A model generated the notes under the pieces. The model was given only the letters and a program-made list of their open reading frames with translations, searched no databases and had not been told where the DNA came from. The position numbers and the translations under genes were made by a program. Shown piece by piece: positions 1-64,000 of a stretch of 64,000 nt of DNA (position 1 is the first letter of the stretch; every line of letters begins with the position of its first letter). The DNA comes from Rathayibacter sp. VKM Ac-2857 (GTDB lineage Bacteria > Actinomycetota > Actinomycetes > Actinomycetales > Microbacteriaceae), in contig NZ_JABMLE010000001.1 in assembly GCF_013205025.1 (NCBI RefSeq), positions 496,001-560,000 of the forward strand. The letters are read 5' to 3'.

Positions 1-766
1 ACAGCCGCGCCGAGACGGTGCCGTCGATGACCTCGTCGCCGACGTTCAGTCGCATCCCGCCCAGGAGGGAGGGGTCGACCAGGACGTTGACGGAGACCGG
101 GCGGCCGTACTGGCGCGTGAGCGCCGAGCGGAGCCGGTCGAGCTGCTCGGGGTGCAGCGGAGCCGCGACCGAGACCGTGGCGATGGTGAAACCGCCCTGG
201 TCGGCGACGACGCCCGCTGCGAAGCGGACGAGCTCGGGGACGCGGCGACCGCGCGGGTGCGCGATCAGCTGCCGAAGGATGGCGAGCGTCTCCGCCGACG
301 CCTTGCCCTCGAGGAGGCGCTGGATCAGCGACACCTTCGAGTCGGCGGCGGCGAGCTTGCTGCCGAGCGCCAGCTCGAGGCCGGCGTCGGACGCGACGAC
401 CGCGCCGAACATCTGCAGCTCGCGCTCGATCGAGACGCCCTCGGGCGCGGAGGACGCGATGGCTCGGACCCCCACCTCCTCGATCCCGGCGACCAGGTCG
501 CTCGGGCTCGACCAGCGGTGGCCGGCGATGACGGTGAGCAGGCGCTTGGCGGAGACGTCGAAGGGGGCGAACACGCGGGCCACGAGGGCACGCTTGCTCG
601 CCGGCTCCACACTCGGGTCCGAGAGGGCCGAACGGAGCTGAGCCTGGGAGTCGATGACCCGGGCCGCTTCGAAGAGCTGCTGAGCCGCCTCGAGCGGGAC
701 GTGACCGCCGAAGGCGGACAGCTCCGCCTTCGCGGCGGTCAGTGCCTGTCGTGACGCACTGCCCAT
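1..766 (-). CDS. atpH: F1F0-ATP synthase delta subunit (3' end outside window)
   Basis: Delta subunit, which joins the F1 catalytic head to the peripheral b-subunit stalk. The reading frame starts at ATG 766-764 and stays open to the window edge, so the C-terminal end is missing. The translated start (MGSASRQALTAAKAELSAF) is followed by a helical N-terminal domain and, near the edge, the conserved delta-type segment GGMRLNVGDEVIDGTVSARL. The start codon overlaps the TGA stop of atpF (ATGA), as expected for translational coupling in this operon. The assignment rests on the sequence and on its place directly after atpB-E-F. The visible part is about 255 residues, consistent with the longer actinobacterial form. 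Confidence 0.9.
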   Translation of the reverse strand, partial: MGSASRQALTAAKAELSAFGGHVPLEAAQQLFEAARVIDSQAQLRSALSDPSVEPASKRALVARVFAPFDVSAKRLLTVIAGHRWSSPSDLVAGIEEVGVRAIASSAPEGVSIERELQMFGAVVASDAGLELALGSKLAAADSKVSLIQRLLEGKASAETLAILRQLIAHPRGRRVPELVRFAAGVVADQGGFTIATVSVAAPLHPEQLDRLRSALTRQYGRPVSVNVLVDPSLLGGMRLNVGDEVIDGTVSARL

Positions 767-1323
767 CAGCTGTTCGCCTTCTCCGAGGCCTCGAGGTCGG
801 CGAGGAAGCGGTCCACGATCGCGGACGCCTTCGCGTCGTCGTTGAGGCTCTCGCCGATCACGCCGGAGGCGAGATCGATGGCGAGGGTTCCGACTTCGGA
901 GCGCAGAGCGACGACGGCCGACTGGCGGTCCGCCTCGATCTGGGCGTGCGCGTTCTGGAGGATGCGCTCGGCCTCGACCTGCGCCTGCTCCTTCTTCGCC
1001 GCCACGATCGCGTTGCCGTCGGCGTTCGCCTTCTCGCGGATCACGCCGGCCTCGGCGCGAGCCTCGGCCAGCTGAGCGGTGTACTTCTCGAGTGCGATCT
1101 CAGCCTGTCGCTGGGCCTCGTCGGCCTTCGCGATGTTCCCCTCGATCGCGGCGGAGCGCGCGTCGAGCATCGTCTGGATGCGCGGCAGGACCAGCCTCCA
1201 GAAGAAGAACAGCAGGATGAGGAAGATCACCCCCGACCAGAAGAAGTCGTAGAACTCCGGGATCAGAATGACCGCGGGGACGTCACCTTCTTCCGCAGCG
1301 ATGTTCACAGCGGTGCTGAACAC
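766..1323 (-). CDS. atpF: F1F0-ATP synthase subunit b
   Basis: Subunit b forms the membrane-anchored peripheral stalk that holds F1 against the rotor. The 185-residue protein has a short N-terminal tail, one membrane segment around residues 28-48 (FFWSGVIFLILLFFFWRLVL) and a long charged, alanine-rich helix that should form the coiled-coil dimer. It lies 2 bases from atpE and overlaps the atpH start by one base. Length and architecture match the bacterial family. An ATG start at 1323 gives the full N-terminus, although a start a few codons later cannot be excluded. Confidence 0.95.
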   Translation of the reverse strand: MFSTAVNIAAEEGDVPAVILIPEFYDFFWSGVIFLILLFFFWRLVLPRIQTMLDARSAAIEGNIAKADEAQRQAEIALEKYTAQLAEARAEAGVIREKANADGNAIVAAKKEQAQVEAERILQNAHAQIEADRQSAVVALRSEVGTLAIDLASGVIGESLNDDAKASAIVDRFLADLEASEKANS

Positions 1324-1325
1324 GA

Positions 1326-1574
<249 letters not shown>

Positions 1575-1621
1575 TCAGTGGGGTGATCGTGTGAACGGGC
1601 GGGAGCCCGTGAGTAGTGGGG

Positions 1622-2503
1622 TCAGTGCTCCTCGGCGACGGCCAACTGGATGTAGACCGCAGCGAGGAGGGTGAAGATGTAGGCCTGCAGCACCGCGACC
1701 AGCAGCTCGAAGAGCGTGAAGGCGCCGCCGAAGGCGAAGGTCACGACACCGAAGAGCTTGAAGCCCGGGTCGATCTGGGAGCTGAAGAGGAAGAACTGCG
1801 TGGCCGAGAAGCACAGCACGAGGAGCAGGTGCCCGACGATCATGTTCATCACGAGCCGCAGCGCGAGGGAGAGCGGACGGATGACGAACGTCTGCAGCAG
1901 CTCGATCGGCGTGAGGATGAAGTAGATCAGGAACGGGGCTCCGGGCGGGAACAGGGCGTTCTTGAAGAAGCCCATCCCCCGGTCCTTGATGCCGGCGTAG
2001 ATGAAGGTGACGTAGGCGACCAGACCGAGGAAGAGCGGCATGCCCACGACCGACGTTCCCGCGATGTTCAGGAACGGCACGATGCCGGTGAGGTTCATCG
2101 CGATGATCGCGAAGAAGATCGTCACCAGGATCGGCAGGAAGCGGCGCGCGTCCTTCTCGCCGAGGATGTCCTTCGCGATCGTCACGCGGACGAAATCGAA
2201 GGCCATCTCGACGACGCTCTGGAAGCGTCCCGGGACGATGCGCATCTTGCGCGTCCCGAGGTAGAAGAACAGCATCAGTGCGATGACCGCGATGAAGCGG
2301 ACCAGCATGACGCGGTTGATCTCGAAAGGGGTTCCCTCGAAGAGGAAGCCGGGCGGGAAGAACTCGGAGATCGACGGGGTGTGGAAGTCACTCTCACCGG
2401 TCGAGGACGAGACCAACAGGGTCACAGCGTTAGCAAACAGCGCTAGCTCCTGGAATTCGGGGCGTGGCACGTGGCAGACGAACGACGTGAATCGTTCGGA
2501 CAC
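1622..2503 (-). CDS. atpB: F1F0-ATP synthase subunit a
   Basis: Subunit a forms the two proton half-channels next to the c-ring. Several hydrophobic helices are visible. The segment PIELLQTFVIRPLSLALRL carries the essential arginine in RPLSLALRL, followed by MNMIVGHLLL. The end LLAAVYIQLAVAEEH is typical. The start is uncertain. The longest frame begins at GTG 2503, but its first 26 or so residues do not look like family sequence and have only a weak ribosome-binding site. A start near GTG 2425, giving TLLVSSSTGESDFHTPS, would fit the family better. A TACAGT box on the minus strand near 2625 may be the operon promoter. Confidence 0.93.
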   Translation of the reverse strand: MSERFTSFVCHVPRPEFQELALFANAVTLLVSSSTGESDFHTPSISEFFPPGFLFEGTPFEINRVMLVRFIAVIALMLFFYLGTRKMRIVPGRFQSVVEMAFDFVRVTIAKDILGEKDARRFLPILVTIFFAIIAMNLTGIVPFLNIAGTSVVGMPLFLGLVAYVTFIYAGIKDRGMGFFKNALFPPGAPFLIYFILTPIELLQTFVIRPLSLALRLVMNMIVGHLLLVLCFSATQFFLFSSQIDPGFKLFGVVTFAFGGAFTLFELLVAVLQAYIFTLLAAVYIQLAVAEEH

Positions 2504-2688
2504 AACGCTCTCGCGACGACGAAAGGTGGGGTATTCCGCTCGGACGGCGTTCGCACTCGGCGGTCGACATCAACGATGAGACGACCTGAGGACGGGCACA
2601 CGTCGCCTGCGGGGATTGGACCCTACTGTAGCAACAGAACGGCCTGAGAGCCGAATCGTGATCCTCTCAGACGGCACTCGGGCGGCGC

Positions 2689-3132
2689 TCATCGGGCGAT
2701 GTCGCTGACGTTCGCCATCCGCGAGCGCGAGACGACGAGCACGTCGATGACGAGCGAGCCGAGGACCGCCGCGATGATCGTGACGAACATCGCCGTGCTG
2801 TTCAGCCACGGCTGGTCGCGCAGCACGAGGGCCGCGATGACGAACAGGACGAACTTGGCGAGCCAGGTTCCGAGCACCACGGCGAAGAAGCCGCCGATGT
2901 CCATCCGGTTGGCGACGAGGATGCTGGCGGCGGTGAGCGCCACCATGACCCCGCCGACGACGGCGCCGATCAGCGCGCCGACGGCCCCCTCGCCGCCGGC
3001 CGCGAGGAAGCCGATCACCGTGCCGACGACGGCCAGGACGAGGACGAAGACGCCGCCGATCCTGAGCGTGCGCCGCAGGACGGGCACCGAGGCGGGCTGG
3101 GGGCGGGGGGTGGCCGGGGAGGCTCCGGTCAT
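2689..3132 (-). CDS. AtpI-like small membrane protein
   Basis: A 147-residue protein with four predicted membrane segments: GGVFVLVLAVVGTVIGFLAAG, a glycine/alanine-rich second helix, FFAVVLGTWLAKFVLFVIAA, and MFVTIIAAVLGSLVIDVLVV. Its position immediately before atpB and its topology match the AtpI/ATP synthase protein I group. Members of that group assist c-ring assembly or Mg2+ supply, but the individual actinobacterial proteins are poorly characterised. The ATG overlaps the TGA stop of the WecA-like gene by an ATGA junction, so it is probably translated with it. The 185-base gap to atpB could hold the ATPase promoter. The AtpI label is inferred from context and topology rather than strong sequence signatures. 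Confidence 0.8.
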   Translation of the reverse strand: MTGASPATPRPQPASVPVLRRTLRIGGVFVLVLAVVGTVIGFLAAGGEGAVGALIGAVVGGVMVALTAASILVANRMDIGGFFAVVLGTWLAKFVLFVIAALVLRDQPWLNSTAMFVTIIAAVLGSLVIDVLVVSRSRMANVSDIAR

Positions 3133-4370
3133 GATGCTTCTTTCCGCGCCGGATGCGGCGCTGTCGTGTCGCGACCGAGCGGGAGCCCGATCGGCGCCCG
3201 GCGCGTGTCGGTCTCGGACGCGCGGTCGAGGGGATCGAGGACGGCGGACGCCGCCGCCGACTGCGCCGCCGCCTCGAGCCGCTTGCGGCGGCTGAGCGGC
3301 AGGAGGGTGACGACGGTGCAGGCGAGGAGCCCGAGGCCGAGGAAGGCCAGCGGCACCCAGAGCACGTCGACGACGAACATCAGCAGGCAGCTGAAGGCGA
3401 CGACCGCCGTCCAGGCGTAGAAGATCAGCACGGCGTGCAGGTGCGAGTGCCCCATGTCGAGCAGCCGGTGGTGCAGGTGCTTGCGATCTGCGCTGAACGG
3501 CGACTTGCCCGCGCGCAGCCGGCGGATCACCGCGAGGCCGAAGTCCATCAGCGGGACCACCAGGATCGCGAACGGCAGGATGATCGGGATGAACGCCGGC
3601 AGCAGCTCCTTCGCCGCCAGCTGCGACGGGTCGATCTGCCCCGTGACCGCGATCGCCGAGGTCGCCATCAGCATGCCGACGAGCAGCGCTCCCCCGTCGC
3701 CCATGAACATCTTCGCCGGCCGCCAGTTGATCGGCAGGAATCCGGCGCAGGCCCCGACGAGGACGACCGCGATCAGCGACGCGAGGTTGAAGTAGTCGGT
3801 CGGCGACGTCTGCTGCACGAGCAGGTAGCTGTAGAGGAAGAAGACGCCGTTGGCGATCAGTGCGACACCGGCGACGAGGCCGTCGAGACCGTCGATGAAG
3901 TTGAGGGCGTTGGTGACGAGCACGATCGCCAGCACGGTGATGATCAGCGACATCCACGGCGAGCCGACGGTGAGACCGCCGATCGGCAGCGAGACGATCT
4001 GCACGCCCTTCCAGGCGATCAGGCCCGCGGCGATCATCTGGCCGGCGAGCTTCGTCGTCCAGTCGAGGTCCCAGATGTCGTCGGCCACGCCGATCAGGAC
4101 GATGAGGAGGCTCGCACCGAGGATCGCGAGGATCGGCTCGGGATTGGCGAACACCAGCCGGAAGTAGGGCAGCTGCGAGGCGATGCCGAAGCCGACGAGG
4201 ATGCCGAGGAACATCGCGATCCCGCCGAGGCGCGGGGTCGGCCGCGTGTGCATGTCGCGCACCCGGATCGCCGGGTACAGCTTGAACCTCAGGCTCAGCT
4301 TCCAGATGACCCAGGACAGCCCGCAGGTCACGACCGCGACCGCGAGCGAGACCAGGACGAAGGTGATCAT
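3129..4370 (-). CDS. wecA: WecA/TagO-type undecaprenyl-phosphate GlcNAc-1-phosphate transferase
   Basis: Integral membrane enzyme of the MraY/WecA family (413 residues, about 10-11 membrane segments). It moves a sugar-1-phosphate, usually GlcNAc-1-P, from its UDP carrier to undecaprenyl phosphate and so starts a lipid-linked glycan. Visible signatures are DMHTRPTPRLGGIAMFLG near residue 40, VADDIWDLDW with the aspartate pair, NALNFIDGLDGLVAG, MGDGGALLVG, and the histidine-rich loop DRKHLHHRLLDMGHSH. The gene normally sits here in Actinobacteria, next to the ATPase genes. It is the only initiating glycosyl transferase in the window, so it could also prime the neighbouring polysaccharide pathways; that role is inferred. 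Confidence 0.92.
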   Translation of the reverse strand: MITFVLVSLAVAVVTCGLSWVIWKLSLRFKLYPAIRVRDMHTRPTPRLGGIAMFLGILVGFGIASQLPYFRLVFANPEPILAILGASLLIVLIGVADDIWDLDWTTKLAGQMIAAGLIAWKGVQIVSLPIGGLTVGSPWMSLIITVLAIVLVTNALNFIDGLDGLVAGVALIANGVFFLYSYLLVQQTSPTDYFNLASLIAVVLVGACAGFLPINWRPAKMFMGDGGALLVGMLMATSAIAVTGQIDPSQLAAKELLPAFIPIILPFAILVVPLMDFGLAVIRRLRAGKSPFSADRKHLHHRLLDMGHSHLHAVLIFYAWTAVVAFSCLLMFVVDVLWVPLAFLGLGLLACTVVTLLPLSRRKRLEAAAQSAAASAVLDPLDRASETDTRRAPIGLPLGRDTTAPHPARKEAS

Positions 4371-4373
4371 CGG

Positions 4374-5276
4374 CTACTCACCCGGGGTGGAGTCGGGTCG
4401 CGCGGTGCCGCTCGCCGCCGGCTCGTCCTGCACCTGGGCGCGGGACGCCCAGTCCGGTCGCGCCGTGGGAGCGGGCTGCTCCTCGGCGGCGGCGGGCTCG
4501 TCGTCCTCGACGGTGGGATCGCTGAGCTCGGTCGAGGCGTCGTAGGACGGGGTCGTCGCGGTGACCTCGGGCTCCTCGGCCGTGGCGACGCCGTCGAGCA
4601 GCAGGTCGCCGATGACCTCGCGGATGCTCTCGGCCGAGACGACGCCCTGGCGGAGGATGCGCAGGGTGCCGCCCTCGAAGCTGAGCGCGGTCGCATCGAC
4701 GATGGTCGAGGACTCGCTCGCGCCGGCCGGGCGCTCGCTGTAGCGGCTGCCCGCGGCACCCGCGTCGAGGTAGACGTCGACGGAGTCGCCGAGCTGGTCG
4801 AACGCCTCCTGCGCGGTGGTGGCGGACGGACGGCCGGTGCGGTTCGCGGACGAGACCGCGAGCGGCCCCGTCTCGGCGAGGAGCTCGAGGGTGACCGGGT
4901 TGTCGGGCATGCGCAGGGCGACGGTGCCGCGGGTCTCGCCGAGATCCCAGACCAGGGAGGGCTGCGCGTGCAGCACGATCGTCAGCCCACCCGGCCAGAA
5001 GGCCTTCGCGAGCTCGCGGACGGGCTCGGGGACGTTCTCGGCGAGGGCGTCGAGCGCGGCGACGTCGCCGATCAGCACGGGCGGCGGCGACTGCCGGGTC
5101 CGCCCCTTCGCGTCGAGCAGACGCTGCACCGCGGCGGCGTCGAAGGCGTTGGCCGCGATCCCGTAGACCGTGTCGGTCGGGAGGACGACGAGCTCGCCCC
5201 GGCCGAGCGCCGTTCGCGCGAGACGGGTGCCGGTCAGGAGGTCCGTGTCGACGGAGCAGTCGTAGATGCGAGACAT
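4374..5276 (-). CDS. tsaC: Sua5/YrdC/YwlC L-threonylcarbamoyladenylate synthase
   Basis: Makes threonylcarbamoyl-AMP from threonine, bicarbonate and ATP, the first step of the t6A modification at position 37 of ANN-decoding tRNAs. The YrdC fold occupies about residues 12-210. Visible motifs are VVLPTDTVYGIAANAF, KGRTRQSPPPVLIG, FWPGGLTIVL, VALRMPDNP and the SSANRTGRPSATTA segment. The last 85 residues are an acidic, low-complexity tail rich in Glu, Ala, Pro and Thr with no recognisable domain. The ATG at 5276 begins MSRIYDCS. The gene is 3 bases upstream of the WecA-like gene on the same strand. In relatives it usually follows prmC, but here prmC lies about 29 kb away. Confidence 0.93.
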   Translation of the reverse strand: MSRIYDCSVDTDLLTGTRLARTALGRGELVVLPTDTVYGIAANAFDAAAVQRLLDAKGRTRQSPPPVLIGDVAALDALAENVPEPVRELAKAFWPGGLTIVLHAQPSLVWDLGETRGTVALRMPDNPVTLELLAETGPLAVSSANRTGRPSATTAQEAFDQLGDSVDVYLDAGAAGSRYSERPAGASESSTIVDATALSFEGGTLRILRQGVVSAESIREVIGDLLLDGVATAEEPEVTATTPSYDASTELSDPTVEDDEPAAAEEQPAPTARPDWASRAQVQDEPAASGTARPDSTPGE

Positions 5277-5606
5277 AACGCGACAACGATACCGGGCAGC
5301 ACCCTGACCGAGGCGATCCCGGGGACAACGTCACCCCCGCCGCGCACGACTGCACCCCTGTCGCCGGGTCCTGCCCGTTCGTCGTCCTCCTCCACGACCT
5401 GGTGTTCGAGGTGCTCGAGGGGTCGGTGGTCTTCGCGAGCCGGGTCTCTACGACGAGCTGCGCTGGAGGACGCCGCGACGCGCTGAGGGCGCGCGAGCAC
5501 GCGATCCGCGCCCCCGGATGCGCCAGGCGGATCACCGCGGAACCGGCGTCCTACCGTGTTCCGGCGGCTCGCCTGCCGTCGTGATCCCGAGCGGGAGGCC
5601 CCTCCG
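5277..5606. other. Divergent intergenic region at the left edge of the polysaccharide block
   Basis: A 330-base gap between the divergent Sua5 and flippase genes. It must hold the promoters for both directions, but no box is convincing. A TATCGT on the minus strand (5291-5286) ends nine bases before the Sua5 ATG and is only a candidate. The stretch at about 5395-5470 weakly resembles a decayed copy of the REP-like repeat (GGTGTTCGAGG, then GGGTCTCTACGACGAG), but the match is too poor to claim. No coding potential was recognised. Confidence 0.4.
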
Positions 5607-6911
5607 ATGATCCGCCGCGTCGCCGCGCTGCTCGGGTCTCCGACGGCGCGCAGCTCCTCGAACGCCGCTCTCGAGCGCCTCGTCTCGCGGGGCACGAGCG
5701 CGGTGGTCGGCCTCGTCGTCGCCGTCGTCGTCTCCCCCGCGGAGGCGGGCGTCTCCGCGACGGCCTTCCTCGCGCTCACCCTCCTCCAGGAGGTCGGGGA
5801 GAACACGATGCGCCAGCTCGGGGTCGAGCTGTGGCGGCGGGACGGAGGCGCGGCCCTCGTCCGGCGCTCGGCCGTGCTGATCGCCTGCGGAGGAGCAGCG
5901 GTCATGGCGGCGGTGATCGGCACCCTGCTCGCGACGTCCGCCGCGTCCCCCACTCAGGCCCTGGCCCTCCTGCCGTTCGTCGCCGTCGCGGCGCTCCAGG
6001 GCGCGAGCATCTCCGCGGTGACCCGCGCCCAGTTCGACGGCCGCTGGGCCTCGATCTCGCGCAGCCAGGCCGTCGGCAGCCTCGTCTCGGTCGTCGTGTG
6101 CGTCCCGCTCGCTCCCGTCATCGGCATCGCGGCGGCCTCGCTGCAGACCTGCGTGACCGAGGGGATCCTCCTCCTGCTGCTGAGGCGGACCGGGACGGCG
6201 CCCGTTCCGGACCTGCCCCGGCGGCCGGTCCTCCGCGACCACGTGCTGCCGTCGATGCAGAGCAACCTCTTCGGCTGGCTGCAGGGCCAGACCGAGCGGG
6301 TCCTCGTCGCGGTCCTCGCCGGCGCCACGACGCTCGGCCTCTACTCGATCGCGAGCCAGATCGCCCGCGCCGTCACGGACGCCGTCGTCCTCGGGCTCAC
6401 CAACGTGCTCCGGTCTCGGCTGGCGACGGCGGGCACCGAGGCGGAGCGCCGTGCGGTGCTCCGCTCGATCCTGTCGCAGGCGATGGGCGCCGCTCTGACC
6501 GTCCAGGCGACCATGATCGCGCTCGATCTCCTGGTGCTCGGCCGGATCCTCGACGCGTCCTGGCATCCGGCGCTGCTGATCGTGCCGGTTCTCGCGATCT
6601 CGTCCGTCCCACTGGCCTGCATCTGGTGCGCGTCCTCCTACCTGATCGTCCGGGGCCGGGCGGGCGTCCTCCTACCCTGGCACGGAGTCGGCGTCGGACT
6701 GGGGGTCGTAGTCGGAGTCGCCCTCGCCCACGACCTGCTCCTCGGCGCCTGCGCGGCCGTCGCGCGGGACGCCGTCGCCCTGGCGGGACGGCTCCCCTTC
6801 GTCGCGCAGGACGTCGGCCGCCCCTTCCTCCTCGCCGTCGCGGTCTGCAGCGCGATCGGCGCCGTCGTGGGAGCGGCCGGCGTCGGACTCGCGCTCCTGC
6901 AGTACCGGTGA
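5607..6911 (+). CDS. Polysaccharide flippase, Wzx-like (first set)
   Basis: A 434-residue membrane protein with about 12 hydrophobic segments, resembling the MOP-superfamily polysaccharide transporters (Wzx) that flip undecaprenyl-linked repeat units across the membrane. Family-like features are an N-terminal helix pair after SNAALERLVSRGTSAVVGLV, the central amphipathic stretch LPSMQSNLFGWLQGQTERVL, and the following LYSIASQIARAVTDAVVLGL, reminiscent of the seventh helix of Wzx proteins. ATG 5607 is preferred over an upstream in-frame start because GCGGGAGG precedes it. It is the first gene of a plus-strand run with the polymerase and two glycosyltransferases. The exact substrate is unknown. 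Confidence 0.75.
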   Translation: MIRRVAALLGSPTARSSSNAALERLVSRGTSAVVGLVVAVVVSPAEAGVSATAFLALTLLQEVGENTMRQLGVELWRRDGGAALVRRSAVLIACGGAAVMAAVIGTLLATSAASPTQALALLPFVAVAALQGASISAVTRAQFDGRWASISRSQAVGSLVSVVVCVPLAPVIGIAAASLQTCVTEGILLLLLRRTGTAPVPDLPRRPVLRDHVLPSMQSNLFGWLQGQTERVLVAVLAGATTLGLYSIASQIARAVTDAVVLGLTNVLRSRLATAGTEAERRAVLRSILSQAMGAALTVQATMIALDLLVLGRILDASWHPALLIVPVLAISSVPLACIWCASSYLIVRGRAGVLLPWHGVGVGLGVVVGVALAHDLLLGACAAVARDAVALAGRLPFVAQDVGRPFLLAVAVCSAIGAVVGAAGVGLALLQYR

Positions 6912-6966
6912 GCGGCCGATGCCGGACCCGCGGACGCCTCGACCCCTGAACCCCGAAGGAAGCCCC

Positions 6967-8460
6967 ATGGCTGCACCCCCGGCCCCTCCCCTCCCCCGGT
7001 CGGTCCCGCGACGGCCGACCGCGGGCTGGTACCTCGCCCTGCTCGTCCTGCTCCTCGGCGGAGCGGTCTTCTGGATCGCGACCGGCGACGTCCAGGTCCC
7101 GCTGCTCGCGGCAGGCGCCGCGATCGTGCTGGTCGTCGCTCGGATCCTGTCTCCCGCCGCCGCGGCGATCCTCCTGGTCGTCCTCTACGCGGTCGTTCCC
7201 TTCGACTACCTCCCGGCACCGCTGCCCCTCCGGGTGCTCAGCCCCCTCCTCCTGCTCGCGGCGCTCCTCGCCGTCGCGACCGGAGCGCCCCCGCCCCCGT
7301 GGCTCCGCGGGATCGCGCTGCTGCCGGCGTTCACCTTCGCGCTGTACGCCCTGCTGATCCCGATCCTGCGGCCGCACGGGCAGCTGGCGACCGTCCTCGC
7401 CACGACCGCCGTGCTGATCCTCGCCCTGATCGCGATCCCGCTCCGGATGAGCGGCCCCTCCGTCTTCGGGCCGCTGACAGCCGCACTCCTCGTGGTCGCC
7501 GCCGTCCTGGCCGTGCTCGGGACGGTGGAGGCCGCGACGCGGTCGAACGCCTACGCCGCGATCTACGCCGCGGCCCCCTACCCGCTGACGCAGGAGTGGA
7601 GCGTCTACCGCATCCTGACGACGCTGGGCCATCCGCTCGTGAACAGCACGTTCTTCGCGTCGGTCGGCTCGCTCGCCTTCGGCCTGTTCCTCCGAGGGCG
7701 CCGCCCGGGCGCTCTCCTCGCCTTCGCGGCCTGCTGCACCGCCGTGCTCCTCACCGCCTCCCGCAGTGGAGTGGCGGCGCTCGGCACCGGCACGGCGGTC
7801 GCCGTCGGTCTCACCGTCCTCCGGCTGACGGGGAGCCGCTTCGTCCGGCTCGCTCTCGCCGTCGTGCCGCTCGCCGTGATCCTGGCGATCGTCGGGCCGG
7901 AGGTGCTCGATGCACGGTCCTCCAGTCAGGAGGGGCGGCTCTCCGTCGAAGTGCGCGACCTCGTCCTGCGGATCGGACTGAGGCTGCTGCCCACGGAGTC
8001 GGGGATCTTCGGATCCGGAGGCGGGCTCTCGAGCACCGTCTTCGAGAACAACGGCGGGCGGCACTACGCGCTCGAGAGCAGTCTCTGGCAGTTGATCCTC
8101 AGCTACGGCGTCATCGGTGCGGTCCTGCTGCTCGGCCACCTGCTGATCGTGCTCCTGCGCTCGATCGCCCGCGGCGCGATCGCCGGTCCCGCGATGCTGG
8201 TCGCCTGGGCGGTCTCCGCCTCCGCCTTCAACCTCCTCGAGTCCGCTCCGGCCGCGCTGATCGTCCCGGCCACGGCGATCCTGCTCACCCTCTCCGAGGC
8301 GCGAGCGGAGACGGAGCGCCTCGACCCGGTCGAGCCGTCCCCGGAGGACGGGAGCGACTCGACACGGATCGCACCGCGCTCGTCCCCGACGGCGCGCGCG
8401 GCGCGCCAGCCGCAGACGAGAGAGCGCCGCGCCCCGCCGACCGCCGAGCGGTCTTGCTAG
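6967..8460 (+). CDS. O-antigen polymerase/ligase family protein, Wzy-like (first set)
   Basis: A 497-residue polytopic membrane protein with about 11-12 hydrophobic helices. A long outward loop carries TTLGHPLVNSTFFASVG and a second conserved stretch carries ALESSLWQLILSYGVIGAV. Both recur in the second polymerase of this block (LGHPLVTST and [14 protein letters not shown]), which supports a shared O-antigen ligase/polymerase (WaaL/Wzy_C) family. It probably joins lipid-linked repeat units on the outer side of the membrane. The last 60 residues are an Arg/Pro/Ser-rich cytoplasmic tail. ATG 6967 is supported by GAAGGAAG about eight bases upstream. It follows the flippase by 55 bases. Confidence 0.8.
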   Translation: MAAPPAPPLPRSVPRRPTAGWYLALLVLLLGGAVFWIATGDVQVPLLAAGAAIVLVVARILSPAAAAILLVVLYAVVPFDYLPAPLPLRVLSPLLLLAALLAVATGAPPPPWLRGIALLPAFTFALYALLIPILRPHGQLATVLATTAVLILALIAIPLRMSGPSVFGPLTAALLVVAAVLAVLGTVEAATRSNAYAAIYAAAPYPLTQEWSVYRILTTLGHPLVNSTFFASVGSLAFGLFLRGRRPGALLAFAACCTAVLLTASRSGVAALGTGTAVAVGLTVLRLTGSRFVRLALAVVPLAVILAIVGPEVLDARSSSQEGRLSVEVRDLVLRIGLRLLPTESGIFGSGGGLSSTVFENNGGRHYALESSLWQLILSYGVIGAVLLLGHLLIVLLRSIARGAIAGPAMLVAWAVSASAFNLLESAPAALIVPATAILLTLSEARAETERLDPVEPSPEDGSDSTRIAPRSSPTARAARQPQTRERRAPPTAERSC

Positions 8461-8512
8461 CGTCCTGCGCGCTGCTGGACACCGAGCCATCGGCCGCCCC
8501 GAGGAGTGCACC

Positions 8513-9745
8513 ATGGAACCGACGCGTCGCTGGCTGGTCGCCACGACCGAGTACGCGGGGCTCACGCCCTACACCGGAGGGATCGGCCGCGGCTTCGCCT
8601 CGCTGCTGCCCGCGCTCGTGCGAGCGGGGGTGCAGGTCGATCTCGTCGTCTTCCACTGCGATCCCCCTCTCGAGGGCTTCGATCCGGAGGGCGTCCGGCT
8701 CCTCGAGTACGTCCGCCTGCGGCGCCGGCCGGCCGTCGGGCAGCTCCTCCGCAGGGCACTCCACCTGAGGGCCCTCGTGGTCCGCTCCCGCTACGACGTG
8801 GTCCTCCTCGCCGAGTGGGAGGGGATCGGGGCGCTGCTCCCCCGGCGAGCGCCGCTCCTGACCAACCTGGCGACCGGATTCCGCATCGCGGACTGGATCG
8901 CCGGCCCGGCGACGCGAGGGCGCACGCTGCGCACGCGACTCGTCATCGCTCTGCAGAAGCGCTTCGAGACGCGCCAGATGACGCGGTCGAGGGGACTCGT
9001 GCCGATCTCGCGCGCCGTCCGGGACTGGTACGCGGCCCGGATCCCGGCGCTCCCGCCCTCGGTCGTGGTGCGCAACTGCATCGACGTGCCGGCCGTGCGG
9101 ACGAGCGCGCGGACCAGCGCCCTCCCGGACGGCTGGCCGGCGAGACGCGGCCCCGTCGTCCTCTTCCTCGGCCGCCTCGAGCGGCGGAAGGGCGTCCTGA
9201 CTGCGATGCAGGCCTTCGACGACCTGGCGCGGTCCCGTCCGGACGTCTCCTTCGTCTTCGCGGGGTCGTTCTGCTTCCTCGAGCCGACCAGGGAGGAGCT
9301 GCTCGCCCTGGTCGCCGACGAGCACCACGACCGCGTCACCTTCCTCGGTCACGTCGGCGGCGGGGAGGTCCACGCCGCGATCAGGGCCGCGACCGTCGTC
9401 ACCTGCCCGTCGCGCTGGGAGGGCTTCGGCAACGCCGCGCTCGAGGTGAAGGCCGTGGGCACCCCGCTCGTCGTGACCACCGGGAGCGGCTTCGACGACT
9501 TCTGCGAGGACGGGGTGGACGCGCTGATGGTGCCGCGCGACGACCGCGTCGCGCTGGCCGCTGCGATCGCGCGCCTGCTCGACGAGCCCGAGCTGCGGGA
9601 GCGGCTGACCGAGCACGCGTCGAGCGGGATCGACGCGTTCACCGCGGACGCGGTGGCACCCGACCTCCTCGCGGCCGCGGAGCAGCTGCTCGGTCGGGAC
9701 CGCCGGGTCGCGGGCGGACCTCGCTCTCCGGACGAGCGCCGATGA
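8513..9745 (+). CDS. Glycosyltransferase family 4-type
   Basis: A 410-residue GT-B fold glycosyltransferase. The N-terminal half has TEYAGLTPYTGGIGRGFASL, the glycine-rich acceptor-side loop. The C-terminal half starts with VVLFLGRLERRKGVLTAM, typical of GT4, and ends with the nucleotide-sugar site CPSRWEGFGNAALEVKAVGTPLVVT, whose E-x7-E pattern is visible. No signal peptide or membrane helix is present, so it should act at the inner face of the membrane on a lipid-linked acceptor. Donor and acceptor cannot be deduced. ATG 8513 follows CGAGGAG. Its stop overlaps the next start (ATGA), so the two are likely co-translated. Confidence 0.9.
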   Translation: MEPTRRWLVATTEYAGLTPYTGGIGRGFASLLPALVRAGVQVDLVVFHCDPPLEGFDPEGVRLLEYVRLRRRPAVGQLLRRALHLRALVVRSRYDVVLLAEWEGIGALLPRRAPLLTNLATGFRIADWIAGPATRGRTLRTRLVIALQKRFETRQMTRSRGLVPISRAVRDWYAARIPALPPSVVVRNCIDVPAVRTSARTSALPDGWPARRGPVVLFLGRLERRKGVLTAMQAFDDLARSRPDVSFVFAGSFCFLEPTREELLALVADEHHDRVTFLGHVGGGEVHAAIRAATVVTCPSRWEGFGNAALEVKAVGTPLVVTTGSGFDDFCEDGVDALMVPRDDRVALAAAIARLLDEPELRERLTEHASSGIDAFTADAVAPDLLAAAEQLLGRDRRVAGGPRSPDERR

Positions 9746-10797
9746 TCGGTGATCGCGCACCGCGGCCGCGCTCGATCACGATCGGCGTCCCCGTCTACGA
9801 CGTCTCCGCCTACGTCGAGCGCTGCCTCACCTCCCTCTGGGCCCTCACCGTCCCCTCCGGCTGCTCGGTGCAGGTGATCGTCGTCGACGACGGGAGTCCC
9901 GACGACTCGATGGCGAAGGTGTCGGCCGCGATCGCGCACGCTCCGCCCGCGTTCTCGATCGAGGTCGTCGTGCACGAGAGCAATCGCGGGCTGGCGGAGG
10001 CGCGGAACACGATCCTCGAGCACGCCACCGGGGAGGTGCTCTGGTTCGTCGACTCGGACGACCACGTCGATCCGGACATGCTCGCCGCGATGGTCGCCGC
10101 GATGTCGGCCGAGGTGGACGTCGTCGTCACCGGCCTGCGCGCGATCGGCGAGTCGGGCGAGCGGCTCGACGCCGCGCCGATGCCGTACACCGGGCCGCGG
10201 CTGTGGACGGGCTGCGACGCCGCGGTGGAGCTCTTCGAGTTCCGCCTGTGGGCCTCGCTCTGGAACAAGCTCGTCCGGCGCGAGCTCTACGACGGCCTGC
10301 GCTTCCCCCGCGCCCGCTGCTACGAGGACACCGCGCTGATGGCCGTCCTGCTCGCCCGCGCGCGAACGGTCTCGTTCCTCGATCGCGAGCTCTACGTCTA
10401 CTCCGTCCGGCCGGGGGCGATCACGGACGGCCTGAGCGTCGATCTCCTCGACCTGTCGAGGAACGTCCGCCACGTCGTCGGACTGCTCGAGAGCGAGTTC
10501 CCGCTCCTCGCCGCGCACCCCTCGGTCGGCGCCTACACGGCGCGGGCCGCGCACCTGGCCCCGCTGCGTCTCGTGGCTCTTCACCCGGAGGCGGTCGACG
10601 TCGGGCGGACGATCGAGCGCGAGGTCTCGGCCGACGTCCGCGCGGCCGACGTCCTCCGCGTGGCCCGCGGCGGGCACCTCGCGGTCGCCGTCGCCCTCGC
10701 GGTCATCAGGGTGTCGCCGTCCGCCTACGTCCGGGTGCTCCGCCTCGCTGCGACGACGCGCGTCCTGCGCCTCCTGCGCCGATTCCGGCGCGTCTGA
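9742..10797 (+). CDS. Glycosyltransferase family 2
   Basis: A 351-residue GT-A fold transferase. The motifs are clear: SITIGVPVYDVSAYVERCL at the N-terminus, VIVVDDGSPDDS for the first nucleotide-binding aspartates, NRGLAEARNTILEHATGEVLWFVDSDDHVDP with the metal-binding DSDD, and the downstream catalytic-side RARCYEDTALMAVLLARA with its ED pair. The C-terminal third is helical and ends in a basic stretch (LRLLRRFRRV) that may touch the membrane. It starts inside the stop codon of the preceding glycosyltransferase and ends the first plus-strand operon. Sugar specificity is unknown. Confidence 0.9.
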   Translation: MIGDRAPRPRSITIGVPVYDVSAYVERCLTSLWALTVPSGCSVQVIVVDDGSPDDSMAKVSAAIAHAPPAFSIEVVVHESNRGLAEARNTILEHATGEVLWFVDSDDHVDPDMLAAMVAAMSAEVDVVVTGLRAIGESGERLDAAPMPYTGPRLWTGCDAAVELFEFRLWASLWNKLVRRELYDGLRFPRARCYEDTALMAVLLARARTVSFLDRELYVYSVRPGAITDGLSVDLLDLSRNVRHVVGLLESEFPLLAAHPSVGAYTARAAHLAPLRLVALHPEAVDVGRTIEREVSADVRAADVLRVARGGHLAVAVALAVIRVSPSAYVRVLRLAATTRVLRLLRRFRRV

Positions 10798-10872
10798 CTG
10801 GGTCGAGGCGGCGCTGCGCGCCACTCGGCCGACGTCGGCGACCCCGCTCGCAGGAGCCCGCCGGCGCGCGGA

Positions 10873-10878
10873 TAGGGT
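10873..10878 (+). promoter_or_regulatory. -10 box of a probable leaderless promoter
   Basis: TAGGGT ends seven bases before ATG 10886, the same arrangement seen before the lipoprotein at 47066 and dapD at 62355. With the usual 6-8 base distance from the -10 box to the transcription start, the mRNA would begin at or next to the start codon. There is no ribosome-binding site. No good -35 hexamer is visible. Confidence 0.5.
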
Positions 10879-10885
10879 CCCCGCC

Positions 10886-12025
10886 ATGCGCAGATCCCTC
10901 GCCGTCCTCGGCACGCGCGGCTACCCCAGCTACTACGGCGGCTTCGAGACCGCCGTCCGCCGGCTCGCCCCCCACCTCGTCGACGCCGGCTGGGACGTCA
11001 CCGTCTACGGGCGCCCCGGAGCGACCGTCGACGACGCGCCCGACCGGGACCACCGCGTCCGCACCGTCGTCACCTCGGGCCGGGACACGCGCTCCCTGAG
11101 CACGCTGAGCCACGGGCTGAGCGCGACCAGGGACGCGGTGCGGCGCGCGCCCGATGCGGCACTGGTGATGAACGCGGCGAACGGGCTCTTCCTGCCGCTG
11201 CTCGTCCGCGCCGGCATCCCGACCCTCGTCAACGTGGACGGCATGGAGTGGGAGCGGGAGAAGTGGGGACCGCTGGCCCGGTCCGTCTTCCGGACCGGCG
11301 CGCGGATGACCGCGAGGCACGCCACCGAGCTCGCCTTCGACGCCCGCGAGATCGCCCGCCGGTGGGGCACCGAGTTCCAGCGCGACGGCGTCCTCCTCTC
11401 CTACGGCGGCGACGTCCCGCCCGCCCTGCCGGTGGAGCCCGGACTGCGGCACCGCTCGTACGCCCTGATGGTGGCCCGGCTCGTGCCGGAGAACACCGTT
11501 GCGGAGTTCTTCGCCGCCGCTCCCGAGATCGCCCGGACGCATGACGTGGTCATCGTCGGATCCTCCGGCTACGGCGGCGCGCTCGACGAGCAGGCCGCCC
11601 GCCTCGCGGCGTCGCACGAGCGCATCCACCACCTCGGCCACCTCAGCGACGACGCCCGGCTGTTCTCGCTGTGGCAGCACGCCGGCGCCTGCTTCCACGG
11701 TCACAGCGTCGGCGGCACCAATCCGGCACTGGTCCAGGCGATGGCCTGCGGCGCCCCGATCGTCGCCCGCGACACCGTCTACAACCGCGAGGTCCTCGGC
11801 GAGCGCGGCGTGTTCGTCGAGCCGGACGCCGCGTCGATCGCCGCCGCGGTCCGCTGGATGCTCCGCTCTCCCGACCAGCAGGACGCGACCGGCGCGGACG
11901 CCCTGGAGCGCGCCCGGGTGCACTACTCCTGGGAGGACGTGTGCTCCGGCTACGAGCGGACGCTCGCCGCGCTCGCCGACGGCGCCCGGAGACCGTCCTC
12001 CCGGCCGCTGCAGGCGCACCGGTGA
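10886..12025 (+). CDS. Glycosyltransferase, DUF1972/rhamnosyltransferase-like GT4
   Basis: A 379-residue GT-B enzyme. It begins with AVLGTRGYPSYYGGFETAVR, the hallmark of the DUF1972 N-terminal domain found in rhamnosyl- and related GT4 transferases of exopolysaccharide clusters. The central hinge has YALMVARLVPENTVAEFF, and the donor site has FHGHSVGGTNPALVQAMACGAPIVARDT with the conserved glycine and polar residues. It is soluble and probably acts at the membrane face. A TAGGGT box seven bases before the ATG indicates a leaderless transcript separate from the upstream operon. It overlaps the next gene by GTGA. The presence of rmlB in the block is compatible with a dTDP-rhamnose donor, but this is inference. 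Confidence 0.88.
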   Translation: MRRSLAVLGTRGYPSYYGGFETAVRRLAPHLVDAGWDVTVYGRPGATVDDAPDRDHRVRTVVTSGRDTRSLSTLSHGLSATRDAVRRAPDAALVMNAANGLFLPLLVRAGIPTLVNVDGMEWEREKWGPLARSVFRTGARMTARHATELAFDAREIARRWGTEFQRDGVLLSYGGDVPPALPVEPGLRHRSYALMVARLVPENTVAEFFAAAPEIARTHDVVIVGSSGYGGALDEQAARLAASHERIHHLGHLSDDARLFSLWQHAGACFHGHSVGGTNPALVQAMACGAPIVARDTVYNREVLGERGVFVEPDAASIAAAVRWMLRSPDQQDATGADALERARVHYSWEDVCSGYERTLAALADGARRPSSRPLQAHR

Positions 12026-13347
12026 GGCCGGCCGTGCGCGGCGTCGTCGAGGAACACCGACCCGCGGTGCCGGCGCCGCGACGCGCGCTCGTCGTCGCGA
12101 GTCCGTACCCCGAGGGGGCGGCGAGGGCCCTGGTCGCCGGCGCTGCGGCTCGAGGCGCCCTGGCCGGGGAGATCGTGCCCCGGACGGGACTGGTCGCTCG
12201 CGCCGCCTCGGTCCCTCTCCCCTCCGCGGCGGCCCGCACGCCGTTCGCGAGGCGGATGCGCGCGCTCCGGGACCGGTACGCGTCGCGCCCCGCGCACCGG
12301 GTCGAGCGGGTGTCGCACCTGGCGGAGCTCGTGCTCCGCGCGGGGCACCGGCTGCCCTCTCCCGGCCTCGTGCTGCGGGCGTCCTACCTGTCCAAGATCC
12401 TCTTCGATCGGGCGGCGGCATCCGTCGACCTCGCCGACGACAGGGTCGTGCTCGGCTTCCCGGGCGCCTGCCTCGCGCTCTTCCGCGCCCATCCCGACGC
12501 CCGGCGGGTCTTCCACGCCGTCGACGCGCACCCGCGTGCGCACAACCGTGAGCTCCTCCGGCACTTCTCCCGCCGCCGGAGCCGGGCCGAGCGCTACCCC
12601 GCGCGCCTGGTCCGCCGGATCGAGAAGGAGCTGCGGCTGGCCGACGTCGTGCTCACGCCGTCGACGATCGTCTCGGAGCAGATGGCCCGGTACGGCGTCG
12701 ACCGCTCGAAGATCGTCGAGATCCCCTACGGCGTGAGCCTGGCCGGCTTCACCCCCGAGGGTCCGGCCGCCGAGAGGGACCCGGAGCGGCCTCGGCTCGT
12801 CTGCGCGGCCCACGTCTCCCGCCGGAAGGGCGTCCCCCAGCTCCTCGACGCCGTCCGAGGACTGCCGGTGGACCTCGTCCTGGCCGGCGGCGTCTTCGAT
12901 CGGCGGATCCTCCGCGGCGCCCCGTCGCAGGTGATCGTCACCGGCCCGCTGTCCGCGGACGAGCTCGCGCGGGAGTTCCGGGCCGCGGACGCGTTCGTCC
13001 TCCCGACGCTGGAGGACGCCTGCTCGCTGGTCGTCGCCGAAGCCGCGGCCTGCGGGCTCCCGGTGATCACGACCGACGCCAACGGCGCCGCCGCCCTCCT
13101 CGATCCGGTGCACGACACGGTCCTGCCCTCCGGAGACGTCGACGCGCTCAGGGAGGCGCTCGGTCGCGTGCAGCGGCTCGATCGCGCGACACGGCTGGCG
13201 ATCGCCGATCGGGTGCGCTGCACAGCGACGGCGATCACGGACTGGAGCACCTACGCGGAGCGGGTGCTCGACGTCGTCCTCGCCGACGAGGGCACCCGCA
13301 CGGAACCCGTTCGGATGGTCGGGACGTCGACTCCGAGAGCGAGCTGA
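12022..13347 (+). CDS. Glycosyltransferase family 4-type
   Basis: A 441-residue glycosyltransferase. The C-terminal half shows the GT4 pattern: KIVEIPYGVSLAGFTPEG, then RLVCAAHVSRRKGVPQLLDA and the donor-site segment FVLPTLEDACSLVVAEAAACGLPVITT with the E-x7-E type spacing. The N-terminal half (RALVVASPYPEGAARALVAG) is less conserved. GTG 12022 overlaps the TGA of the preceding gene (GTGA), the usual coupling in this cluster; no better ATG exists upstream in the right position. It belongs to the second plus-strand operon. Specificity is unknown. Confidence 0.85.
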   Translation: MRPAVRGVVEEHRPAVPAPRRALVVASPYPEGAARALVAGAAARGALAGEIVPRTGLVARAASVPLPSAAARTPFARRMRALRDRYASRPAHRVERVSHLAELVLRAGHRLPSPGLVLRASYLSKILFDRAAASVDLADDRVVLGFPGACLALFRAHPDARRVFHAVDAHPRAHNRELLRHFSRRRSRAERYPARLVRRIEKELRLADVVLTPSTIVSEQMARYGVDRSKIVEIPYGVSLAGFTPEGPAAERDPERPRLVCAAHVSRRKGVPQLLDAVRGLPVDLVLAGGVFDRRILRGAPSQVIVTGPLSADELAREFRAADAFVLPTLEDACSLVVAEAAACGLPVITTDANGAAALLDPVHDTVLPSGDVDALREALGRVQRLDRATRLAIADRVRCTATAITDWSTYAERVLDVVLADEGTRTEPVRMVGTSTPRAS

Positions 13348-13482
13348 CAGATCCTCGTGCGGACGCGAGTTCTGCTCATGTTCTCGTGTACGGTGTCGTT
13401 CCTGTCCTCCTGCGCGAGAGGACCACGCCGAGACCGGCGGCCCGCCGCGCTCCCGCTCCCGACCGAAGAAGAGATCACCGCC

Positions 13483-14484
13483 ATGCTCCGACGCCTCGAC
13501 GGCACCGCACCCAGGGTCATCGCCGTGACCGTGACCTCCGGGAAGCGCAGCGTGATGCTCGCCCGCGTCGTCGAGGCGGCGCTGCTCGCGGGCGCCGAGT
13601 CGGTGCACGTCGTCTTCAGCGGGAACGGCGGGCAGGAGCGCGTGCTGCGCGGACTGCTCGCGTCCGACCTCGACGCGCGAGTGAGCGCCACCGTCCTCCC
13701 CAACGACCTCGGCACCGCCGGCGGCTTCCGCGCGGCGATCGAGCACTGCCGCACGCAGGAGCCGGACTACGCCTGGCTCCTCGAGGACGACACCGTCCCG
13801 CGGCCGGACGCGCTCGCCGTGCTCCTGGCCTCGCCGCAGGCCCTCGACCCGACGGCCTGCCACGCGAGCCTGCGCGAGACGGACTTCTACCAGTCCCAGC
13901 TCGTCACCGGCCGGCCCGCCGCCGAGGTGTTCCCGAGCCCCGGCCGCTTCCTCGACAACGACGTCCGCCGGCTGCTCGACCGCCGGGCCGGCGGCCGCTG
14001 CGGCAGCCGCCCGCAGGAGCCGATCGCGGTGCCGGTCGCCCCCTACGGCGGGCTGCTGGTCTCTCGGGCCGCGCTCTGCGTGATCGAGCCGCCGCGCCAG
14101 GAGTTCGTCCTCCGGGGCGACGACCGGGAGTGGACGCAGCGGATCACGCGGGGCGGCTTCCCGATCCACCTGCACCCGCTGAGCCGGATCGACGATCTCG
14201 ACGCGTGCCGGGAGGCGGCCGACCGCGCGTCCGCGACCGACGTCCTCCTGCACTCCTCGAGCACGCACGAGCTCTACCTCGCCGTGCGGAACCGGACCGC
14301 TCTGGATCTCGAGCTGGCGAGGACGGACGGACGTCGCGCCGTGCGCGTGTTCGCCCTCAACCGCGGTCTCTACTGCGCCGCTCTGGCGGCGCGCGGCCTC
14401 CGCTGGGGCCGGGTCGCGACGACCGGCACGATCCTCCGCGGCGTCGTCTCGGGCAGCCGGGGGCGCTTCCTCTCCGCACGCTGA
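13483..14484 (+). CDS. Glycosyltransferase family 2, galactofuranosyltransferase-like
   Basis: A 333-residue GT-A transferase. The N-terminus VIAVTVTSGKRSVMLARVVEAAL and the spacing to LPNDLGTAGGFRAAIEHCRTQ are like GlfT-type and rhamnosyl GT2 proteins. YAWLLEDDTVPRPDAL carries the metal-binding acidic triad, and FVLRGDDREWTQRI resembles the D-D-x-E catalytic segment of galactofuranosyltransferases. This resemblance is by motif only. ATG 13483 is chosen because it directly begins the conserved domain and has GAAGAAGAG upstream; an in-frame start at 13357 would add 42 residues of non-family sequence. It ends the second plus-strand operon. Confidence 0.8.
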   Translation: MLRRLDGTAPRVIAVTVTSGKRSVMLARVVEAALLAGAESVHVVFSGNGGQERVLRGLLASDLDARVSATVLPNDLGTAGGFRAAIEHCRTQEPDYAWLLEDDTVPRPDALAVLLASPQALDPTACHASLRETDFYQSQLVTGRPAAEVFPSPGRFLDNDVRRLLDRRAGGRCGSRPQEPIAVPVAPYGGLLVSRAALCVIEPPRQEFVLRGDDREWTQRITRGGFPIHLHPLSRIDDLDACREAADRASATDVLLHSSSTHELYLAVRNRTALDLELARTDGRRAVRVFALNRGLYCAALAARGLRWGRVATTGTILRGVVSGSRGRFLSAR

Positions 14485-14530
14485 GGTCCGCACGCCGAGG
14501 CGAGCGGCCGCATCTCGGGCGGACGCCGGG

Positions 14531-15850
14531 TCAGGCCGTCAGGAGTCCGAGCTCGACGAGGTCGTCGAGCAGCCGGTCGATCTCCGCCTGCGCGCAGCCG
14601 CCCCCTGCGTCGTCCAGGTCCTCCGCCGCTCGGACCGTCGCGGCGGCCTCGGCCCTCGACCGGCATCCGCACTCGGCGAACCGCTCCCAGAGCAGCCGGG
14701 CCGACGCCTGCAGCACGACCGGCTGCGCCCCGACGGGAGCACCGAGGGGCAGGAGGTAGAGCCCCTGCCGCATCGCCACGGTCGCCACCGCGGGTCGCGC
14801 CGGCGGGCGCCGGGGAGAGGTCGAGCGGTCCTCCGCACCAGGGCTCGCCGCCGGAGCCGACCGCGGCGCGTCCGCCGCATCGGAGGAAGGCGGTGCCTCC
14901 TCCGGCGCGACGGAGGGCGGGGCGGACGCACCTGCGACGGGCCACGCGGCGCGGCGGACCGCGGCGAGGTCCCGGACCGCGGGCGGCAGGGCGGCGGCCG
15001 CTGCCGCGAGGCGCCGCACCCGGAGCCGCAGCCGAGAGGAGGCCGTCCGCGGCGCCAGCGGGTGATCGATCGCGAGGTCCCGACCGGCGGGGAGCATCGC
15101 GCGCCGGAGCAGACCGAGCCGGGACGCGAGGGTGGGCGCCTCGGCGAGCGCCAGCAGCCAGTCCCCGGTGCGGCTCAACCGCCGCGTGCGCAGCCGCCAG
15201 AGCGCGTACTCCCGACTCGGACGGGCGGGCAGCGCGGCGTCCACTCCGATCCGGGCGAGGAACGGCGCGATCGGCTCGAGGCAGCACAGCTCCGCCGCGA
15301 GAGCGGCCACCGCCTCCTCCCGGCCGCGCGCCGCCACCGCGGCGACGAGCTCGTCCAGCTCCTCCGCGCTGCGCTGCTGGTAGAGGGCGCGCAGGCTGTG
15401 CAGGGCGGAGACGAGGACCGCCGCATCGACGCCGCTCGCCCGCACCGGCACTCCGGCGACCTCGATCTCGCAGCGGGTGCGCCAGAGCACCTCGAAGGCG
15501 CGCTGCGGACCGACGAAGAAGCCGGGCCAGCTGGTGTGCACGTCGATGTCGCACGGCCAGGAGGGGTGAAGGAGGGTCACCGAGTGGGTGACGAGCGCGC
15601 GGTGCGCGGCGGACCCCGGCCGGACCGACCAGCCGCGCTCGGCGAGCAGCGCGAGGAGCCGGTCCGCGTCGGACGGGTCGACGAGCACGTCCGCGTCGCT
15701 GGAGGGATGGGGACGGCGGATCCGGTGCGCGTCGGCGATCGGGCCCTTGATGAACAGGGCGCGGATCCCTGCGCCGCGGGCGAGGTCGTCCACCAAGGCG
15801 TGGACCAGACCGACGGCGGCGTCCAGCGGGAGGTCGGCGGTGGGTCGCAC
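14531..15850 (-). CDS. NTP_transf_5-like nucleotidyltransferase fused to a PqqD-like domain
   Basis: A 439-residue two-domain protein. Residues about 1-325 resemble the putative nucleotidyltransferase family PF14907: RALFIKGPIADAHRI, then PSSDADVLVDPSDADRLLAL, where the S-D-x-D forms the expected metal site, and LLHPSWPCDIDVHTSWPGFF. A Pro/Ala/Ser-rich linker follows, then a PqqD-like (RiPP recognition element type) domain of about 80 residues (YLLPLGAPVGAQPVVLQASA through LLDDLVELGLL). The separate genes at 32840 and 33139 encode the same two modules. The GTG start at 15850 is chosen because homology begins just after it; an upstream ATG in the same frame is possible. Function is unknown. 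Confidence 0.75.
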   Translation of the reverse strand: MRPTADLPLDAAVGLVHALVDDLARGAGIRALFIKGPIADAHRIRRPHPSSDADVLVDPSDADRLLALLAERGWSVRPGSAAHRALVTHSVTLLHPSWPCDIDVHTSWPGFFVGPQRAFEVLWRTRCEIEVAGVPVRASGVDAAVLVSALHSLRALYQQRSAEELDELVAAVAARGREEAVAALAAELCCLEPIAPFLARIGVDAALPARPSREYALWRLRTRRLSRTGDWLLALAEAPTLASRLGLLRRAMLPAGRDLAIDHPLAPRTASSRLRLRVRRLAAAAAALPPAVRDLAAVRRAAWPVAGASAPPSVAPEEAPPSSDAADAPRSAPAASPGAEDRSTSPRRPPARPAVATVAMRQGLYLLPLGAPVGAQPVVLQASARLLWERFAECGCRSRAEAAATVRAAEDLDDAGGGCAQAEIDRLLDDLVELGLLTA

Positions 15851-16040
15851 GGTGCCTGCTGCCCCTCTCCGTCGGCGGCGCGGATCCGCGCCGCGGAACA
15901 CGGTAGAAGTCGACACCTCGAGGAGGACGCCCGGGCGCGGCATCGACGTCCGCCTGCGCGGGACGTCGCCCGCGGAGTGGACCCGTCGACGGTCAGCGGG
16001 CGCTGCAGCGACGTCCGGGCACCCGCTCGGCGTGCGGTAA

Positions 16041-17099
<1,059 letters not shown>

Positions 17100-17120
17100 C
17101 GCCCGGCGCTGAAGAGGGCC

Positions 17121-17148
17121 GCGGCCGTCGTCTCCGGACGGCGGCCGC
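17121..17148 (+). terminator. GC-rich hairpin after rfbB
   Basis: A 12-base-pair stem (GCGGCCGTCGTC against its partner, one T-G wobble) with a TCCG loop begins 21 bases after the rfbB stop codon. It is not followed by a clear T-run, which is common for terminators in very GC-rich Actinobacteria. Confidence 0.65.
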
Positions 17149-17383
17149 TTCCGCGTGCCCGGACCCGACGCGATGTCGCTCCGAGGCGGACGGACGGCGC
17201 GCGAGCGCGGACCGGGAACCGCGTTCGGGGGGCCCCGCGGCGGGGCTTTGTTCACTTCGGCCGGGGCGGCGGGTCGCGTCTCTACGGTGAGCGCATCCCA
17301 TCCCCCGGGTGGCCGCCCTCCCGATCCTCTGCGCCGCACCGCGGAGGAGCCGCGGCTCCGCCCCTCGCCGAAGGCAGAGGCCC

Positions 17384-20300
17384 ATGCTCCGACGTGCCCG
17401 ACGCAGCGCACCACTCGCCCTCGTCCTCGCCGCGGCACTCGCGGTCGGGCTGGTGCCGTTCGGTGCCGCACCCGCCTCCGCGGTCGGCTCCGCCTCGACC
17501 CCGGGGACCTACGAGAACGACTCCCCCGCCCTGACGCTGACCGGCACCTGGAACACGGTCGCCTCGTCGATGGACAGCGGCGGGACCTACGCGCAGCTCT
17601 CGACGGCCGGGGCGGCCGAGATCACCTTCGCGGCGACCGGCATCGCCTGGACCGCGCGGAAGAACCAGTCCTCCGGATTCGCGGACGTCTACCTCGACGG
17701 CGCGAAGGTCACCACCGTCGATCTCTACTCGGCGGCCACCCAGTACCGGCAGGCCGTCTACAGCGTCGACGGCCTCGCGGACGGCGAGCACACCCTCCGC
17801 ATCGTGCGCACCGGCACCAAGAACGACAGCGCCATCGGCCGGAACATCACCCTCGACTCCGTCGTCGTCTCGGACATCACTCCCCCGTCCGCGCCGACGA
17901 GCATCACTGCGACCGCGGAGGGAACGGGCGCGCGGATCGGCTGGACGGCGTCCCCCGAGAGCGACGTCACCGGCTACCAGGTGTTCCGCGCGGCGAGCGG
18001 CGGCACGGAGTGGGCACGGCTGACCGACGACCGCGGGGTGAGCGGCACCGACCTGCTCGACGAGGGGCTGGCGCCCGGCGGCGGCTACTCGTATCAGGTG
18101 GCGGCGGTCGACGCGGCGGGCAACGTGTCGCCCCGCAGCGCTACCGCCTCGGTGGTTCTGCCGCAGAACGCCGTCGCGCCGGGGACGTACGAGAACGACT
18201 CCGCCGCCGTCACGCTCTCCGGCGGGTGGAGCGCCGTCGCGTCGTCGATGGACAGCGGCGGCTCCTACTCGCAGCTGGGCGCCGCCGGCTACGCCGAGAT
18301 CTCCTTCACCGGCACCGGCGTCTCCTGGATCGCCCGGAAGAACCAGTCCTCCGGAACCGCGGACGTGCTCCTCGACGGGACGACGGTCGCTACCGTCGAC
18401 CTCTACGCGGGGACGACCGCGTACCGGCAGACGGTCTACCGGGTCGACGGGCTCGCGGACGGCGTGCACACGCTCCGGGTCGTGCGCACCGGCGCGAAGA
18501 ACGACAGCGCCATCGGCCGGAACATCACCCTCGACTCCTTCGTGATCCCCGACATCACGGCACCCGCGACTCCCGCCGACGTCTCCGCGGTCCCCGAGTC
18601 GACAGGAGCGCGCGTCTCCTGGTCCGCGAGCGCCGACACGGACACCGCCGGCTACCGCGTCTACCGAGCGGTCGGCGCCGACGCCGCCTGGACGGAGATC
18701 ACGCCCGCCGACGGCACGACCGAGCTCGGCCTCCTCGACGAGTCGCTGCAGCCGGGCACCGGCTACCGCTACCAGGTCGTCGCCTTCGACGGCTCGGGGA
18801 ACACCTCGGTGCGGAGCGCTTCCGCCGCAGTGACGACCGCGATCGACGCCGTCCTCCCCGGTACCTGGGAGAACGACTCCGCCGCCGTCACCCGCTCCGG
18901 TCCCTGGACGGTGGTCTCCTCGTCGATGGACAGCGGCGGCTCCTACTCGCAGCTCGGTGCCGCGGGCTACGCGGAGCTCTCCTTCACCGGGACGGGCGTG
19001 TCCTGGCTCGCCCGGAAGAACGCCTCGTCCGGCATCGCCGAGGTGCTGCTCGACGGCGTCTCCGTGGCGACGGTCGACCTGTTCTCGGCGTCCACGCAGT
19101 ACCGGCAGACCGCGTACCGGGTCGACGGACTGACCGACACGACGCACACCCTCCGCGTGGTGCGCACGGGGACCAAGAGCGAGGCGGCGAGCGGACGCAA
19201 CATCACCCTCGACGCGTTCGTCGTGCCCGACATCACGGCGCCGTCGCCGCCGACGGACCTCACCGCGACGCAGGAGGGCACCGGTGCGCGGATCAGCTGG
19301 ACGGCGAGCCCGGAGCCGGACGTCGCGGGCTACGAGGTCTACCGCGCCACGGAGTCGACCTTCGCGCGGATCAGCCCTGCGGACGGCGTCAGCGGGACCA
19401 GTCACGTCGACAGCGACCTGCAGCCGGGAGTGACCTACTCCTACCAGCTGACCGCGTTCGACGCGTCGGGGAACACCTCCGCGCGCACCGCGACCGCGAG
19501 CACGACGATGGCGCTCCGTGCCGTCCCGCCCGGCCTGTACGAGAACGGATCCTCCGCGATCACCACGACCGGCACCTGGACCACCGTCTCCTCGACGATG
19601 GACAGCGGCGGCAGCTACGCCCAGCTGACCACCGCGGGCTACGCCGAGCTGTCCTTCGAGGGCACCGGCATCAGCTGGACGGCGCGGCGGAACTCGTCGT
19701 CGGGCATCGCCGAGGTGCTCCTCGACGGGCGCTCCGTCGACACCGTCGACCTCTACTCCGCCTCCACCCAGTACCGGCAGACCGTCTACCGGATCGACGG
19801 ACTCGCCGACACCGCGCACACGCTGCGGATCGTCCGCACCGGCACCAAGAACGCCGCCGCGATCGGCCGCAACATCACCCTCGACTCCCTCGTCGTGGCC
19901 GATGTCACCGCACCCTCGACCCCGACGGGCGTCTCCGCCGCAGTGGAGGGGACGGGTGCCCGGATCAGCTGGACCGCGAGCCCCGAGAAGGACGTGACCG
20001 GATACCGGGTCTACCGCGCCCCCTCCGGCTCGTCGACCTGGACCCTGCTCACCCCGACCGCGGGCGTCGCGGGGACCGACCACCTCGACGACGGACTGCA
20101 GCCCGGCGCCGGCTACAGCTACCAGGTCGTCGCCGTCGACTGGGCGGGGAACGCGTCCGCGCGCAGCGCGAGCGCCTCGGTGACCATGCCGCAGAACGCG
20201 GTCCCCCCGGGCACCTACGAGAACGACTCCTCCGCCGTGACGCTGTCCGGCACCTGGGGCGTCGCCACGTCCCCCGTGGACAGCGCGGGCAGCTACTCGC

Positions 20301-21784
20301 AGCTGACGACCGCGGGGTACGCCGAGCTCTCCTTCACCGGCACCGGGGTCTCCTGGATCGCGCGGAAGAACTCGTCCTCGGGGATCGCCGAGGTCTTCCT
20401 GGACGGGAAGAAGGTCGCCTCCGTCGATCTTTACTCCTCGACCACGCTCTACCAGCAGACCGTCTACCGGGTGGCGGGGCTCCGCGACGCCGTGCACACG
20501 ATCCGGGTGGTGCGCACGGGGACGAAGAACGACGAGGCGATCGGCCGCAACATCACCCTCGACGCGTTCGTCGTCCCCGACGTCACGGCGCCGGCCGCGG
20601 CCACCGGCCTCGTCGTCGGCCCGGAGGGCACCGGCGCGCGGATCAGCTGGACCGCGAGCCGGGACTCCGACGTCGCCGGCTACCGCCTGCTGCGGACGCC
20701 GACGACGAGCAGCACCTGGACGCCGGTGCAGAGCGCCCTGGTGACGGGGACCAGCTACTACGACGCCGGGCTCACTCCGAGCGGGCGCTTCAAGTACAAG
20801 GTGATCGCGGTGGACACCAGCGGGAACGAGTCGCCCGGCACACCGACCGCGTCGCTGACGGCGCCGGCGATGCCGGTGATCGAGAGCCCGGCGCTCGCCG
20901 ACTGCCCGGCGGCGACGGTGACGGTCTCGACCGGCGCCCAGCTCAAGGCAGCACTGGCCGCGGCGAAGCCCGGCACCGTGATCCGGCTGGCGGCGGGCGT
21001 CTACACGGACTCCTTCACCGTCTCGAAGTCGGGCACGGCCGCAGCGCCGGTCTGGATCTGCGGCGGCCGCGACGCGGTGCTCGACGCGGGCTCGACCTCC
21101 GAGGCGCGCGCACTGCTCGTCTCGTCGGTCAGCCACGTCAAGCTGGTCGGCTTCACCGTCCGCAACTCGACGAAGGGCGTGATGGTGGTCGGCAGCGACC
21201 ACGTCGTCGTCTCGCACCTGAAGATCCAGAACATCGGCGACGAGGGCATCCACCTCCGCTCGACGACGACCGACAGCGTCGTCTCCGGGAACACGATCGA
21301 CCGGACGGGGCGGGTCCGCCCGCTCTTCGGCGAGGGGATCTACGTGGGGACGGCCGAGGAGAACCGCTGCACCTACAGCGAGTGCCTCCCCGACGCGTCG
21401 AACCGCAACATGATCGCCGGGAACACGATCACCAACACGACCTCCGAGGCCATCGAGGCGAAGGCCGGCACCTTCGACGGCTGGATCGTGGACAACTCGG
21501 TCGACAGCTCCGGGATGGGCGCCGACCACCTCTCGCCGCTCGTGATCCTCGGCAACTCCTGGGTCGTGACCGGCAACACCGTGGTCACCGCGCACCGCGA
21601 CGGGATCCAGGTCTACGCCTCCGAGAACGCCTTCGGCTGGGACAACGAGGTGTTCGGCAACAGCTTCGGGACAGCACCGAGCGGGTACTTCGCGCGGATG
21701 ACCGTCGACGTGCACGGCAACATCGTCGGCTGCGACAACGACCCGGGCGCGGCGGGGGTGTCGAACCTGGCCTGCCAGAACTGA
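17384..21784 (+). CDS. Secreted modular protein: five lectin-like/Fn3 units and a C-terminal beta-helix
   Basis: A 1466-residue exported protein. Residues 1-33 are a signal peptide (basic start, hydrophobic core, ASA cleavage site). From residue 40 to about 1160 there are five tandem units of 224-226 residues. Each has a beta-sandwich carbohydrate-binding-like module (for example GGSYSQLGAAGYAELSFTG, then ITLDSFVIPDI) and a fibronectin type III domain (SWTASPE..V.GY.VYR). Residues about 1165-1466 resemble a right-handed parallel beta-helix of the pectate-lyase type (GVYTDSFTVSKSG, IGDEGIHLRSTT, NTIDRTGR, DGIQVYASENAFGWDNEVFG). It may bind and cut or modify the polymer made by this cluster; the activity is inferred. 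ATG 17384 gives the clean signal peptide. Confidence 0.8.
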   Translation: MLRRARRSAPLALVLAAALAVGLVPFGAAPASAVGSASTPGTYENDSPALTLTGTWNTVASSMDSGGTYAQLSTAGAAEITFAATGIAWTARKNQSSGFADVYLDGAKVTTVDLYSAATQYRQAVYSVDGLADGEHTLRIVRTGTKNDSAIGRNITLDSVVVSDITPPSAPTSITATAEGTGARIGWTASPESDVTGYQVFRAASGGTEWARLTDDRGVSGTDLLDEGLAPGGGYSYQVAAVDAAGNVSPRSATASVVLPQNAVAPGTYENDSAAVTLSGGWSAVASSMDSGGSYSQLGAAGYAEISFTGTGVSWIARKNQSSGTADVLLDGTTVATVDLYAGTTAYRQTVYRVDGLADGVHTLRVVRTGAKNDSAIGRNITLDSFVIPDITAPATPADVSAVPESTGARVSWSASADTDTAGYRVYRAVGADAAWTEITPADGTTELGLLDESLQPGTGYRYQVVAFDGSGNTSVRSASAAVTTAIDAVLPGTWENDSAAVTRSGPWTVVSSSMDSGGSYSQLGAAGYAELSFTGTGVSWLARKNASSGIAEVLLDGVSVATVDLFSASTQYRQTAYRVDGLTDTTHTLRVVRTGTKSEAASGRNITLDAFVVPDITAPSPPTDLTATQEGTGARISWTASPEPDVAGYEVYRATESTFARISPADGVSGTSHVDSDLQPGVTYSYQLTAFDASGNTSARTATASTTMALRAVPPGLYENGSSAITTTGTWTTVSSTMDSGGSYAQLTTAGYAELSFEGTGISWTARRNSSSGIAEVLLDGRSVDTVDLYSASTQYRQTVYRIDGLADTAHTLRIVRTGTKNAAAIGRNITLDSLVVADVTAPSTPTGVSAAVEGTGARISWTASPEKDVTGYRVYRAPSGSSTWTLLTPTAGVAGTDHLDDGLQPGAGYSYQVVAVDWAGNASARSASASVTMPQNAVPPGTYENDSSAVTLSGTWGVATSPVDSAGSYSQLTTAGYAELSFTGTGVSWIARKNSSSGIAEVFLDGKKVASVDLYSSTTLYQQTVYRVAGLRDAVHTIRVVRTGTKNDEAIGRNITLDAFVVPDVTAPAAATGLVVGPEGTGARISWTASRDSDVAGYRLLRTPTTSSTWTPVQSALVTGTSYYDAGLTPSGRFKYKVIAVDTSGNESPGTPTASLTAPAMPVIESPALADCPAATVTVSTGAQLKAALAAAKPGTVIRLAAGVYTDSFTVSKSGTAAAPVWICGGRDAVLDAGSTSEARALLVSSVSHVKLVGFTVRNSTKGVMVVGSDHVVVSHLKIQNIGDEGIHLRSTTTDSVVSGNTIDRTGRVRPLFGEGIYVGTAEENRCTYSECLPDASNRNMIAGNTITNTTSEAIEAKAGTFDGWIVDNSVDSSGMGADHLSPLVILGNSWVVTGNTVVTAHRDGIQVYASENAFGWDNEVFGNSFGTAPSGYFARMTVDVHGNIVGCDNDPGAAGVSNLACQN
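17501..20870 (+). repeat. Five tandem in-frame repeats of about 678 bases
   Basis: Units begin at 17501, 18179, 18857, 19529 and 20207, at the codons for P-G-(T/L)-(Y/W)-E-N. The spacings are 678, 678, 672 and 678 bases. The nucleotide sequences are closely similar, notably around the ATGGACAGCGGCGG and CGGCCGGAACATCACCCTCGA stretches, so the array could change copy number by recombination. Confidence 0.9.
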
Positions 21785-21846
21785 GGGCGGCAGCGGCCGG
21801 TGGTGCACCGCGGAGGAGCGCGCCCGTCAGCGGAGGACCGCGCCCG

Positions 21847-22983
21847 TCAGCCGGAGGGGTGCGCCTCGATGACCGACGCCTGAGAGTGCCGGACCGAGAT
21901 CGTCGAGCTCCCCGGCTTCGCGGAGTAGGCGATGAGCCCCTTCGGATCCTCGACGCTCGTCGCGGCGAAGTAGGTGACGTCGAGACGGTACCGGTCCGCG
22001 ATGCGATAGGCGAGCTCGAAGCTCTCGCGGTCCTCGGCGCCGGACTCGGACTGCCAGCCGAGCTCGCCGATCGTGCAGTGCACGCCGAAACCGGAGCACC
22101 ACTTCGCGAAGGACGTGATCCGCGTGAGGAGGCTCTTGCGCGTGCCGTCGTGCAGGTAGAAGTGCTGGGAGTAGACGATCGCGTTCTGCGGATCGCTGAT
22201 CGGCGGGCCGTCCGGCGCGTCCTCGGCGAAGCTCGACAGGAGGATGGAGTCGATCCAGATCGCGTGCGCGTCGCCTCGCTTCCGGAGGTCGTCGACGACC
22301 GCCTGCATGTACTGGAAGTAGGTGGACGCCCCGGTCAGGCTGCCGCGCGGCTCGTTGACGAGGTTGTAGGCGGCGACGCGCTCGTCGTCCTTGAAGCGGT
22401 CCGAGATCGCCCGCCAGACCTTGAGCACGTCGTCGGTGGTCAGGTCGCCACCGCAGTAGATCGTGCCCTTCGGCCGCGGTCCGGTGCCCCAGGGGAAGGC
22501 GCAGCTGTTGTGCAGGTCCAGGACGAGGCGGATCCCGGCCTTTCCCGCGCGCTCGACCTGCTCCTCGAGGAGATCCAGGTACGCGGGATCGACGGGGGCG
22601 TCCAGCGCCGCGCGGACGTCGTCGCCCGGCTTCCAGGGCTGCAGTCGCTGCCACGGCACGGCGAGGCGGATGATCGAGACTCCCCGGCCGGCGAGGTAGT
22701 CGTACGTCGCCTGGTTGTCGGGCTCGACCCGCGAGGTCGCGATCGCGCGCTGCTGCTGGAGCGTGTACAGATTCACACCGCGCAGATAGGAGGCACCGTC
22801 GAGGTAGGTCGAGAGGCCGGTGTCCGCCGACGGCAGCGGCACCGGAGTGATGGACGGAGCCGGGCCGTCCGAGGGGGTCGGCTCCGGCCGCGGCATGCAC
22901 GCGGCGAGGATCGCGAGAACCGTTCCGAGGGCGACGACCGTCAGCAGGCGCCGGAACCGGTTCGTTCTTCTGATGCCGGGCAC
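21847..22983 (-). CDS. Glycoside hydrolase family 5-type lipoprotein
   Basis: A 378-residue predicted lipoprotein. Residues 1-25 form a lipoprotein signal (LLTVVALGTVLAILAACM) with an LAAC lipobox, followed by a Pro/Ser-rich spacer. The rest matches the TIM-barrel cellulase (GH5-like) pattern: GVNLYTL, GVSIIRLAVPWQRLQ, GIRLVLDLHNSCAFPWG, VAAYNLVNEPRG with the acid/base glutamate, YSQHFYLHD and CTIGELGWQSES with the nucleophile glutamate. GTG 22983 is chosen because GGGAGGGGAGGG lies just upstream and the signal peptide starts there. It would be anchored on the cell surface and may trim a beta-linked glycan made by the cluster. The substrate is unknown. Confidence 0.82.
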   Translation of the reverse strand: MPGIRRTNRFRRLLTVVALGTVLAILAACMPRPEPTPSDGPAPSITPVPLPSADTGLSTYLDGASYLRGVNLYTLQQQRAIATSRVEPDNQATYDYLAGRGVSIIRLAVPWQRLQPWKPGDDVRAALDAPVDPAYLDLLEEQVERAGKAGIRLVLDLHNSCAFPWGTGPRPKGTIYCGGDLTTDDVLKVWRAISDRFKDDERVAAYNLVNEPRGSLTGASTYFQYMQAVVDDLRKRGDAHAIWIDSILLSSFAEDAPDGPPISDPQNAIVYSQHFYLHDGTRKSLLTRITSFAKWCSGFGVHCTIGELGWQSESGAEDRESFELAYRIADRYRLDVTYFAATSVEDPKGLIAYSAKPGSSTISVRHSQASVIEAHPSG

Positions 22984-23294
22984 ACGCCCTCCCCTCCCGA
23001 TGCGCTGCAGATCGAGCGCGGTGATCGCACTCCACTCCGGAGGGCCGCGAACGGTCTCCACGTTACCGGCGGTCGACCGGACGACTCGCCCGCACAGCCG
23101 GAGAGAACGCCGAAGAGAGGTCGGCCGATCTCTCGAGAAGAAGTCGAGGCGAATCATCCGCCGAGAGAGCAGGAATACTTTTCGAGAACACCGAGGACGC
23201 CACTGCGCCTCTCCTCGAGAAGCCGTGACGACTTCGTTCAATGACTCTTATCGACTAGAATTCAGCTGATTCTCCCGACCGATAAGGACCGTCG
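22984..23294. other. Divergent intergenic region with AT-richer promoter-like stretch
   Basis: A 311-base gap between the divergent GH5 lipoprotein and acyltransferase genes. The right 100 bases are clearly AT-richer than the surroundings. A TAGAAT at 23256-23261 is a plausible -10 box for the acyltransferase, with TTCGTT 17 bases upstream as a poor -35. No coding sequence was recognised. Confidence 0.4.
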
Positions 23295-23816
23295 ATGCCT
23301 CTTCTCTCCAGCCTCACGAAGCGCCTCCCGCCGCAGTGGCGGTGGCGGATCCTCTCCCGCACCCTGGGCCGCTCGGCCGCCGCCCGGGCGCTCGGTGTCC
23401 AGGTCGGAGAGGGCTGCCGGATCCTCTCCTGCCAGGTCCGCTCGGAGTACGACCTCCTGAGCATCGGCGACCGCGTGACCGTCAGCAGCGAGGTCCTCTT
23501 CATCACCCACGACGGCGCGGGCTGGCTCGCCAACGACGAGCGGGGGCGGCGGTACCGCGTGTCCCCGATCACCATCGGCGACGACTCCTTCATCGGCGCC
23601 CGGTCGATCGTCATGCCGGGAGTCAGCATCGGCTCGGGGTGCATCGTCGCCGCCGGCGCCGTGGTCACGAAGTCGGTCCCCTCCGGCGCGATCGTGGGGG
23701 GCAACCCCGCGAGGATCATCGGCGAGACACCCGTGTTCCTCGAGAAGGCGCTGCGCGAATGGCCGACGACTCGTCAGGTGACTCGGACGCCGCGCCCCGC
23801 CCTGGATCGCCGATGA
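23295..23816 (+). CDS. Left-handed beta-helix (hexapeptide) acyltransferase
   Basis: A 173-residue protein of the LbH acyltransferase superfamily, in the maltose/galactoside or serine O-acetyltransferase group. Hexapeptide turns are visible: [48 protein letters not shown], and the C-terminal [20 protein letters not shown] followed by [10 protein letters not shown], typical of the acetyl-CoA site. The FITHDGAGW segment carries a histidine in the position of the usual catalytic one. It probably acetylates a sugar of the polysaccharide. ATG 23295 follows AAGGACC. Its last 101 bases overlap the 3' end of the convergent polymerase gene. Confidence 0.88.
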
Positions 23817-25029
23817 TCTGACCGGCTCGGAACATCAGCGGGGCCAGGAACGCGAGCAGCGCGGGGTTCACGTCGATGGCGCTGAAGCCGGAGAGACTGA
23901 CCGCGAACGCGACGATCCCCGCCGCGACCGCGGCGTCTCCGCGCTTCGACACCCGGAGCACGACGACCACGATCGCCGTCAGCCCGAGGGCGGCGAGAGG
24001 CACGCCGAGCGAGAGCAGGAGCTGGAAGACGGAGTTCTCGAGCGGACCGTCGAAGATCGAGGAGAACTCCGCCGCGGAATTGCTCGGACCGAGACCTATC
24101 AGCCAGTTGTCGTCGATCATGTCGAGAGCCACGTCGGTCGACTGCTCCCGGTAATCCGAGGACTTCACTCCACCCGAGGATTCATTGCGCTGATCGAGCA
24201 GCGGGGAATTGGTCACGACTCCGAGAAAGCCCAGTGCGGACACCATGAGGAAGAACGCGGTGATCCTCCGGGTGCGCTGCGACGGCGAGGAGCCGAAGAG
24301 GAGCACGAGACAGCCCAGGGCGAGTCCGATCGCGATGGCGAGGACACCGGTCCGCGAGACGGCGAGGACGACCGCGGCCCCGGAACCGGCGAGGGCGGCG
24401 ATCCGGAGCCACCGGTTCTTGTCCGAGCCGAAGAGAGCGATCATCGCGCAGACCGTCGCGACGGTGGAGGTCACGAGCGGATGCCCGAGGCTCGTCCGGG
24501 TGCGGAACACCGACCAGACCTTCTCGGTGACGTCGTAGGAGAAGAGCGAGGACCACGGGTTGAAGCCCGCGACGAAGTCCAGCACGGCGAGGGCGCCGAC
24601 GAAGACGCCGATCCAGAGGTAGGCCTTCTGCGTCGACGCCCAGGTCTCCTCGCGACGGGTCCGCCCGTAGAGGTAGGGCAGGATCACGCAGACGAGCGCG
24701 ACGATCACCCACGCGACGGACAGGAACGGGTCGAGGCCGAGTGCCACCGAGACCGCCAGCGCCCCGAGGATCGGGATCCACAGCAGCGTGCCGACGCGCA
24801 CCGGCGCGGCGGGCGCGTCACGGGTGCTCAGCACCGTCCTGATCATCCAGACGGCGAGGATGATCACCGCCGGGGAGAAGTACCGGCCGATGAGCCGGGG
24901 CACGTCCATGTAGCCGACGGGCAGGACGACGAGCACCGCGAGAGCGAGGGCGGGCATGAAGCGGCGCGGCATGAACATCAGCACGATCGCACCGACGATG
25001 CCGACGAAGCCGAGTGCGACGAGGGTCAT
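23716..25029 (-). CDS. O-antigen polymerase/ligase family protein, Wzy-like (second set)
   Basis: A 437-residue polytopic membrane protein with about 12 helices, beginning [19 protein letters not shown]. The loop [21 protein letters not shown] and the later [20 protein letters not shown] then [17 protein letters not shown] mirror the first polymerase of the block, so both belong to the same O-antigen ligase/polymerase family. It probably polymerises the repeat unit exported by the second flippase. The ATG overlaps the stop of the upstream glycosyltransferase (ATGA). It is the last gene of an eight-gene minus-strand operon that starts at 32453. The C-terminal 35 residues are encoded on DNA shared with the convergent acyltransferase. 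Confidence 0.82.
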
Positions 25030-26015
25030 GCCAGCACGTCGTTCGACTCGACCCCGAGGCCGCTGCCGAGGGGGCGCACCCGGCGCGAGCTCGCCACCGC
25101 GAGGTCGCTCAGGCTCACTTCGTCCGCCTCGCGCACCAGGGCCAGGTCGCGGTCGGCCAGGAGCCGGGCGATCTGCGCCTGGTGGTCGTCGATGTGCTCG
25201 CCGTTCCGGGAGCGCCGGATGACCAGCACCGGGTAGATGCCGAGCTCCAGCAACCGCAGGACGCTGCCGACGCCCGCGTGGCTGACGACCACGTCGGCGT
25301 CGATCGCCGACTGATCGAAGCGCGCACTCGAGAAGAAATCGACCACCTCGCCCGAGAGACCCGGCACGGGCGGCGTGACACCGAGCTGCCAGATCGAGCG
25401 CTCGCCGACCAGAGGGGCCAGCGCCGCGACCGGTCGCGGGAACGGATACTTCTTGATCGTCCCGAGGGTCACGAAGACGCTCGGGTCCGCGACTCTCTCG
25501 CACGCGGTGTAGGACTCGAAGGAGTCGAGCACCGAGCCGCGGTACTCCCACCTCGCGTCGGACCAGTGCTCGTGCTGCGTCCACGCGGTGCGCGCGAGGC
25601 GAGTCCGAGCGACCAGGCGGCCGGTCATCGACGGACCGTCGACGCGCGAGACGCTCTCGATGTAGTGGGTGGGGATCCGGAGGGCACGCGCGGCGAGGAA
25701 CGCCGGTGCTGCGATCGCCGCACCGGTGCTCACCACGCCGTCGAAGCCACCGCCGGCGAGGATCCGGCGGAAGCGCGGGAGGGCGCCCAGCACCCCCCGG
25801 ACGTCGCGCTGGACGATCTCCGGGATGTAGTGGTGCGGCTCTCCCTCGAGCAGTCCGTCGGCCTGAGGCGAATCGAAGGTCACCCACTCGGAGGTGCTGT
25901 CGATCGACGACCCCCGGGAGAGCCGCCACAGCTGTTCGAGGTGACCGCCCGTCGAGGCCGCGAGGAGGAGGCGCGGGGGTCGGGTCGTGGGAAACGCGTC
26001 GGCGAGATCGATCAT
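25026..26015 (-). CDS. GT28/EpsF-like glycosyltransferase (Alg13/Alg14-type fusion)
   Basis: A 329-residue soluble glycosyltransferase with MurG-like architecture. The N-terminal half has PPRLLLAASTGGHLEQLWRL, the Alg14/PssD signature, and VVSTGAAIAAPAFLAARAL. The C-terminal half has PSVFVTLGTIKKYPFPR and ADVVVSHAGVGSVLRLLELG, the Alg13/PssE donor-site signature, followed by PVLVIRRSRNGEHIDDHQAQ. In exopolysaccharide clusters these halves are often separate genes; here they form one chain. It probably adds glucuronic acid, GlcNAc or a similar sugar to the lipid-linked intermediate, but the donor is not evident. The ATG at 26015 overlaps the stop of the pyruvyltransferase gene. Confidence 0.85.
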   Translation of the reverse strand: MIDLADAFPTTRPPRLLLAASTGGHLEQLWRLSRGSSIDSTSEWVTFDSPQADGLLEGEPHHYIPEIVQRDVRGVLGALPRFRRILAGGGFDGVVSTGAAIAAPAFLAARALRIPTHYIESVSRVDGPSMTGRLVARTRLARTAWTQHEHWSDARWEYRGSVLDSFESYTACERVADPSVFVTLGTIKKYPFPRPVAALAPLVGERSIWQLGVTPPVPGLSGEVVDFFSSARFDQSAIDADVVVSHAGVGSVLRLLELGIYPVLVIRRSRNGEHIDDHQAQIARLLADRDLALVREADEVSLSDLAVASSRRVRPLGSGLGVESNDVLA

Positions 26016-27064
26016 GCTCGGGCCTCCAGGAGAGTGCGGACAGCGGTTCGGACGACGGCGAGCTGCTCCACCGCCCCCTGCAGCGCGTTCTGCTGCGAGG
26101 CGTCGGCGACGACGCTGCGGAGCGCGTCCGCGATGGCCTCCGTCGAGCGGCCCTTGGCGTCGAAGACGACGATCGGGATGCCCGCCGCGGCGAAGTGGCG
26201 CTCGATCTTGTCGGTCGGCGTATCGGCGATCGAGGCGACGGCGGCCCCTTCGGCGACGGCGACGATCAGGGCGTGCAGGCGATCGCTGACGACGAGGGCC
26301 GACTCCGCGAACGCGCGGCGGACCTCCTCCTCCTGCACCTTGTGCGAGCGGGAGCCCCACGCGACGTAGTCGGCGTCCCACTCTCCGGCGAGCTCCGCCA
26401 TCAGCGGTTCGTCCCGCTCCACCTGGGTCACCACGGTGAGACGGAGCCCGCGCTCCTCCGCGATGCGGGCGATCGCCTGCCGCCACTGCCGGGAGGGCGG
26501 CACCCGGTCGCCGCGCATCGTCACCGTCAAGCGCGTGCGCTCGGTCGAGGCGGCGTGCTCGGATCCCACCTGGCCGAAGCCGAGGTCCGGCATGACGCCG
26601 CCGTGGCCCAGCCGGTCGGCCGTGCGGACGTCGCGCCACATCGTGTAGTGGCTGAGTCCGAGGGTCGAGCGGAACACGGCCGTCGGCCAGCGGTCGAAGT
26701 TGCGGGACCCCGCTCCGACCCGGATGACCAGGCCGCCGCGCAGCCGAGTGGCGACGACCAGCGGGAGCAGACCGATGTGCTCCTTCAGACCGCGCCAGGT
26801 GAGCTGGATCTCCCCCGGCTTGTAGATGTAGGCGACGCACTCGCCGCGGCGGAGGCAGGCGCCGAGCTCGCGTGCCCAGCCGCCGACGCTCCGGTAGGTG
26901 ATCACGTCGGCGGGGAGGTCGAGCGCCTCGTCGTAGGAGGCGGGCGAGGCACCGACGTAGGCGTGCATCTCCCCCATGCCGCTCAGCCACTCGACGAGCT
27001 CACGCCGCAGGACGATGTCGCCGATGTTCTCGTACTGCCCGACCACGGGAACGAAGATCTTCAT
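26012..27064 (-). CDS. Polysaccharide pyruvyl transferase family protein
   Basis: A 350-residue protein of the PF04230 family, members of which transfer a pyruvyl group from phosphoenolpyruvate to a sugar as a ketal, adding negative charge to the polymer. The conserved N-terminal element is VPVVGQYENIGDIVLRRELV. Further family features are GGLVIRVGAGSRNFDRWP, VRTADRLG, VSDRLHALIVAVAEGAAVAS with the conserved SDRLHA histidine, and the end PTDKIERHF. It is soluble. ATG 27064 follows a GAGGTGAG ribosome-binding site. Its 3' end overlaps the next gene by four bases. Some family members have other functions, so pyruvylation is probable, not proven. Confidence 0.85.
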   Translation of the reverse strand: MKIFVPVVGQYENIGDIVLRRELVEWLSGMGEMHAYVGASPASYDEALDLPADVITYRSVGGWARELGACLRRGECVAYIYKPGEIQLTWRGLKEHIGLLPLVVATRLRGGLVIRVGAGSRNFDRWPTAVFRSTLGLSHYTMWRDVRTADRLGHGGVMPDLGFGQVGSEHAASTERTRLTVTMRGDRVPPSRQWRQAIARIAEERGLRLTVVTQVERDEPLMAELAGEWDADYVAWGSRSHKVQEEEVRRAFAESALVVSDRLHALIVAVAEGAAVASIADTPTDKIERHFAAAGIPIVVFDAKGRSTEAIADALRSVVADASQQNALQGAVEQLAVVRTAVRTLLEARA

Positions 27065-27075
27065 ACTCACCTCTT

Positions 27076-28176
27076 CTACTTGCTCAGGATCGTGTCGACG
27101 ATGAGGGGGGCGTTGAGCTCCTCCACGGAGGCGCGGGCGACCGCCGCGGACGCAGCGCTGGCGCGCTCCACCGCCGCGGCGAGCTCCGCAGGATCGTCGC
27201 GAGAGGCGCGAGCGCCGTTCACTCCCTCGACGATGAGCGCGTTCGGGTCGCCACCGGGAGTGGTCGCCACCGGGAGTCCGGTGGCCAGCGCTTCGACGAT
27301 CGAGCGCGAGAAGCCCTCGAACCGGGAGCTCATCAGCAGCAGGTCGTGCTCGCGCATCAGCGCGCCGACCTCGCCCTTGGGCACCGCGCCCCGGAAGTCG
27401 ACGCGGTGCGCGATCCCGGCGGCGGCGGCGGCCTCTCGCATGCGGCCCTCGAGCGTGCCGCTGCCGGCCACCGTGAGGCGGAAGCGCTCGTGGAGCAGAG
27501 CGAAGGCGGCGATCGCGAGCTCGGGGTTCTTCGCCGGCTCGATCCGGCAGGCCCAGAGCACGTTCACCTTCTCGCTGCTCTCGCTCGCGCTCGGGTAGAA
27601 CTCGGTCGGGTCGAACCAGGTCGGCGAGAAGTGCACGGAGGCGGACTGCCGGCGCAGCCGCTCGGCGCCGCCGCTGCTGAAGATGACGACGGCGCGCGAC
27701 TGCCGGACGACACGCCGCTCGAGGAAGCGGTAGAGCCCGCGCGCCCGCCGGAAGAACGAGACGCTGCCCTGCTTGAGATTCGCGTCGCCGCTGCTGTGCA
27801 TGAACTGCACGTGCGGGGTTCCGCGGAAGTGCCGGAGCGCGACGGCACCGACGTTCACGCGGTGGGTCTGCACCGTGTCGACGTCGGCGGTCGGCAGGAA
27901 CTTCTTCAGCCCGCGGGCCAGGCGGACCGAGTGCGGGACACGCCGGGTCAGGTCCGCGTGGTCGAGGCGGACCACCGGCATGAAGTCGAAGCGGCGACCG
28001 CCGATCTCGTACTCCTTCCACTCGCCGAGCACCTTGTCGCCGATCGCGTCGACGCCCGCGATGCGGATGATCTCGGTGTCGGGAGCGAACTTGACGAGGC
28101 CGCGGATGCAGGTGTCGATACCGCCGGGCTTGGGGCGCACCGGGTCGAACTGCTCGACGATCAGGCGAGTGCTCAT
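27076..28176 (-). CDS. Glycosyltransferase family 4-type
   Basis: A 366-residue GT-B transferase. It begins RLIVEQFDPVRPKPGGIDTC with a glycine-rich loop, has VNVLWACRIEPAKNPELAIA at the start of the C-terminal domain, and LLLMSSRFEGFSRSIVEALA followed by TGLPVATTPGG in the donor site (E-x7-E). ATG 28176 is preferred to an in-frame ATG at 28203 because GAAGGAAT lies at proper spacing before it. The upstream flippase stops at 28200, so about 23 bases separate the two genes. Donor and acceptor are unknown. Confidence 0.87.
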   Translation of the reverse strand: MSTRLIVEQFDPVRPKPGGIDTCIRGLVKFAPDTEIIRIAGVDAIGDKVLGEWKEYEIGGRRFDFMPVVRLDHADLTRRVPHSVRLARGLKKFLPTADVDTVQTHRVNVGAVALRHFRGTPHVQFMHSSGDANLKQGSVSFFRRARGLYRFLERRVVRQSRAVVIFSSGGAERLRRQSASVHFSPTWFDPTEFYPSASESSEKVNVLWACRIEPAKNPELAIAAFALLHERFRLTVAGSGTLEGRMREAAAAAGIAHRVDFRGAVPKGEVGALMREHDLLLMSSRFEGFSRSIVEALATGLPVATTPGGDPNALIVEGVNGARASRDDPAELAAAVERASAASAAVARASVEELNAPLIVDTILSK

Positions 28177-28199
28177 CTGGGGATTCCTTCTCTGGGGTG

Positions 28200-29816
28200 T
28201 CATTTCTTCAACCAGCGCACGAGGTCGACGGGGGAGATCGACGAGCGACGGGTCAGGAGCACGTAGGCGACGACGAAGACGAGGCTCTGGAGGGCCACGA
28301 CGCCGAGGACGGCGAGGGTCGGCGGGTCGAGCACGAACAGCAGCACCCAGCCGGGCGCTCCGATCACGACCGCCAGCGACGAGGCGACGCCCGCACCCCG
28401 TCCGACGCCGCGGCCGACGGCCGGCTCGACGCGGAAGCCGAGGCGCAGCCGCAGCCAGCGCAGCTTGATCGGCAGGTCGATCCAGTAGGACAGGGCGAAG
28501 CCGGTGGCGAGGCCCAGGATCACTCCCTGCGGAGGCAGGACCAGGAGCCCCACCAGACCGGTCCCGGCCCAGATCGTGTTGATGACGAAGGCGCTGTAGA
28601 GCGGGCGGATCCCGTCGTGCTTCGCGTAGAAGGGGCGGATGAGCAGGACGTGCCAGGCGAACGGCAGCAGGCTGGAGGCGAAGACCGCCAGGACCACGCC
28701 GATGATGCGCGCCGAATCGGTCGACGTCTCGCCGCGGGCGAACATCAGCTCACTCAGACCGGGACCGACCGCGACGAGCAGTCCGGCGACCGGCAGGATG
28801 AACGAGGCCAGCCGCAGCAGCGCCTCGCTCAGCTCTCTGAAGGCCTCCTCGTCGTTCGACGCGGCGAAGTGCCGGGACAGCCGCTGGAGCAGGACCGAGG
28901 CGAGGCTCGACACCGCCACGCCCTGCACCACCGAGACGATCGCCTGCGCGTAGAAGAGCGCCGAGTAGCCGAAGCCGACCGCGCCGGCGTCGGCCGCTGT
29001 CGCGCCGGCCTGGGCCGCCCAGGCCGCCGTGAGCAGATTCGAGATCTGGTAGCAGACCGCCGAGGCGACGGCGAGCAGACCGGTGCGAGCGGCGAGGCGG
29101 AGTCCGAGTCCGCGCAGCCCGCTCGTCCCCCAGCTCGGCCGGAAGCCGGCGCGGCCGAGGAGGACGCAGAGCACGACGCTCTGCAGGACGGTCCCGCCGA
29201 GTGTCGCCGCGCCCAGCACGGTGATGGCGACGAGCGAGACGGAGCCGGGCGAATCGGCGCTCACGTCGCCGGCGGCGATCACGACGATCGCCCCGGCGAT
29301 CACTCCCACGCTCGAGACCGCCGGCAGCCAGCTGACCGAGGTGAAGCGGCCGCGGGCGTTCATCAGCTGCGACGCGACCGTGAAGACCGACGCTGCAGCG
29401 ACCTGCGGGGTGCACCAGAGGAAGAAGGCGAGGGTGAGCTCGCGCTGCGAGAATCCCCAGCTGCCGCCGCCGAGGACGGAGATCAGCGGGCCGGAGAACG
29501 CCAGCAGCAGTCCGCTGACGATCACGCCGAAGGCCGCCGAGCAGACCAGCAGCACCGTGCCGTAGCGGTCGGCGTCGTGCTCCGAGCGCACCCGCAGGGT
29601 GGCGAGCTGCGGCAGGAACACCGCGGCGATCACTCCCCCGCCCAGCAGCAGGAAGATCTGGTTCGGCACCTGGTTGGCCAGGTTGTAGGAGTCCGAGACC
29701 AGGCCGGTCCCGAGCGCCGCGGCCAGAGCGATGTTGCGGAGGAACCCGAGCACGCGTGCGACGAGCGTGCCGGTCGACGCGCTCAGGACGGTGCGTCCGG
29801 CACCTCGCTCGCTCAC
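28200..29816 (-). CDS. MurJ/MviN-type lipid flippase (second set)
   Basis: A 538-residue membrane protein with about 14 hydrophobic segments. The start SASTGTLVARVLGFLRNIAL and the following LVSDSYNLANQVPNQIFLLLGGG are highly characteristic of the MurJ/MviN branch of MOP transporters, which flip undecaprenyl-linked precursors. Later motifs include VLLQRLSRHFAASNDEEAF and MFARGETSTDS. In this operon of glycosyltransferases and modifying enzymes it probably exports the polysaccharide repeat unit and is not the housekeeping lipid II flippase, whose gene is usually near the chromosome origin; this is inference. GTG 29816 overlaps the stop of the upstream glycosyltransferase (GTGA). Confidence 0.85.
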   Translation of the reverse strand: MSERGAGRTVLSASTGTLVARVLGFLRNIALAAALGTGLVSDSYNLANQVPNQIFLLLGGGVIAAVFLPQLATLRVRSEHDADRYGTVLLVCSAAFGVIVSGLLLAFSGPLISVLGGGSWGFSQRELTLAFFLWCTPQVAAASVFTVASQLMNARGRFTSVSWLPAVSSVGVIAGAIVVIAAGDVSADSPGSVSLVAITVLGAATLGGTVLQSVVLCVLLGRAGFRPSWGTSGLRGLGLRLAARTGLLAVASAVCYQISNLLTAAWAAQAGATAADAGAVGFGYSALFYAQAIVSVVQGVAVSSLASVLLQRLSRHFAASNDEEAFRELSEALLRLASFILPVAGLLVAVGPGLSELMFARGETSTDSARIIGVVLAVFASSLLPFAWHVLLIRPFYAKHDGIRPLYSAFVINTIWAGTGLVGLLVLPPQGVILGLATGFALSYWIDLPIKLRWLRLRLGFRVEPAVGRGVGRGAGVASSLAVVIGAPGWVLLFVLDPPTLAVLGVVALQSLVFVVAYVLLTRRSSISPVDLVRWLKK

Positions 29817-30886
29817 TTCTGCATCACCACGGCCTCCAGGCGGCTGCGGAGAGCCGCGCCGCTCGACGCGCGAGTGAACGAGCTCAGCCACGACTCGTGT
29901 CCGGCGACGGTCATGCCGGCGGCCTCGATCACGCCGGCGGCGAAGTCGGCGGCCGATTCGCCGGCGACGAGGACTCCGGTCAGCCGCGGGACGATGGCGT
30001 CGGCCACGCCGAGCGCCTGCGAGGAGGCGACGCTCGGCACGCCCACGCGGGCCGCCTCGACGAGCACGTTGCCGAAGCCCTCGGACAGCGACGGGAGCAG
30101 GACTACGGCGTTCGCGGGCAGATCGGCGGACCAGGAGGAGACCCAGCCGTGGAAGACGGCGGGGACCCCGTGCTCCGCGGCGAGCGCGCGGACCTGCTCC
30201 GTCAGCGGCCCGACGCCGTAGAAGTGCGCGACCACCTCGCGGCCGTGCAGCTCGCGGCAGGCCACCGCGGTCTCGACGACCAGCTGCGGACGCTTCTGCG
30301 CGACCAGCCGCGCCGGCGCGACCAGCGCGAGAGGACCGTCGTCGTGCCGGGGCGCGACGGCAGCGACCGACTCCGTCTTCAGCGACGGGTTGAGCACGAC
30401 GGAGACGGAGGCGGGCGGCAGGCCGTAGAGCGCGATCGCCTCGGCGGCGACCGGATGCGAGATCGCGACGAACTCGTCGGCCCACCGGTACGCCAGTCGC
30501 GCCAGCAGCTGCTTCGCCGCGTAGGCAGGGCCGAAGGTGCGGCGGAGGTGGACGGCCATGTTGCGGCCGCTGATCAGCACGCGCGGCCGGCCGGGCAGCA
30601 GTCGCGTCGCGAAGAGCGCGAGGAGGTTCCAGTAGGGCATCAGCGCGAGCACGGCGTCCGGCTTCTCGGTGCGGAGCAGCCGGCGCAGCTGCAGCAGCTT
30701 CCGCACGGTCCCGCGTCCGTCGAGAGCGACGAGCTGCAGCTCGGCCGGGATGTCGTCGTCGCCGGTGAGCTTCGTCGCGGCGACCACGACCGTGTCCCCG
30801 CTCGCAGCGAGGTGCAGCGCCCACTGCCGGGCGACGAACTCGGCCCCGCCGCCGGAGAACCGAGGGACGAGGAGGACGACCTTCAT
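29813..30886 (-). CDS. Glycosyltransferase family 4-type
   Basis: A 357-residue GT-B transferase. The N-terminus is KVVLLVPRFSGGGAEFVARQ with the acceptor-side glycine loop. The hinge and second domain read PLALVAPARLVAQKRPQLVV, and the donor-site motif is VVLLPSLSEGFGNVLVEAAR followed by VGVPSVAS. Basic patches and the helix near LLRRLLRTEKPDAVLALMPYW may contact the membrane. The ATG at 30886 overlaps the stop of the acyltransferase (ATGA). It is the third gene of the eight-gene minus-strand operon. Sugar specificity cannot be predicted. Confidence 0.88.
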   Translation of the reverse strand: MKVVLLVPRFSGGGAEFVARQWALHLAASGDTVVVAATKLTGDDDIPAELQLVALDGRGTVRKLLQLRRLLRTEKPDAVLALMPYWNLLALFATRLLPGRPRVLISGRNMAVHLRRTFGPAYAAKQLLARLAYRWADEFVAISHPVAAEAIALYGLPPASVSVVLNPSLKTESVAAVAPRHDDGPLALVAPARLVAQKRPQLVVETAVACRELHGREVVAHFYGVGPLTEQVRALAAEHGVPAVFHGWVSSWSADLPANAVVLLPSLSEGFGNVLVEAARVGVPSVASSQALGVADAIVPRLTGVLVAGESAADFAAGVIEAAGMTVAGHESWLSSFTRASSGAALRSRLEAVVMQK

Positions 30887-31503
30887 CGCTTCGCGCTCTC
30901 GACGCGGGCGAAGGCCGCCGGCATCAGCGAGGCGGAGTCGCGGGTCGCGACCACCCGTGCGGGGGCGCCGGCGACCGTGACGCCGGCCGCGACGTCGCGG
31001 TTGACCACCGAGTTCGCGCCGACCACGGCGCCGTCGCCGATCGTGACGGCCCCGTAGATCACCGCGCCCGGGCCGATGTAGACGAAGTCGCCGATCGTCG
31101 GCACGCCGCCCTGGGCGATGCCGATCGTGACGGTGGGGTGGATCCGGCAGAACGCCCCCACTCGCGCCCGCGAATTGACGACGAGGGTGCCGTAGTGCGC
31201 GATCGAGAGGCCCGGGCCGAAGACGCCGGGGCCGATCGAGATCCCGGTGCGCAGCCCCGCGCGCTGCAGGCGGAACCTCGCGACGAAGCGGGCGACGCGA
31301 GCGGCGGCGCCCTTCTGCGCCCGGAGGAACTCGACCTGGCGGAGCAGCCGCTGGTAGTGCACGACCGGGTGGCGCCACCGCGAGTCGAACCGCCAGGCGG
31401 CCACCCCGTGCGCCATCTGGTCGGCCAGCACGAACGCCCGGAGATCCGCGCGAGTGCGGATCGTCCGGGGCAGTGTGCGCAGCTCGTCGTCGGTGAGCGT
31501 CAC
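30883..31503 (-). CDS. Serine acetyltransferase-like hexapeptide acyltransferase
   Basis: A 206-residue LbH acyltransferase. An N-terminal helical region (RTLPRTIRTRADLRAFVLAD through HYQRLLRQVEF) precedes the hexapeptide coil: GISIGPGVFGPGLSIAHYGT, VGAFCRIHPTVTIGIAQGGV, PTIGDFVYIGPGAVIYGAV and VVGANSVVNRDVAAGVTVAG. The histidines in IAHYGT and RIHPT match the catalytic and structural positions of CysE-like enzymes. In polysaccharide operons such proteins O-acetylate sugars rather than serine, which is the likely role here. GTG 31503 overlaps the end of the epimerase gene. The last residues (ARVESAKR) overlap the next start. Confidence 0.85.
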   Translation of the reverse strand: MTLTDDELRTLPRTIRTRADLRAFVLADQMAHGVAAWRFDSRWRHPVVHYQRLLRQVEFLRAQKGAAARVARFVARFRLQRAGLRTGISIGPGVFGPGLSIAHYGTLVVNSRARVGAFCRIHPTVTIGIAQGGVPTIGDFVYIGPGAVIYGAVTIGDGAVVGANSVVNRDVAAGVTVAGAPARVVATRDSASLMPAAFARVESAKR

Positions 31504-32453
31504 GCGCGCCCACCGAAGGTCTCGCACGCCCAGTCGAGGTGGCGCGCGAGTCCGTCCTTCAGGTCGACCTTCGGGGCCCAGCCGAGCTCGGCCGCGATGC
31601 GGTCGGTCCCGCCGCCCGTGCGCACGACGTCGCCGAGCGCCTTGTCGGTGTACGACACGTTCAGCGGTGCCCCGTGCAGCTCGCCGAGGAAGTGCAGCAC
31701 CTCGTTCACCGAGGCGCTCGTCCCGCCCGCGACGTTGTAGACCGAGCCGGGAGCCGTCGGGGTCGTCGCCGCCAGGACGTTGGCCTCGACGATGTCCTCG
31801 ACGAAGGTGAAGTCGCGGACCTGCTCGCCGGTCCCGTAGATCTCGATCGGGTCGCCGAGCACGGCGGAGCGGACGAAGCGGGTGAACGCCATGTCGGGAC
31901 GCTGGCGCGGACCGTAGACGGTGAAGTAGCGCAGCGACGTGGTCGGCAGACCGAAGTTGGTGCCGTAGAGGCTGGTGAGGTGCTCGGCGGCGAGCTTGGT
32001 CACGCCGTAGGGGCTGACCGGCGCGGGGGGCGTCGCCTCCGAGGTGGGGAAGCACTCCGCGTCGCCGTAGATCGACGAGGAGGAGGCGTAGACGAAGCGC
32101 TGCAGGCGGTCGTGGTCGCGGAGCGCCTCGAGCAGCCGCTGCGTCGCGCCGATGTTCCGGGAGAGATAGGGAGCGAAGCCCTCCTTCCAGGAGCCGCGCA
32201 CGCCCGGCTGGCCGGCCTGGTGGAAGACGACGTCGACGCCGTCGAGTAGCGGAGCCAGCTCGACGGTGGTCAGATCGGCCTCCACGAGCGTCAGTCCGGC
32301 CGCGACGTTCTTCGCGGCATTGGCGCGCTTCAAAGAGACGTCGTAATAGTCGGTGAACGCGTCCACACCGACGACGTCCCAGCCGTCGGCCAGGAGGCGG
32401 CGGCTGATCGTCGAGCCGATGAAGCCGGCCGCACCAGTGACGAGCGCTTTCAT
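31500..32453 (-). CDS. NAD-dependent UDP-sugar epimerase (GalE/UDP-glucuronate 4-epimerase-like)
   Basis: A 317-residue extended short-chain dehydrogenase/reductase. The NAD site is MKALVTGAAGFIGSTISRRL, followed by FTDYYDVSLKRANAAK, a pattern common in UDP-glucuronate 4-epimerases. VVFHQAGQPGVRGSW, VYASSSSIYGDAE and the PVSPYGVTKLAAEHL Tyr-x3-Lys catalytic pair are clear, as is RYFTVYGPRQRPDMAF. It probably supplies an epimerised UDP-sugar, such as UDP-galacturonate or UDP-galactose, to the second pathway. ATG 32453 begins the Rossmann fold directly; an earlier in-frame start would add 24 non-family residues. It is the first gene of the minus-strand operon. Confidence 0.88.
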   Translation of the reverse strand: MKALVTGAAGFIGSTISRRLLADGWDVVGVDAFTDYYDVSLKRANAAKNVAAGLTLVEADLTTVELAPLLDGVDVVFHQAGQPGVRGSWKEGFAPYLSRNIGATQRLLEALRDHDRLQRFVYASSSSIYGDAECFPTSEATPPAPVSPYGVTKLAAEHLTSLYGTNFGLPTTSLRYFTVYGPRQRPDMAFTRFVRSAVLGDPIEIYGTGEQVRDFTFVEDIVEANVLAATTPTAPGSVYNVAGGTSASVNEVLHFLGELHGAPLNVSYTDKALGDVVRTGGGTDRIAAELGWAPKVDLKDGLARHLDWACETFGGRA

Positions 32454-32839
32454 GGATCCCTTCGCGATAAGACCTGGAATAGGCCCGATCGATACTCGGA
32501 TAGATGTATGAGAAGCGGTCGGCATTGCCCGCGGAGTTTTGAACTCTACCTCCCGGAGAAGTCCCCCACGGCGCTCTGAAGCGATATTCGCTCAGTTCGT
32601 GTCCCCCGTTCGGAGGCGCAGGAATGGAGGGATCGTCGCCCGGCCGGAGGGAGCCGTCCGCACCCCTTCGGCACCCCCCGAGAGGTGGTCGAGCCGCGTG
32701 ATCCTGCTAAGTTCGGGGTCGAGCGCCGCCGCCGCTCTCTCCGCCCGCCGCCAGAGGCCCGCTCGAGAGCTCCGTCGGTCGATGGCCGCTCTCGTCCGAG
32801 TCGGCTCCTTCGAGGGGTGAAGGGAAGACCGAGTTCTCC
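32454..32839. other. Divergent intergenic region at the second operon and PqqD-like gene
   Basis: A 386-base gap between the divergent epimerase and PqqD-like genes. Positions about 32460-32600 are notably AT-richer than the surroundings and probably hold the promoter of the eight-gene minus-strand operon. A TAAGTT at 32708-32713 is a candidate -10 for the PqqD-like gene, without a clear -35. Short frames here (for example 12 and 25 codons) do not look like precursor peptides. A 93-codon frame at 32539-32820 has Arg/Ser-rich composition and no start signal, so it is not called. Confidence 0.45.
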
Positions 32840-33142
32840 ATGAACGGCAAATGGAAAGCTTCAGCAGCGGTGGGCGTCGAAAGAGCCGGAAGGGCTTTTC
32901 TCGTGCCGCTGCGCGAGCCGCTCGAGGACGCCGTGGAGATCTCCGGATCGGGACTGGACATCTGGGACGAGATCTGTGCTTCCTCTCATGGGATCACCTT
33001 AGCTGCGCTCATCGATAAGATAGCGGCACTCTATTCGACAGATGTCTCCGAGATAGCCCTCCCGGTCGAGGAATTCGTTCTCTCCCTCCGCGATCGCGGT
33101 CTCGTCCTCGCCGCGGATCAGAGTGCGAGTGACGGAGAATGA
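32840..33142 (+). CDS. PqqD-like (RiPP recognition element type) small protein
   Basis: A 100-residue protein of the PqqD type, a winged-helix-like fold that binds leader peptides in RiPP pathways and also occurs in other clusters. The match runs from AFLVPLREPLEDAVEISGSG, then LDIWDEI, to LPVEEFVLSLRDRGLVLA, which fits the PqqD pattern and the C-terminal domain of the fused gene at 14531. It has no PqqA-like peptide gene next to it. It overlaps the nucleotidyltransferase gene (ATGA), so the two are probably made together. The middle third (about 32970-33060) has lower GC than the neighbouring DNA. The partner substrate is unknown. Confidence 0.75.
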   Translation: MNGKWKASAAVGVERAGRAFLVPLREPLEDAVEISGSGLDIWDEICASSHGITLAALIDKIAALYSTDVSEIALPVEEFVLSLRDRGLVLAADQSASDGE

Positions 33143-34077
33143 CCGGCGCTCGAGATCTCGACCTGCCCAGTGCCGTCCTCCTGCTGCACGGCTGGCTCTC
33201 CTGGCTCGCGGAGGAGCACGCTCAGCGCGCCCTCTTCATCAAGGGGCCGGGGCTGCAGTTCCTCGGACTGCGGGAGGGGCACGTCTCCTCCGACGTCGAC
33301 GTCCTGGTCGACCCGGCGGCCTTCGAGTCGTTCTGCGCCCTCCTCGAGGCGAACGGCTGGAGTCAGCGCCGCAGCACCTTCGCCGGTGCGCGCTACACCG
33401 AGCACTCGCGCACCCTCATCCATCCCCGCTGGCCCTGCGACATCGACGTCCATCGCTTCTTCCCCGGCTTCATCGCTCCGGGCGACGTCGTCTTCGACGA
33501 GCTGTGGCGCCGCCGGGTGACGATGCCGGCCGCCGGGCGCGACTGCAGCATCCCCGACCGGGCCGGGAGCCTGCTCGTCCTGGGCCTGCACGCGCTCCGG
33601 AGCCGCTCGGACAACGCCCGGCACGCCCGCGAGCTGGCCTACCTCCTCGAGCACGCCGCGCTCGACGCGGAGCAGCGCACCGATCTGGCAGCGCTCGCCC
33701 GCCGCACGGGGGCCGAGCACACGCTGGCCGAGGTGCTCCGCGCGCTCGACGCGATCCCCTCGACGCCGGCGCCCCCCGTCGCCGACCCGGCGGAGGCCGC
33801 CGCACTGATGGAGTGGACCCGGCGCGTGGCGGCAGGAGCGAGCACCGGCTACATGTGGACCAGCATCATCCGGCGGCAGCGCGGCTGGCGACGACTCGTC
33901 ACGATCCGCCATGCGGTCTGGCCGCAGCGCGCGGATCTGCTGCGGATGCGACCCACGACGACGGACACGGCTGCGGGGCGCGCCCGATCGCGGCTCCAGC
34001 GCCTCCTGCGGGGGGCGCCGGCCGCGTCCCGGGCGGTCGCGCAGCTGATCGTCGAGGCCCGCCGCTCCCGTCGCTGA
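33139..34077 (+). CDS. NTP_transf_5-like nucleotidyltransferase family protein
   Basis: A 312-residue protein of the putative nucleotidyltransferase family PF14907. Visible motifs are RALFIKGPGLQFLGL, HVSSDVDVLVDPAAFESFC with the S-D-x-D metal-site pattern, EANGWSQRRSTF, and TLIHPRWPCDIDVHRFFPGF. It shares these with the N-terminal half of the fused protein at 14531 (IKGP, SSDxDVLVDP, HPxWPCDIDVH), so they are paralogs. No membrane segment is seen. Family members occur beside PqqD-like and HPr-kinase-like genes in exopolysaccharide and lasso-peptide clusters; their chemistry is poorly established. Here no kinase gene is present. It ends 64 bases from the convergent prmC. Confidence 0.78.
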   Translation: MTGARDLDLPSAVLLLHGWLSWLAEEHAQRALFIKGPGLQFLGLREGHVSSDVDVLVDPAAFESFCALLEANGWSQRRSTFAGARYTEHSRTLIHPRWPCDIDVHRFFPGFIAPGDVVFDELWRRRVTMPAAGRDCSIPDRAGSLLVLGLHALRSRSDNARHARELAYLLEHAALDAEQRTDLAALARRTGAEHTLAEVLRALDAIPSTPAPPVADPAEAAALMEWTRRVAAGASTGYMWTSIIRRQRGWRRLVTIRHAVWPQRADLLRMRPTTTDTAAGRARSRLQRLLRGAPAASRAVAQLIVEARRSRR

Positions 34078-34141
34078 CGGCGAGGATCACCCGGGGCGGC
34101 AGCCGCAGGACGCCGAACCGGGTGGTTCCGGGCCGAGGGCC

Positions 34142-35017
34142 TCAGCGCACCGCCACCGTCGACCGATCGCGCCCGGTCAGATCCCGCTGCGTCGTCGCCC
34201 CGCGCCAGCCGTCTGCCGTCAGCAGCGCACGGATCTCCGCTCCCTGCAGCTCGCCGTGCTCGATGACGAGCACTCCCCCGGCCCGGAGCAGCCGGAGCGC
34301 GGTCCGGGACAGCGCCCGCACGACGTCCAGCCCGTCCTCGCCGCCGTAGAGCGCGGCCGGCGGGTCGTACCGCCGCACCTCGATGTCGCGCGGGACGGCG
34401 GCCGAGGGGATGTACGGCGGGTTGGAGACGACGACGGAGACCGTGCCGTCGAGCTCGGGCAGCGCGTCGGCGAGGTCGACGAAGACGATGCGGGCGTTCT
34501 CGAGACCCAGGCGGTCGCGGTTGCCGCGCGCCCAGAGGAAGGCGTCGACGGAGTTCTCGACGCCGATGACCCGCGCATGCGGGACCTCGTGGGCGAGCGC
34601 GAGCGCGAGCGCCCCGCTGCCGGTGCCGAGGTCGACGGCGATCGGCGACTCGTCGGCCACGGCGCGGAGGGCGTCGATGGCGAGCTGCGCCACTCCCTCC
34701 GTCTCGGGCCGCGGCACGAAGACGCCTGGACCGACCGCGAGCTCGAGCGAGCGGAACGGCGCGACGCCGATGATGTGCTGCAGCGGCTCGCGCGAGGCCC
34801 GGCGCTCGATCGCGTGGTCGTAGGCGTCGCGGGTCGCCTCGTCGAGCGCGAGGCCGGTGATCAGCCGCGCCTGGAGCGAGCCGCGGCCGAGGCCGAGCAG
34901 GTGGCCGAGCAGCAGCTCGGCGTCGACGTCCGGGGTGGGGACGCGCGCCGAGGTCAGCCGGGCGACGGCGTCCGCGAGGAGTGCGCGCGCGTCGAGATCG
35001 ATCGTCACCGTGCTCAC
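34142..35017 (-). CDS. prmC: Release factor glutamine methyltransferase
   Basis: Methylates the glutamine of the GGQ motif in release factors RF1 and RF2, raising termination efficiency. The 291-residue protein has the N-terminal helical domain ([20 protein letters not shown]), the linker [20 protein letters not shown] followed by FVPRPETE, the SAM site [19 protein letters not shown] and the catalytic [13 protein letters not shown] 35017 overlaps the TGA of prfA, keeping the usual prfA-prmC coupling. The gene marks the right border of the inserted-looking polysaccharide block. Confidence 0.96.
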
Positions 35018-36096
35018 GACTCGTCGGAGCCGATGTCGGCCAGGCGGGCCTCCTCGTCGAACTGGATCGCGCTCTCGACGACGGGGTCGAGCGCTCCGTT
35101 CATCACGCCGTCGAGGTTGTAGGCCTTGTAGCCGGTGCGGTGGTCGGCGATGCGGTTCTCGGGGAAGTTGTAGGTGCGGATGCGCTCGGAGCGGTCCATC
35201 GTCCGGATCTGCGTCTTGCGGGCGTCGGAGGCGGCGGCGGCGATCTCCTCCTGCTGGCGGGCGAGGATGCGCGCGCGCAGGACGCGCATGCCGGCCTCGC
35301 GGTTCTGCAGCTGGCTCTTCTCGTTCTGCATCGAGACGACGATGCCGGTCGGGAGGTGGGTGATCCGCACTGCGGAGTCGGTGGTGTTCACCGACTGGCC
35401 GCCGGGGCCCGAGGAGCGGTAGACGTCGATCTTCAGGTCGTTCTGGCTGATCGCGATCTCCTCCGGGGCGTCGACCTCGGGGAAGACGAGCACGCCGGTG
35501 GTCGACGTGTGGATGCGGCCCTGCGACTCCGTCACGGGGACGCGCTGCACGCGGTGCACGCCGCCCTCGTACTTCAGGTGCGCCCAGACGCCCTGCGAGG
35601 GGTCGGTCGCGTTGCTCTTGATGGCGACCTGGACGTTCTTGTAGCCGCCGAGGTCGGACTCGTCGCGATCGAGGATCTCGGTCTTCCAGCCCTTCGCCTC
35701 GGCGTAGTGCAGGTACATCCGGAGCAGGTCGGCCGCGAACAGCGCGCTCTCGGCACCGCCCTCGCCGCCCTTGATCTCCATGATCACGTCCCGGCCGTCG
35801 TCGGGGTCGCGCGGGATGAGGAGGCGGCGCAGCTTCTCCTGCGCGACGCGGAGGGACTCCTCGAGCTCCGGGACCTCCTCGGCGAAGGCGTCGTCCTCGC
35901 GGGCGAGCTCGCGCGCGGCCTCGAGGTCCTCGCCGGCCTGGATCCAGGCGGCGTGGGCCGACTTGATCTGGCTCAGCTCGGCGTAGCGGCGGTTGACCTT
36001 CTTCGCTCGCGCGGCGTCCGCGTGCAGGGCGGGGTCGGACAGCTGCGTCTGGAGGTCCTCGTGCTCGGCGAAGAGGACGCTGACGGATTCGAACAT
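35014..36096 (-). CDS. prfA: Peptide chain release factor 1
   Basis: RF1 ends translation at UAA and UAG. The 360-residue protein has the usual domains: an N-terminal helical domain, the codon-recognition segment [17 protein letters not shown] with the PVT tripeptide typical of high-GC bacteria (PAT in E. coli), and the catalytic loop [20 protein letters not shown] with GGQ. The C-terminal [18 protein letters not shown] is also typical. The stop overlaps the prmC start. ATG 36096 follows a CCAGGAACCCC stretch. A long repeat-filled gap separates it from rho upstream. Confidence 0.97.
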
Positions 36097-36622
36097 GGGG
36101 TTCCTGGTTTCCGGGGGTCGTCTGTGGTGATGGGCAGTACTTGCTGGTCGAATAGGTGCCGCAGGCGCCGTATCGAGCGGCGAAGCCGCTTCGCGTCTCG
36201 GTGGTGAGGGAAAGGACGCGGCGACGCCGCGTCATGCTGGTCGAGTAGCCCCGCAGGGGCGTATCGAGACCCGCCACCACCAGCAGGGCGGGTCTGCATA
36301 CTCAGCGTCCTGACGGTGGCGGATCTCGATACGCCCGCTCCGCGGGCTACTCGATCAACATGACTTTCCCCATACGTACTAGGTGATCTTTCCTAAGAGA
36401 CCGACGTGCTCAGCAGGGCGGGTCTCGATGCGCCCGCTGCGCGGGCTGCTCGACCAGCAGGAGCGGCCCGCTGCGCGGGCTGCTCGACCAGCAGGAGCGG
36501 CCCGCTGCGCGGAATGCGCCGGACATGCTGGTCGAGTAGGCGCCGCAGGCGCCGTATCGAGACCCGGGACGCGAAAACGCCCGCGGCCGCCCCCGGAGGG
36601 GCGACCGCGGACGTCGGGGCAG
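36097..36622. other. Intergenic region between rho and prfA filled with REP-like repeats
   Basis: A 526-base gap between two genes on the same strand that are usually close together. It carries about seven full or partial copies of the REP-like repeat in both orientations (see 36141-36566). No open reading frame with coding character was found. A hairpin-forming CCCGCGGCCGCCCCCGGAGGGG stretch near 36580-36605 lies just after the rho stop and could help end the rho transcript. Confidence 0.6.
36141..36566. repeat. REP-like intergenic repeat cluster 1
   Basis: Copies in the sense TGCTGGTCGAGTAG-(GC hairpin)-GTATCGAGACC occur at about 36141-36178, 36234-36272 and 36524-36566. Inverse copies GGTCTCGATACG-(GC hairpin)-CTACTCGACCAGCA occur at about 36321-36362 and 36421-36461, followed by two shortened units repeating GGAGCGGCCCGCTGCGCGG. 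The centre of each copy is a small GC hairpin such as CCCGCTGCGCGGG. Confidence 0.85.
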
Positions 36623-39049
36623 CTAGTGGTGGCCGTTGCCGTGGTTCGCGGTGGTCGGGCCGACGGCGGACTTCGAGACCTGCATCAGGAACTCGACGTT
36701 CGAGGACGTCTCCTTCAGGCGGGACAGGATGATCTCGAGCGCCTGCTGCTGGTCGAGCCCGGCGAGGGCGCGGCGCAGCTTCCAGGTGATCTTGACCTCG
36801 TCCGAGCTGAGGAGCATCTCCTCGCGGCGGGTGCCCGACGCGTTGACGTCGACGGCGGGGAAGATCCGCTTGTCGGCGAGGTGGCGCGAGAGGCGGAGCT
36901 CCATGTTGCCGGTGCCCTTGAACTCCTCGAAGATCACCTCGTCCATCTTCGAGCCGGTCTCGATGAGCGCCGTCGCGAGGATGGTGAGCGAGCCGCCGTT
37001 CTCGATGTTGCGCGCCGCACCGAAGAACTTCTTCGGCGGGTACAGCGCCGACGCGTCGACGCCGCCCGAGAGCACGCGGCCCGAGGGAGCGGCGGTCACG
37101 TTGTAGGCGCGGCCGAGGCGGGTGATCGAGTCGAGCAGCACGACGACGTCGTGGCCCAGCTCGACGAGGCGCTTGGCGCGCTCGATGGCCAGCTCGGCGA
37201 CCGTGGTGTGGTCCTCGGCCGGGCGGTCGAACGTGGAGGCGACGACCTCGCCGCGCACGGTGCGCTGCATGTCGGTGACCTCCTCAGGACGCTCGTCGAC
37301 GAGCACGACCATGAGGTGGACCTCGGGGTTGTTCTGCACGATCGCGTTCGCGATCTGCTGCAGGACGATCGTCTTGCCGGCCTTGGGCGGCGCGACGATG
37401 AGGCCGCGCTGGCCCTTGCCGATCGGGGCGACCAGGTCGATGATCCGCTGGGTCAGCTTGCCCGGCTCCGTCTCGAGGCGCAGGCGCTCGGTCGGGTACA
37501 GCGGCGTGAGGTCGTGGAACTCGACGCGCGCGGCGGCCTCCTCGACGGTCTGGCCGTTGATGGAGTCGACGCGGACGATCGCGTTGTACTTCTGGCGTCC
37601 GCCGCCCTCGCCCTCGCGGGGCTGGCGGATGGCGCCGACGACGGCGTCGCCCTTGCGCAGGTTGTACTTCTTGACCTGGCCGAGCGAGACGTAGACGTCG
37701 CTGACACCGGGCAGGTAGCCCGTGGTGCGCACGAACGCGTAGTTGTCGAGGACGTCGAGGATGCCGGCGACCGGGATGAGGACGTCGTCCTCGCTGATCT
37801 CGGGCTCGAAGTCGTCGCCGACCGCTCCCCCGCGGCGCTTGCGGTCGCGGTAGCGGCTGCGGCGGCCGTCCTCGCCGTCGGCCTGCTGGCCGTTCTGCGA
37901 GGAGCCCTGAGCGTTCTGGCCGTTGCCGCCCTGGGGCTGGCCGCCCTGGTTCGACGCGGCCTGGCCGTTGCCGTTCTGCGCGGCGCCGTTCTGGCCGTTG
38001 CCGTTCTGGCCGTTGCCGTTCTGGCCACCGTTGTTCTGAGTGCTGCCGTTCTGCTGGCCGTCGTTCGCCTGGCGGTCCTCACCACGGCGGTTGCGGTTGC
38101 GGCGGTTGCGGCCGCGGCCGGTGCCCTGCTGGTCGCCGCCGTTCTGCTGGTCACCGCCGTTCTGCTGCTCGCCGGAGTTCTGCTGGTCGTCCTGGCGGTC
38201 GCCGGAGTCGGACTCGTCGCCGGCGTCCTGCGGGGACGACTCGACGGAGTCGCTCGACTCGGGCTGCTCGTTCTGCTCGGCGCTGCCGCCGCGGCTGCGA
38301 CGGCGTCCGCGGCGCTCGCGCTGACCGCCCTCGCGGGAGGAGTCGTCCGACTCCGGCCCGTTGGGCAGCTCGATCTCGATGACCGGTCGCGGCGCCTGCT
38401 CGGCGTCGGGGGCCTGCTCGACGACGGGCGGGAGCTCGGGGATGAGCGACTCGACACCGCTGCCGGCCGGCACGTTCAGGTGCTCACCGGCGGCGACCGT
38501 GCCGCTGGAGGCGCGACGCGAGCCGCGACGACGCGGGGTGCGCTCGGCGGGCTCGGCGACCGGCTCGGCGGCCACGGGGAGCTCGAGCTCGACCGGAGCG
38601 GCCTCGGCGGCGACCGGAGCCGGCTCCTCGACCGTGGCGGCGGCCTGCTCGAGGACGTCGGCGGTGTCCGCCTCCGTGCTCTCGGCGGGCGCGGGCACCT
38701 CGGCGGGGGCCTCGAGCACCGGGGCGCTCTGCTCGGCCACGTCGGCCGGCTCGGCCTCGACACTCGTGCCGTCGACGACGGGCTCGGCCTCGGCCGGCTC
38801 GGCGAACGACTGCTCGGCGGCCGAGGGCTCGGCGGGCGCCTGCTCCTCGGCGGGAGCGGCGGGCTCGGCGGCGACCTCGGAGTCCGCGCCGGCGCGGAGG
38901 TCCGAGATGGCCTGGACGAGCTCGCCCTTGCGGAGCTTGGAGGCTCCGCCGATGCCGAGGCTCGTCGCGAGAGCCTGCAGCTCGGCGACGCGGAGGCCGG
39001 CGAGATCGGCGTTGTCCGCGGCGGTGCCGCGGGTGTTGACATCTGTCAC
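36623..39049 (-). CDS. rho: Transcription termination factor Rho with long disordered insert
   Basis: Hexameric RNA helicase that ends transcription. The 808-residue protein is about twice the E. coli length. Residues about 15-50 are the Rho N-terminal helix bundle (LAGLRVAELQALATSLGIGG). About 55-245 is acidic and Ala/Pro/Glu-rich. About 250-400 is Arg/Gly- and Gln/Asn-rich. From about 410 on is the conserved core, with the RNA-binding domain, Walker A in IVAPPKAGKTIVLQQ, Walker B in VVVLLDSITRLGRAYN and the Q-loop region. GTG 39049 is chosen because GGAAGGAACC precedes it and the Rho domain starts soon after; an upstream frame would add about 54 unlike residues. The extra region is discussed as a finding. 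Confidence 0.95.
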   Translation of the reverse strand: MTDVNTRGTAADNADLAGLRVAELQALATSLGIGGASKLRKGELVQAISDLRAGADSEVAAEPAAPAEEQAPAEPSAAEQSFAEPAEAEPVVDGTSVEAEPADVAEQSAPVLEAPAEVPAPAESTEADTADVLEQAAATVEEPAPVAAEAAPVELELPVAAEPVAEPAERTPRRRGSRRASSGTVAAGEHLNVPAGSGVESLIPELPPVVEQAPDAEQAPRPVIEIELPNGPESDDSSREGGQRERRGRRRSRGGSAEQNEQPESSDSVESSPQDAGDESDSGDRQDDQQNSGEQQNGGDQQNGGDQQGTGRGRNRRNRNRRGEDRQANDGQQNGSTQNNGGQNGNGQNGNGQNGAAQNGNGQAASNQGGQPQGGNGQNAQGSSQNGQQADGEDGRRSRYRDRKRRGGAVGDDFEPEISEDDVLIPVAGILDVLDNYAFVRTTGYLPGVSDVYVSLGQVKKYNLRKGDAVVGAIRQPREGEGGGRQKYNAIVRVDSINGQTVEEAAARVEFHDLTPLYPTERLRLETEPGKLTQRIIDLVAPIGKGQRGLIVAPPKAGKTIVLQQIANAIVQNNPEVHLMVVLVDERPEEVTDMQRTVRGEVVASTFDRPAEDHTTVAELAIERAKRLVELGHDVVVLLDSITRLGRAYNVTAAPSGRVLSGGVDASALYPPKKFFGAARNIENGGSLTILATALIETGSKMDEVIFEEFKGTGNMELRLSRHLADKRIFPAVDVNASGTRREEMLLSSDEVKITWKLRRALAGLDQQQALEIILSRLKETSSNVEFLMQVSKSAVGPTTANHGNGHH

Positions 39050-39250
39050 TGGAGAGGGGTTCCTTCCCCCCGGGAGCGAACGCTCACCGGGAGAGCACAT
39101 CAGCCGTGCGGGTCCATCGCGAGTTCTGATCCACGCGATGCTCTCGGTCGCCGGCTCGACCTGCCTCGGGAAGCGCAGAGAGGGCACGAGCGACCAGGCG
39201 CTGATCTGCACGAGAAGCAGGGGCGCCCTTCACACGATGTGATGGCCGTG

Positions 39251-39256
39251 ATTATC
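39251..39256 (-). promoter_or_regulatory. Candidate -10 box for rho
   Basis: GATAAT on the minus strand lies about 200 bases before the rho start, in the 236-base gap after thrB. The long leader would allow autoregulation of rho, as known in other bacteria, but no -35 box of good quality is visible. Confidence 0.3.
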
Positions 39257-39285
39257 GGGACGATCCGTCGGACAGATTCCGCTCG

Positions 39286-40254
39286 TTACGCGGCTCCTCG
39301 GGATGCGATCCCCACTGTAGCACCCTTGAAGTCGACGGCCAGCATGTGCGCGCGCCAGGGCGTCTGCGCCTCCTTCGCCACCAGATCCGCGGCGGCCAGG
39401 CGCTGCGCGGGGTCGCTGCAGAGCACGAGGACGCTCGGTCCGGCGCCGGAGACGACGGCCGCGTAGCCGTGCGAGCGCAGCAGCGCGATCAGCTCGGAGG
39501 TCTGCGGCATCGCCGCGGCCCGGTAGTTCTGGTGCAGCTTGTCCTCGGTCGCCGCGAACAGCAGCTCGGGGCTCTGGATCAGGGCCGCGATCAGCAGCGA
39601 CGAGCGCGAGACGTTGAAGACGGCGTCCTCGTGCGGGACGCTGATCGGCTGCAGCGAGCGCGCCAGCCGGGTCGACATGGTGTGCTCGGGCACGAAGACG
39701 ACCGGCGAGACACCGCGGTGCACCATCAGCTTCTTGGAGCGCGGCCGCAGCGGCGCCTCCGGTCCGCCCTCGGCGCCGGGCTCGACCCAGGCGATGGTGA
39801 GACCGCCGAAGAGCGCCGGCGCGACGTTGTCGGGGTGCCCCTCCATCTCGGTCGCGATCCGGAGCAGGTCGTCGGCGTCGAGCTCGACGATGCCGTCGAG
39901 CAGTCCCTTCGCCGCCATGATCCCGGAGACGATCGCGGCGCCGGAGGAGCCCATCCCGCGGCCGTGCGGGATGATGTTGCGCGCGGTCACGTCGATGCCC
40001 GGCATCTCCTGCCGCTGGTCGGCGAAGGTGTAGGCGATGGCCTGCACGACGAGGTTCGTCTCGTCGGTCGGCACCTCGCCCTCGCCCACGCCGTGCACCG
40101 CGACCCGGGCGCCCGTCGCCGTGACGGCCGTGACCTCGAGCTCGTCGTAGGCCGAGAGAGCGAGGCCCAGCGTGTCGAACCCGGGGCCGAGGTTCGCCGA
40201 GGTCGCCGGGACCTTGACGTGCACGGTGCGGCCGACGGGAACCGCCGAGGTCAT
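39286..40254 (-). CDS. thrB: Homoserine kinase
   Basis: Phosphorylates homoserine at the branch to threonine. The 322-residue GHMP kinase has the N-terminal VKVPATSANLGPGFDTLGLA, the ATP-binding IIPHGRGMGSSGAAIVSGIM and the C-terminal GAGPSVLVL motif. It is the last gene of the minus-strand lysA-hom-thrC-thrB run, and its ATG overlaps the thrC stop (ATGA). Length and motifs match the actinobacterial family well. Confidence 0.96.
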   Translation of the reverse strand: MTSAVPVGRTVHVKVPATSANLGPGFDTLGLALSAYDELEVTAVTATGARVAVHGVGEGEVPTDETNLVVQAIAYTFADQRQEMPGIDVTARNIIPHGRGMGSSGAAIVSGIMAAKGLLDGIVELDADDLLRIATEMEGHPDNVAPALFGGLTIAWVEPGAEGGPEAPLRPRSKKLMVHRGVSPVVFVPEHTMSTRLARSLQPISVPHEDAVFNVSRSSLLIAALIQSPELLFAATEDKLHQNYRAAAMPQTSELIALLRSHGYAAVVSGAGPSVLVLCSDPAQRLAAADLVAKEAQTPWRAHMLAVDFKGATVGIASRGAA

Positions 40255-41327
40255 GCGCCGGCCAGCCCCAGCACGTCGGCGATCGCGGCGGTGTCCACGG
40301 GCACGACGGTCGGAGTGATGTCCTCGCCGTCCGCGGTGCGCAGGGCCCACTGCGGGTCCTTGAGGCCGTGGCCGGTGACGGTCAGCACGACGGTGGCGTC
40401 CTTGGGGATCGCCCCCGCCTCGGCGCGCTCGAGCAGGCCGGCGACGCTGATCGCGGAGGCGGGCTCGACGAAGACGCCGACCTCGCCCGCGAGGATGCGG
40501 TACGCCTCGAGGATCTTCTCGTCGCTGATGGCGCCGAAGTAGCCGTCGCTCACGCTGCGCGCGTTGAGCGCGAGCTCCCACGAGGCCGGGTTGCCGATGC
40601 GGATCGCGCTGGCGATGGTCTCGGGGTGGCGGACGACCGCGCCGTGCACGATCGGCGCGGAGCCCTCGGCCTGGAAGCCGAACATGCGGGGCAGCTTCGT
40701 CGACCCGCCGCGCTCGAGCTCCTCGGAGTAGCCGCGGAAGTAGGCGGTGTAGTTGCCGGCGTTGCCGACGGGCACGATGTGGAGGTCCGGCGCGTCGCCG
40801 AGGACCTCGACGACCTCGAAGGCGGCGGTCTTCTGACCGGCGATGCGGTCGGGGTTCACCGAGTTGACCAGGTGCACCGGGTAGTTCTTCGCGAGGTCGC
40901 GGGCGATGTCGAGGCAGTCGTCGAAGTTTCCCTGGACCTGCAGCAGCTGCGCGTTGTGCGCGATCGCCTGGCTCAGCTTGCCGAGCGCGATCTTGCCCTC
41001 GGGGACGAGCACCGCGGCGGTGATGCCGGCGTGCGTCGCGTAGGCCGCGGCCGACGCGGAGGTGTTGCCGGTCGAGGCGCAGATGACGGCCTTCGCGCCG
41101 TGCTCGACGGCCTTCGAGATCGCCATGGTCATGCCGCGGTCCTTGAAGGAGCCGGTCGGGTTCATGCCCTCGTACTTGACCCAGACCTTCGCGCCCGTGC
41201 GGGCCGAGAGAGCCGCCGCCGGGATGAGCGGGGTGCCGCCCTCGCCGAGCGTGATGACGGGGGTCGCCTCGGTGACATCGAGGCGGTCCGCGTACTCGTG
41301 CAGGACTCCGCGCCACTGCTTGGCCAT
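40251..41327 (-). CDS. thrC: Threonine synthase
   Basis: Converts O-phosphohomoserine to threonine with pyridoxal phosphate. The 358-residue fold-type II enzyme has the cofactor lysine in EGMNPTGSFKDRGMTMAISK, the phosphate-binding ICASTGNTSASAAAYATHAG, and VPVGNAGNYTAYFRGYSEE. ATG 41327 (AKQWRGVLHEYADRL) is chosen over an upstream ATG because GAAGGAGCC lies at correct spacing before it. The gene starts almost directly after hom and is coupled with thrB by a four-base overlap. Confidence 0.96.
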   Translation of the reverse strand: MAKQWRGVLHEYADRLDVTEATPVITLGEGGTPLIPAAALSARTGAKVWVKYEGMNPTGSFKDRGMTMAISKAVEHGAKAVICASTGNTSASAAAYATHAGITAAVLVPEGKIALGKLSQAIAHNAQLLQVQGNFDDCLDIARDLAKNYPVHLVNSVNPDRIAGQKTAAFEVVEVLGDAPDLHIVPVGNAGNYTAYFRGYSEELERGGSTKLPRMFGFQAEGSAPIVHGAVVRHPETIASAIRIGNPASWELALNARSVSDGYFGAISDEKILEAYRILAGEVGVFVEPASAISVAGLLERAEAGAIPKDATVVLTVTGHGLKDPQWALRTADGEDITPTVVPVDTAAIADVLGLAGA

Positions 41328-41328
41328 C

Positions 41329-42669
41329 TCAGGCTCCTTCAACTCGTAGAACGGACGTCACGGCGCCGACGAACCCGTGGGATTGGAGAGCGGTGACGGT
41401 GGCCGCCAGATCGGACTCTGCCGCGGCGTGCGTGCCGATGACCAGGGTAGCGGTCGGCTCGCGCCGCTCCGCACCGGCCTCGGCCAGCGGGTCGAGCACG
41501 GGCGGCGTCTGCACCAGCGTCTCGACGGAGACGCCGTGCTCGGCGAAGACCCCGGCGATCTGGGCGAGCACGCCGGGGCGGTCGAGCACCTCGAGCGTGA
41601 CCTGGTAGCGGGTGGTGACGTGCCCGATCGGCAGCACCGGGAGTCCGGAGCTGGCGCTGGTGACGAGGCCGGGGCCGCCGACGACGTGGCGGCGGGCGGC
41701 CGAGACGACGTCGCCCAGCACGGCCGAGGCGGTCTCGACGCCGCCGGCGCCCGCGCCGTAGAACATCAGGCTGCCCGCGGCCTCCGCCTCGACGAAGACG
41801 GCGTTGTTCGCTCCGTGCACGGCGGCGAGCGGGTGCGAGCGGTGCACGAGCGCGGGGTAGACGCGCGCCGAGACGCCCTCCTCCCCCGTCTTCGCGTCGA
41901 CGAGTCGCTCGCAGATCGCGAGCAGCTTGATCACGTAGCCCGAGGCGCGCGCCTGCTCGACCTGCTCCTGGGTGACGCCGGTGATGCCCTCGCGGTGCAC
42001 CAGCGAGACCGGGACGTCGGTGTGGAAGGCGAGCCGGGCGAGGATCGCGGCCTTCTGCGCCGCGTCGTAGCCCTCGATGTCGGCGGTCGGGTCGGCCTCG
42101 GCGTAGCCGAGCTCGGTGGCGAGCGCGAGCGCCTCCTCGAGCGTCGAGTGCTCGGTGTCCATCCGGTCGAGGATGAAGTTGGTCGTGCCGTTGACGATGC
42201 CGAGGATCCGGTGCACGCGGTCGCCGGCGAGGCTGTCGCGCAGCGGGCGGATGATCGGGATCGCCCCGGCGACGGCCGCCTCGTAGTTGAGCTGGGCGCC
42301 GACCTGGTCGGCCGCCTCGAACAGCTCGTTGCCGTGCGCGGCGAGCAGCGCCTTGTTGGCGGTGATCACGTCGGCGCCCGAGGAGATCGCCTTGAGGATG
42401 TAGCTGCGCGCCGGCTCGAGGCCGCCGATCAGCTCGACGACGATGTCGGCGCCGAGGATGAGCGCCTCGGCGTCGGTCGTGAAGTACTCCTTCGGGATGT
42501 CCGCGGTGCGCGGCGCGTCGAGGTCCCGGACGGCCACCCCGGCGAGCTCCAGCGGCGCCCCCACGCGCTGGGCGAGCTCGTCGCCGTGGTCGAGCAGGAG
42601 GCGCGCGACCTGGGCACCGACGGACCCGGCGCCCAGGAGGGCGACGCGGAGGCTGCGGTACTCGATCAT
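41329..42669 (-). CDS. hom: Homoserine dehydrogenase
   Basis: Reduces aspartate semialdehyde to homoserine. The 446-residue protein has the NAD(P) site LRVALLGAGSVGAQVARLLL, the central VITANKALLAAHGNEL, NYEAAVAGAIPIIRPLRDSL and GIVNGTTNFILDRM motifs, and a C-terminal ACT domain (YQVTLEVLDRPGVLAQIAGV) that senses threonine in family members. The ATG overlaps the lysA stop, and the stop lies one base from the thrC ribosome-binding region. It is the second gene of the operon. Confidence 0.97.
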   Translation of the reverse strand: MIEYRSLRVALLGAGSVGAQVARLLLDHGDELAQRVGAPLELAGVAVRDLDAPRTADIPKEYFTTDAEALILGADIVVELIGGLEPARSYILKAISSGADVITANKALLAAHGNELFEAADQVGAQLNYEAAVAGAIPIIRPLRDSLAGDRVHRILGIVNGTTNFILDRMDTEHSTLEEALALATELGYAEADPTADIEGYDAAQKAAILARLAFHTDVPVSLVHREGITGVTQEQVEQARASGYVIKLLAICERLVDAKTGEEGVSARVYPALVHRSHPLAAVHGANNAVFVEAEAAGSLMFYGAGAGGVETASAVLGDVVSAARRHVVGGPGLVTSASSGLPVLPIGHVTTRYQVTLEVLDRPGVLAQIAGVFAEHGVSVETLVQTPPVLDPLAEAGAERREPTATLVIGTHAAAESDLAATVTALQSHGFVGAVTSVLRVEGA

Positions 42670-44096
42670 CGGAGGATGGCCTTTCGTTCGATGCCGGCAT
42701 CGCGGCGGAGGAGGTCGTCCTCGGTCTCGCCGTGCACGATGACGCGCGCGGCTCCGGCCCGGACGGCGACGACAGGGGGTCGGCCGAGGTGGTTGTAGTT
42801 GCTCGAGAGCGACCAGCAGTAGGCGCCGGTCGCGGCGACGGCGAGCAGGTCGCCCGGCTGCACGTCGGCGGGGAGGAAGTCGTCGTGGACGACGATGTCG
42901 CCCGACTCGCAGTGCTTGCCGGCCACGCGGACGAGGGCGGGCTCGGCGTCCGAGACCCGGTTGGCGATCCGCGCGGTGTAGTCGGCGCCGTAGAGGGCCG
43001 GCCGGGCGTTGTCGCTCATCCCGCCGTCGACGCTGACGTATCGGCGCACGCCGTCCGAGCCGACCGCGACGTCCTTGATCGTGCCGACCTCGTAGAGGGT
43101 CAGCCCGGCCGGCCCGATCAGCGAGCGGCCCGGCTCGATCGCGATGTGCGGGACGGGGACGCCGAGGCGCGCGCACTGCTCGGCGACCGCGTCCGCGATC
43201 GCCGCGGCGATCTCGTCGATCGGCGTCGGGTCGTCGGCGCTCGTGTAGGCGATGCCGAAGCCGCCGCCGAGGTTGAGCTGCGGGACCGGGCCGTCGGCGA
43301 GGAGCGCCGCATGCACCGCGAGCAGTCGCGAGGCCGACTCGGCGAAGCCGGCCGAGCCGAAGATCTGCGAGCCGATGTGGCAGTGCAGGCCGAGGAAGCG
43401 CAGGCTCCCGTGCGAGCGGATCCGCGCGACGGCGTCCGGGCAGTCCTCGAGCGTGATGCCGAACTTCTGGTCCTCGTGCGCGGTGGCGAGGAAGCTGTGG
43501 GTGTGCGCGTGCACGCCGCTGTTCACCCGCAGCCGGACCGGCTGGACGCGGCCGTGGCGCTCGGCCGCGGCGGCGACCCGCTCGATCTCGAGCACGCTGT
43601 CCAGGACGATCGCGCCGACGCCGGCCTCGACCGCCCGGTCGATCTCGGCGAGCGACTTGTTGTTGCCGTGCAGGCCCATGTGCTCGGGCTCGACGCCGGC
43701 GGCGAGCGCGACGGCGAGCTCTCCCCCGCTGCAGGTGTCGATGTTCAGGCCCTCGGCGCTCATCCAGCGGGCGACCTCGGTGGAGAGGAACGCCTTGCCG
43801 GCGTAGTAGACGGTGACGCCGGTGCCGATCCGGCCGAGCTCGCGCTCGAAGGCCTCGCGCGTCGCGACCGCGCGGCGGCGGGCGTCGTCCTCGTCGACGA
43901 CGTAGAGCGGAGTGCCGAACCGCGCCGCGAGCTCGCTCGCCGCGACCCCGGCGATCTCGAGGCCGCCGTCCGCCGAGCGGACCGTGCCGCCGGACCAGAC
44001 GCCGTCGGCGAGGCCGTTCGCGTCGTCGGGGCGGTGCAGCCACTCCGGAGCGAGGGGATGACGGGGGGCGCGGACGGGTGCGTCGGCGTGTGCCAC
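42666..44096 (-). CDS. lysA: Diaminopimelate decarboxylase
   Basis: Makes lysine from meso-diaminopimelate with pyridoxal phosphate. The 476-residue fold-type III enzyme has the cofactor lysine in VTVYYAGKAFLSTEVARW, FGITLEDCPDAVARI, LHCHIGSQIFGSAGFAESA, LNLGGGFGIAYTSADDPTP, IAIEPGRSLIGPAG and the C-terminal CESGDIVVHDDFLP. The N-terminus is about 50 residues longer than in many homologs, ahead of AARFGTPLYVVDEDD; this is common in Actinobacteria. It opens the lysA-hom-thrC-thrB operon. A 15-base tandem repeat lies about 90 bases before the ATG. Confidence 0.97.
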   Translation of the reverse strand: MAHADAPVRAPRHPLAPEWLHRPDDANGLADGVWSGGTVRSADGGLEIAGVAASELAARFGTPLYVVDEDDARRRAVATREAFERELGRIGTGVTVYYAGKAFLSTEVARWMSAEGLNIDTCSGGELAVALAAGVEPEHMGLHGNNKSLAEIDRAVEAGVGAIVLDSVLEIERVAAAAERHGRVQPVRLRVNSGVHAHTHSFLATAHEDQKFGITLEDCPDAVARIRSHGSLRFLGLHCHIGSQIFGSAGFAESASRLLAVHAALLADGPVPQLNLGGGFGIAYTSADDPTPIDEIAAAIADAVAEQCARLGVPVPHIAIEPGRSLIGPAGLTLYEVGTIKDVAVGSDGVRRYVSVDGGMSDNARPALYGADYTARIANRVSDAEPALVRVAGKHCESGDIVVHDDFLPADVQPGDLLAVAATGAYCWSLSSNYNHLGRPPVVAVRAGAARVIVHGETEDDLLRRDAGIERKAILR

Positions 44097-44184
44097 GGGT
44101 GAGACCTCACAGGAGAGAGTGGGAGCGTCACTGCGTGGCGAGCGAGTCCGGATTGACCCCTGAAGCCAGCAAGATCCTTGAACG

Positions 44185-44244
44185 TGCTGTCGGTGCAGAT
44201 GCTGTCGGTGCAGGTGCTGCCGTCGAGCGTGCTGCCAGTGCTCT
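44185..44244. repeat. Four degenerate 15-base tandem repeats upstream of lysA
   Basis: Units read TGCTGTCGGTGCAGA, TGCTGTCGGTGCAGG, TGCTGCCGTCGAGCG and TGCTGCCAGTGCTCT. The first two differ at one base, the others are more diverged. The array lies between the DUF2993 gene and lysA, in the only intergenic space that can hold the promoter of the lysine/threonine operon. Confidence 0.75.
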
Positions 44245-44309
44245 GTCAGCCGGGGCCGACGGCACAGGGCTCCGATCCTACCGGTCGGGCGCTGCGCGTC
44301 CGTCCCGGA

Positions 44310-45086
44310 TCAGGAGCAGACGCCGGTCTCCTGCTGCGCCGGGTCGCTGAGGAAGGTCGGCGAGAGATCGAAGGAGGCGTCCAGCGAGTCGGCCGTCACG
44401 GCGACGTCGGTCAGCGCGAGCCCCTGCGGCACCGCGTCCGCGATGCAGACCGAGCGCGCGGCGAGCAGCCCCTCGGCCACGGCGCCGAAGCGGTCCTCGA
44501 CGTCGGCGGCGCTGATCGTGGTGCCGCCCGCCGTCACCTCGGACGGCGTCAGCTCGATCGCGCCGTCGGCCGCGCCGAGCTCGATGCCGACGCCCGCGGC
44601 GAGGGTGAGCCCGAGCACGTCGACCGAGGTGTTCACGCGCACCAGCGGCGGGTCGAGCGTCACGCCGTCGATCGGCACCTGGCTCCGCGCGGCGACGAGC
44701 GTGCTCACCGAGTCGGGGTCGAGCGCCACGGTCGCGCGTCCCGCCTCGAGCGGACCGTCGCCGCTCGCGGGGACGCCCTCGAGCGTCGCGTCGACATCGC
44801 CGTTCAGATCGCCGAACGCGACGTCGTCGCTGCGGATGTCGAGCCGGTCGAGCGAGCCGGCGATCAGCTGCGGCAGCACCGCCCAGCCGGCGACCTCGAC
44901 CTCGACGGGGTGGTCCGCGGGGAGCGAGAGCGCCTCCCGGATACTCGACGCCGCGGTGTCGGCGACGGCGCGGCGGGCGAGCACGTCGCCGACGACGGCG
45001 GCCACGGCGAGCAGCACGATCAGGATCACGACGACGATCGCGACGCGGCGACCCCGGCGCGGCCGACCGTCGGCGGCGGCGGTCAC
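44310..45086 (-). CDS. DUF2993 (LmeA-like) membrane-anchored protein
   Basis: A 258-residue protein with one N-terminal membrane segment ([20 protein letters not shown]) and a large outer domain. The repeated beta-strand pattern ([37 protein letters not shown]) fits the DUF2993 family, whose mycobacterial member LmeA binds phospholipid and affects lipomannan. The end [15 protein letters not shown] leaves a final cysteine. The ATG at 45086 overlaps the stop of argS. A role in cell-envelope glycolipids is plausible but unproven here. Confidence 0.8.
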
Positions 45087-46741
45087 ATCCGGTCCGGAGC
45101 AGTCACGCCGAGCAGCGAGAGCCCGTTGCGCAGGACCTGCGCGGTCGCGTCGTTCAGGCGCAGGCGGGTCGAGTGCACGGCCTCGATCGGGTCGTCACCC
45201 TGCGGGACCACGCGGCAGTTGTCGTACCAGCGGTGGTAGAGGCCGGCGATCTCCTCGAGGTAGCGGGCGACGCGGTGCGGCTCGCGCAGCTCCGCGGCCA
45301 GCGCGACGATCCGCGGGAACTCCTGCAGCCCGCCCAGCAGCGCCGACTCGCTCGGGTGCACCAGCGTCTCGGGGGCGAACGGCTCGCGCGGCACGCCCGA
45401 CGCCTCCGCCTTCGCCGCGACCTGGCGGGTGCGGGCGTGCGCGTACTGCACGTAGTAGACGGGGTTGTCGTTGCTGCGCTTGGTGAGCAGGTCGAGGTCG
45501 ATGTCGAGCGAGGAGTCGGCGGAGGAGCGCACGAGCGAGTAGCGCGCGGCGTCGACGCCCACGGCCTCGACCAGATCCTCCATCGTCACCACGGTGCCGG
45601 CGCGCTTGGACATCCGGACCGCCTGGCCGTCGCGGAGCAGGTTGACGAGCTGGCCGATCAGGATCTCGAGGTTGACGCCCGGGGTGTCGCCGAAGGCCGC
45701 GCACATCGCCATCATCCGGCCGATGTAGCCGTGGTGGTCGGCGCCGAGCATGATGATCGCCCGGTCGAAGCCGCGCTCGCGCTTGTCGAGGTAGTAGGCG
45801 AGGTCGCCCGCGATGTAGGCGGCCTCCCCGTCGCTCTTGATGATGACGCGGTCGCGGTCGTCGCCGAAGTCCGTGGTGCGCAGCCAGGTCGCACCGTCGG
45901 CTTCGAAGATGTGGCCGAGCTCGCGGAGGCGCTCGATCGCCCGCTCGACGGCGCGCGACTCGTGCAGCGAGTTCTCGTGGAAGTAGACGTCGAAGTCGAC
46001 GCCGAACTCGTGCAGGCTCTGCTTGATCTCGCCGAACATCAGGTCGACGCCGATCGAGCGGAAGGTCTCGTTCAGCTCGGCCTCGGGCAGCGCCGTGAGG
46101 TCGCCCGGGTAGGCGGCCACGACGCGGTCGGCGATGTCGGCGATGTAGGCGCCGCCGTAGCCGTCCTCGGGCGTCGGCTCACCGCGGTAGGCGGCCAGGA
46201 CGCTCCGGGTGAAGCGGTCGATCTGCGCCCCGTGGTCGTTGAAGTAGTACTCGCGGGTCACCTCCGCGCCCTGCGCGATCAGCACGCGGGCGAGGCTGTC
46301 GCCGACGGCGGCCCAGCGGGTGCCGCCGATGTGGATCGGGCCGGTGGGGTTGGCCGAGACGAACTCGAGGTTCATCTTCAGACCGGAGTAGACGGAGCCG
46401 GTGCCGTAGGCCCCGCCCGCCTCGACGATCGCGCCGGCGAGCGCGCCCGCGGCGGCGGCGTCGAGCCGCACGTTGAGGAATCCGGGGCCGGCGACCTCGA
46501 CCGAGGCCACGCCGTCGACCGCGCCCAGTCCCTCGGCGAGCTCGGTCGCGAGCTCGCGCGGGTTCGCGCCGGCCTTCTTCGCGATCTTCATCGCGATGTT
46601 CGAGGCCCAGTCGCCGTGGTCGCGGTTCTTCGGCCGCTCGAGCACGACGTCGCCGAGCGCGACCTCGGCGTCGCTCCCTCGTCGCTGCACGGCGTCGAGG
46701 ACGAGGGCGTGCAGGGAGGCGGCGAGCTGTTCGGGAGTCAC
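45083..46741 (-). CDS. argS: Arginyl-tRNA synthetase
   Basis: Class I synthetase charging tRNA-Arg. The 552-residue enzyme has the N-terminal tRNA D-loop domain, the HIGH-like signature in [33 protein letters not shown], the KMSK-like [15 protein letters not shown] and a C-terminal anticodon-binding domain ending [18 protein letters not shown] 46741 begins the conserved domain, without a clear strong ribosome-binding site. It is the first gene of a run with DUF2993 and lysA, as in other Actinobacteria. Confidence 0.97.
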
Positions 46742-46825
46742 GGGGCACGATTCTACCGGCCGCCCCGCCACCCCTTCCTTCCCGCCGATCGCCTCACCTC
46801 CCCCGCCGATCGAGCAGCCACCGCA

Positions 46826-46964
46826 GCATGCTGATCGAGTAGCCGGCGCAGCCGGCGAATCGAGCGGAGGGGGCGCCTCCGGCGCCACCGCGGGGCGGGG
46901 AAGAGACCGACGTCCTTGGGGTGGTGGGTCTCGATACGCCCCTTCGGGGCTACTCGACCAGCAT
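46826..46964. repeat. REP-like intergenic repeat cluster 2
   Basis: One diverged copy GCATGCTGATCGAGTAG-(CCGGCGCAGCCGG)-CGAATCGAG runs from 46826 to about 46863. An inverse copy, GGTCTCGATACG-(CCCCTTCGGGG)-CTACTCGACCAGCAT, runs from about 46927 to 46964. The two face each other with 63 bases between. Confidence 0.85.
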
Positions 46965-47052
46965 GTTCTGCGGGCGTCTCTTCCAAGTAGATCCACCCTC
47001 CCCAGAACCGCAGCCGCCAGGACCCATCCGCCCCCCGCCGCCTCGCGATTGC

Positions 47053-47058
47053 TAGGGT
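47053..47058 (+). promoter_or_regulatory. -10 box of a probable leaderless promoter
   Basis: TAGGGT, preceded by GC as in extended -10 boxes, ends seven bases before ATG 47066. This spacing places the transcription start at the A of the start codon and explains the lack of a ribosome-binding site. Confidence 0.55.
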
Positions 47059-47065
47059 GCAGCGC

Positions 47066-47590
47066 ATGCGCCGACCCGCCGCCCTCGCCCTCCTCGTCGC
47101 CGTCGGCGCCCTCGCCGGCTGCGCGCCGGGCGCGGAGCCGGTGCCGAGCGCGAGCGAGGCCGTCACCGGCACCCCGGTCGACATCGCCTGCGACGAGCTG
47201 ATCCCCGCCTCAGCGCTCACCGGGCTCTGGGCGGGCTTCACCCCGAGCGACGCCGTCGAGCCGACCGCGGTCTCCACCGAGATCGCCGGCTACCAGGGAC
47301 AGGTCTGCGGCTGGTCCGGGCCGGAGGGCGCGGACTTCCAGATCGCCGTCGCGCAGCTCGATCCCGCGATCATCGAAGCGCTGAAGAACGAGTTCTTCAC
47401 CACGAGCGCCGCGGTCCCCACCTACGGCCGGCCGCCCGAGATCGAGGGCTATTACGAGGTCGCGAACGGCCGCGGCGTGGCCGACGCCTTCATCGGCGAT
47501 TACTGGATCGAGGCGTCGAGCGCCTCGTTCGTCGAGCCGGGCGACCCCGAGCCGCTGGTCCGCGCGGCGCTGACCGCCCTTGGCGGCTGA
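47066..47590 (+). CDS. Predicted lipoprotein of unknown function
   Basis: A 174-residue lipoprotein. The signal [19 protein letters not shown] has an LAGC lipobox, so the mature protein begins at Cys and is anchored outside the membrane. The rest ([36 protein letters not shown]) has two cysteines spaced widely and a pattern resembling actinobacterial DUF3558-like lipoproteins, but I do not assign a family. ATG 47066 is chosen because of the leaderless promoter directly before it; an in-frame ATG at 47057 would place the -10 box inside the gene. The gene converges on the transglutaminase-like gene. Confidence 0.75.
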
Positions 47591-47597
47591 CGCCCGC

Positions 47598-48392
47598 TCA
47601 GCCCAGGCGCACCGGCGACACGTGGTCGTCCTCGACGACCTCGTCGCAGGTCGCCTCGACGTTCATCGTCTCGAGCCGCAGGTCGGTGAGGTAGCTGCTG
47701 AGGAACGCCGTGTCGGCGGTGTCCCGGCCGGAGGAGATCCGCAGCATCGACGGCCGCGGAGCGAGCCGGGTCGCGTCGACCGCGTGCCAGGCCCCGTCGA
47801 CCCACGCCTCCGACACCGCGTGGAAGTCGCGCGGCTCGAGCCCCGGGGCGTAGACGGCGGTCACCCGCGCCGGGATGTCGAGCGCGCGCAGCAGCCCGAC
47901 GACGGTGTGCGCGAAGTCGCGGCAGACGCCCTGTCCGCTCTCGATCACCTGCGCCGCTCCCCCGGTCGCGACCGTGGAGCCGTAGACGTAGGAGAGGTGG
48001 CTGTGCACCCACTCCTCGACGGCGACGAGCGCCTCGAAGCCCCTGGCCCGCCCGAACTCGCGCCGGGCGATCCCGCCGAGAGCATCGGTCTCCGCGTAGC
48101 GGCTCGGCCGCAGGTACTCGACCAGCTCGAGCTCGCTCGGCTCGTCCGGCACGCCTCGCCCGGAGACGCGGCCGCGGTACTCCACCTGCATCGCGCCGGC
48201 GTTCGCCGCCACACGGTGCACGCGCGCACCGTGCCGCGCCGGGAACTCCCGCACCGGGACGGGCTCGCCGTCGAGAGTGACGGTGAAGGAGTCCTCGAAG
48301 TCGTCCCCCGTCGGCGTCGCCGCCATCAGGAAGATCAGGTCGGTCGGCCCGTTCAGACGCAGGCCCAGCGAGGCGGAGACGGTGCGCAGCAT
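47598..48392 (-). CDS. Transglutaminase-like (protease-fold) domain protein
   Basis: A 264-residue soluble protein of the bacterial transglutaminase-like superfamily. The N-terminal 120 residues are a beta-rich domain (RLNGPTDLIFLMAATPTGDD). The core carries the Cys-His-Asp triad: ESGQGVCRDFAHTVVGLLRA (Cys), GLEPRDFHAVSEAWVDG (His) and AWHAVDATRLAP (Asp). Many such proteins are peptidases, not cross-linking enzymes. ATG 48392 (LRTVSASLGLRL) begins the conserved region; an upstream frame would run through the tRNA. It is not in an operon. Its substrate is unknown. Confidence 0.85.
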   Translation of the reverse strand: MLRTVSASLGLRLNGPTDLIFLMAATPTGDDFEDSFTVTLDGEPVPVREFPARHGARVHRVAANAGAMQVEYRGRVSGRGVPDEPSELELVEYLRPSRYAETDALGGIARREFGRARGFEALVAVEEWVHSHLSYVYGSTVATGGAAQVIESGQGVCRDFAHTVVGLLRALDIPARVTAVYAPGLEPRDFHAVSEAWVDGAWHAVDATRLAPRPSMLRISSGRDTADTAFLSSYLTDLRLETMNVEATCDEVVEDDHVSPVRLG

Positions 48393-48454
48393 GCCTCCAT
48401 CGTGGCACGCCGAGACGGCCCGCCAGGGCGTCCGGCGACGCTCACCCCGGGTGC

Positions 48455-48460
48455 TAATGT
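48455..48460 (+). promoter_or_regulatory. Candidate -10 box of the tRNA-Arg gene
   Basis: TAATGT lies 15 bases before the first base of the mature tRNA, which allows a short 5' leader of about eight bases. The -35 region is poor. Confidence 0.35.
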
Positions 48461-48475
48461 TGTCAGGCACTCCTG

Positions 48476-48547
48476 GCCCCCATAGCTCAGGGGATAGAGC
48501 ACTGCCCTCCGGAGGCAGGGGCGAAGGTTCGAATCCTTCTGGGGGCA
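48476..48547 (+). tRNA. tRNA-Arg(CCG)
   Basis: A complete cloverleaf of 72 bases with the discriminator A. The acceptor stem GCCCCCA pairs with TGGGGGC; the D arm is GCTCAGGGGATAGAGC; the anticodon stem CTGCC pairs with GGCAG around the loop CTCCGGA, giving anticodon CCG (reads CGG arginine codons); the T arm carries GGTTCGAATCC. The CCA end is not encoded. It reads on the plus strand between the transglutaminase-like gene and the first micro zinc-ribbon gene. No integrase or att-like repeat is next to it. Confidence 0.97.
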
Positions 48548-48770
48548 CTCTTCACGCCGATCCGGCTGCCTCGAGCAGACCGACGCGGGCCGCGGGCTCC
48601 GGCACGACGCGATCGACTCCGGCTCGAACGCTCGAGCAGCGCTCCTTCGCTCGCCGACGGCCTCGAGCGCCGTGCCCGAGCCGCACGCACGCCGACCGAC
48701 GCCCTCGGAGCGCGACCGAGGTGCGGTACCGCGGGATTCGAGGGCGTCGCCCGTGCGCGAGAGCGGAGGA

Positions 48771-48887
48771 TCAGTCGTCGTCGTTCGCGCAGTCCCGCGA
48801 GCAGTACGGATCGGCGACCCGCGACGGGCGACGTCGGCAGGCGTCGCAGCGGCGGGCGCGCAGGAAGGAGCGGATCAGGGTCGTCAT
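48771..48887 (-). CDS. Micro zinc-ribbon protein 1 (38 residues)
   Basis: A 38-residue frame from ATG 48887 to TGA 48771, too short for common gene-finding cut-offs. It reads MTTLIRSFLRARRCDACRRR, then a segment ending DPYCSRDCANDDD. Four cysteines follow CX2C-X11-CX3C, as in treble-clef or zinc-ribbon knuckles such as YacG or DUF2256, with a strongly basic first half and an acidic DDD tail. GAAGG lies about seven bases before the ATG. A second gene at 50085 has exactly the same cysteine spacing and tail, which is the main support for real coding. Function is unknown; nucleic-acid or protein binding is likely. Confidence 0.7.
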   Translation of the reverse strand: MTTLIRSFLRARRCDACRRRPSRVADPYCSRDCANDDD

Positions 48888-49060
48888 GGTGAGCCTTCGG
48901 GTACGACACCGCGACCGCCGTGAGGCTGCGGGATTCGGGTTCCACAGGTCGCTCGGGAGGTGTCCCGACGGATCCTATGGTCCGTCTCCGCCTCGAGCAA
49001 GAGACCCGCCGAGGCTCCCGGCCGTTCCGCACCTCCGCGCCTCCGGCGCTCCGAGCCGGC

Positions 49061-49849
49061 TCACCGGGCGACGACGATCTCCCCCAGATCGGCCGCCAGC
49101 TCCTGTGCCATGTGGTCGTACCCCGCCGTGTTCGGGTGGCCGACCTCGATGTTGACCCACTCGGACTGCGACGTCGTGGGGAACCAGCGCTCGTAGAGCG
49201 GGCTGATGAACGCGATGCGGTGGTCGCGCGCGTACTCCTGGAGCACGGCGTTGACGTAGCGCTTGTTGGCGTTCGAGTTCGTCGAGACCGACACGGGGCC
49301 GAGCATGACGAGCTGCGCCGACGGGAACCGCTCCCGCAGCGCCGTCACGGTGGCGTCGACCGCATCGGGCAGCCCGGCGTTCTCGACGTTCTGGTCGTTC
49401 GAGCCGCCCTGGAGGATCACGAGCTGGAACTCGTCCCCGTAGCTCAGCCTCTCGATGCGCTGCAGGAAGGTGCCCTGGCCGTCGTTGCCCGCCTTGATGT
49501 AGCCCGTCGACCCGACTCCCTCGACCGCGATGTCCCAGCCGGGGAGGTATCGGGGCAGGACGCGCGCGAAGCCGTCCGTCTCCGGTTCGGCTGCACCGAA
49601 GCCCGCGGTGTAGGAGTCGCCGAAGACGAGTACACGGGGCTGCGCCGGCAGCGCGATCGGGTCCGGCGTGGGCACCGGTGTCGCCGTGGTCGGCGAGAAC
49701 GTCGCACTCGCCGGGATCTCGACGGCCGCCCGGTCGTCCGGCAGGAGGAACACGAGCAGCGTCCCGGTGACGGCGAGTGCGGCGACGACGGTCACGACCC
49801 GCACCGTCGTGCTCCGCCAGGCCGATGACAGCACTTCGAGACGCCTCAC
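49061..49849 (-). CDS. SGNH/GDSL-family hydrolase, membrane-anchored
   Basis: A 262-residue protein with one N-terminal membrane segment (VVTVVAALAVTGTLLVFLLP), a Thr/Pro-rich spacer to about residue 68, and an extracytoplasmic SGNH domain. Block I is RVLVFGDSYTAGFGAA with the catalytic serine; the block II glycine is in GVGSTGYIKAGND; block III is VILQGGSNDQNVENAG with the asparagine; block V is VGHPNTAGYDHMAQ with the aspartate/histidine region. Such enzymes remove acyl groups from lipids, peptidoglycan or polysaccharides. The GDSYT and GSND motifs leave no doubt about the family. The gene stands alone between the two micro zinc-ribbon genes on the same strand. Confidence 0.9.
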   Translation of the reverse strand: MRRLEVLSSAWRSTTVRVVTVVAALAVTGTLLVFLLPDDRAAVEIPASATFSPTTATPVPTPDPIALPAQPRVLVFGDSYTAGFGAAEPETDGFARVLPRYLPGWDIAVEGVGSTGYIKAGNDGQGTFLQRIERLSYGDEFQLVILQGGSNDQNVENAGLPDAVDATVTALRERFPSAQLVMLGPVSVSTNSNANKRYVNAVLQEYARDHRIAFISPLYERWFPTTSQSEWVNIEVGHPNTAGYDHMAQELAADLGEIVVAR

Positions 49850-50084
49850 GATGATCCCCCCCGGTCGACTGAGCGAGAGGCTAACCGAGGAGCGCGCCCG
49901 GAGCAGAGCCCCCGAAGGTGTGGCGCGTCCTCACGGACGTCCCGGGACCCGCCGATCCGGGCCACCGGGTCGCCGAGCACCGCCTCGCGTGTCGGGAATC
50001 GCCGTTCCGCGGGCGGGGATCGCCCGTCCTGCTCGGCTGCATCCGCGGTCCAGGACACGACCGGAGGACGAGCAGCCGAGCGAC

Positions 50085-50225
50085 TCAGTCGTCGTCCTGA
50101 GCGCAGCGCTCGGAGCAGTAGGGGTCGAGTGCGCGCCGGGGGACGAGTCCGCACGCTGCGCAGAGGGGACGACGACGTCGGGGCACGAACGATCGAAGAC
50201 GTTCAGCCAAGCGTTTCGGGGTCAC
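50085..50225 (-). CDS. Micro zinc-ribbon protein 2 (46 residues)
   Basis: A 46-residue frame from GTG 50225 to TGA 50085. It begins MTPKRLAERLRSFVPRRRRP, continues LCAACGLVPRRAL and ends DPYCSERCAQDDD. The cysteines follow CX2C-X11-CX3C, identical to the 38-residue gene at 48771; DPYCS, the second cysteine pair and the DDD end are also shared. AAAGGCGG lies about seven bases before the GTG. The two genes flank the SGNH hydrolase on the same strand and are probably paralogs. A start further downstream is possible. Function is unknown. Confidence 0.68.
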   Translation of the reverse strand: MTPKRLAERLRSFVPRRRRPLCAACGLVPRRALDPYCSERCAQDDD

Positions 50226-50533
50226 GAGAACCGCCTTTTCGTTGACGTCGCGAGCAACCGGGCAGGAATCCGGACCGCGCTTCGGGTGCGCGGACGCTCG
50301 CCGGGAGACGTCGTGTCCTATTCGTACCCCCGTGCAGCTCGGATTGGTACCGGATGGGCCGTGAAACAGGCACTATCACCCGATTCCGTTCCGGTTCGGA
50401 GTCTCTGGGGACACGCTGTCCCGTTCCAGGAGCGCCACGTCCGCAGAGGCGGACCCCGATCGACAGGGGTTCCCGCGCCGAAACGCGCTCGGCGCACACG
50501 GCGTTCCTGAGAGCGGCGTCGTAGGGTGAGCGC
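50226..50533. other. Divergent intergenic region before the two-component system
   Basis: A 308-base gap between the second micro zinc-ribbon gene (minus) and the response-regulator gene (plus). The last 12 bases hold the TAGGGT box. The first 150 bases are AT-richer than the flanks. No further gene is recognised. Confidence 0.45.
50522..50527 (+). promoter_or_regulatory. -10 box of a probable leaderless promoter
   Basis: TAGGGT ends six bases before the GTG start at 50534, matching the boxes at 10873, 47053 and 62342. No ribosome-binding site precedes the response-regulator start, which fits a leaderless transcript. Confidence 0.5.
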
Positions 50534-51208
50534 GTGAAGATCCTTGTCGTCGAAGACGATCCAGCCATGGGCGAAGCGCTCGTGGGCGGCCTTGAAGACG
50601 CCGGCTACGAAGCCGAGCTGACGACGAACGGCATCGACGCGCTCGTCGCGTTCAGCAACGCGGAGTTCTCGGCCGCCATCGTCGACGTCATGCTCCCCGC
50701 GATGTCGGGCTTCGAGATCTGCCGGCGCATCCGCGAGCTCGGCCGTTCCACGCCGATCCTGCTGCTGACGGCGCGCGACTCGGTCGAGGACCGCGTCTTC
50801 GGCCTCGACGCCGGTGCCGACGACTACCTGACGAAGCCGTTCGCGTTCACCGAGCTCAACGCGCGGCTGCGGGCACTGCTGCGGCGCAGCCCGTCGCTGA
50901 TGTCCACCTCGATCGAGGTCGGCCGCATCACCGTGGACGGATCGAGCATCCGCCGCACCGCCGACAACACGCGCATCCACGTCAGCCCGAAGGAGCTCGA
51001 GCTGCTGAAGCTCCTGATCTCGCCGGTCGGCTCGGTGGTCACCCGCCAGCGCATCCTCTCCGAGATCTGGGGCGGCGGCGAGATCGTCGACAACAACATC
51101 GTCGACCAGTACGTCAGCTACCTTCGCAAGAAGCTGCCCGCCGAGGACACCGGCGTCAGCATCGTGACGGTGCGCGGCAAGGGCTACTTCCTCCGTCCGG
51201 TCGAGTAG
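50534..51208 (+). CDS. OmpR/PhoB-family response regulator
   Basis: A 224-residue two-component response regulator. The receiver domain has ILVVEDDPAMGEALVGGLED with the acidic pocket, IVDVMLPAMSGFEICRRIRE with the phosphoacceptor aspartate, LLLTARDSVEDRVFGLDAGA and DDYLTKPFAFTELNARLRAL with the conserved lysine. The C-terminal winged helix shows ELLKLLISPVGSVVTRQRIL and IVTVRGKGYFLRPVE. It should bind DNA as a dimer and act with the kinase gene four bases downstream. The signal and regulon cannot be read from the sequence. Confidence 0.96.
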   Translation: MKILVVEDDPAMGEALVGGLEDAGYEAELTTNGIDALVAFSNAEFSAAIVDVMLPAMSGFEICRRIRELGRSTPILLLTARDSVEDRVFGLDAGADDYLTKPFAFTELNARLRALLRRSPSLMSTSIEVGRITVDGSSIRRTADNTRIHVSPKELELLKLLISPVGSVVTRQRILSEIWGGGEIVDNNIVDQYVSYLRKKLPAEDTGVSIVTVRGKGYFLRPVE

Positions 51209-51212
51209 CCGC

Positions 51213-52646
51213 GTGGCCGCCTCGAGCCCGCTCGCCGCGGCGCGCGCTGCGACGCGGCGCTCGGGAGCGCTGTCGATCCGCGCCAGGATCACGATCGGCT
51301 CGGTCGCCGTCGCGACCGTGCTCTTCGCCCTGGCCGCGATGCTCTTCTACCAGGTCGTCACCGGCATCGTGGAGCGCAGCGAGCGGACGATCCTCGTCTC
51401 GATCGAGGACGAGATCCGCCGGGACATCGCTGCCGGCGACGTCCCGCGGGTCCAAGACTCCTCCACCGGGCAGCTCTACCTCGCGATCACCCCGGACGGC
51501 GCGGTCGACGCGACGACCATGCCGACGGAGGTGCGCCGCTCGGTGCAGGCGGAGCTGCGCGACCGAGCGGCCGACGCGGTGCCGCGCTACACCGAGGTCG
51601 CCACCGCGACCACGCGCTACCTGGTGCGCATCACCGCCGTGGACGGCGAGGACGGCACCTGGAGCGTCGCCACCGCCCGCGATCAGGCGGCCTCGCAGCT
51701 CGTGCTCGACGACTTCGCGCACGTGCTCGTGTACGCCGCGATCTTCCTCGTCGTGACCTTCGGGCTCGCGTCCTGGATCCTCACCGGAGCGGCTCTGGCG
51801 CCCGTCCGGCGGATGCGCGCCCGCGCCGACCAGATCGCCGCCGACCCCACTCCCGGCGATCAGCTGCCGGTGGTCGGCACCCGCGACGAGATCGACGAGC
51901 TCGCCGAGACGCTGAACGCGTTCCTCTCCAAGCAGTCGGCCTCCCTCGCGCGGGAGAAGCAGATGGTCTCGGACGCCAGCCACGAGCTGCGCACGCCGCT
52001 CGCCGCGCTCTCGGCCCAGCTCGAGATCGCGCACCACCGCGTCGAGGACCCGGTCGCCGTCGATCGCGTCATCCTCGACGCGCAGAAGAGCGTGGATCGC
52101 CTGGTCCGGCTCGCCTCCGCCCTGCTGGACATCTCCCGGATCGAGAGCCGCTCCGCCCGGCCGACCTCGCCGTTCGCCGAGCTGGTCGACGAGCTGGTCG
52201 GCGCGGTCGACCGCACCCGGCTGCTCGCGGCGGAGTCGGGCGTCGAGATCGACTACGAGATCGACGAGCGCGAGCCCGCGCGACTGTACGCCGTCGCCTC
52301 GCAGGACTTCGGCCGGGTGATCGACAACCTCGTCCGCAACGCGATCCAGGCGATCGGCCGCGGCGGCACGATCGTCGCGGCGCTCGCGCAGAAGGACGGC
52401 CGGCTGCTGCTGACGGTCTCCGACGACGGCCCCGGCATGCCGGCGGAGTTCATCCCCGTCGCCTTCGACCGGTTCTCGCGCCCCGACGACTCGCGCACCA
52501 CCGCCTCGGGCGGCAGCGGCCTGGGGCTCGCCCTGGTGCACACCACGGTGCTCTCCGGCGGCGGCACCGTCGCGCTGTCCAACCGGGAGCCGCACGGGCT
52601 CGCGGTCGACATCGTGCTGCCGCCGGTCGGGTCCGCGGCCCGCTGA
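51213..52646 (+). CDS. Two-component sensor histidine kinase
   Basis: A 477-residue membrane kinase. Two membrane segments (residues about 26-50, ITIGSVAVATVLFALAAMLF, and about 170-195, VLVYAAIFLVVTFGLASWIL) enclose an outer sensor domain of about 120 residues. A HAMP linker follows (APVRRMRARADQIAADPTPG), then the HisKA helix with SDASHELRTPLAALSAQLEI (phospho-histidine) and the ATP-binding domain with VIDNLVRNAIQAI (N box), LTVSDDGPGMP (G1) and ASGGSGLGLALVHTTV (G2). The GTG start is four bases after the response-regulator stop, so the genes form one operon. Confidence 0.95.
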   Translation: MAASSPLAAARAATRRSGALSIRARITIGSVAVATVLFALAAMLFYQVVTGIVERSERTILVSIEDEIRRDIAAGDVPRVQDSSTGQLYLAITPDGAVDATTMPTEVRRSVQAELRDRAADAVPRYTEVATATTRYLVRITAVDGEDGTWSVATARDQAASQLVLDDFAHVLVYAAIFLVVTFGLASWILTGAALAPVRRMRARADQIAADPTPGDQLPVVGTRDEIDELAETLNAFLSKQSASLAREKQMVSDASHELRTPLAALSAQLEIAHHRVEDPVAVDRVILDAQKSVDRLVRLASALLDISRIESRSARPTSPFAELVDELVGAVDRTRLLAAESGVEIDYEIDEREPARLYAVASQDFGRVIDNLVRNAIQAIGRGGTIVAALAQKDGRLLLTVSDDGPGMPAEFIPVAFDRFSRPDDSRTTASGGSGLGLALVHTTVLSGGGTVALSNREPHGLAVDIVLPPVGSAAR

Positions 52647-52675
52647 CGACGCGGCCGGCTCCCCCGGCATGATGA

Positions 52676-52703
52676 AGGCCCCCGGACTGCTCCGGGGGCC
52701 TTC
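52676..52703. terminator. Hairpin terminator between the convergent kinase and stress-type genes
   Basis: A perfect 12-base-pair stem (AAGGCCCCCGGA with its complement) around a CTGC loop, 30 bases after the kinase stop. The A-rich and T-rich ends of the stem let it work in both directions between the convergent genes. Confidence 0.8.
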
Positions 52704-52710
52704 GGGACGA

Positions 52711-53280
52711 TCAGCGCCGTTCGTCCTCGGGACGGATCGGCACGGGCTCGGCGTTCGCGGGCGGCGGGGACCAGACCGGCGCCTCGGACTCCGCGGGGGT
52801 GCCGTCGAGCAGGTTGCGCGCGCGGTTCACCACCTCCGGGTCGACGAGGACCGAGTAGCTCGTGGCGATGACCTGCATCGTCGAGGTGAAGTCGCGGCGG
52901 CGACGGTTGACCGCGTAGGACGCGAGGCCGAAGAGCATGCCGAAGCCGGCACCGAGCAGGACGGCCGCGATCAGGAAGGAGAACTCGGTGGTCGGCGAGA
53001 AGATGATCAGCAGCAGACCGAGGAAGACACCGAGCCACGCGCCGGAGGCGGCTCCGGCGAGCGCGACGCGGCCCCAGGTCAGCTTGCCGGTGACGCGCTC
53101 GACGCTCTTGAGCTCGTTGCCGATGATCGCCAGCTGCTTGACCGGGAAGTCGGCCCGCGCGAGGACGTCGACGGCCTTCTGCGCTTTCTCGTAGGTGTCG
53201 AAGGTGGCGAGGATCTCGCCGCGCGGGATCGTCGGGGAGGCGGCGCCCCGGCGGTTGTTCATGGGCATCTGCTGAGTCAC
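52711..53280 (-). CDS. YflT/general stress protein 17M-like membrane protein
   Basis: A 189-residue protein. Residues about 20-65 (GEILATFDTYEKAQKAVDVL, then ADFPVKQLAIIGNELKSVE) resemble the general stress protein 17M/YflT domain. Two glycine-rich membrane segments follow (GRVALAGAASGAWLGVFLGL and FLIAAVLLGAGFGMLFGLAS), and the cytoplasmic tail is Pro/Glu-rich. Such proteins are common in Actinobacteria but have no established activity. The gene converges on the histidine kinase gene with the hairpin terminator between. The start at ATG 53280 is likely, with a second ATG a few codons later. Confidence 0.78.
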   Translation of the reverse strand: MTQQMPMNNRRGAASPTIPRGEILATFDTYEKAQKAVDVLARADFPVKQLAIIGNELKSVERVTGKLTWGRVALAGAASGAWLGVFLGLLLIIFSPTTEFSFLIAAVLLGAGFGMLFGLASYAVNRRRRDFTSTMQVIATSYSVLVDPEVVNRARNLLDGTPAESEAPVWSPPPANAEPVPIRPEDERR

Positions 53281-53408
53281 CCGCTCAGACTGTCACAGCC
53301 GACTTGGAGCCTTCTGGGCGCGGATCGAGAGGTTCCCGAGCACGAGCAGGGAGCCGATGGGCTCCGCGCTCGGCTTCCGCGAGGGCGGCCGGGTCTAGGT
53401 TGGTAGCC

Positions 53409-54758
53409 GTGAGTTCCGCCAGAGTCTTCGTAGCGCGCTTGGCCGGTTGCAGCGTCTTCGACCCGGCGGGCGATCGCGTCGGCAAGGTCCGCGACGTCCT
53501 GCTCGTCCCCCGTCAGAACGACGCGCCGCGCGTGGTCGGCCTGGTCGTCGAGATCCCCGGCCGGCGCCGGGTCTTCGTCTCGATCGGCCGCGTGACCAGC
53601 ATCGGCAGCGGGCAGATCATCACGACCGGACTGATCAACGTGCGCCGCTTCGAGCAGCGCGGCGGCGAGGTCCGGGTGATCGCCGAGCTGCTCGGCCGGA
53701 AGATGACCTTCGTCGACGGCTCCGGCGACGCGATCGTCGAGGACGTCGCGATCGAGGAGGTCGGGCCGGGCGAGTGGGAGCTCGCGCAGCTCTTCGTCCG
53801 CCGTCCCAAGACCAGCCCCTCGCCCTTCGCCAAGGGCGCCACCACGTTCGCCGGCTGGCGCGAGGTCCGCGAGAGCGTCTCCACCGAGGCGCAGTCGGCC
53901 GAGCAGTACGTGGCGAGCCTCGCCGAACTCAAGCCCGCCGACCTCGCCAGCACCCTCCTCGACCTGCCGCAGCAGCGGATGCTCGAGGTCGCGGGCGAGC
54001 TCTCCGACGACCGGCTCGCCGACGTCCTCGAGGAGATGCCCGAGAGCGAGCAGGTCGAGATCCTCGGCCGGCTCGACGACGACCGCGCGGCCGACGTCCT
54101 CGACCAGATGCAGCCCGACGACGCGGCCGACCTGATCGCGCAGCTCTCCGACGAGCGCGGCGAGGCGCTCCTCGAGCTGATGGAGCCGGAGGAGGCGGAC
54201 GACGTCCGCATGCTCCTCTCCTACGCGCCCGAGTCGGCCGGTGGGCTCATGACGACCGAGCCGATCATCGTCTCGTCCGAGGCGACCGTGGCCGAGGGCC
54301 TCGCGATGATCCGCCGGCACGAGCTGGCTCCGGCGCTCGGCGCCGCGGTCTGCGTGACCCTGCCGCCCTACGAGCCGCCGACCGGCCGCTTCCTCGGCAT
54401 GGTGCACTTCCAGCGGATGCTCCGCTACCCGCCGCACGAGCGCCTGGGCACCCTGCTCGACCAGAGCCTCGACCCGATCACTCCCGACACCTCGGCGGCC
54501 GAGGTCGCCCGCATCCTCGCGAGCTACAACCTCGTCTCGGTGCCGGTCGTCGACGAGTCGCACCGCCTCGTCGGCGTCGTGACGATCGACGACGTGCTCG
54601 ACTACCTCCTCCCCGACGACTGGCGCAGCCACGACGGCGACGACGAACCGCGCACGCCGGTGAGCACGACGACCCAGGGCATACCGATCGCGGCGCCCGT
54701 GGCGGCGGCAGGCAGGTTCAAGGCAGGACGACGAGGACGGAGGGGTGCGCGTGGCTAG
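53409..54758 (+). CDS. MgtE N-terminal/CBS domain protein with PRC-like barrel, lacking the channel
   Basis: A 449-residue soluble protein. Residues about 5-75 look like a PRC-barrel domain (LAGCSVFDPAGDRVGKVRDV, VGLVVEIPGRRRVFVSIG), with a similar second segment to about 125. Residues about 165-275 form the MgtE N-terminal helical repeat (LKPADLASTLLDLPQQRMLE, DRAADVLDQMQPDDAADLIA, EALLELMEPEEADDVRMLLS). Two CBS motifs follow, with SAGGLMTTEPIIVSSEATVA and LASYNLVSVPVVDESHRLVG. The membrane channel domain of MgtE is absent; the protein ends with a basic tail. GTG 53409 begins the family homology. It overlaps the DUF1003 gene, so both may form one Mg2+- or nucleotide-sensing unit. Confidence 0.85.
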   Translation: MSSARVFVARLAGCSVFDPAGDRVGKVRDVLLVPRQNDAPRVVGLVVEIPGRRRVFVSIGRVTSIGSGQIITTGLINVRRFEQRGGEVRVIAELLGRKMTFVDGSGDAIVEDVAIEEVGPGEWELAQLFVRRPKTSPSPFAKGATTFAGWREVRESVSTEAQSAEQYVASLAELKPADLASTLLDLPQQRMLEVAGELSDDRLADVLEEMPESEQVEILGRLDDDRAADVLDQMQPDDAADLIAQLSDERGEALLELMEPEEADDVRMLLSYAPESAGGLMTTEPIIVSSEATVAEGLAMIRRHELAPALGAAVCVTLPPYEPPTGRFLGMVHFQRMLRYPPHERLGTLLDQSLDPITPDTSAAEVARILASYNLVSVPVVDESHRLVGVVTIDDVLDYLLPDDWRSHDGDDEPRTPVSTTTQGIPIAAPVAAAGRFKAGRRGRRGARG

Positions 54759-55281
54759 GGACACCAAGCAGGATCGACGGCTCGACGCCCCGAAGGGCCT
54801 GCGCACGCGGGTGCTCCCCCGGCGCAACCGGCAGAGCAGCGACCGCTTCGGCCGCCTGACCGAGTCGTTCGCCCGCGGCATGGGCACGCCGTGGTTCCTC
54901 GTCGGCATGACGATCTTCTGCGTGTTCTGGCTGCTGTTCAACACCTACGGTCCCGAGGAGTCGCGGTTCGACTCCCAGGCCCTCGGCTTCACCGTGCTCA
55001 CGCTGATCCTCTCGCTGCAGGCCTCCTACGCGGCCCCGCTCCTCTTGCTCGCGCAGAACCGGCAGGACGACCGCGACCGCGTGCAGATCGAGCAGGACCG
55101 CCAGCGCGCCGAGCGCAACCTCGCCGACACGGAGTACCTGGCCCGCGAGGTCGTGGCGCTCCGCCTGGCGATCCGGGACATGGCGAGCAAGGACTTCATC
55201 CGCTCCGAGCTGCGCAGCCTCGTCGAGGAGCTCGAGAAGGACCGGGCGGAGTCGATCGCGAGCGACCGGCGCGATGCCTGA
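54745..55281 (+). CDS. DUF1003 membrane protein
   Basis: A 178-residue protein of the DUF1003 family. It has two membrane segments, TPWFLVGMTIFCVFWLLFNT and LGFTVLTLILSLQASYAAPL, then the family-typical LLAQNRQDDRDRVQIEQDRQ, followed by a charged helical tail. The function of the family is unknown. Its start lies within the end of the MgtE-N/CBS gene, and its stop overlaps the Mrp start, so the three genes form one operon. The GTG at 54745 is used; a GTG two codons later is equally possible. Confidence 0.88.
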   Translation: MRVARDTKQDRRLDAPKGLRTRVLPRRNRQSSDRFGRLTESFARGMGTPWFLVGMTIFCVFWLLFNTYGPEESRFDSQALGFTVLTLILSLQASYAAPLLLLAQNRQDDRDRVQIEQDRQRAERNLADTEYLAREVVALRLAIRDMASKDFIRSELRSLVEELEKDRAESIASDRRDA

Positions 55282-56443
55282 CGCCGGGACGCCCGAGCCC
55301 GTCGATCCCGCTGCCCTCGAGCACGCGGTGCTCGCGGCACTCGCGCGGGTCATCGACCCCGAGATCCGGAAGCCCATCACCGAGCTCGACATGGTCGACT
55401 CGGTGACCGTCGGCGAGGACGGTGCGGTGACCGTGGCCATCCGGCTGACGATCGTCGGCTGCCCCGCGGCGTCCGCCATCGAGCGCGACGTGCGCGCGGC
55501 CGCCGAGTCGGCGACGGGCGTCGGCGCCGTCCGGGTCGAGGTGGGCGTGATGACGCCCGCGCAGCGCACGGCGCTGACGGAGCGGCTGCGCGGCGGGCGG
55601 CGCGAGATGCCGTTCGGCCCGGACTCGCTGACCCGGGTCTACGCGGTCACCAGCGGCAAGGGCGGGGTCGGCAAGTCGACCGTGACCGCGAATCTGGCGG
55701 TGGCCCTGGCGCGGCGCGGGCTGGCGGTCGGACTGGTCGACGCGGACGTGCACGGCTTCTCCATCCCCGGCCTGCTCGGGCTGATGCACGACGGCCGGGT
55801 GGCCGGGCCGACGCGGGTCGGCGAGCTGATGCTCCCGCCCGTCGCGCACGGGGTGAAGGTGATCTCGATCGGGATGTTCCTCGAGGGCGACACCCGCGGG
55901 GCGGCCGTCTCCTGGCGCGGCCCGATGCTGCACCGCACCATCTCCCAGTTCCTCACCGACGTCTACTTCGGCGATCTGGACGTGCTGCTGCTCGACCTGC
56001 CGCCGGGCACGGGCGACGTCGCGATCTCGATCGGCCAGCTCCTGCCGCACGCGGAGGTGCTGATCGTGACGACTCCGCAGCCGGCCGCCGCCGATGTGGC
56101 GGAGCGCAGCGGTGCGCTCGCCCGTCAGTCCGGTCAGCGGATCATCGGCGTCGTCGAGAACATGTCCGGGCTGCCGCAGCCCGACGGGTCCGTGCTCGAG
56201 CTGTTCGGCAGCGGCGGCGGCGCCGAGGTCGCGCGCCGGCTCAGCGCGAGCGGCGAGGACGTGCCGCTGCTCGCCACGCTGCCGATCAGCGTGGCGCTGC
56301 GGGCGGGCGGTGACGACGGGCTGCCGGTCGTCATCGGCGACCCGGAGGACCCGGCTGCCGTGGCGATCACGGAGCTGGCGCGCACGATCGCGTCGCGTCC
56401 GCGCGGGCTGACGGGCCGGCGCCTGCCGATGTCGGTCGGCTGA
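55274..56443 (+). CDS. Mrp/ApbC-type P-loop ATPase (no CxxC)
   Basis: A 389-residue protein of the Mrp/NBP35 group of iron-sulfur carrier ATPases. Residues about 12-105 are a MIP18/DUF59 domain (LARVIDPEIRKPITELDMVD). The P-loop domain has VTSGKGGVGKSTVTANLAVA with the deviant Walker A, LVDADVHGFSIPGLL and DVLLLDLPPGTGDVAISIG. The conserved C-terminal CxxC that binds the cluster in many members is absent: the corresponding region reads NMSGLPQPDGSVLELFGSGG. Other actinobacterial members also lack it. It is the last gene of the operon with the MgtE-N and DUF1003 genes. Confidence 0.88.
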   Translation: MPDAGTPEPVDPAALEHAVLAALARVIDPEIRKPITELDMVDSVTVGEDGAVTVAIRLTIVGCPAASAIERDVRAAAESATGVGAVRVEVGVMTPAQRTALTERLRGGRREMPFGPDSLTRVYAVTSGKGGVGKSTVTANLAVALARRGLAVGLVDADVHGFSIPGLLGLMHDGRVAGPTRVGELMLPPVAHGVKVISIGMFLEGDTRGAAVSWRGPMLHRTISQFLTDVYFGDLDVLLLDLPPGTGDVAISIGQLLPHAEVLIVTTPQPAAADVAERSGALARQSGQRIIGVVENMSGLPQPDGSVLELFGSGGGAEVARRLSASGEDVPLLATLPISVALRAGGDDGLPVVIGDPEDPAAVAITELARTIASRPRGLTGRRLPMSVG

Positions 56444-56966
56444 CCCCTTCGCCGCAGGCTCAGGCCAGAGCGGGTCTCGATACGCCCTCTCCGCGGCCTC
56501 CTCGACCAGCATGAGGGAGCCCGCTGCGGCTACTCGACCAACATGAGGGAGCCCGTTGCGCGGGCTGCTCGCCTCGCCTGGAGCGGCCCGCTGCGCGGGC
56601 AGCTCGACCCGCAGCATCCGGCGGACCTGCCGCGATGATGGTGGTCGAGTAGCCCCGCAGGGGCCTATCGAGACCCGCTGTCGTCAGCACGTCGGCCGAC
56701 GGGGTGGGTCTCGATACGCCCGCTGCGCGGGCTACTCGACCAGCATGCAAGGGCCGCACTGCGGGCTGCTCGACCAGCTTGCAGCGACCGCTCCGCGGGC
56801 TGCTCGACCAGCAGCATCCGAGGGACGTGCCGCAACCATGCTGGTCGAGTAGCCCCGAAGGGGCGTATCGAGACCCGCTGTCGTCAGCACGTCGGCCGAC
56901 GGGGTGGGTCTCGATTCGCCCACTGCGCGGGCTACTCGACCAGCATGCGCGGCCGACAGGCGCGGG
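56444..56966. other. Convergent intergenic region filled with REP-like repeats
   Basis: A 523-base gap between the convergent Mrp and tatB genes, almost entirely occupied by repeat copies (56472-56946). No gene was recognised. Confidence 0.65.
56472..56946. repeat. REP-like intergenic repeat cluster 3, with a 200-base direct duplication
   Basis: Full and partial copies in both orientations. Good ones are GGTCTCGATACG copies at about 56473, 56707 and 56907, and TGGTCGAGTAG copies at about 56643 and 56841. The sequence TCGTCAGCACGTCGGCCGAC lies exactly at 56681-56700 and again at 56881-56900, between a forward and an inverse copy each time. So a unit of about 200 bases was duplicated in tandem. 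Shortened units ending in GGGCTGCTCGACCAGC fill the rest. Confidence 0.85.
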
Positions 56967-57383
56967 TCAGGTGGCTTCGAGGTCGATGGGCGGGGGCGCC
57001 ACTGTGGAGAGCTCGCCGGCGCCGGCCGAGCGCTTCATCGTCGTGTAGTAGCTGTCCGCCGTCGAGGCGCCGCCGCCCGCCGTGACGGGCGCGGAGACCG
57101 CCGAGGGCGGCTTCACCGTGGGGGCCGGCTCGTCCTCGAGCAGGGCGTCGCGGATGATCCGCCGCGGGTCGTACTGCCGCGGATCGAGCTTGCGCCAGTC
57201 GACCTCGTCGAACTCGTCGCCCATCTCGTCCTTGACGCGCTCGCGCGCCTGCGTGGCGAATCCGCGGACCTTCCGCACCAGCGCAGCGAGCTGCGAGGCG
57301 TAGTAGGGGAGGCGGTCAGGGCCCAGCACGAAGACGGCGATGACTCCGATGATGAGGAGCTTGTCGAACGTCAAACCGAACAC
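56967..57383 (-). CDS. tatB: Sec-independent translocase subunit TatB
   Basis: TatB recognises twin-arginine signal peptides together with TatC. The 138-residue protein begins with a short membrane segment (FGLTFDKLLIIGVIAVFVLG) and the P-D-R-L-P-Y element in place of the E. coli GPERLP, then the amphipathic helix YYASQLAALVRKVRGFATQA, followed by a variable acidic and Pro/Ala-rich tail. The TatA family is clear; TatB instead of TatA is chosen because of the long tail. A TAGTGT box six bases before the GTG suggests a leaderless transcript. It is a single gene. Confidence 0.9.
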   Translation of the reverse strand: MFGLTFDKLLIIGVIAVFVLGPDRLPYYASQLAALVRKVRGFATQARERVKDEMGDEFDEVDWRKLDPRQYDPRRIIRDALLEDEPAPTVKPPSAVSAPVTAGGGASTADSYYTTMKRSAGAGELSTVAPPPIDLEAT

Positions 57384-57389
57384 GGGACA

Positions 57390-57395
57390 ACACTA
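57390..57395 (-). promoter_or_regulatory. -10 box of a probable leaderless tatB promoter
   Basis: TAGTGT on the minus strand ends six bases before the tatB GTG (57383), with no Shine-Dalgarno sequence between. Confidence 0.4.
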
Positions 57396-57493
57396 ACCCG
57401 CCGCGCCTGCGCCGACGACCGCGCGCGCCCCCGTACCCTGGCGATGCGCAGGCGCGATCCGCCCGCCGCGACCACCACCAGAGGAGCCCACCC

Positions 57494-58126
57494 GTGTCCG
57501 ACAAGGATGCCAACTGGAAGTACGCCGAGGACGCCGTCGTCGAGCCCGAGGCGATCGCCTCCGCCCGCCGGCTCGCCGTCGAGCTGGGCATCGATGCGAT
57601 CGCGCCCTCGATCGGCGCGCAGTCCGCGCTCGTCGCGGCCGCCGCGCGGGCCACGTCGATCATCGAGATCGGCACCGGCACCGGCGTGAGCGGACTCTGG
57701 CTGCTCGACGGCGCCCCCGAGGCGATGCTGACCTCGATCGACTCGGAGGCGGTGCACCAGCAGCACGCCCGCGCCCAGTTCCACGAGGCGGGCATCTCGC
57801 CGAACCGCCTGCGCCTCATCCCGGGCCGCGCCCTCGAGGTGCTCCCCCGGATGAACGAGAACTCCTACGACATCGTCTTCGTCGACGGCGATCCGCTGCA
57901 GGTCATCGAGAACGTCGAGCACGCGCTGCGCCTCGTCCGCGTCGGCGGCACCGTGCTCGTGCCGCACGCCCTCTGGCGCGGCCGGGTGTCCAACCCCGCT
58001 CAGCGCGACGAGATCGCCTCCGCCTTCCGAACGCTCGTCGCCGAGGTCTGCGGCTCGCCGGCCGTGGTCAGCGTGCTGTCGCCGATCGGCGACGGGCTGC
58101 TCCAGGCGAACAAGCGCCGCGCCTGA
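57494..58126 (+). CDS. Class I SAM-dependent O-methyltransferase
   Basis: A 210-residue methyltransferase of the bacterial caffeoyl-CoA/catechol O-methyltransferase type. The SAM site is SIIEIGTGTGVSGLWLLDGA, followed by MLTSIDSEAVHQQHARAQFH, LRLIPGRALEVLPRMNENSY, and DIVFVDGDPLQVIENVEHAL, where the Asp-Gly-Asp is near the metal site. GTG 57494 has GAGGAGCCC before it. A TACCCT at 57432-57437 is a possible -10 box with a leader of about 50 bases. The methyl acceptor is unknown. The gene ends before a strong bidirectional terminator. Confidence 0.88.
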   Translation: MSDKDANWKYAEDAVVEPEAIASARRLAVELGIDAIAPSIGAQSALVAAAARATSIIEIGTGTGVSGLWLLDGAPEAMLTSIDSEAVHQQHARAQFHEAGISPNRLRLIPGRALEVLPRMNENSYDIVFVDGDPLQVIENVEHALRLVRVGGTVLVPHALWRGRVSNPAQRDEIASAFRTLVAEVCGSPAVVSVLSPIGDGLLQANKRRA

Positions 58127-58148
58127 CCGCGCGACCCCGGGAACGAGG

Positions 58149-58181
58149 GAACGCCCGTCGCATCGGATGCGGCGGGCGTTC
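58149..58181. terminator. Bidirectional terminator between convergent O-methyltransferase and DUF3117 genes
   Basis: A 15-base-pair stem (GAACGCCCGTCGCAT with its partner, one T-G wobble) and a CGG loop. It lies 22 bases after the O-methyltransferase stop and 17 bases after the stop of the convergent DUF3117 gene, so it can serve both. Confidence 0.8.
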
Positions 58182-58198
58182 TCGACGGTGCTGGTGGG

Positions 58199-58372
58199 TC
58201 AGGCTGGAGTCACCACCGACGCGAGAGCGTCGTGGAGTTCCTTCGCCTCTGCATCGTTGACTGAGACGACGAGACGTCCGCCGCCTTCGAGCGGAACGCG
58301 CACGACGATGAGTCGACCCTCCTTAACAGCCTCCATCGGTCCGTCTCCGGTCCTCGGCTTCATGGCCGCCAT
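58199..58372 (-). CDS. DUF3117 small protein
   Basis: A 57-residue protein. It begins MAAMKPRTGDGPMEAVKEGR and continues LIVVRVPLEGGGRLVVSVND, the nearly invariant signature of the actinobacterial DUF3117 family. The function of the family is unknown. ATG 58372 follows AAGGGGA at good spacing; a second ATG three codons later is less likely. GATAAT at 58407-58402 (minus strand), with TTTCGT 17 bases further upstream, is a plausible promoter. The gene is missed by length-based searches because it is under 60 codons. Confidence 0.9.
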   Translation of the reverse strand: MAAMKPRTGDGPMEAVKEGRLIVVRVPLEGGGRLVVSVNDAEAKELHDALASVVTPA

Positions 58373-58401
58373 AGAGTTCCCCTTTCGTGACGTATCCGTC
58401 T

Positions 58402-58430
58402 ATTATCGTGCATCCGCGCCAGGGACGAAA
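58402..58430 (-). promoter_or_regulatory. Candidate promoter of the DUF3117 gene
   Basis: On the minus strand, TTTCGT (58430-58425), a 17-base spacer and GATAAT (58407-58402). The leader to the ATG would be about 22 bases and contains the AAGGGGA ribosome-binding site. Confidence 0.4.
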
Positions 58431-58449
58431 TCGTCCCCCTCCCGCGGGA

Positions 58450-59697
58450 TCACGGCGGAGTCCAGTCGCCGGGCGTGAACACCCAGCACAGGATCAGCCA
58501 GACGACCTGGCCGACGAGCGAGACCGCGACGACGAAGGTCCGGAACAGCGGTGACCGCGGCACCGCCAGCGCCCCGACGAGCGGGAACATCGGCAGCAGG
58601 AGCCGGAACGTGCTCGACTGCGGGTAGAAGAAGGCGAAGAGGTAGACGGCGTAACCGCCGACCCACATCCGGCTGAAGATGTCGAGCTTCCGCGCCCACC
58701 TCGAGAACAGGATGTTGAGGAAGAGCAGCACCAGGACGACGACGATGCCCATGCCGACGAGCGGGGAGTCGAACCAGAGCCGGCCCCACCACTCGCCGCC
58801 GGCGAACCAGGAGGTGAACGGGACGAGCTCGCTGTCCCCGATGAAGACGGCCCGCCAGGCGAGCTCGGTGTCGGTGTACGCCGTGAAGGAGCCGGTGACG
58901 GCCCACGCGATGAGCAGCCATGCGAAGCCGACCAGGAGGCCCCAGACGGTCAGAGCGACGGTGAGGATCAACTCGGAGCGCGGGAACTGCTCGGTACCCC
59001 GCGCGTGGCGCCAGACTCGGTACAGGAAGTAGAGCCCCATCATCGCCGCGAAGGCCAGGCCGCTCGGGCGCAGGAGGCCGAGCACCAGCACCAGCGGGAA
59101 CACCCAGAGCCACTTCCGCTTGATGAGCAGCAGCAGCATCGTCGCCGTCAGCAGGATGGACGCCGACTCGGCGTAGCCGATCTGCAGCATCGGCGAAGTC
59201 GGAGCGACGCAGAAGAAGACGATCCCCATCAGCGCCTGCCCCTCGCTGAGCGAGACGCGCAGGAGCCGGTAGAGGACGAGGCAGGCGCCGGCGCCGCAGA
59301 CCACGGCCACCGCCACCGCCGAGGTCGACCAGTCGAGGCCGGTGACCGTCATCACGGCGCGGACGGTGAACGGGAAGACGGGCATGAACGCCCAGGTGTT
59401 CTGCTCGACGTCTCCGGAGGGCGACAACGGCAGGACAAGCGGATAGCCGACGGTCCCGATCTTCTCGTACCAGCCGCCGTCCCACATCGTCGCGAAGCGC
59501 ACGTAGGTGTCCCGGAGACCGGTCCAGGGGACGCCGCCCTGGCTCATCGCGAGGCGCAGCATGATCGCCGTCGTGATGACCCGCGTCACCGCGAAGACGA
59601 GCAGGACCTGCAGCCACCACGGCAGGAGTGAGCGCCATCGGCGCTCGGTCCGCGCGGGCTCGGTGGACGGGGCCGCGGACACGGCCGCAGCCGTCAC
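58450..59697 (-). CDS. PIG-V-like membrane mannosyltransferase (copy 1)
   Basis: A 415-residue polytopic membrane protein, with about nine to ten helices, resembling the PIG-V/GPI mannosyltransferase II group (GT-C fold) of Actinobacteria. An early outer loop has RFATMWDGGWYEKIGTVGYP; the aspartate in MWDGGWY is the expected catalytic-side residue of GT-C enzymes. Further family-like stretches are [20 protein letters not shown] and [23 protein letters not shown] 59697 begins the conserved region; the longest frame adds 27 unlike residues. It probably uses a lipid-linked mannose outside the membrane. A close paralog lies 282 bases upstream on the same strand. Confidence 0.8.
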   Translation of the reverse strand: MTAAAVSAAPSTEPARTERRWRSLLPWWLQVLLVFAVTRVITTAIMLRLAMSQGGVPWTGLRDTYVRFATMWDGGWYEKIGTVGYPLVLPLSPSGDVEQNTWAFMPVFPFTVRAVMTVTGLDWSTSAVAVAVVCGAGACLVLYRLLRVSLSEGQALMGIVFFCVAPTSPMLQIGYAESASILLTATMLLLLIKRKWLWVFPLVLVLGLLRPSGLAFAAMMGLYFLYRVWRHARGTEQFPRSELILTVALTVWGLLVGFAWLLIAWAVTGSFTAYTDTELAWRAVFIGDSELVPFTSWFAGGEWWGRLWFDSPLVGMGIVVVLVLLFLNILFSRWARKLDIFSRMWVGGYAVYLFAFFYPQSSTFRLLLPMFPLVGALAVPRSPLFRTFVVAVSLVGQVVWLILCWVFTPGDWTPP

Positions 59698-59979
59698 GTC
59701 CCGGCTCCGGAGGGTGTGGCGACCGCGTTCCGCGGAGCGGCAGGACGGGAGACGGCGGAGGAGGCGGTCGCGTGGCACGCGGTCGGGATCGGCGACCGCG
59801 CGGGGCGCAGCAGCCGAGGTCGCGACTCACCGGCTGGAGTGAGGGGAGACATCCCTCCGAGCATATCGGCGGCGCTCGAGCCGAGACGGCGCGGACACGC
59901 GCCCAGCGGCCTTCCGCTCAGAGGCGGTACCGGCGCATTCATGACCGGGGCCGCCGCGCACTCCTCGATCGACGCCGGA

Positions 59980-61203
59980 TCAGGGCGGCGTCCAGTCGTA
60001 GCCGTCGACGGCCCAGCCGATCGTGATCCAGCCGATCTGACCGGCGATCGAGACGACCACCAGCGCGCTCCGGAAGACGGGCGAGCGCGGCACCGCGAGC
60101 GCCCCGACGAGCGGGAACATCGGGCCGAGGAGCCGGAACGTGCTCGACTGCGGGAAGAAGAACGCGAAGAGGTAGAAGCCGTAGCCCGCGACCCACGCGC
60201 GGCTGAAGAGGTCCAGTCGTCGCGTCCAGGGCGAGGCGAGGATGCCGACGAACAGCAGCACGAGCACGACGACCAGCGCGATCCCGAGCATCGGCGCGCC
60301 GAACCACCAGCCGCCCCACCACGCTCCGCCCTGGAACCACGGGGTGAACGGGAAGAGCTCCTGGTAGCCGATGTAGGAGGCGCGCCAGGCGAGCTCCGTG
60401 TCGGTGTAGGCCGTCGGCGAGCCGGTGACCGCCCACGCGACGGCCGGCCAGAGGAAGCCGACGACGAGTCCCCACGCCGTGAGCGCGACGGCGGGCACCG
60501 CGTCGGCCCGCGGGAACGGCTCCTTCGCACGCCGGACGAACCGGTAGACGACGTAGAGGCCCATCGCCGCCGCGAACGCCAGGCCGCTCGGGCGCGTCAG
60601 CCCGAGCACGAGCACCACCGGGAAGACCCAGGCGAACCGGCGCCGGACCAGCAGGAGCAGCACGATCGCCGTGAGCATCATCGCCATCGACTCGGCGTAC
60701 GCGATCTGCAGCATCGGCGAGGTCGGCGCAACGCAGAAGAAGAGCACGGCGACCAGGGACTGCGACTCGCTCAGCGAGTGCCGCATCAGCCGGTAGAGGA
60801 CGAGGCAGGCGACCGCCGCGCAGATCACCGAGACGGCGACGGCGGCCGTGGCCCAGCCGAGGCCGGTGAGCACCATCAGCAGGCGCACGACGACCGGGTA
60901 GAGCGGCATGAACGCCCAGGCGTTCTCAGCGATCTCGCCCGCCTCGGTGACGGGCAGCTGGGTCGGATAGCCGGCGGTCGCGATGATCTCGTACCAGCGG
61001 CCGTCCCACATCGTCGCGAAGTCGACATAGGCCGGCGACGGGCCGGTCCAGGAGTTCGCCTGCTGGTTCGCGGCGAACTGGAGCATGATCACGGTCGTCA
61101 CGATGCGGGTGAGGACGAAGACCGCGATGACACGGGCCCACCAGGGGACGAGGCGCAGCTGCGCGCGGCGGCGGACCGGCAGGCGGGTCAGGACGGCGCT
61201 CAC
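59980..61203 (-). CDS. PIG-V-like membrane mannosyltransferase (copy 2)
   Basis: A 407-residue membrane protein paralogous to the neighbour at 58450. Shared stretches include [60 protein letters not shown] and [20 protein letters not shown], so both come from one tandem duplication. The MWDGRWY aspartate of the GT-C type is kept. GTG 61203 overlaps the dapE stop (GTGA), so this copy is probably co-transcribed with dapE. The acceptor is unknown; lipomannan-like glycolipids or protein O-mannosylation are possible. Confidence 0.8.
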
Positions 61204-62309
61204 GCGGAGCCGCTCAGCCAGCGGCGGAGGCCGTCGGTGCAGGCGGTGATCTCGTGCACGGCGACGTGCTCGTCGTCGGCGTGCGCCTTCAGCGGGTCGC
61301 CGGGGCCGTAGTTCACCGCGGGGATGCCCATCGCGGAGAAGCGGGCGACGTCGGTCCAGCCGTACTTGGGCTTCGCCTCGGCGCCGACCGCGGCGATGAA
61401 GGCCTGCGCGAGCGGGGCGTCGAGCCCGGGGCGCGCGCCCTCCGCCAGATCGACGACCTCGACCTCGAAGCCCTCGAACAGCTCGCGGAGGTGCGCCACC
61501 GCCTCCTCGCCGGACCGGTTCGGCGCGAAGCGGTAGTTGACGTGCACGGTGCAGAGATCGGGGATGACGTTGCCCGCCACTCCCCCGCTGATGCGGACGG
61601 CGTTGACGCCCTCGCGGTAGACGAGGCCCTCGACCTCGACCTCGCGCGGCTCGTAGGCGGCCAGCCGGTCGAGGATCGGGGCGGCGGCGTGGATCGCGTT
61701 CTCGCCGACCCAGCTGCGGGCGGAGTGCGCGCGGAGGCCGTGCGTCGTCACGTCGACGCGGAGGGTGCCGTTGCAGCCGCCCTCGACCTCGCCCCGCGTC
61801 GGCTCGCCGAGGACGGCGAAGTCGGCGGCGAAGACGTCCGGGCGGTGGCGGGAGAGACGGCCGAGGCCGTTGAGGTCGGAGGCCACCTCCTCGTTGTCGT
61901 ACCAGATCCACGTGATGTCAACGACCGGATCGACGAGCTCGGCGGCGAGGACGAGCTGGACCGCGACTCCGGCCTTCATGTCGGTGGTGCCGCGGCCGAC
62001 GAGGTGCTCGACGCCGTCGATCGTCTCGGCGCGCACGGGCAGGTTCTCGTTGATCGGGACCGTGTCGAGGTGGCCGGCGATGACGACGCGCTGCTCGCGG
62101 CCGAGATTCGTGCGGGCGACGACGGTGTGACCGTCGCGGAGGACCTCGAGGTGCGGGTACTGCTCGAGGGCCAGCTGCACCGCGTCGGCCAGCGCCAGCT
62201 CGTCCCCGGAGACGGAGGGGATGTCGCAGAGCACCCGGGTCAGCGCGATCGGATCGGAGCGCAGATCAAGGGGCGCGACGGGCGCCGGGGCGGAGGTCGG
62301 TACGGCCAT
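61200..62309 (-). CDS. dapE: Succinyl-diaminopimelate desuccinylase
   Basis: Removes succinate from N-succinyl-LL-diaminopimelate in the lysine/diaminopimelate pathway. The 369-residue zinc peptidase-fold enzyme has [20 protein letters not shown] with the metal-binding His and Asp, [20 protein letters not shown] with the bridging Asp, [20 protein letters not shown] with the catalytic Glu-Glu, and [20 protein letters not shown] with the last metal histidine. ATG 62309 lies seven bases after a TACCCT box on the same strand, which fits a leaderless transcript. It diverges from dapD, which acts two steps earlier in the pathway. Confidence 0.95.
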
Positions 62310-62354
62310 GCGCCCCAGGGTACCGGCCGGATCGTGCGCGCTACCCTGGGCGAC
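62310..62354. promoter_or_regulatory. Back-to-back leaderless promoters of dapE and dapD
   Basis: The 45-base gap holds two matching elements. On the plus strand TACCCT (62342-62347) is followed by seven bases and ATG 62355. On the minus strand TACCCT (62322-62317) is followed by seven bases and ATG 62309. The sequences TACCCTGGGCGACATG and TACCCTGGGGCGCATG are nearly the same. Neither gene has a ribosome-binding site. Confidence 0.65.
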
Positions 62355-63341
62355 ATGAGCCTCCAGAACACCGCTGACTCCGCCGTGCCCGCGCCCACCT
62401 CCGCCTGGGGCTACGGGCTGGCGACGATCGCCTCGGACGGCACCGTCCTCGACACCTGGTTCCCCGAGCCGCGGCTGGGCACCATCCCCGCGGGACGCGA
62501 CCCGTGGATCGTGCCGGCCGAGTTCGAGGCCCTCGCGGGCGAGGACGCGCGGCGCGAGGTGCGGATCGACGTGGTGACGCTGCAGATCGACCTGCAGAAC
62601 GCGCCGGCGTCGACCTCGGACGCGTACCTGCGGTTGCACCTGCTCTCGCACCTGCTGGTGCAGCCGAACACCGTGAACCTCGACGGGATCTTCGCGCACC
62701 TGCCGAACGTGGTCTGGACGAACGCGGGTCCGGTCGCTCCGGACTCGTTCACCCGCCTGCGCCCGTCGCTGCGACGCCACGGGATCCAGGCCGCGGGCAT
62801 CGACAAGTTCCCGCGGCTGACCGACTACGTCACGCCGGCGAAGGTGCGGATCGCGGACACGTCGCGCGTGCGCCTGGGCGCGCACCTCGCTCCCGGGACG
62901 ACGGTCATGCACGAGGGGTTCGTCAACTTCAACGCGGGCACGCTCGGCAGCTCGATGGTCGAGGGCCGCATCTCGCAGGGCGTCGTCGTCGGCGACGGCT
63001 CGGACATCGGCGGCGGCGCCTCGATCATGGGAACGCTCTCGGGCGGTGGCGTGCAGCGCGTGTCCATCGGCGCGCGGGCACTGCTCGGTGCGAACTCCGG
63101 CATCGGCATCTCGATCGGCGACGACACCGTCGTCGAGGCCGGGCTCTACGTCACGGCGGGGACGAAGGTCGTCGTTGTGGGCGGCGCCCCGCGCGCCGAC
63201 GGTCGGCCGCAGACGGTCAAGGCGGTCGAGCTGTCGGGCGTGCCGAACCTGCTCTTCCGCCGCAACTCGCTCACCGGCGCGGTCGAGGTGCTCCCCCGCA
63301 CCGGCGCCGGCATCGAGCTGAATACGGCCCTGCACGCCTGA
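62355..63341 (+). CDS. dapD: Tetrahydrodipicolinate N-succinyltransferase
   Basis: Adds succinate from succinyl-CoA to tetrahydrodipicolinate in the same pathway as DapE. The 328-residue protein has the actinobacterial-type N-terminal domain ([20 protein letters not shown]), a central part ([20 protein letters not shown]), and a left-handed beta-helix from about residue 175 ([40 protein letters not shown]). The [20 protein letters not shown] stretch is near the active site in homologs. The [10 protein letters not shown] motif and length match the mycobacterial type and not the short E. coli type. ATG 62355 is supported by the leaderless promoter. Confidence 0.95.
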
Positions 63342-63705
63342 CGCGGGGCTTCGATGCGGCCGCGAGCGGCCCCTGCTGGTCGAGCAGCCGCGGGACGCGG
63401 CGTATCGAGACCCGCCCACGTGCAGACGCCGGGTCTCGATACGCCCGCAAGCGGGCTACTCGGCCAACAAGAAGAGGAGCGCTCACGCGCGCGACCCACT
63501 CACCACATGCTGGTCGAGTAACCGCGGCACGCGGCGTATCGAGACCCGCCCACGTGCAGACGCCGGGTCTCGATACGCCCGCAAGCGGGCTACTCGACCA
63601 GCATGGTGGGCCGCGGAGCGGGCTGTAGAACCAGCAGGACGGGGCCCGCGCAGCGGGCTCCTCAACCGGCAGGGCGGGCCCGCGGAGCGGGCTCCTCGGG
63701 CCGGG
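63342..63705. other. Convergent intergenic region with REP-like repeats
   Basis: A 364-base gap between the convergent dapD and citrate synthase genes, filled by repeat copies (63373-63690). No gene was recognised. Confidence 0.65.
63373..63690. repeat. REP-like intergenic repeat cluster 4, with a tandem duplication
   Basis: Two long near-identical units. Each has a TGCTGGTCGAG copy, a CGTATCGAGACCC junction (63401 and 63535), a CACGTGCAGACGCC spacer and an inverse copy GGTCTCGATACGCCCGCAAG. The offset between units is 134 bases. After the second unit come two or three decayed copies containing GCGGGCT and CCAGCAGGAC up to about 63690. Confidence 0.85.
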
Positions 63706-64000
63706 TCAGCGGTCGGTGGGCCAGTGGCGCTCCGGGGCTCCCGTGTAGAGCTGCTGGGGGCGGCCGATCTTGGTCTGCTTGTCGGTGTTCATCTCGCGCC
63801 AGTGGGCGATCCAGCCGGGGAGGCGGCCGATGGCGAACAGGACGGTGAACATCCGGGTCGGGAAGCCCATCGCCTTGTAGATGACGCCGGTGTAGAAGTC
63901 GACGTTCGGGTAGAGGCGGCGCTCCTTGAAGTAGTCGTCCTCCAGCGCGAGGGCCTCGAGCTCCATCGCGATGTCGAGCAGCGGGTCCTTGACGCCGAGC
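63706..64000 (-). CDS. gltA: Citrate synthase, C-terminal part (5' end outside window)
   Basis: Condenses oxaloacetate and acetyl-CoA to citrate. The last 98 residues are visible. [20 protein letters not shown] carries the catalytic aspartate and [20 protein letters not shown] carries the arginine region at the end of the active site; the protein ends [11 protein letters not shown]. The frame is open to the window edge, where it reads [20 protein letters not shown]. The type II (hexameric) bacterial enzyme is likely. It converges on dapD. Confidence 0.96.

What the first reader, a model, noticed from the sequence alone, without database searches (positions are those of the whole stretch)
14531..15850. 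The same two modules fused into one protein inside the block
This gene encodes the nucleotidyltransferase domain followed, after a Pro/Ser/Ala linker, by a PqqD-like domain. Its halves match the separate genes at 33139 and 32840 by motif (IKGP, SSDxDVLVDP, HPxWPCDIDVH; VPLREP/LPLGAP and the C-terminal LGLL/RGLVL region). A fusion and a split pair in one locus is strong evidence that the two domains act together. The order of domains in the fusion is reversed compared with gene order, so a simple stop-codon change cannot explain one from the other. One copy lies with each of the two assembly lines, which suggests that each line needs its own unit.
Basis: partly seen in the sequence, partly recalled or inferred. 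Interest (0 to 1): 0.75.

Follow-up and report, generated by a model that had tools for sequence, protein, structure and literature searches.

The report
Peptide-guided transferase paired with exopolysaccharide lines
This gene joins a sugar- or nucleotide-transfer enzyme to a peptide-gripping domain, and it seems to belong to a little-studied bacterial machine that may tag exported proteins and is encoded near genes for making slime polysaccharides.

Summary
Window 14531-15850 (-) encodes an NTP_transf_5 nucleotidyltransferase (NT, PF14907), a Pro/Ser/Ala-rich linker and a C-terminal PqqD-type RiPP recognition element (RRE). The split pair (32840-34077) is homologous but an old, separate lineage. 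I found 13 non-redundant fusions in Rathayibacter, Klugiella, Flexivirga and Dermacoccus; one origin is not rejected.

'Reversed order' proves nothing: both unfused gene orders occur in relatives. 'One unit per assembly line' is well supported: 24 of 25 NT genes in 15 genomes of the genus lie within 10 kb of a Wzy gene, each a different one.

The module looks like one arm of a larger system. An HprK-like kinase, usually carrying PqqD, is present in 15 of 15 genomes. Across 297 genomes of the order this kinase co-occurs (53 both, 5 and 5 alone, 234 neither) with Tat-type exported proteins whose signal peptide carries AWxxPx[VI] and a Ser at W+17, a layout like precursors of linear polyphosphorylated peptides (YxxPxV, phosphoserine at Y+18).

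I propose that the fusion's RRE recruits such proteins and its NT modifies the phosphorylated serine. Substrate and chemistry are inferred, not shown.

The parts
14531..15850 (-). NTP_transf_5 nucleotidyltransferase fused to a C-terminal PqqD-type RRE, 439 aa
14972..15832 (-). nucleotidyltransferase domain; K35, G36, D52, D54, D101, D103, H105 invariant in a 28-row alignment
14798..14971 (-). Pro/Ser/Ala-rich linker (limits approximate), poorly conserved
14540..14797 (-). PqqD/RRE domain
32840..33142 (+). free-standing PqqD/RRE protein of the second line (PF05402, 29.1 bits)
33139..34077 (+). free-standing NTP_transf_5 protein of the second line, overlapping the PqqD gene by 4 bases (PF14907, 38.5 bits)
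5607..6911 (+). line B: Polysacc_synt flippase
6967..8460 (+). line B: Wzy_C-like polymerase/ligase (24 bits, below cut-off 31.7)
8513..14484 (+). line B: glycosyltransferase genes (8513, 10886, 12034, 13483 matched by Pfam; 9742 not scanned)
16095..17099 (+). NAD-dependent sugar epimerase/dehydratase (RmlB-like is my reading)
23716..25029 (-). line A: Wzy_C
25026..32453 (-). line A: GT28-C-like, pyruvyltransferase, GT4, MurJ-type flippase, GT4, hexapeptide transferase, epimerase

Best explanation
The fusion is an RRE-guided transferase, the line-specific arm of a three-part system tied to Wzy-dependent exopolysaccharide synthesis. (1) Shown by sequence: the C-terminal domain is an RRE of the lasso/PqqD type and the N-terminal domain is a nucleotidyltransferase with its acidic residues conserved. 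(2) Shown by genome comparison: each of the 15 genomes of the genus also has an HprK-like kinase, usually fused to a PqqD domain, in an operon with Wzc and UDP-glucose dehydrogenase and mostly an initiating sugar transferase and a phosphatase. (3) Inferred from co-occurrence, co-location and motif layout: the substrates are exported proteins with a Tat-type signal. The RREs grip W-x-x-P-x-[VI] in the signal peptide, the kinase phosphorylates the serine at W+17 (next to the expected cleavage site), and the NTase then adds a sugar or nucleotidyl group to that phosphate. (4) Speculative: because each Wzy line has its own NTase, the added group is matched to that line's polysaccharide and could link or prime the protein to it.
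For: RRE. NTase residues. One NT per Wzy: 24 of 25, 24 distinct Wzy, at most about 3% of a genome lies that close to one. Kinase in 15 of 15 genomes; synteny in 14 fetched loci of the genus: Wzc 14, UGD 14, WbaP 12, LMW-PTP 12, PqqD detected on the kinase 13; own genome. Kinase x AWxxP: 53/5/5/234 of 297 genomes; after taking out 28 listed genomes of the main seed genera 35/4/5/225; genera 21/0/1/73 of 95; class sample 13/5/0/278 of 296, in which the 8 kinase genomes from outside the order, all of one family, are all AWxxP-positive. An AWxxP gene within 15 kb of the kinase in 27 of 49 genomes (9 of 31 without the main seed genera), against about 3% expected per genome (computed for those 27). 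Layout: P+3 46/46, P+12 45/46, Ser W+17 44/46; in a set chosen without regard to Ser 51/56, background 42/550. LPP precursors: YxxPxV, Ser at Y+18, phosphorylated by the HprK-like LppK; paeninodin RREs favour Trp (PMC13381572, sections 6-8, 12). NTase homologue PsmN linked by knock-out to hexose on phosphoserine (PMC9266682, passages).
Against: Neither an AWxxP match nor a kinase match of the window's genome falls in the window, and most of the 16 AWxxP matches of that genome are scattered. Not every kinase genome has AWxxP and the reverse (5 and 5). The NT correlates with kinase and AWxxP less tightly than those two do with each other (62 genomes with the NT subtype: 49 with kinase, 13 without; 9 kinase genomes without it). 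LppN deletion gave no visible change in the LPP system (PMC13381572, section 7), and the review leaves open that PsmN only nucleotidylates (PMC9266682, passages). Pairwise dN/dS of the fused PqqD domain is weak evidence of constraint (0.43-0.90). Both profiles, AWxxP and kinase, were seeded from loci of this system. No structure prediction and no biochemistry were possible.
Confidence: 0.55

Rival explanations
1. The NT-PqqD modules make a small RiPP (an LPP- or lasso-like peptide) encoded in or near each exopolysaccharide locus, and the AWxxP proteins are unrelated passengers of the same lineages.
For: LPP and paeninodin clusters sit in capsule loci with the same enzyme set (PMC13381572, section 6). 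My search for precursors was limited to my own predicted genes of 35-250 aa in the window, L010, L011 and L065-L092, with a simple motif; the 54 named loci were not searched this way.
Against: In that set the only short-gene hits seen in more than one locus were AWxxP-type proteins and the hexapeptide transferase; the rest were single cases. The kinase/AWxxP co-occurrence and co-location would need another cause.
Confidence: 0.2
2. The NTase acts on a polysaccharide precursor or lipid-linked sugar, and the PqqD domain only docks it to an assembly-line protein such as Wzc or Wzy.
For: Tight pairing of NT with Wzy and of the kinase with Wzc.
Against: The RRE domains are closest among solved structures to lasso leader-binding RREs. 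It does not explain the AWxxP association.
Confidence: 0.2
3. The fused C-terminal domain is degenerate and does nothing; the NTase works alone.
For: Low Pfam score, pairwise dN/dS up to 0.90.
Against: The domain is kept in 13 fusions of four genera and matches RREs as a family.
Confidence: 0.05

Closest known systems
Linear polyphosphorylated peptides (LPP; LppA/K/B/N/S/D), Bacillota (PMC13381572)
   Same: PqqD-type RRE, HprK-like kinase and NTP transferase in capsular polysaccharide loci; aromatic-xxP-x-V motif followed by a Ser 17-18 residues on, near a signal-peptidase-type cleavage site
   Different: LPP precursors are 35-200 aa with a YxxPxVLxHQ leader, the Ser is residue 3 after the cut, and there is a dedicated SpI peptidase and transporter; here the candidate substrates are proteins with Tat-type signals, the RRE is often fused to the NTase or the kinase, and no such peptidase or transporter was seen in the scanned genes
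Paeninodin/pseudomycoidin lasso peptides (PadeK, PsmK, PsmN; PMC9266682 passages)
   Same: HprK-like kinase on Ser, NTase homologue linked to hexose on the phosphate; WxxP leader in paeninodin-type peptides (PMC13381572)
   Different: no lasso cyclase among the window genes scanned; no lasso precursor seen
NCBIfam HPr-rel-A system (TIGR04352 HprK_rel_A, TIGR04353 PqqD_rel_X)
   Same: kinase plus PqqD protein; weak matches
   Different: far below curated cut-offs (31.4 vs 200 for L010's kinase, 15.3 vs 35 bits for L011's PqqD part)
PEP-CTERM/exosortase (PMC1569441, seen as start of abstract in a search listing)
   Same: a class of exported proteins tied to exopolysaccharide loci and found by co-occurrence with its processing enzyme
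   Different: signal is N-terminal and Tat-type here; the enzymes are a kinase and an NTase

Membership tests
NTP_transf_5 (PF14907) | score above Pfam gathering cut-off | tested here: met
   fusion 32.7 bits vs 31.2; split 38.5
NTP_transf_5 (PF14907) | conserved acidic residues of the nucleotidyltransferase fold | tested here: met
   D52, D54, D101, D103 invariant in 28 rows; that these are the catalytic ones is recalled from the pol-beta superfamily
PqqD (PF05402) | score above Pfam gathering cut-off | tested here: not met
   fused domain 14.8 vs 23.4 bits; the split PqqD meets it with 29.1
RiPP recognition elements | homology to solved RREs | tested here: met
   13 fused domains as a profile: TbiB1 E 1.5e-7, TfuB1 1.9e-4, PbaB1 4.4e-3; LppB itself only 0.17
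RiPP recognition elements | binds a leader peptide | not testable with these tools
   candidate ligand motif only; structure tool switched off
LPP | RRE, HprK-like kinase and NTP transferase together in a polysaccharide locus | tested here: met
   L010 of the same genome; not in the window itself, which has no kinase match
LPP | precursor with YxxPxVLxHQxIxFETxxS | tested here: inconclusive
   WxxPx[VI] with Ser at +17 instead
LPP | SpI-like peptidase and MsbA-like transporter in the cluster | tested here: not met
   none among the 10 genes of L010 and 9 of L011 scanned with Pfam; the rest of the genome was not searched
HPr-rel-A (TIGR04352/TIGR04353) | scores above curated cut-offs | tested here: not met
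Lasso peptide cluster | macrolactam cyclase | tested here: not met
   no such match among the 27 window stretches scanned; not every window gene was scanned

The most novel reading that the evidence does not exclude
A new N-terminal protein-tagging system of Actinobacteria. Tat signal peptides double as RiPP-type leaders: RRE domains read W-x-x-P in the signal peptide, a kinase phosphorylates the serine that becomes the new N-terminus, and a set of RRE-guided NTases, one per Wzy exopolysaccharide line, decorates that phosphate so that surface proteins are joined to, or prime, a particular polysaccharide.
Probability: 0.3. Interest if true: 0.9.

Novelty: new variant of a known kind. Interest (0 to 1): 0.72.

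Why it matters
It gives the poorly understood NTP_transf_5/PqqD/HprK trio, known from capsule loci of Bacillota and seen here in Actinobacteria, a testable set of protein substrates and a predicted modified residue. If right, RiPP-style leader recognition works on whole exported proteins through their signal peptides, and exopolysaccharide lines have dedicated enzymes that tag surface proteins.

Tried and rejected
Rejected: recent duplication of the pair or fusion (window NTs 37% identical, in separate clades). Rejected: a kinase-free system (no kinase match in the window, but 15 of 15 genomes carry one). Rejected: generic Tat signals as the source of the motif (the profile has no match at E<=1e-3 in 239 of 297 genomes of the order). 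Led nowhere: NCBIfam on the fusion and split NT (no match); solved relatives of the NT (three matches at E about 0.4, not convincing); kinase profile against solved structures (326 matches, the 60 shown mostly short P-loop stretches of ABC proteins and the like). Not done: structures and complexes, a PqqD tree (too short and divergent), supplements of papers.

Choices that could bias counts. The thresholds of the 297-genome table (AWxxP E<=1e-3, kinase E<=1e-20) were set after seeing lists run at 0.01 and 1e-8. This dropped 7 weak AWxxP genomes (none with a kinase) and 6 weak kinase genomes (none with AWxxP). The first look scored at most 27 (AWxxP) or 9 (kinase) candidates per genome in those runs, so misses are possible. 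The class sample used these thresholds from the start, but five of its 13 kinase genomes and many of its negatives were already in the order sample; only the 8 of one family (7 of one genus) are new. In the test without seed genera only genomes that the lists name could be removed; members among the unlisted negatives stayed in, and both profiles hold rows from some further genera. The positions were typed from a list cut short by the tool, so 27 of 49 is a lower bound. The split of PF14907 into two subtypes was mine. In the trees two broken NT pieces were dropped and two other pieces of the same broken genes kept, and 11 duplicate loci were left out. The 78-row tree was a short search: the tree with all fusions held together scored better than the free one. 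The gene finder, linker limits and C-terminal anchor test were simple scripts of mine. Tests of co-occurrence ignore relatedness except at genus level.

Full report
WHAT IS THERE. The gene at 14531-15850 (-) encodes 439 residues from a GTG start behind GGAGAGG; the start region is the same in relative G009. Residues 25-195 match PF14907 (32.7 bits, cut-off 31.2) and residues 378-437 match PqqD weakly (14.8 bits, cut-off 23.4). NCBIfam has no match for the fusion at E<=0.1. The split pair, PqqD 32840-33142 and NT 33139-34077, passes the two Pfam cut-offs. The two NTs are 37% identical. The two PqqD domains show nothing in BLASTP but are related as families. Thirteen fused domains used as a profile find the lasso-peptide RREs TbiB1, TfuB1 and PbaB1 in the PDB.

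SURROUNDINGS. Line B (5607-14484, +) has a flippase, a Wzy_C-like protein and glycosyltransferases; the fusion is convergent to it. Line A (23716-32453, -) has Wzy_C, a pyruvyltransferase, glycosyltransferases, a MurJ-type flippase and an epimerase; the split pair is divergent from it. The genome holds a third NT (C1:1439486) in a third Wzy locus (L010). There it is followed by an HprK-like kinase fused to a PqqD domain, a secreted protein with a Tat-type signal on the other strand, and another PqqD.

RELATIVES. All 15 held genomes of the genus carry NT (14 above the cut-off), while 11 of 75 genera in a sample of 99 relatives match the fusion protein. Records with names and shared contig lengths place the window in Rathayibacter. 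Among 28 fetched loci, the window and L010, nine NTs are fused to PqqD, always NT first; among 54 named loci eight are, four of them the same as earlier ones. In total 13 non-redundant fusions lie in Rathayibacter, Klugiella, Flexivirga and Dermacoccus. On NT trees of 34 and 78 rows the fusion label needs two changes, and one clade is not rejected (p-AU 0.455 and 0.979); the second tree was a short search. Free-standing neighbours occur in both orders. The fusion is thus an old lineage of its own, not a recent product of the split pair.

ONE NTASE PER LINE. Of 25 NT sites in the 15 genomes, 24 lie within 10 kb of a Wzy_C match, each of a different one; the 25th (G005) is 2.9 kb from a contig start and its contig has no Wzy_C match. 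There are 94 Wzy_C matches in all, and at most about 3% of a genome lies that close to one. One further, broken NT in G003, found only with the fusion protein as query, is not in this count.

THE KINASE ARM. An HprK-like kinase (weak TIGR04352 match, 31.4 bits vs 200 in L010) is found in 15 of 15 genomes. In the window's genome one copy with a C-terminal PqqD sits between an initiating sugar transferase and a Wzc/Wzz-type protein, followed by a low-molecular-weight phosphatase and UDP-glucose dehydrogenase (L011). In the other 14 genomes of the genus, by BLASTP against L011's genes, kinase and Wzc are neighbours in 14, with UGD in 14, WbaP in 12, the phosphatase in 12, and the PqqD domain detected on the kinase in 13. 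All eight genomes of the genus in which I found a fusion therefore also have the kinase.

THE CANDIDATE SUBSTRATES. Loci with a kinase often carry genes for secreted proteins with an RR...AWxxP signal peptide: 23 of 31 loci with a kinase against 9 of 53 without by a loose pattern, duplicates between the two collections included. Of those 9, two look like noise and seven real; a similar pattern hit 11 reversed sequences. A 22-row profile and a kinase profile were run over the same 297 genomes of the order: both in 53, AWxxP alone in 5, kinase alone in 5, neither in 234. Without 28 listed genomes of the main seed genera: 35, 4, 5, 225. By genus: 21, 0, 1, 73. In a class-wide sample of 296: 13, 5, 0, 278, with four of the five AWxxP-only genomes weak (E above 1e-5); the 8 kinase genomes from outside the order belong to one family and all have AWxxP, one of them weakly. 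The nearest listed AWxxP gene is within 15 kb of a kinase in 27 of 49 genomes, or 9 of 31 without the main seed genera. PF14907 of the shorter-match subtype goes with the kinase in 49 of 62 genomes; a longer-match subtype (23 genomes) does so in 1. All 15 genomes of the genus have 5 to 36 AWxxP matches; the window's genome has 16, none in the window.

THE LAYOUT. In 46 profile matches from 43 loci, three of which are from the window's own genome, R-R, W and P+3 are invariant, P+12 holds in 45, and Ser at W+17 in 44 with the other two one residue later. Since the profile contains that Ser, I repeated this with a pattern that ignores it, over the earlier loci: Ser at W+17 in 51 of 56 sequences; of the other five, three are noise and two have Ser one residue away. 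Serine occurs at +17 from N-terminal tryptophans of predicted genes in 42 of 550 cases, and directly after A-x-A in 3 of 41 other signal-like N-termini. No LPXTG and no C-terminal membrane-like stretch was seen in the 46 by crude tests. The L010 protein is a choice-of-anchor G protein (NF033766, 100.6 bits, cut-off 45); four other AWxxP proteins had no NCBIfam match at E<=0.1.

WHAT IT WORKS LIKE. In LPP clusters of Bacillota an RRE, an HprK-like kinase and an NTP transferase sit in capsule loci. The precursor motif is YxxPxVLxHQxIxFETxxS; the RRE grips its Tyr and Pro, the kinase loads several phosphates on that Ser, and a signal-peptidase-like enzyme cuts so that the Ser becomes residue 3 (PMC13381572; abstract and sections 6, 7, 8 and 12 read). 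Paeninodin RREs favour Trp in that place (same paper). A wider RRE survey reports W/Y/LxxP/L/I recognition (PMC12710340, passages); its main text does not contain the word nucleotidyltransferase. PsmN, an NTase homologue, was tied by knock-out to hexose on the phosphorylated Ser of pseudomycoidin, though an indirect route was left open (PMC9266682, passages; the original paper is not held). The AWxxP signal peptide has the aromatic residue, P at +3, a branched residue at +5 and the Ser at +17 against +18. On this basis I propose that the fusion's RRE recruits AWxxP proteins before export and that its NTase modifies the phosphorylated serine. Shown: domains, co-occurrence, co-location, layout. 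Inferred: Tat export (from the RR motif), binding, phosphorylation, order of steps, what is transferred, and any link to polysaccharide.

NOVELTY. In the held library, searches listed no paper whose title or abstract start is about RRE or PqqD with Tat signals, or this kinase with such exported proteins. Several of these searches found more papers than they listed, and beyond PMC13381572, PMC9266682, PMC12710340, PMC7470986 and PMC10036551 (passages or sections) I saw listings only. I do not file the system as LPP: the SpI peptidase and transporter were not seen in the scanned neighbourhood, and the precursor motif differs. I rate it a new variant of RRE-kinase-NTase systems; the tagging-system reading would be new in kind.

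Noticed in passing
window 17155-22983: Between the two lines lie a large protein with fn3 and beta-helix matches (17309-21784, +) and a GH5 cellulase-like protein (21847-22983, -), perhaps matrix-related.
   Followed up: no
window 1-5276 and 34142-39211: The exopolysaccharide block sits between ATP synthase, a Glycos_transf_4 (TagO-like, recalled) and a Sua5 gene on one side and a release-factor gene on the other; in relatives L067, L069, L070, L076 and L082 NT loci border homologues of these flanks, which suggests a preferred site for such loci.
   Followed up: partly
L066:9728-10709; L084:9266-10405: NT copies in G007 and G003 are broken into two frames; described only.
   Followed up: no
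L108:7666-9087(-), L099:3-980, L141:8667-10223(-): Kinases followed by two PqqD domains in tandem.
   Followed up: no
G004 C1:626380-627052 and C1:40716-41220: Two extra kinase copies in G004, each matched in two pieces.
   Followed up: no
23 of 85 genomes: A second PF14907 subtype that matches nearly the whole profile; 1 of the 23 genomes has the kinase and none has AWxxP proteins.
   Followed up: partly
   Followed up: partly
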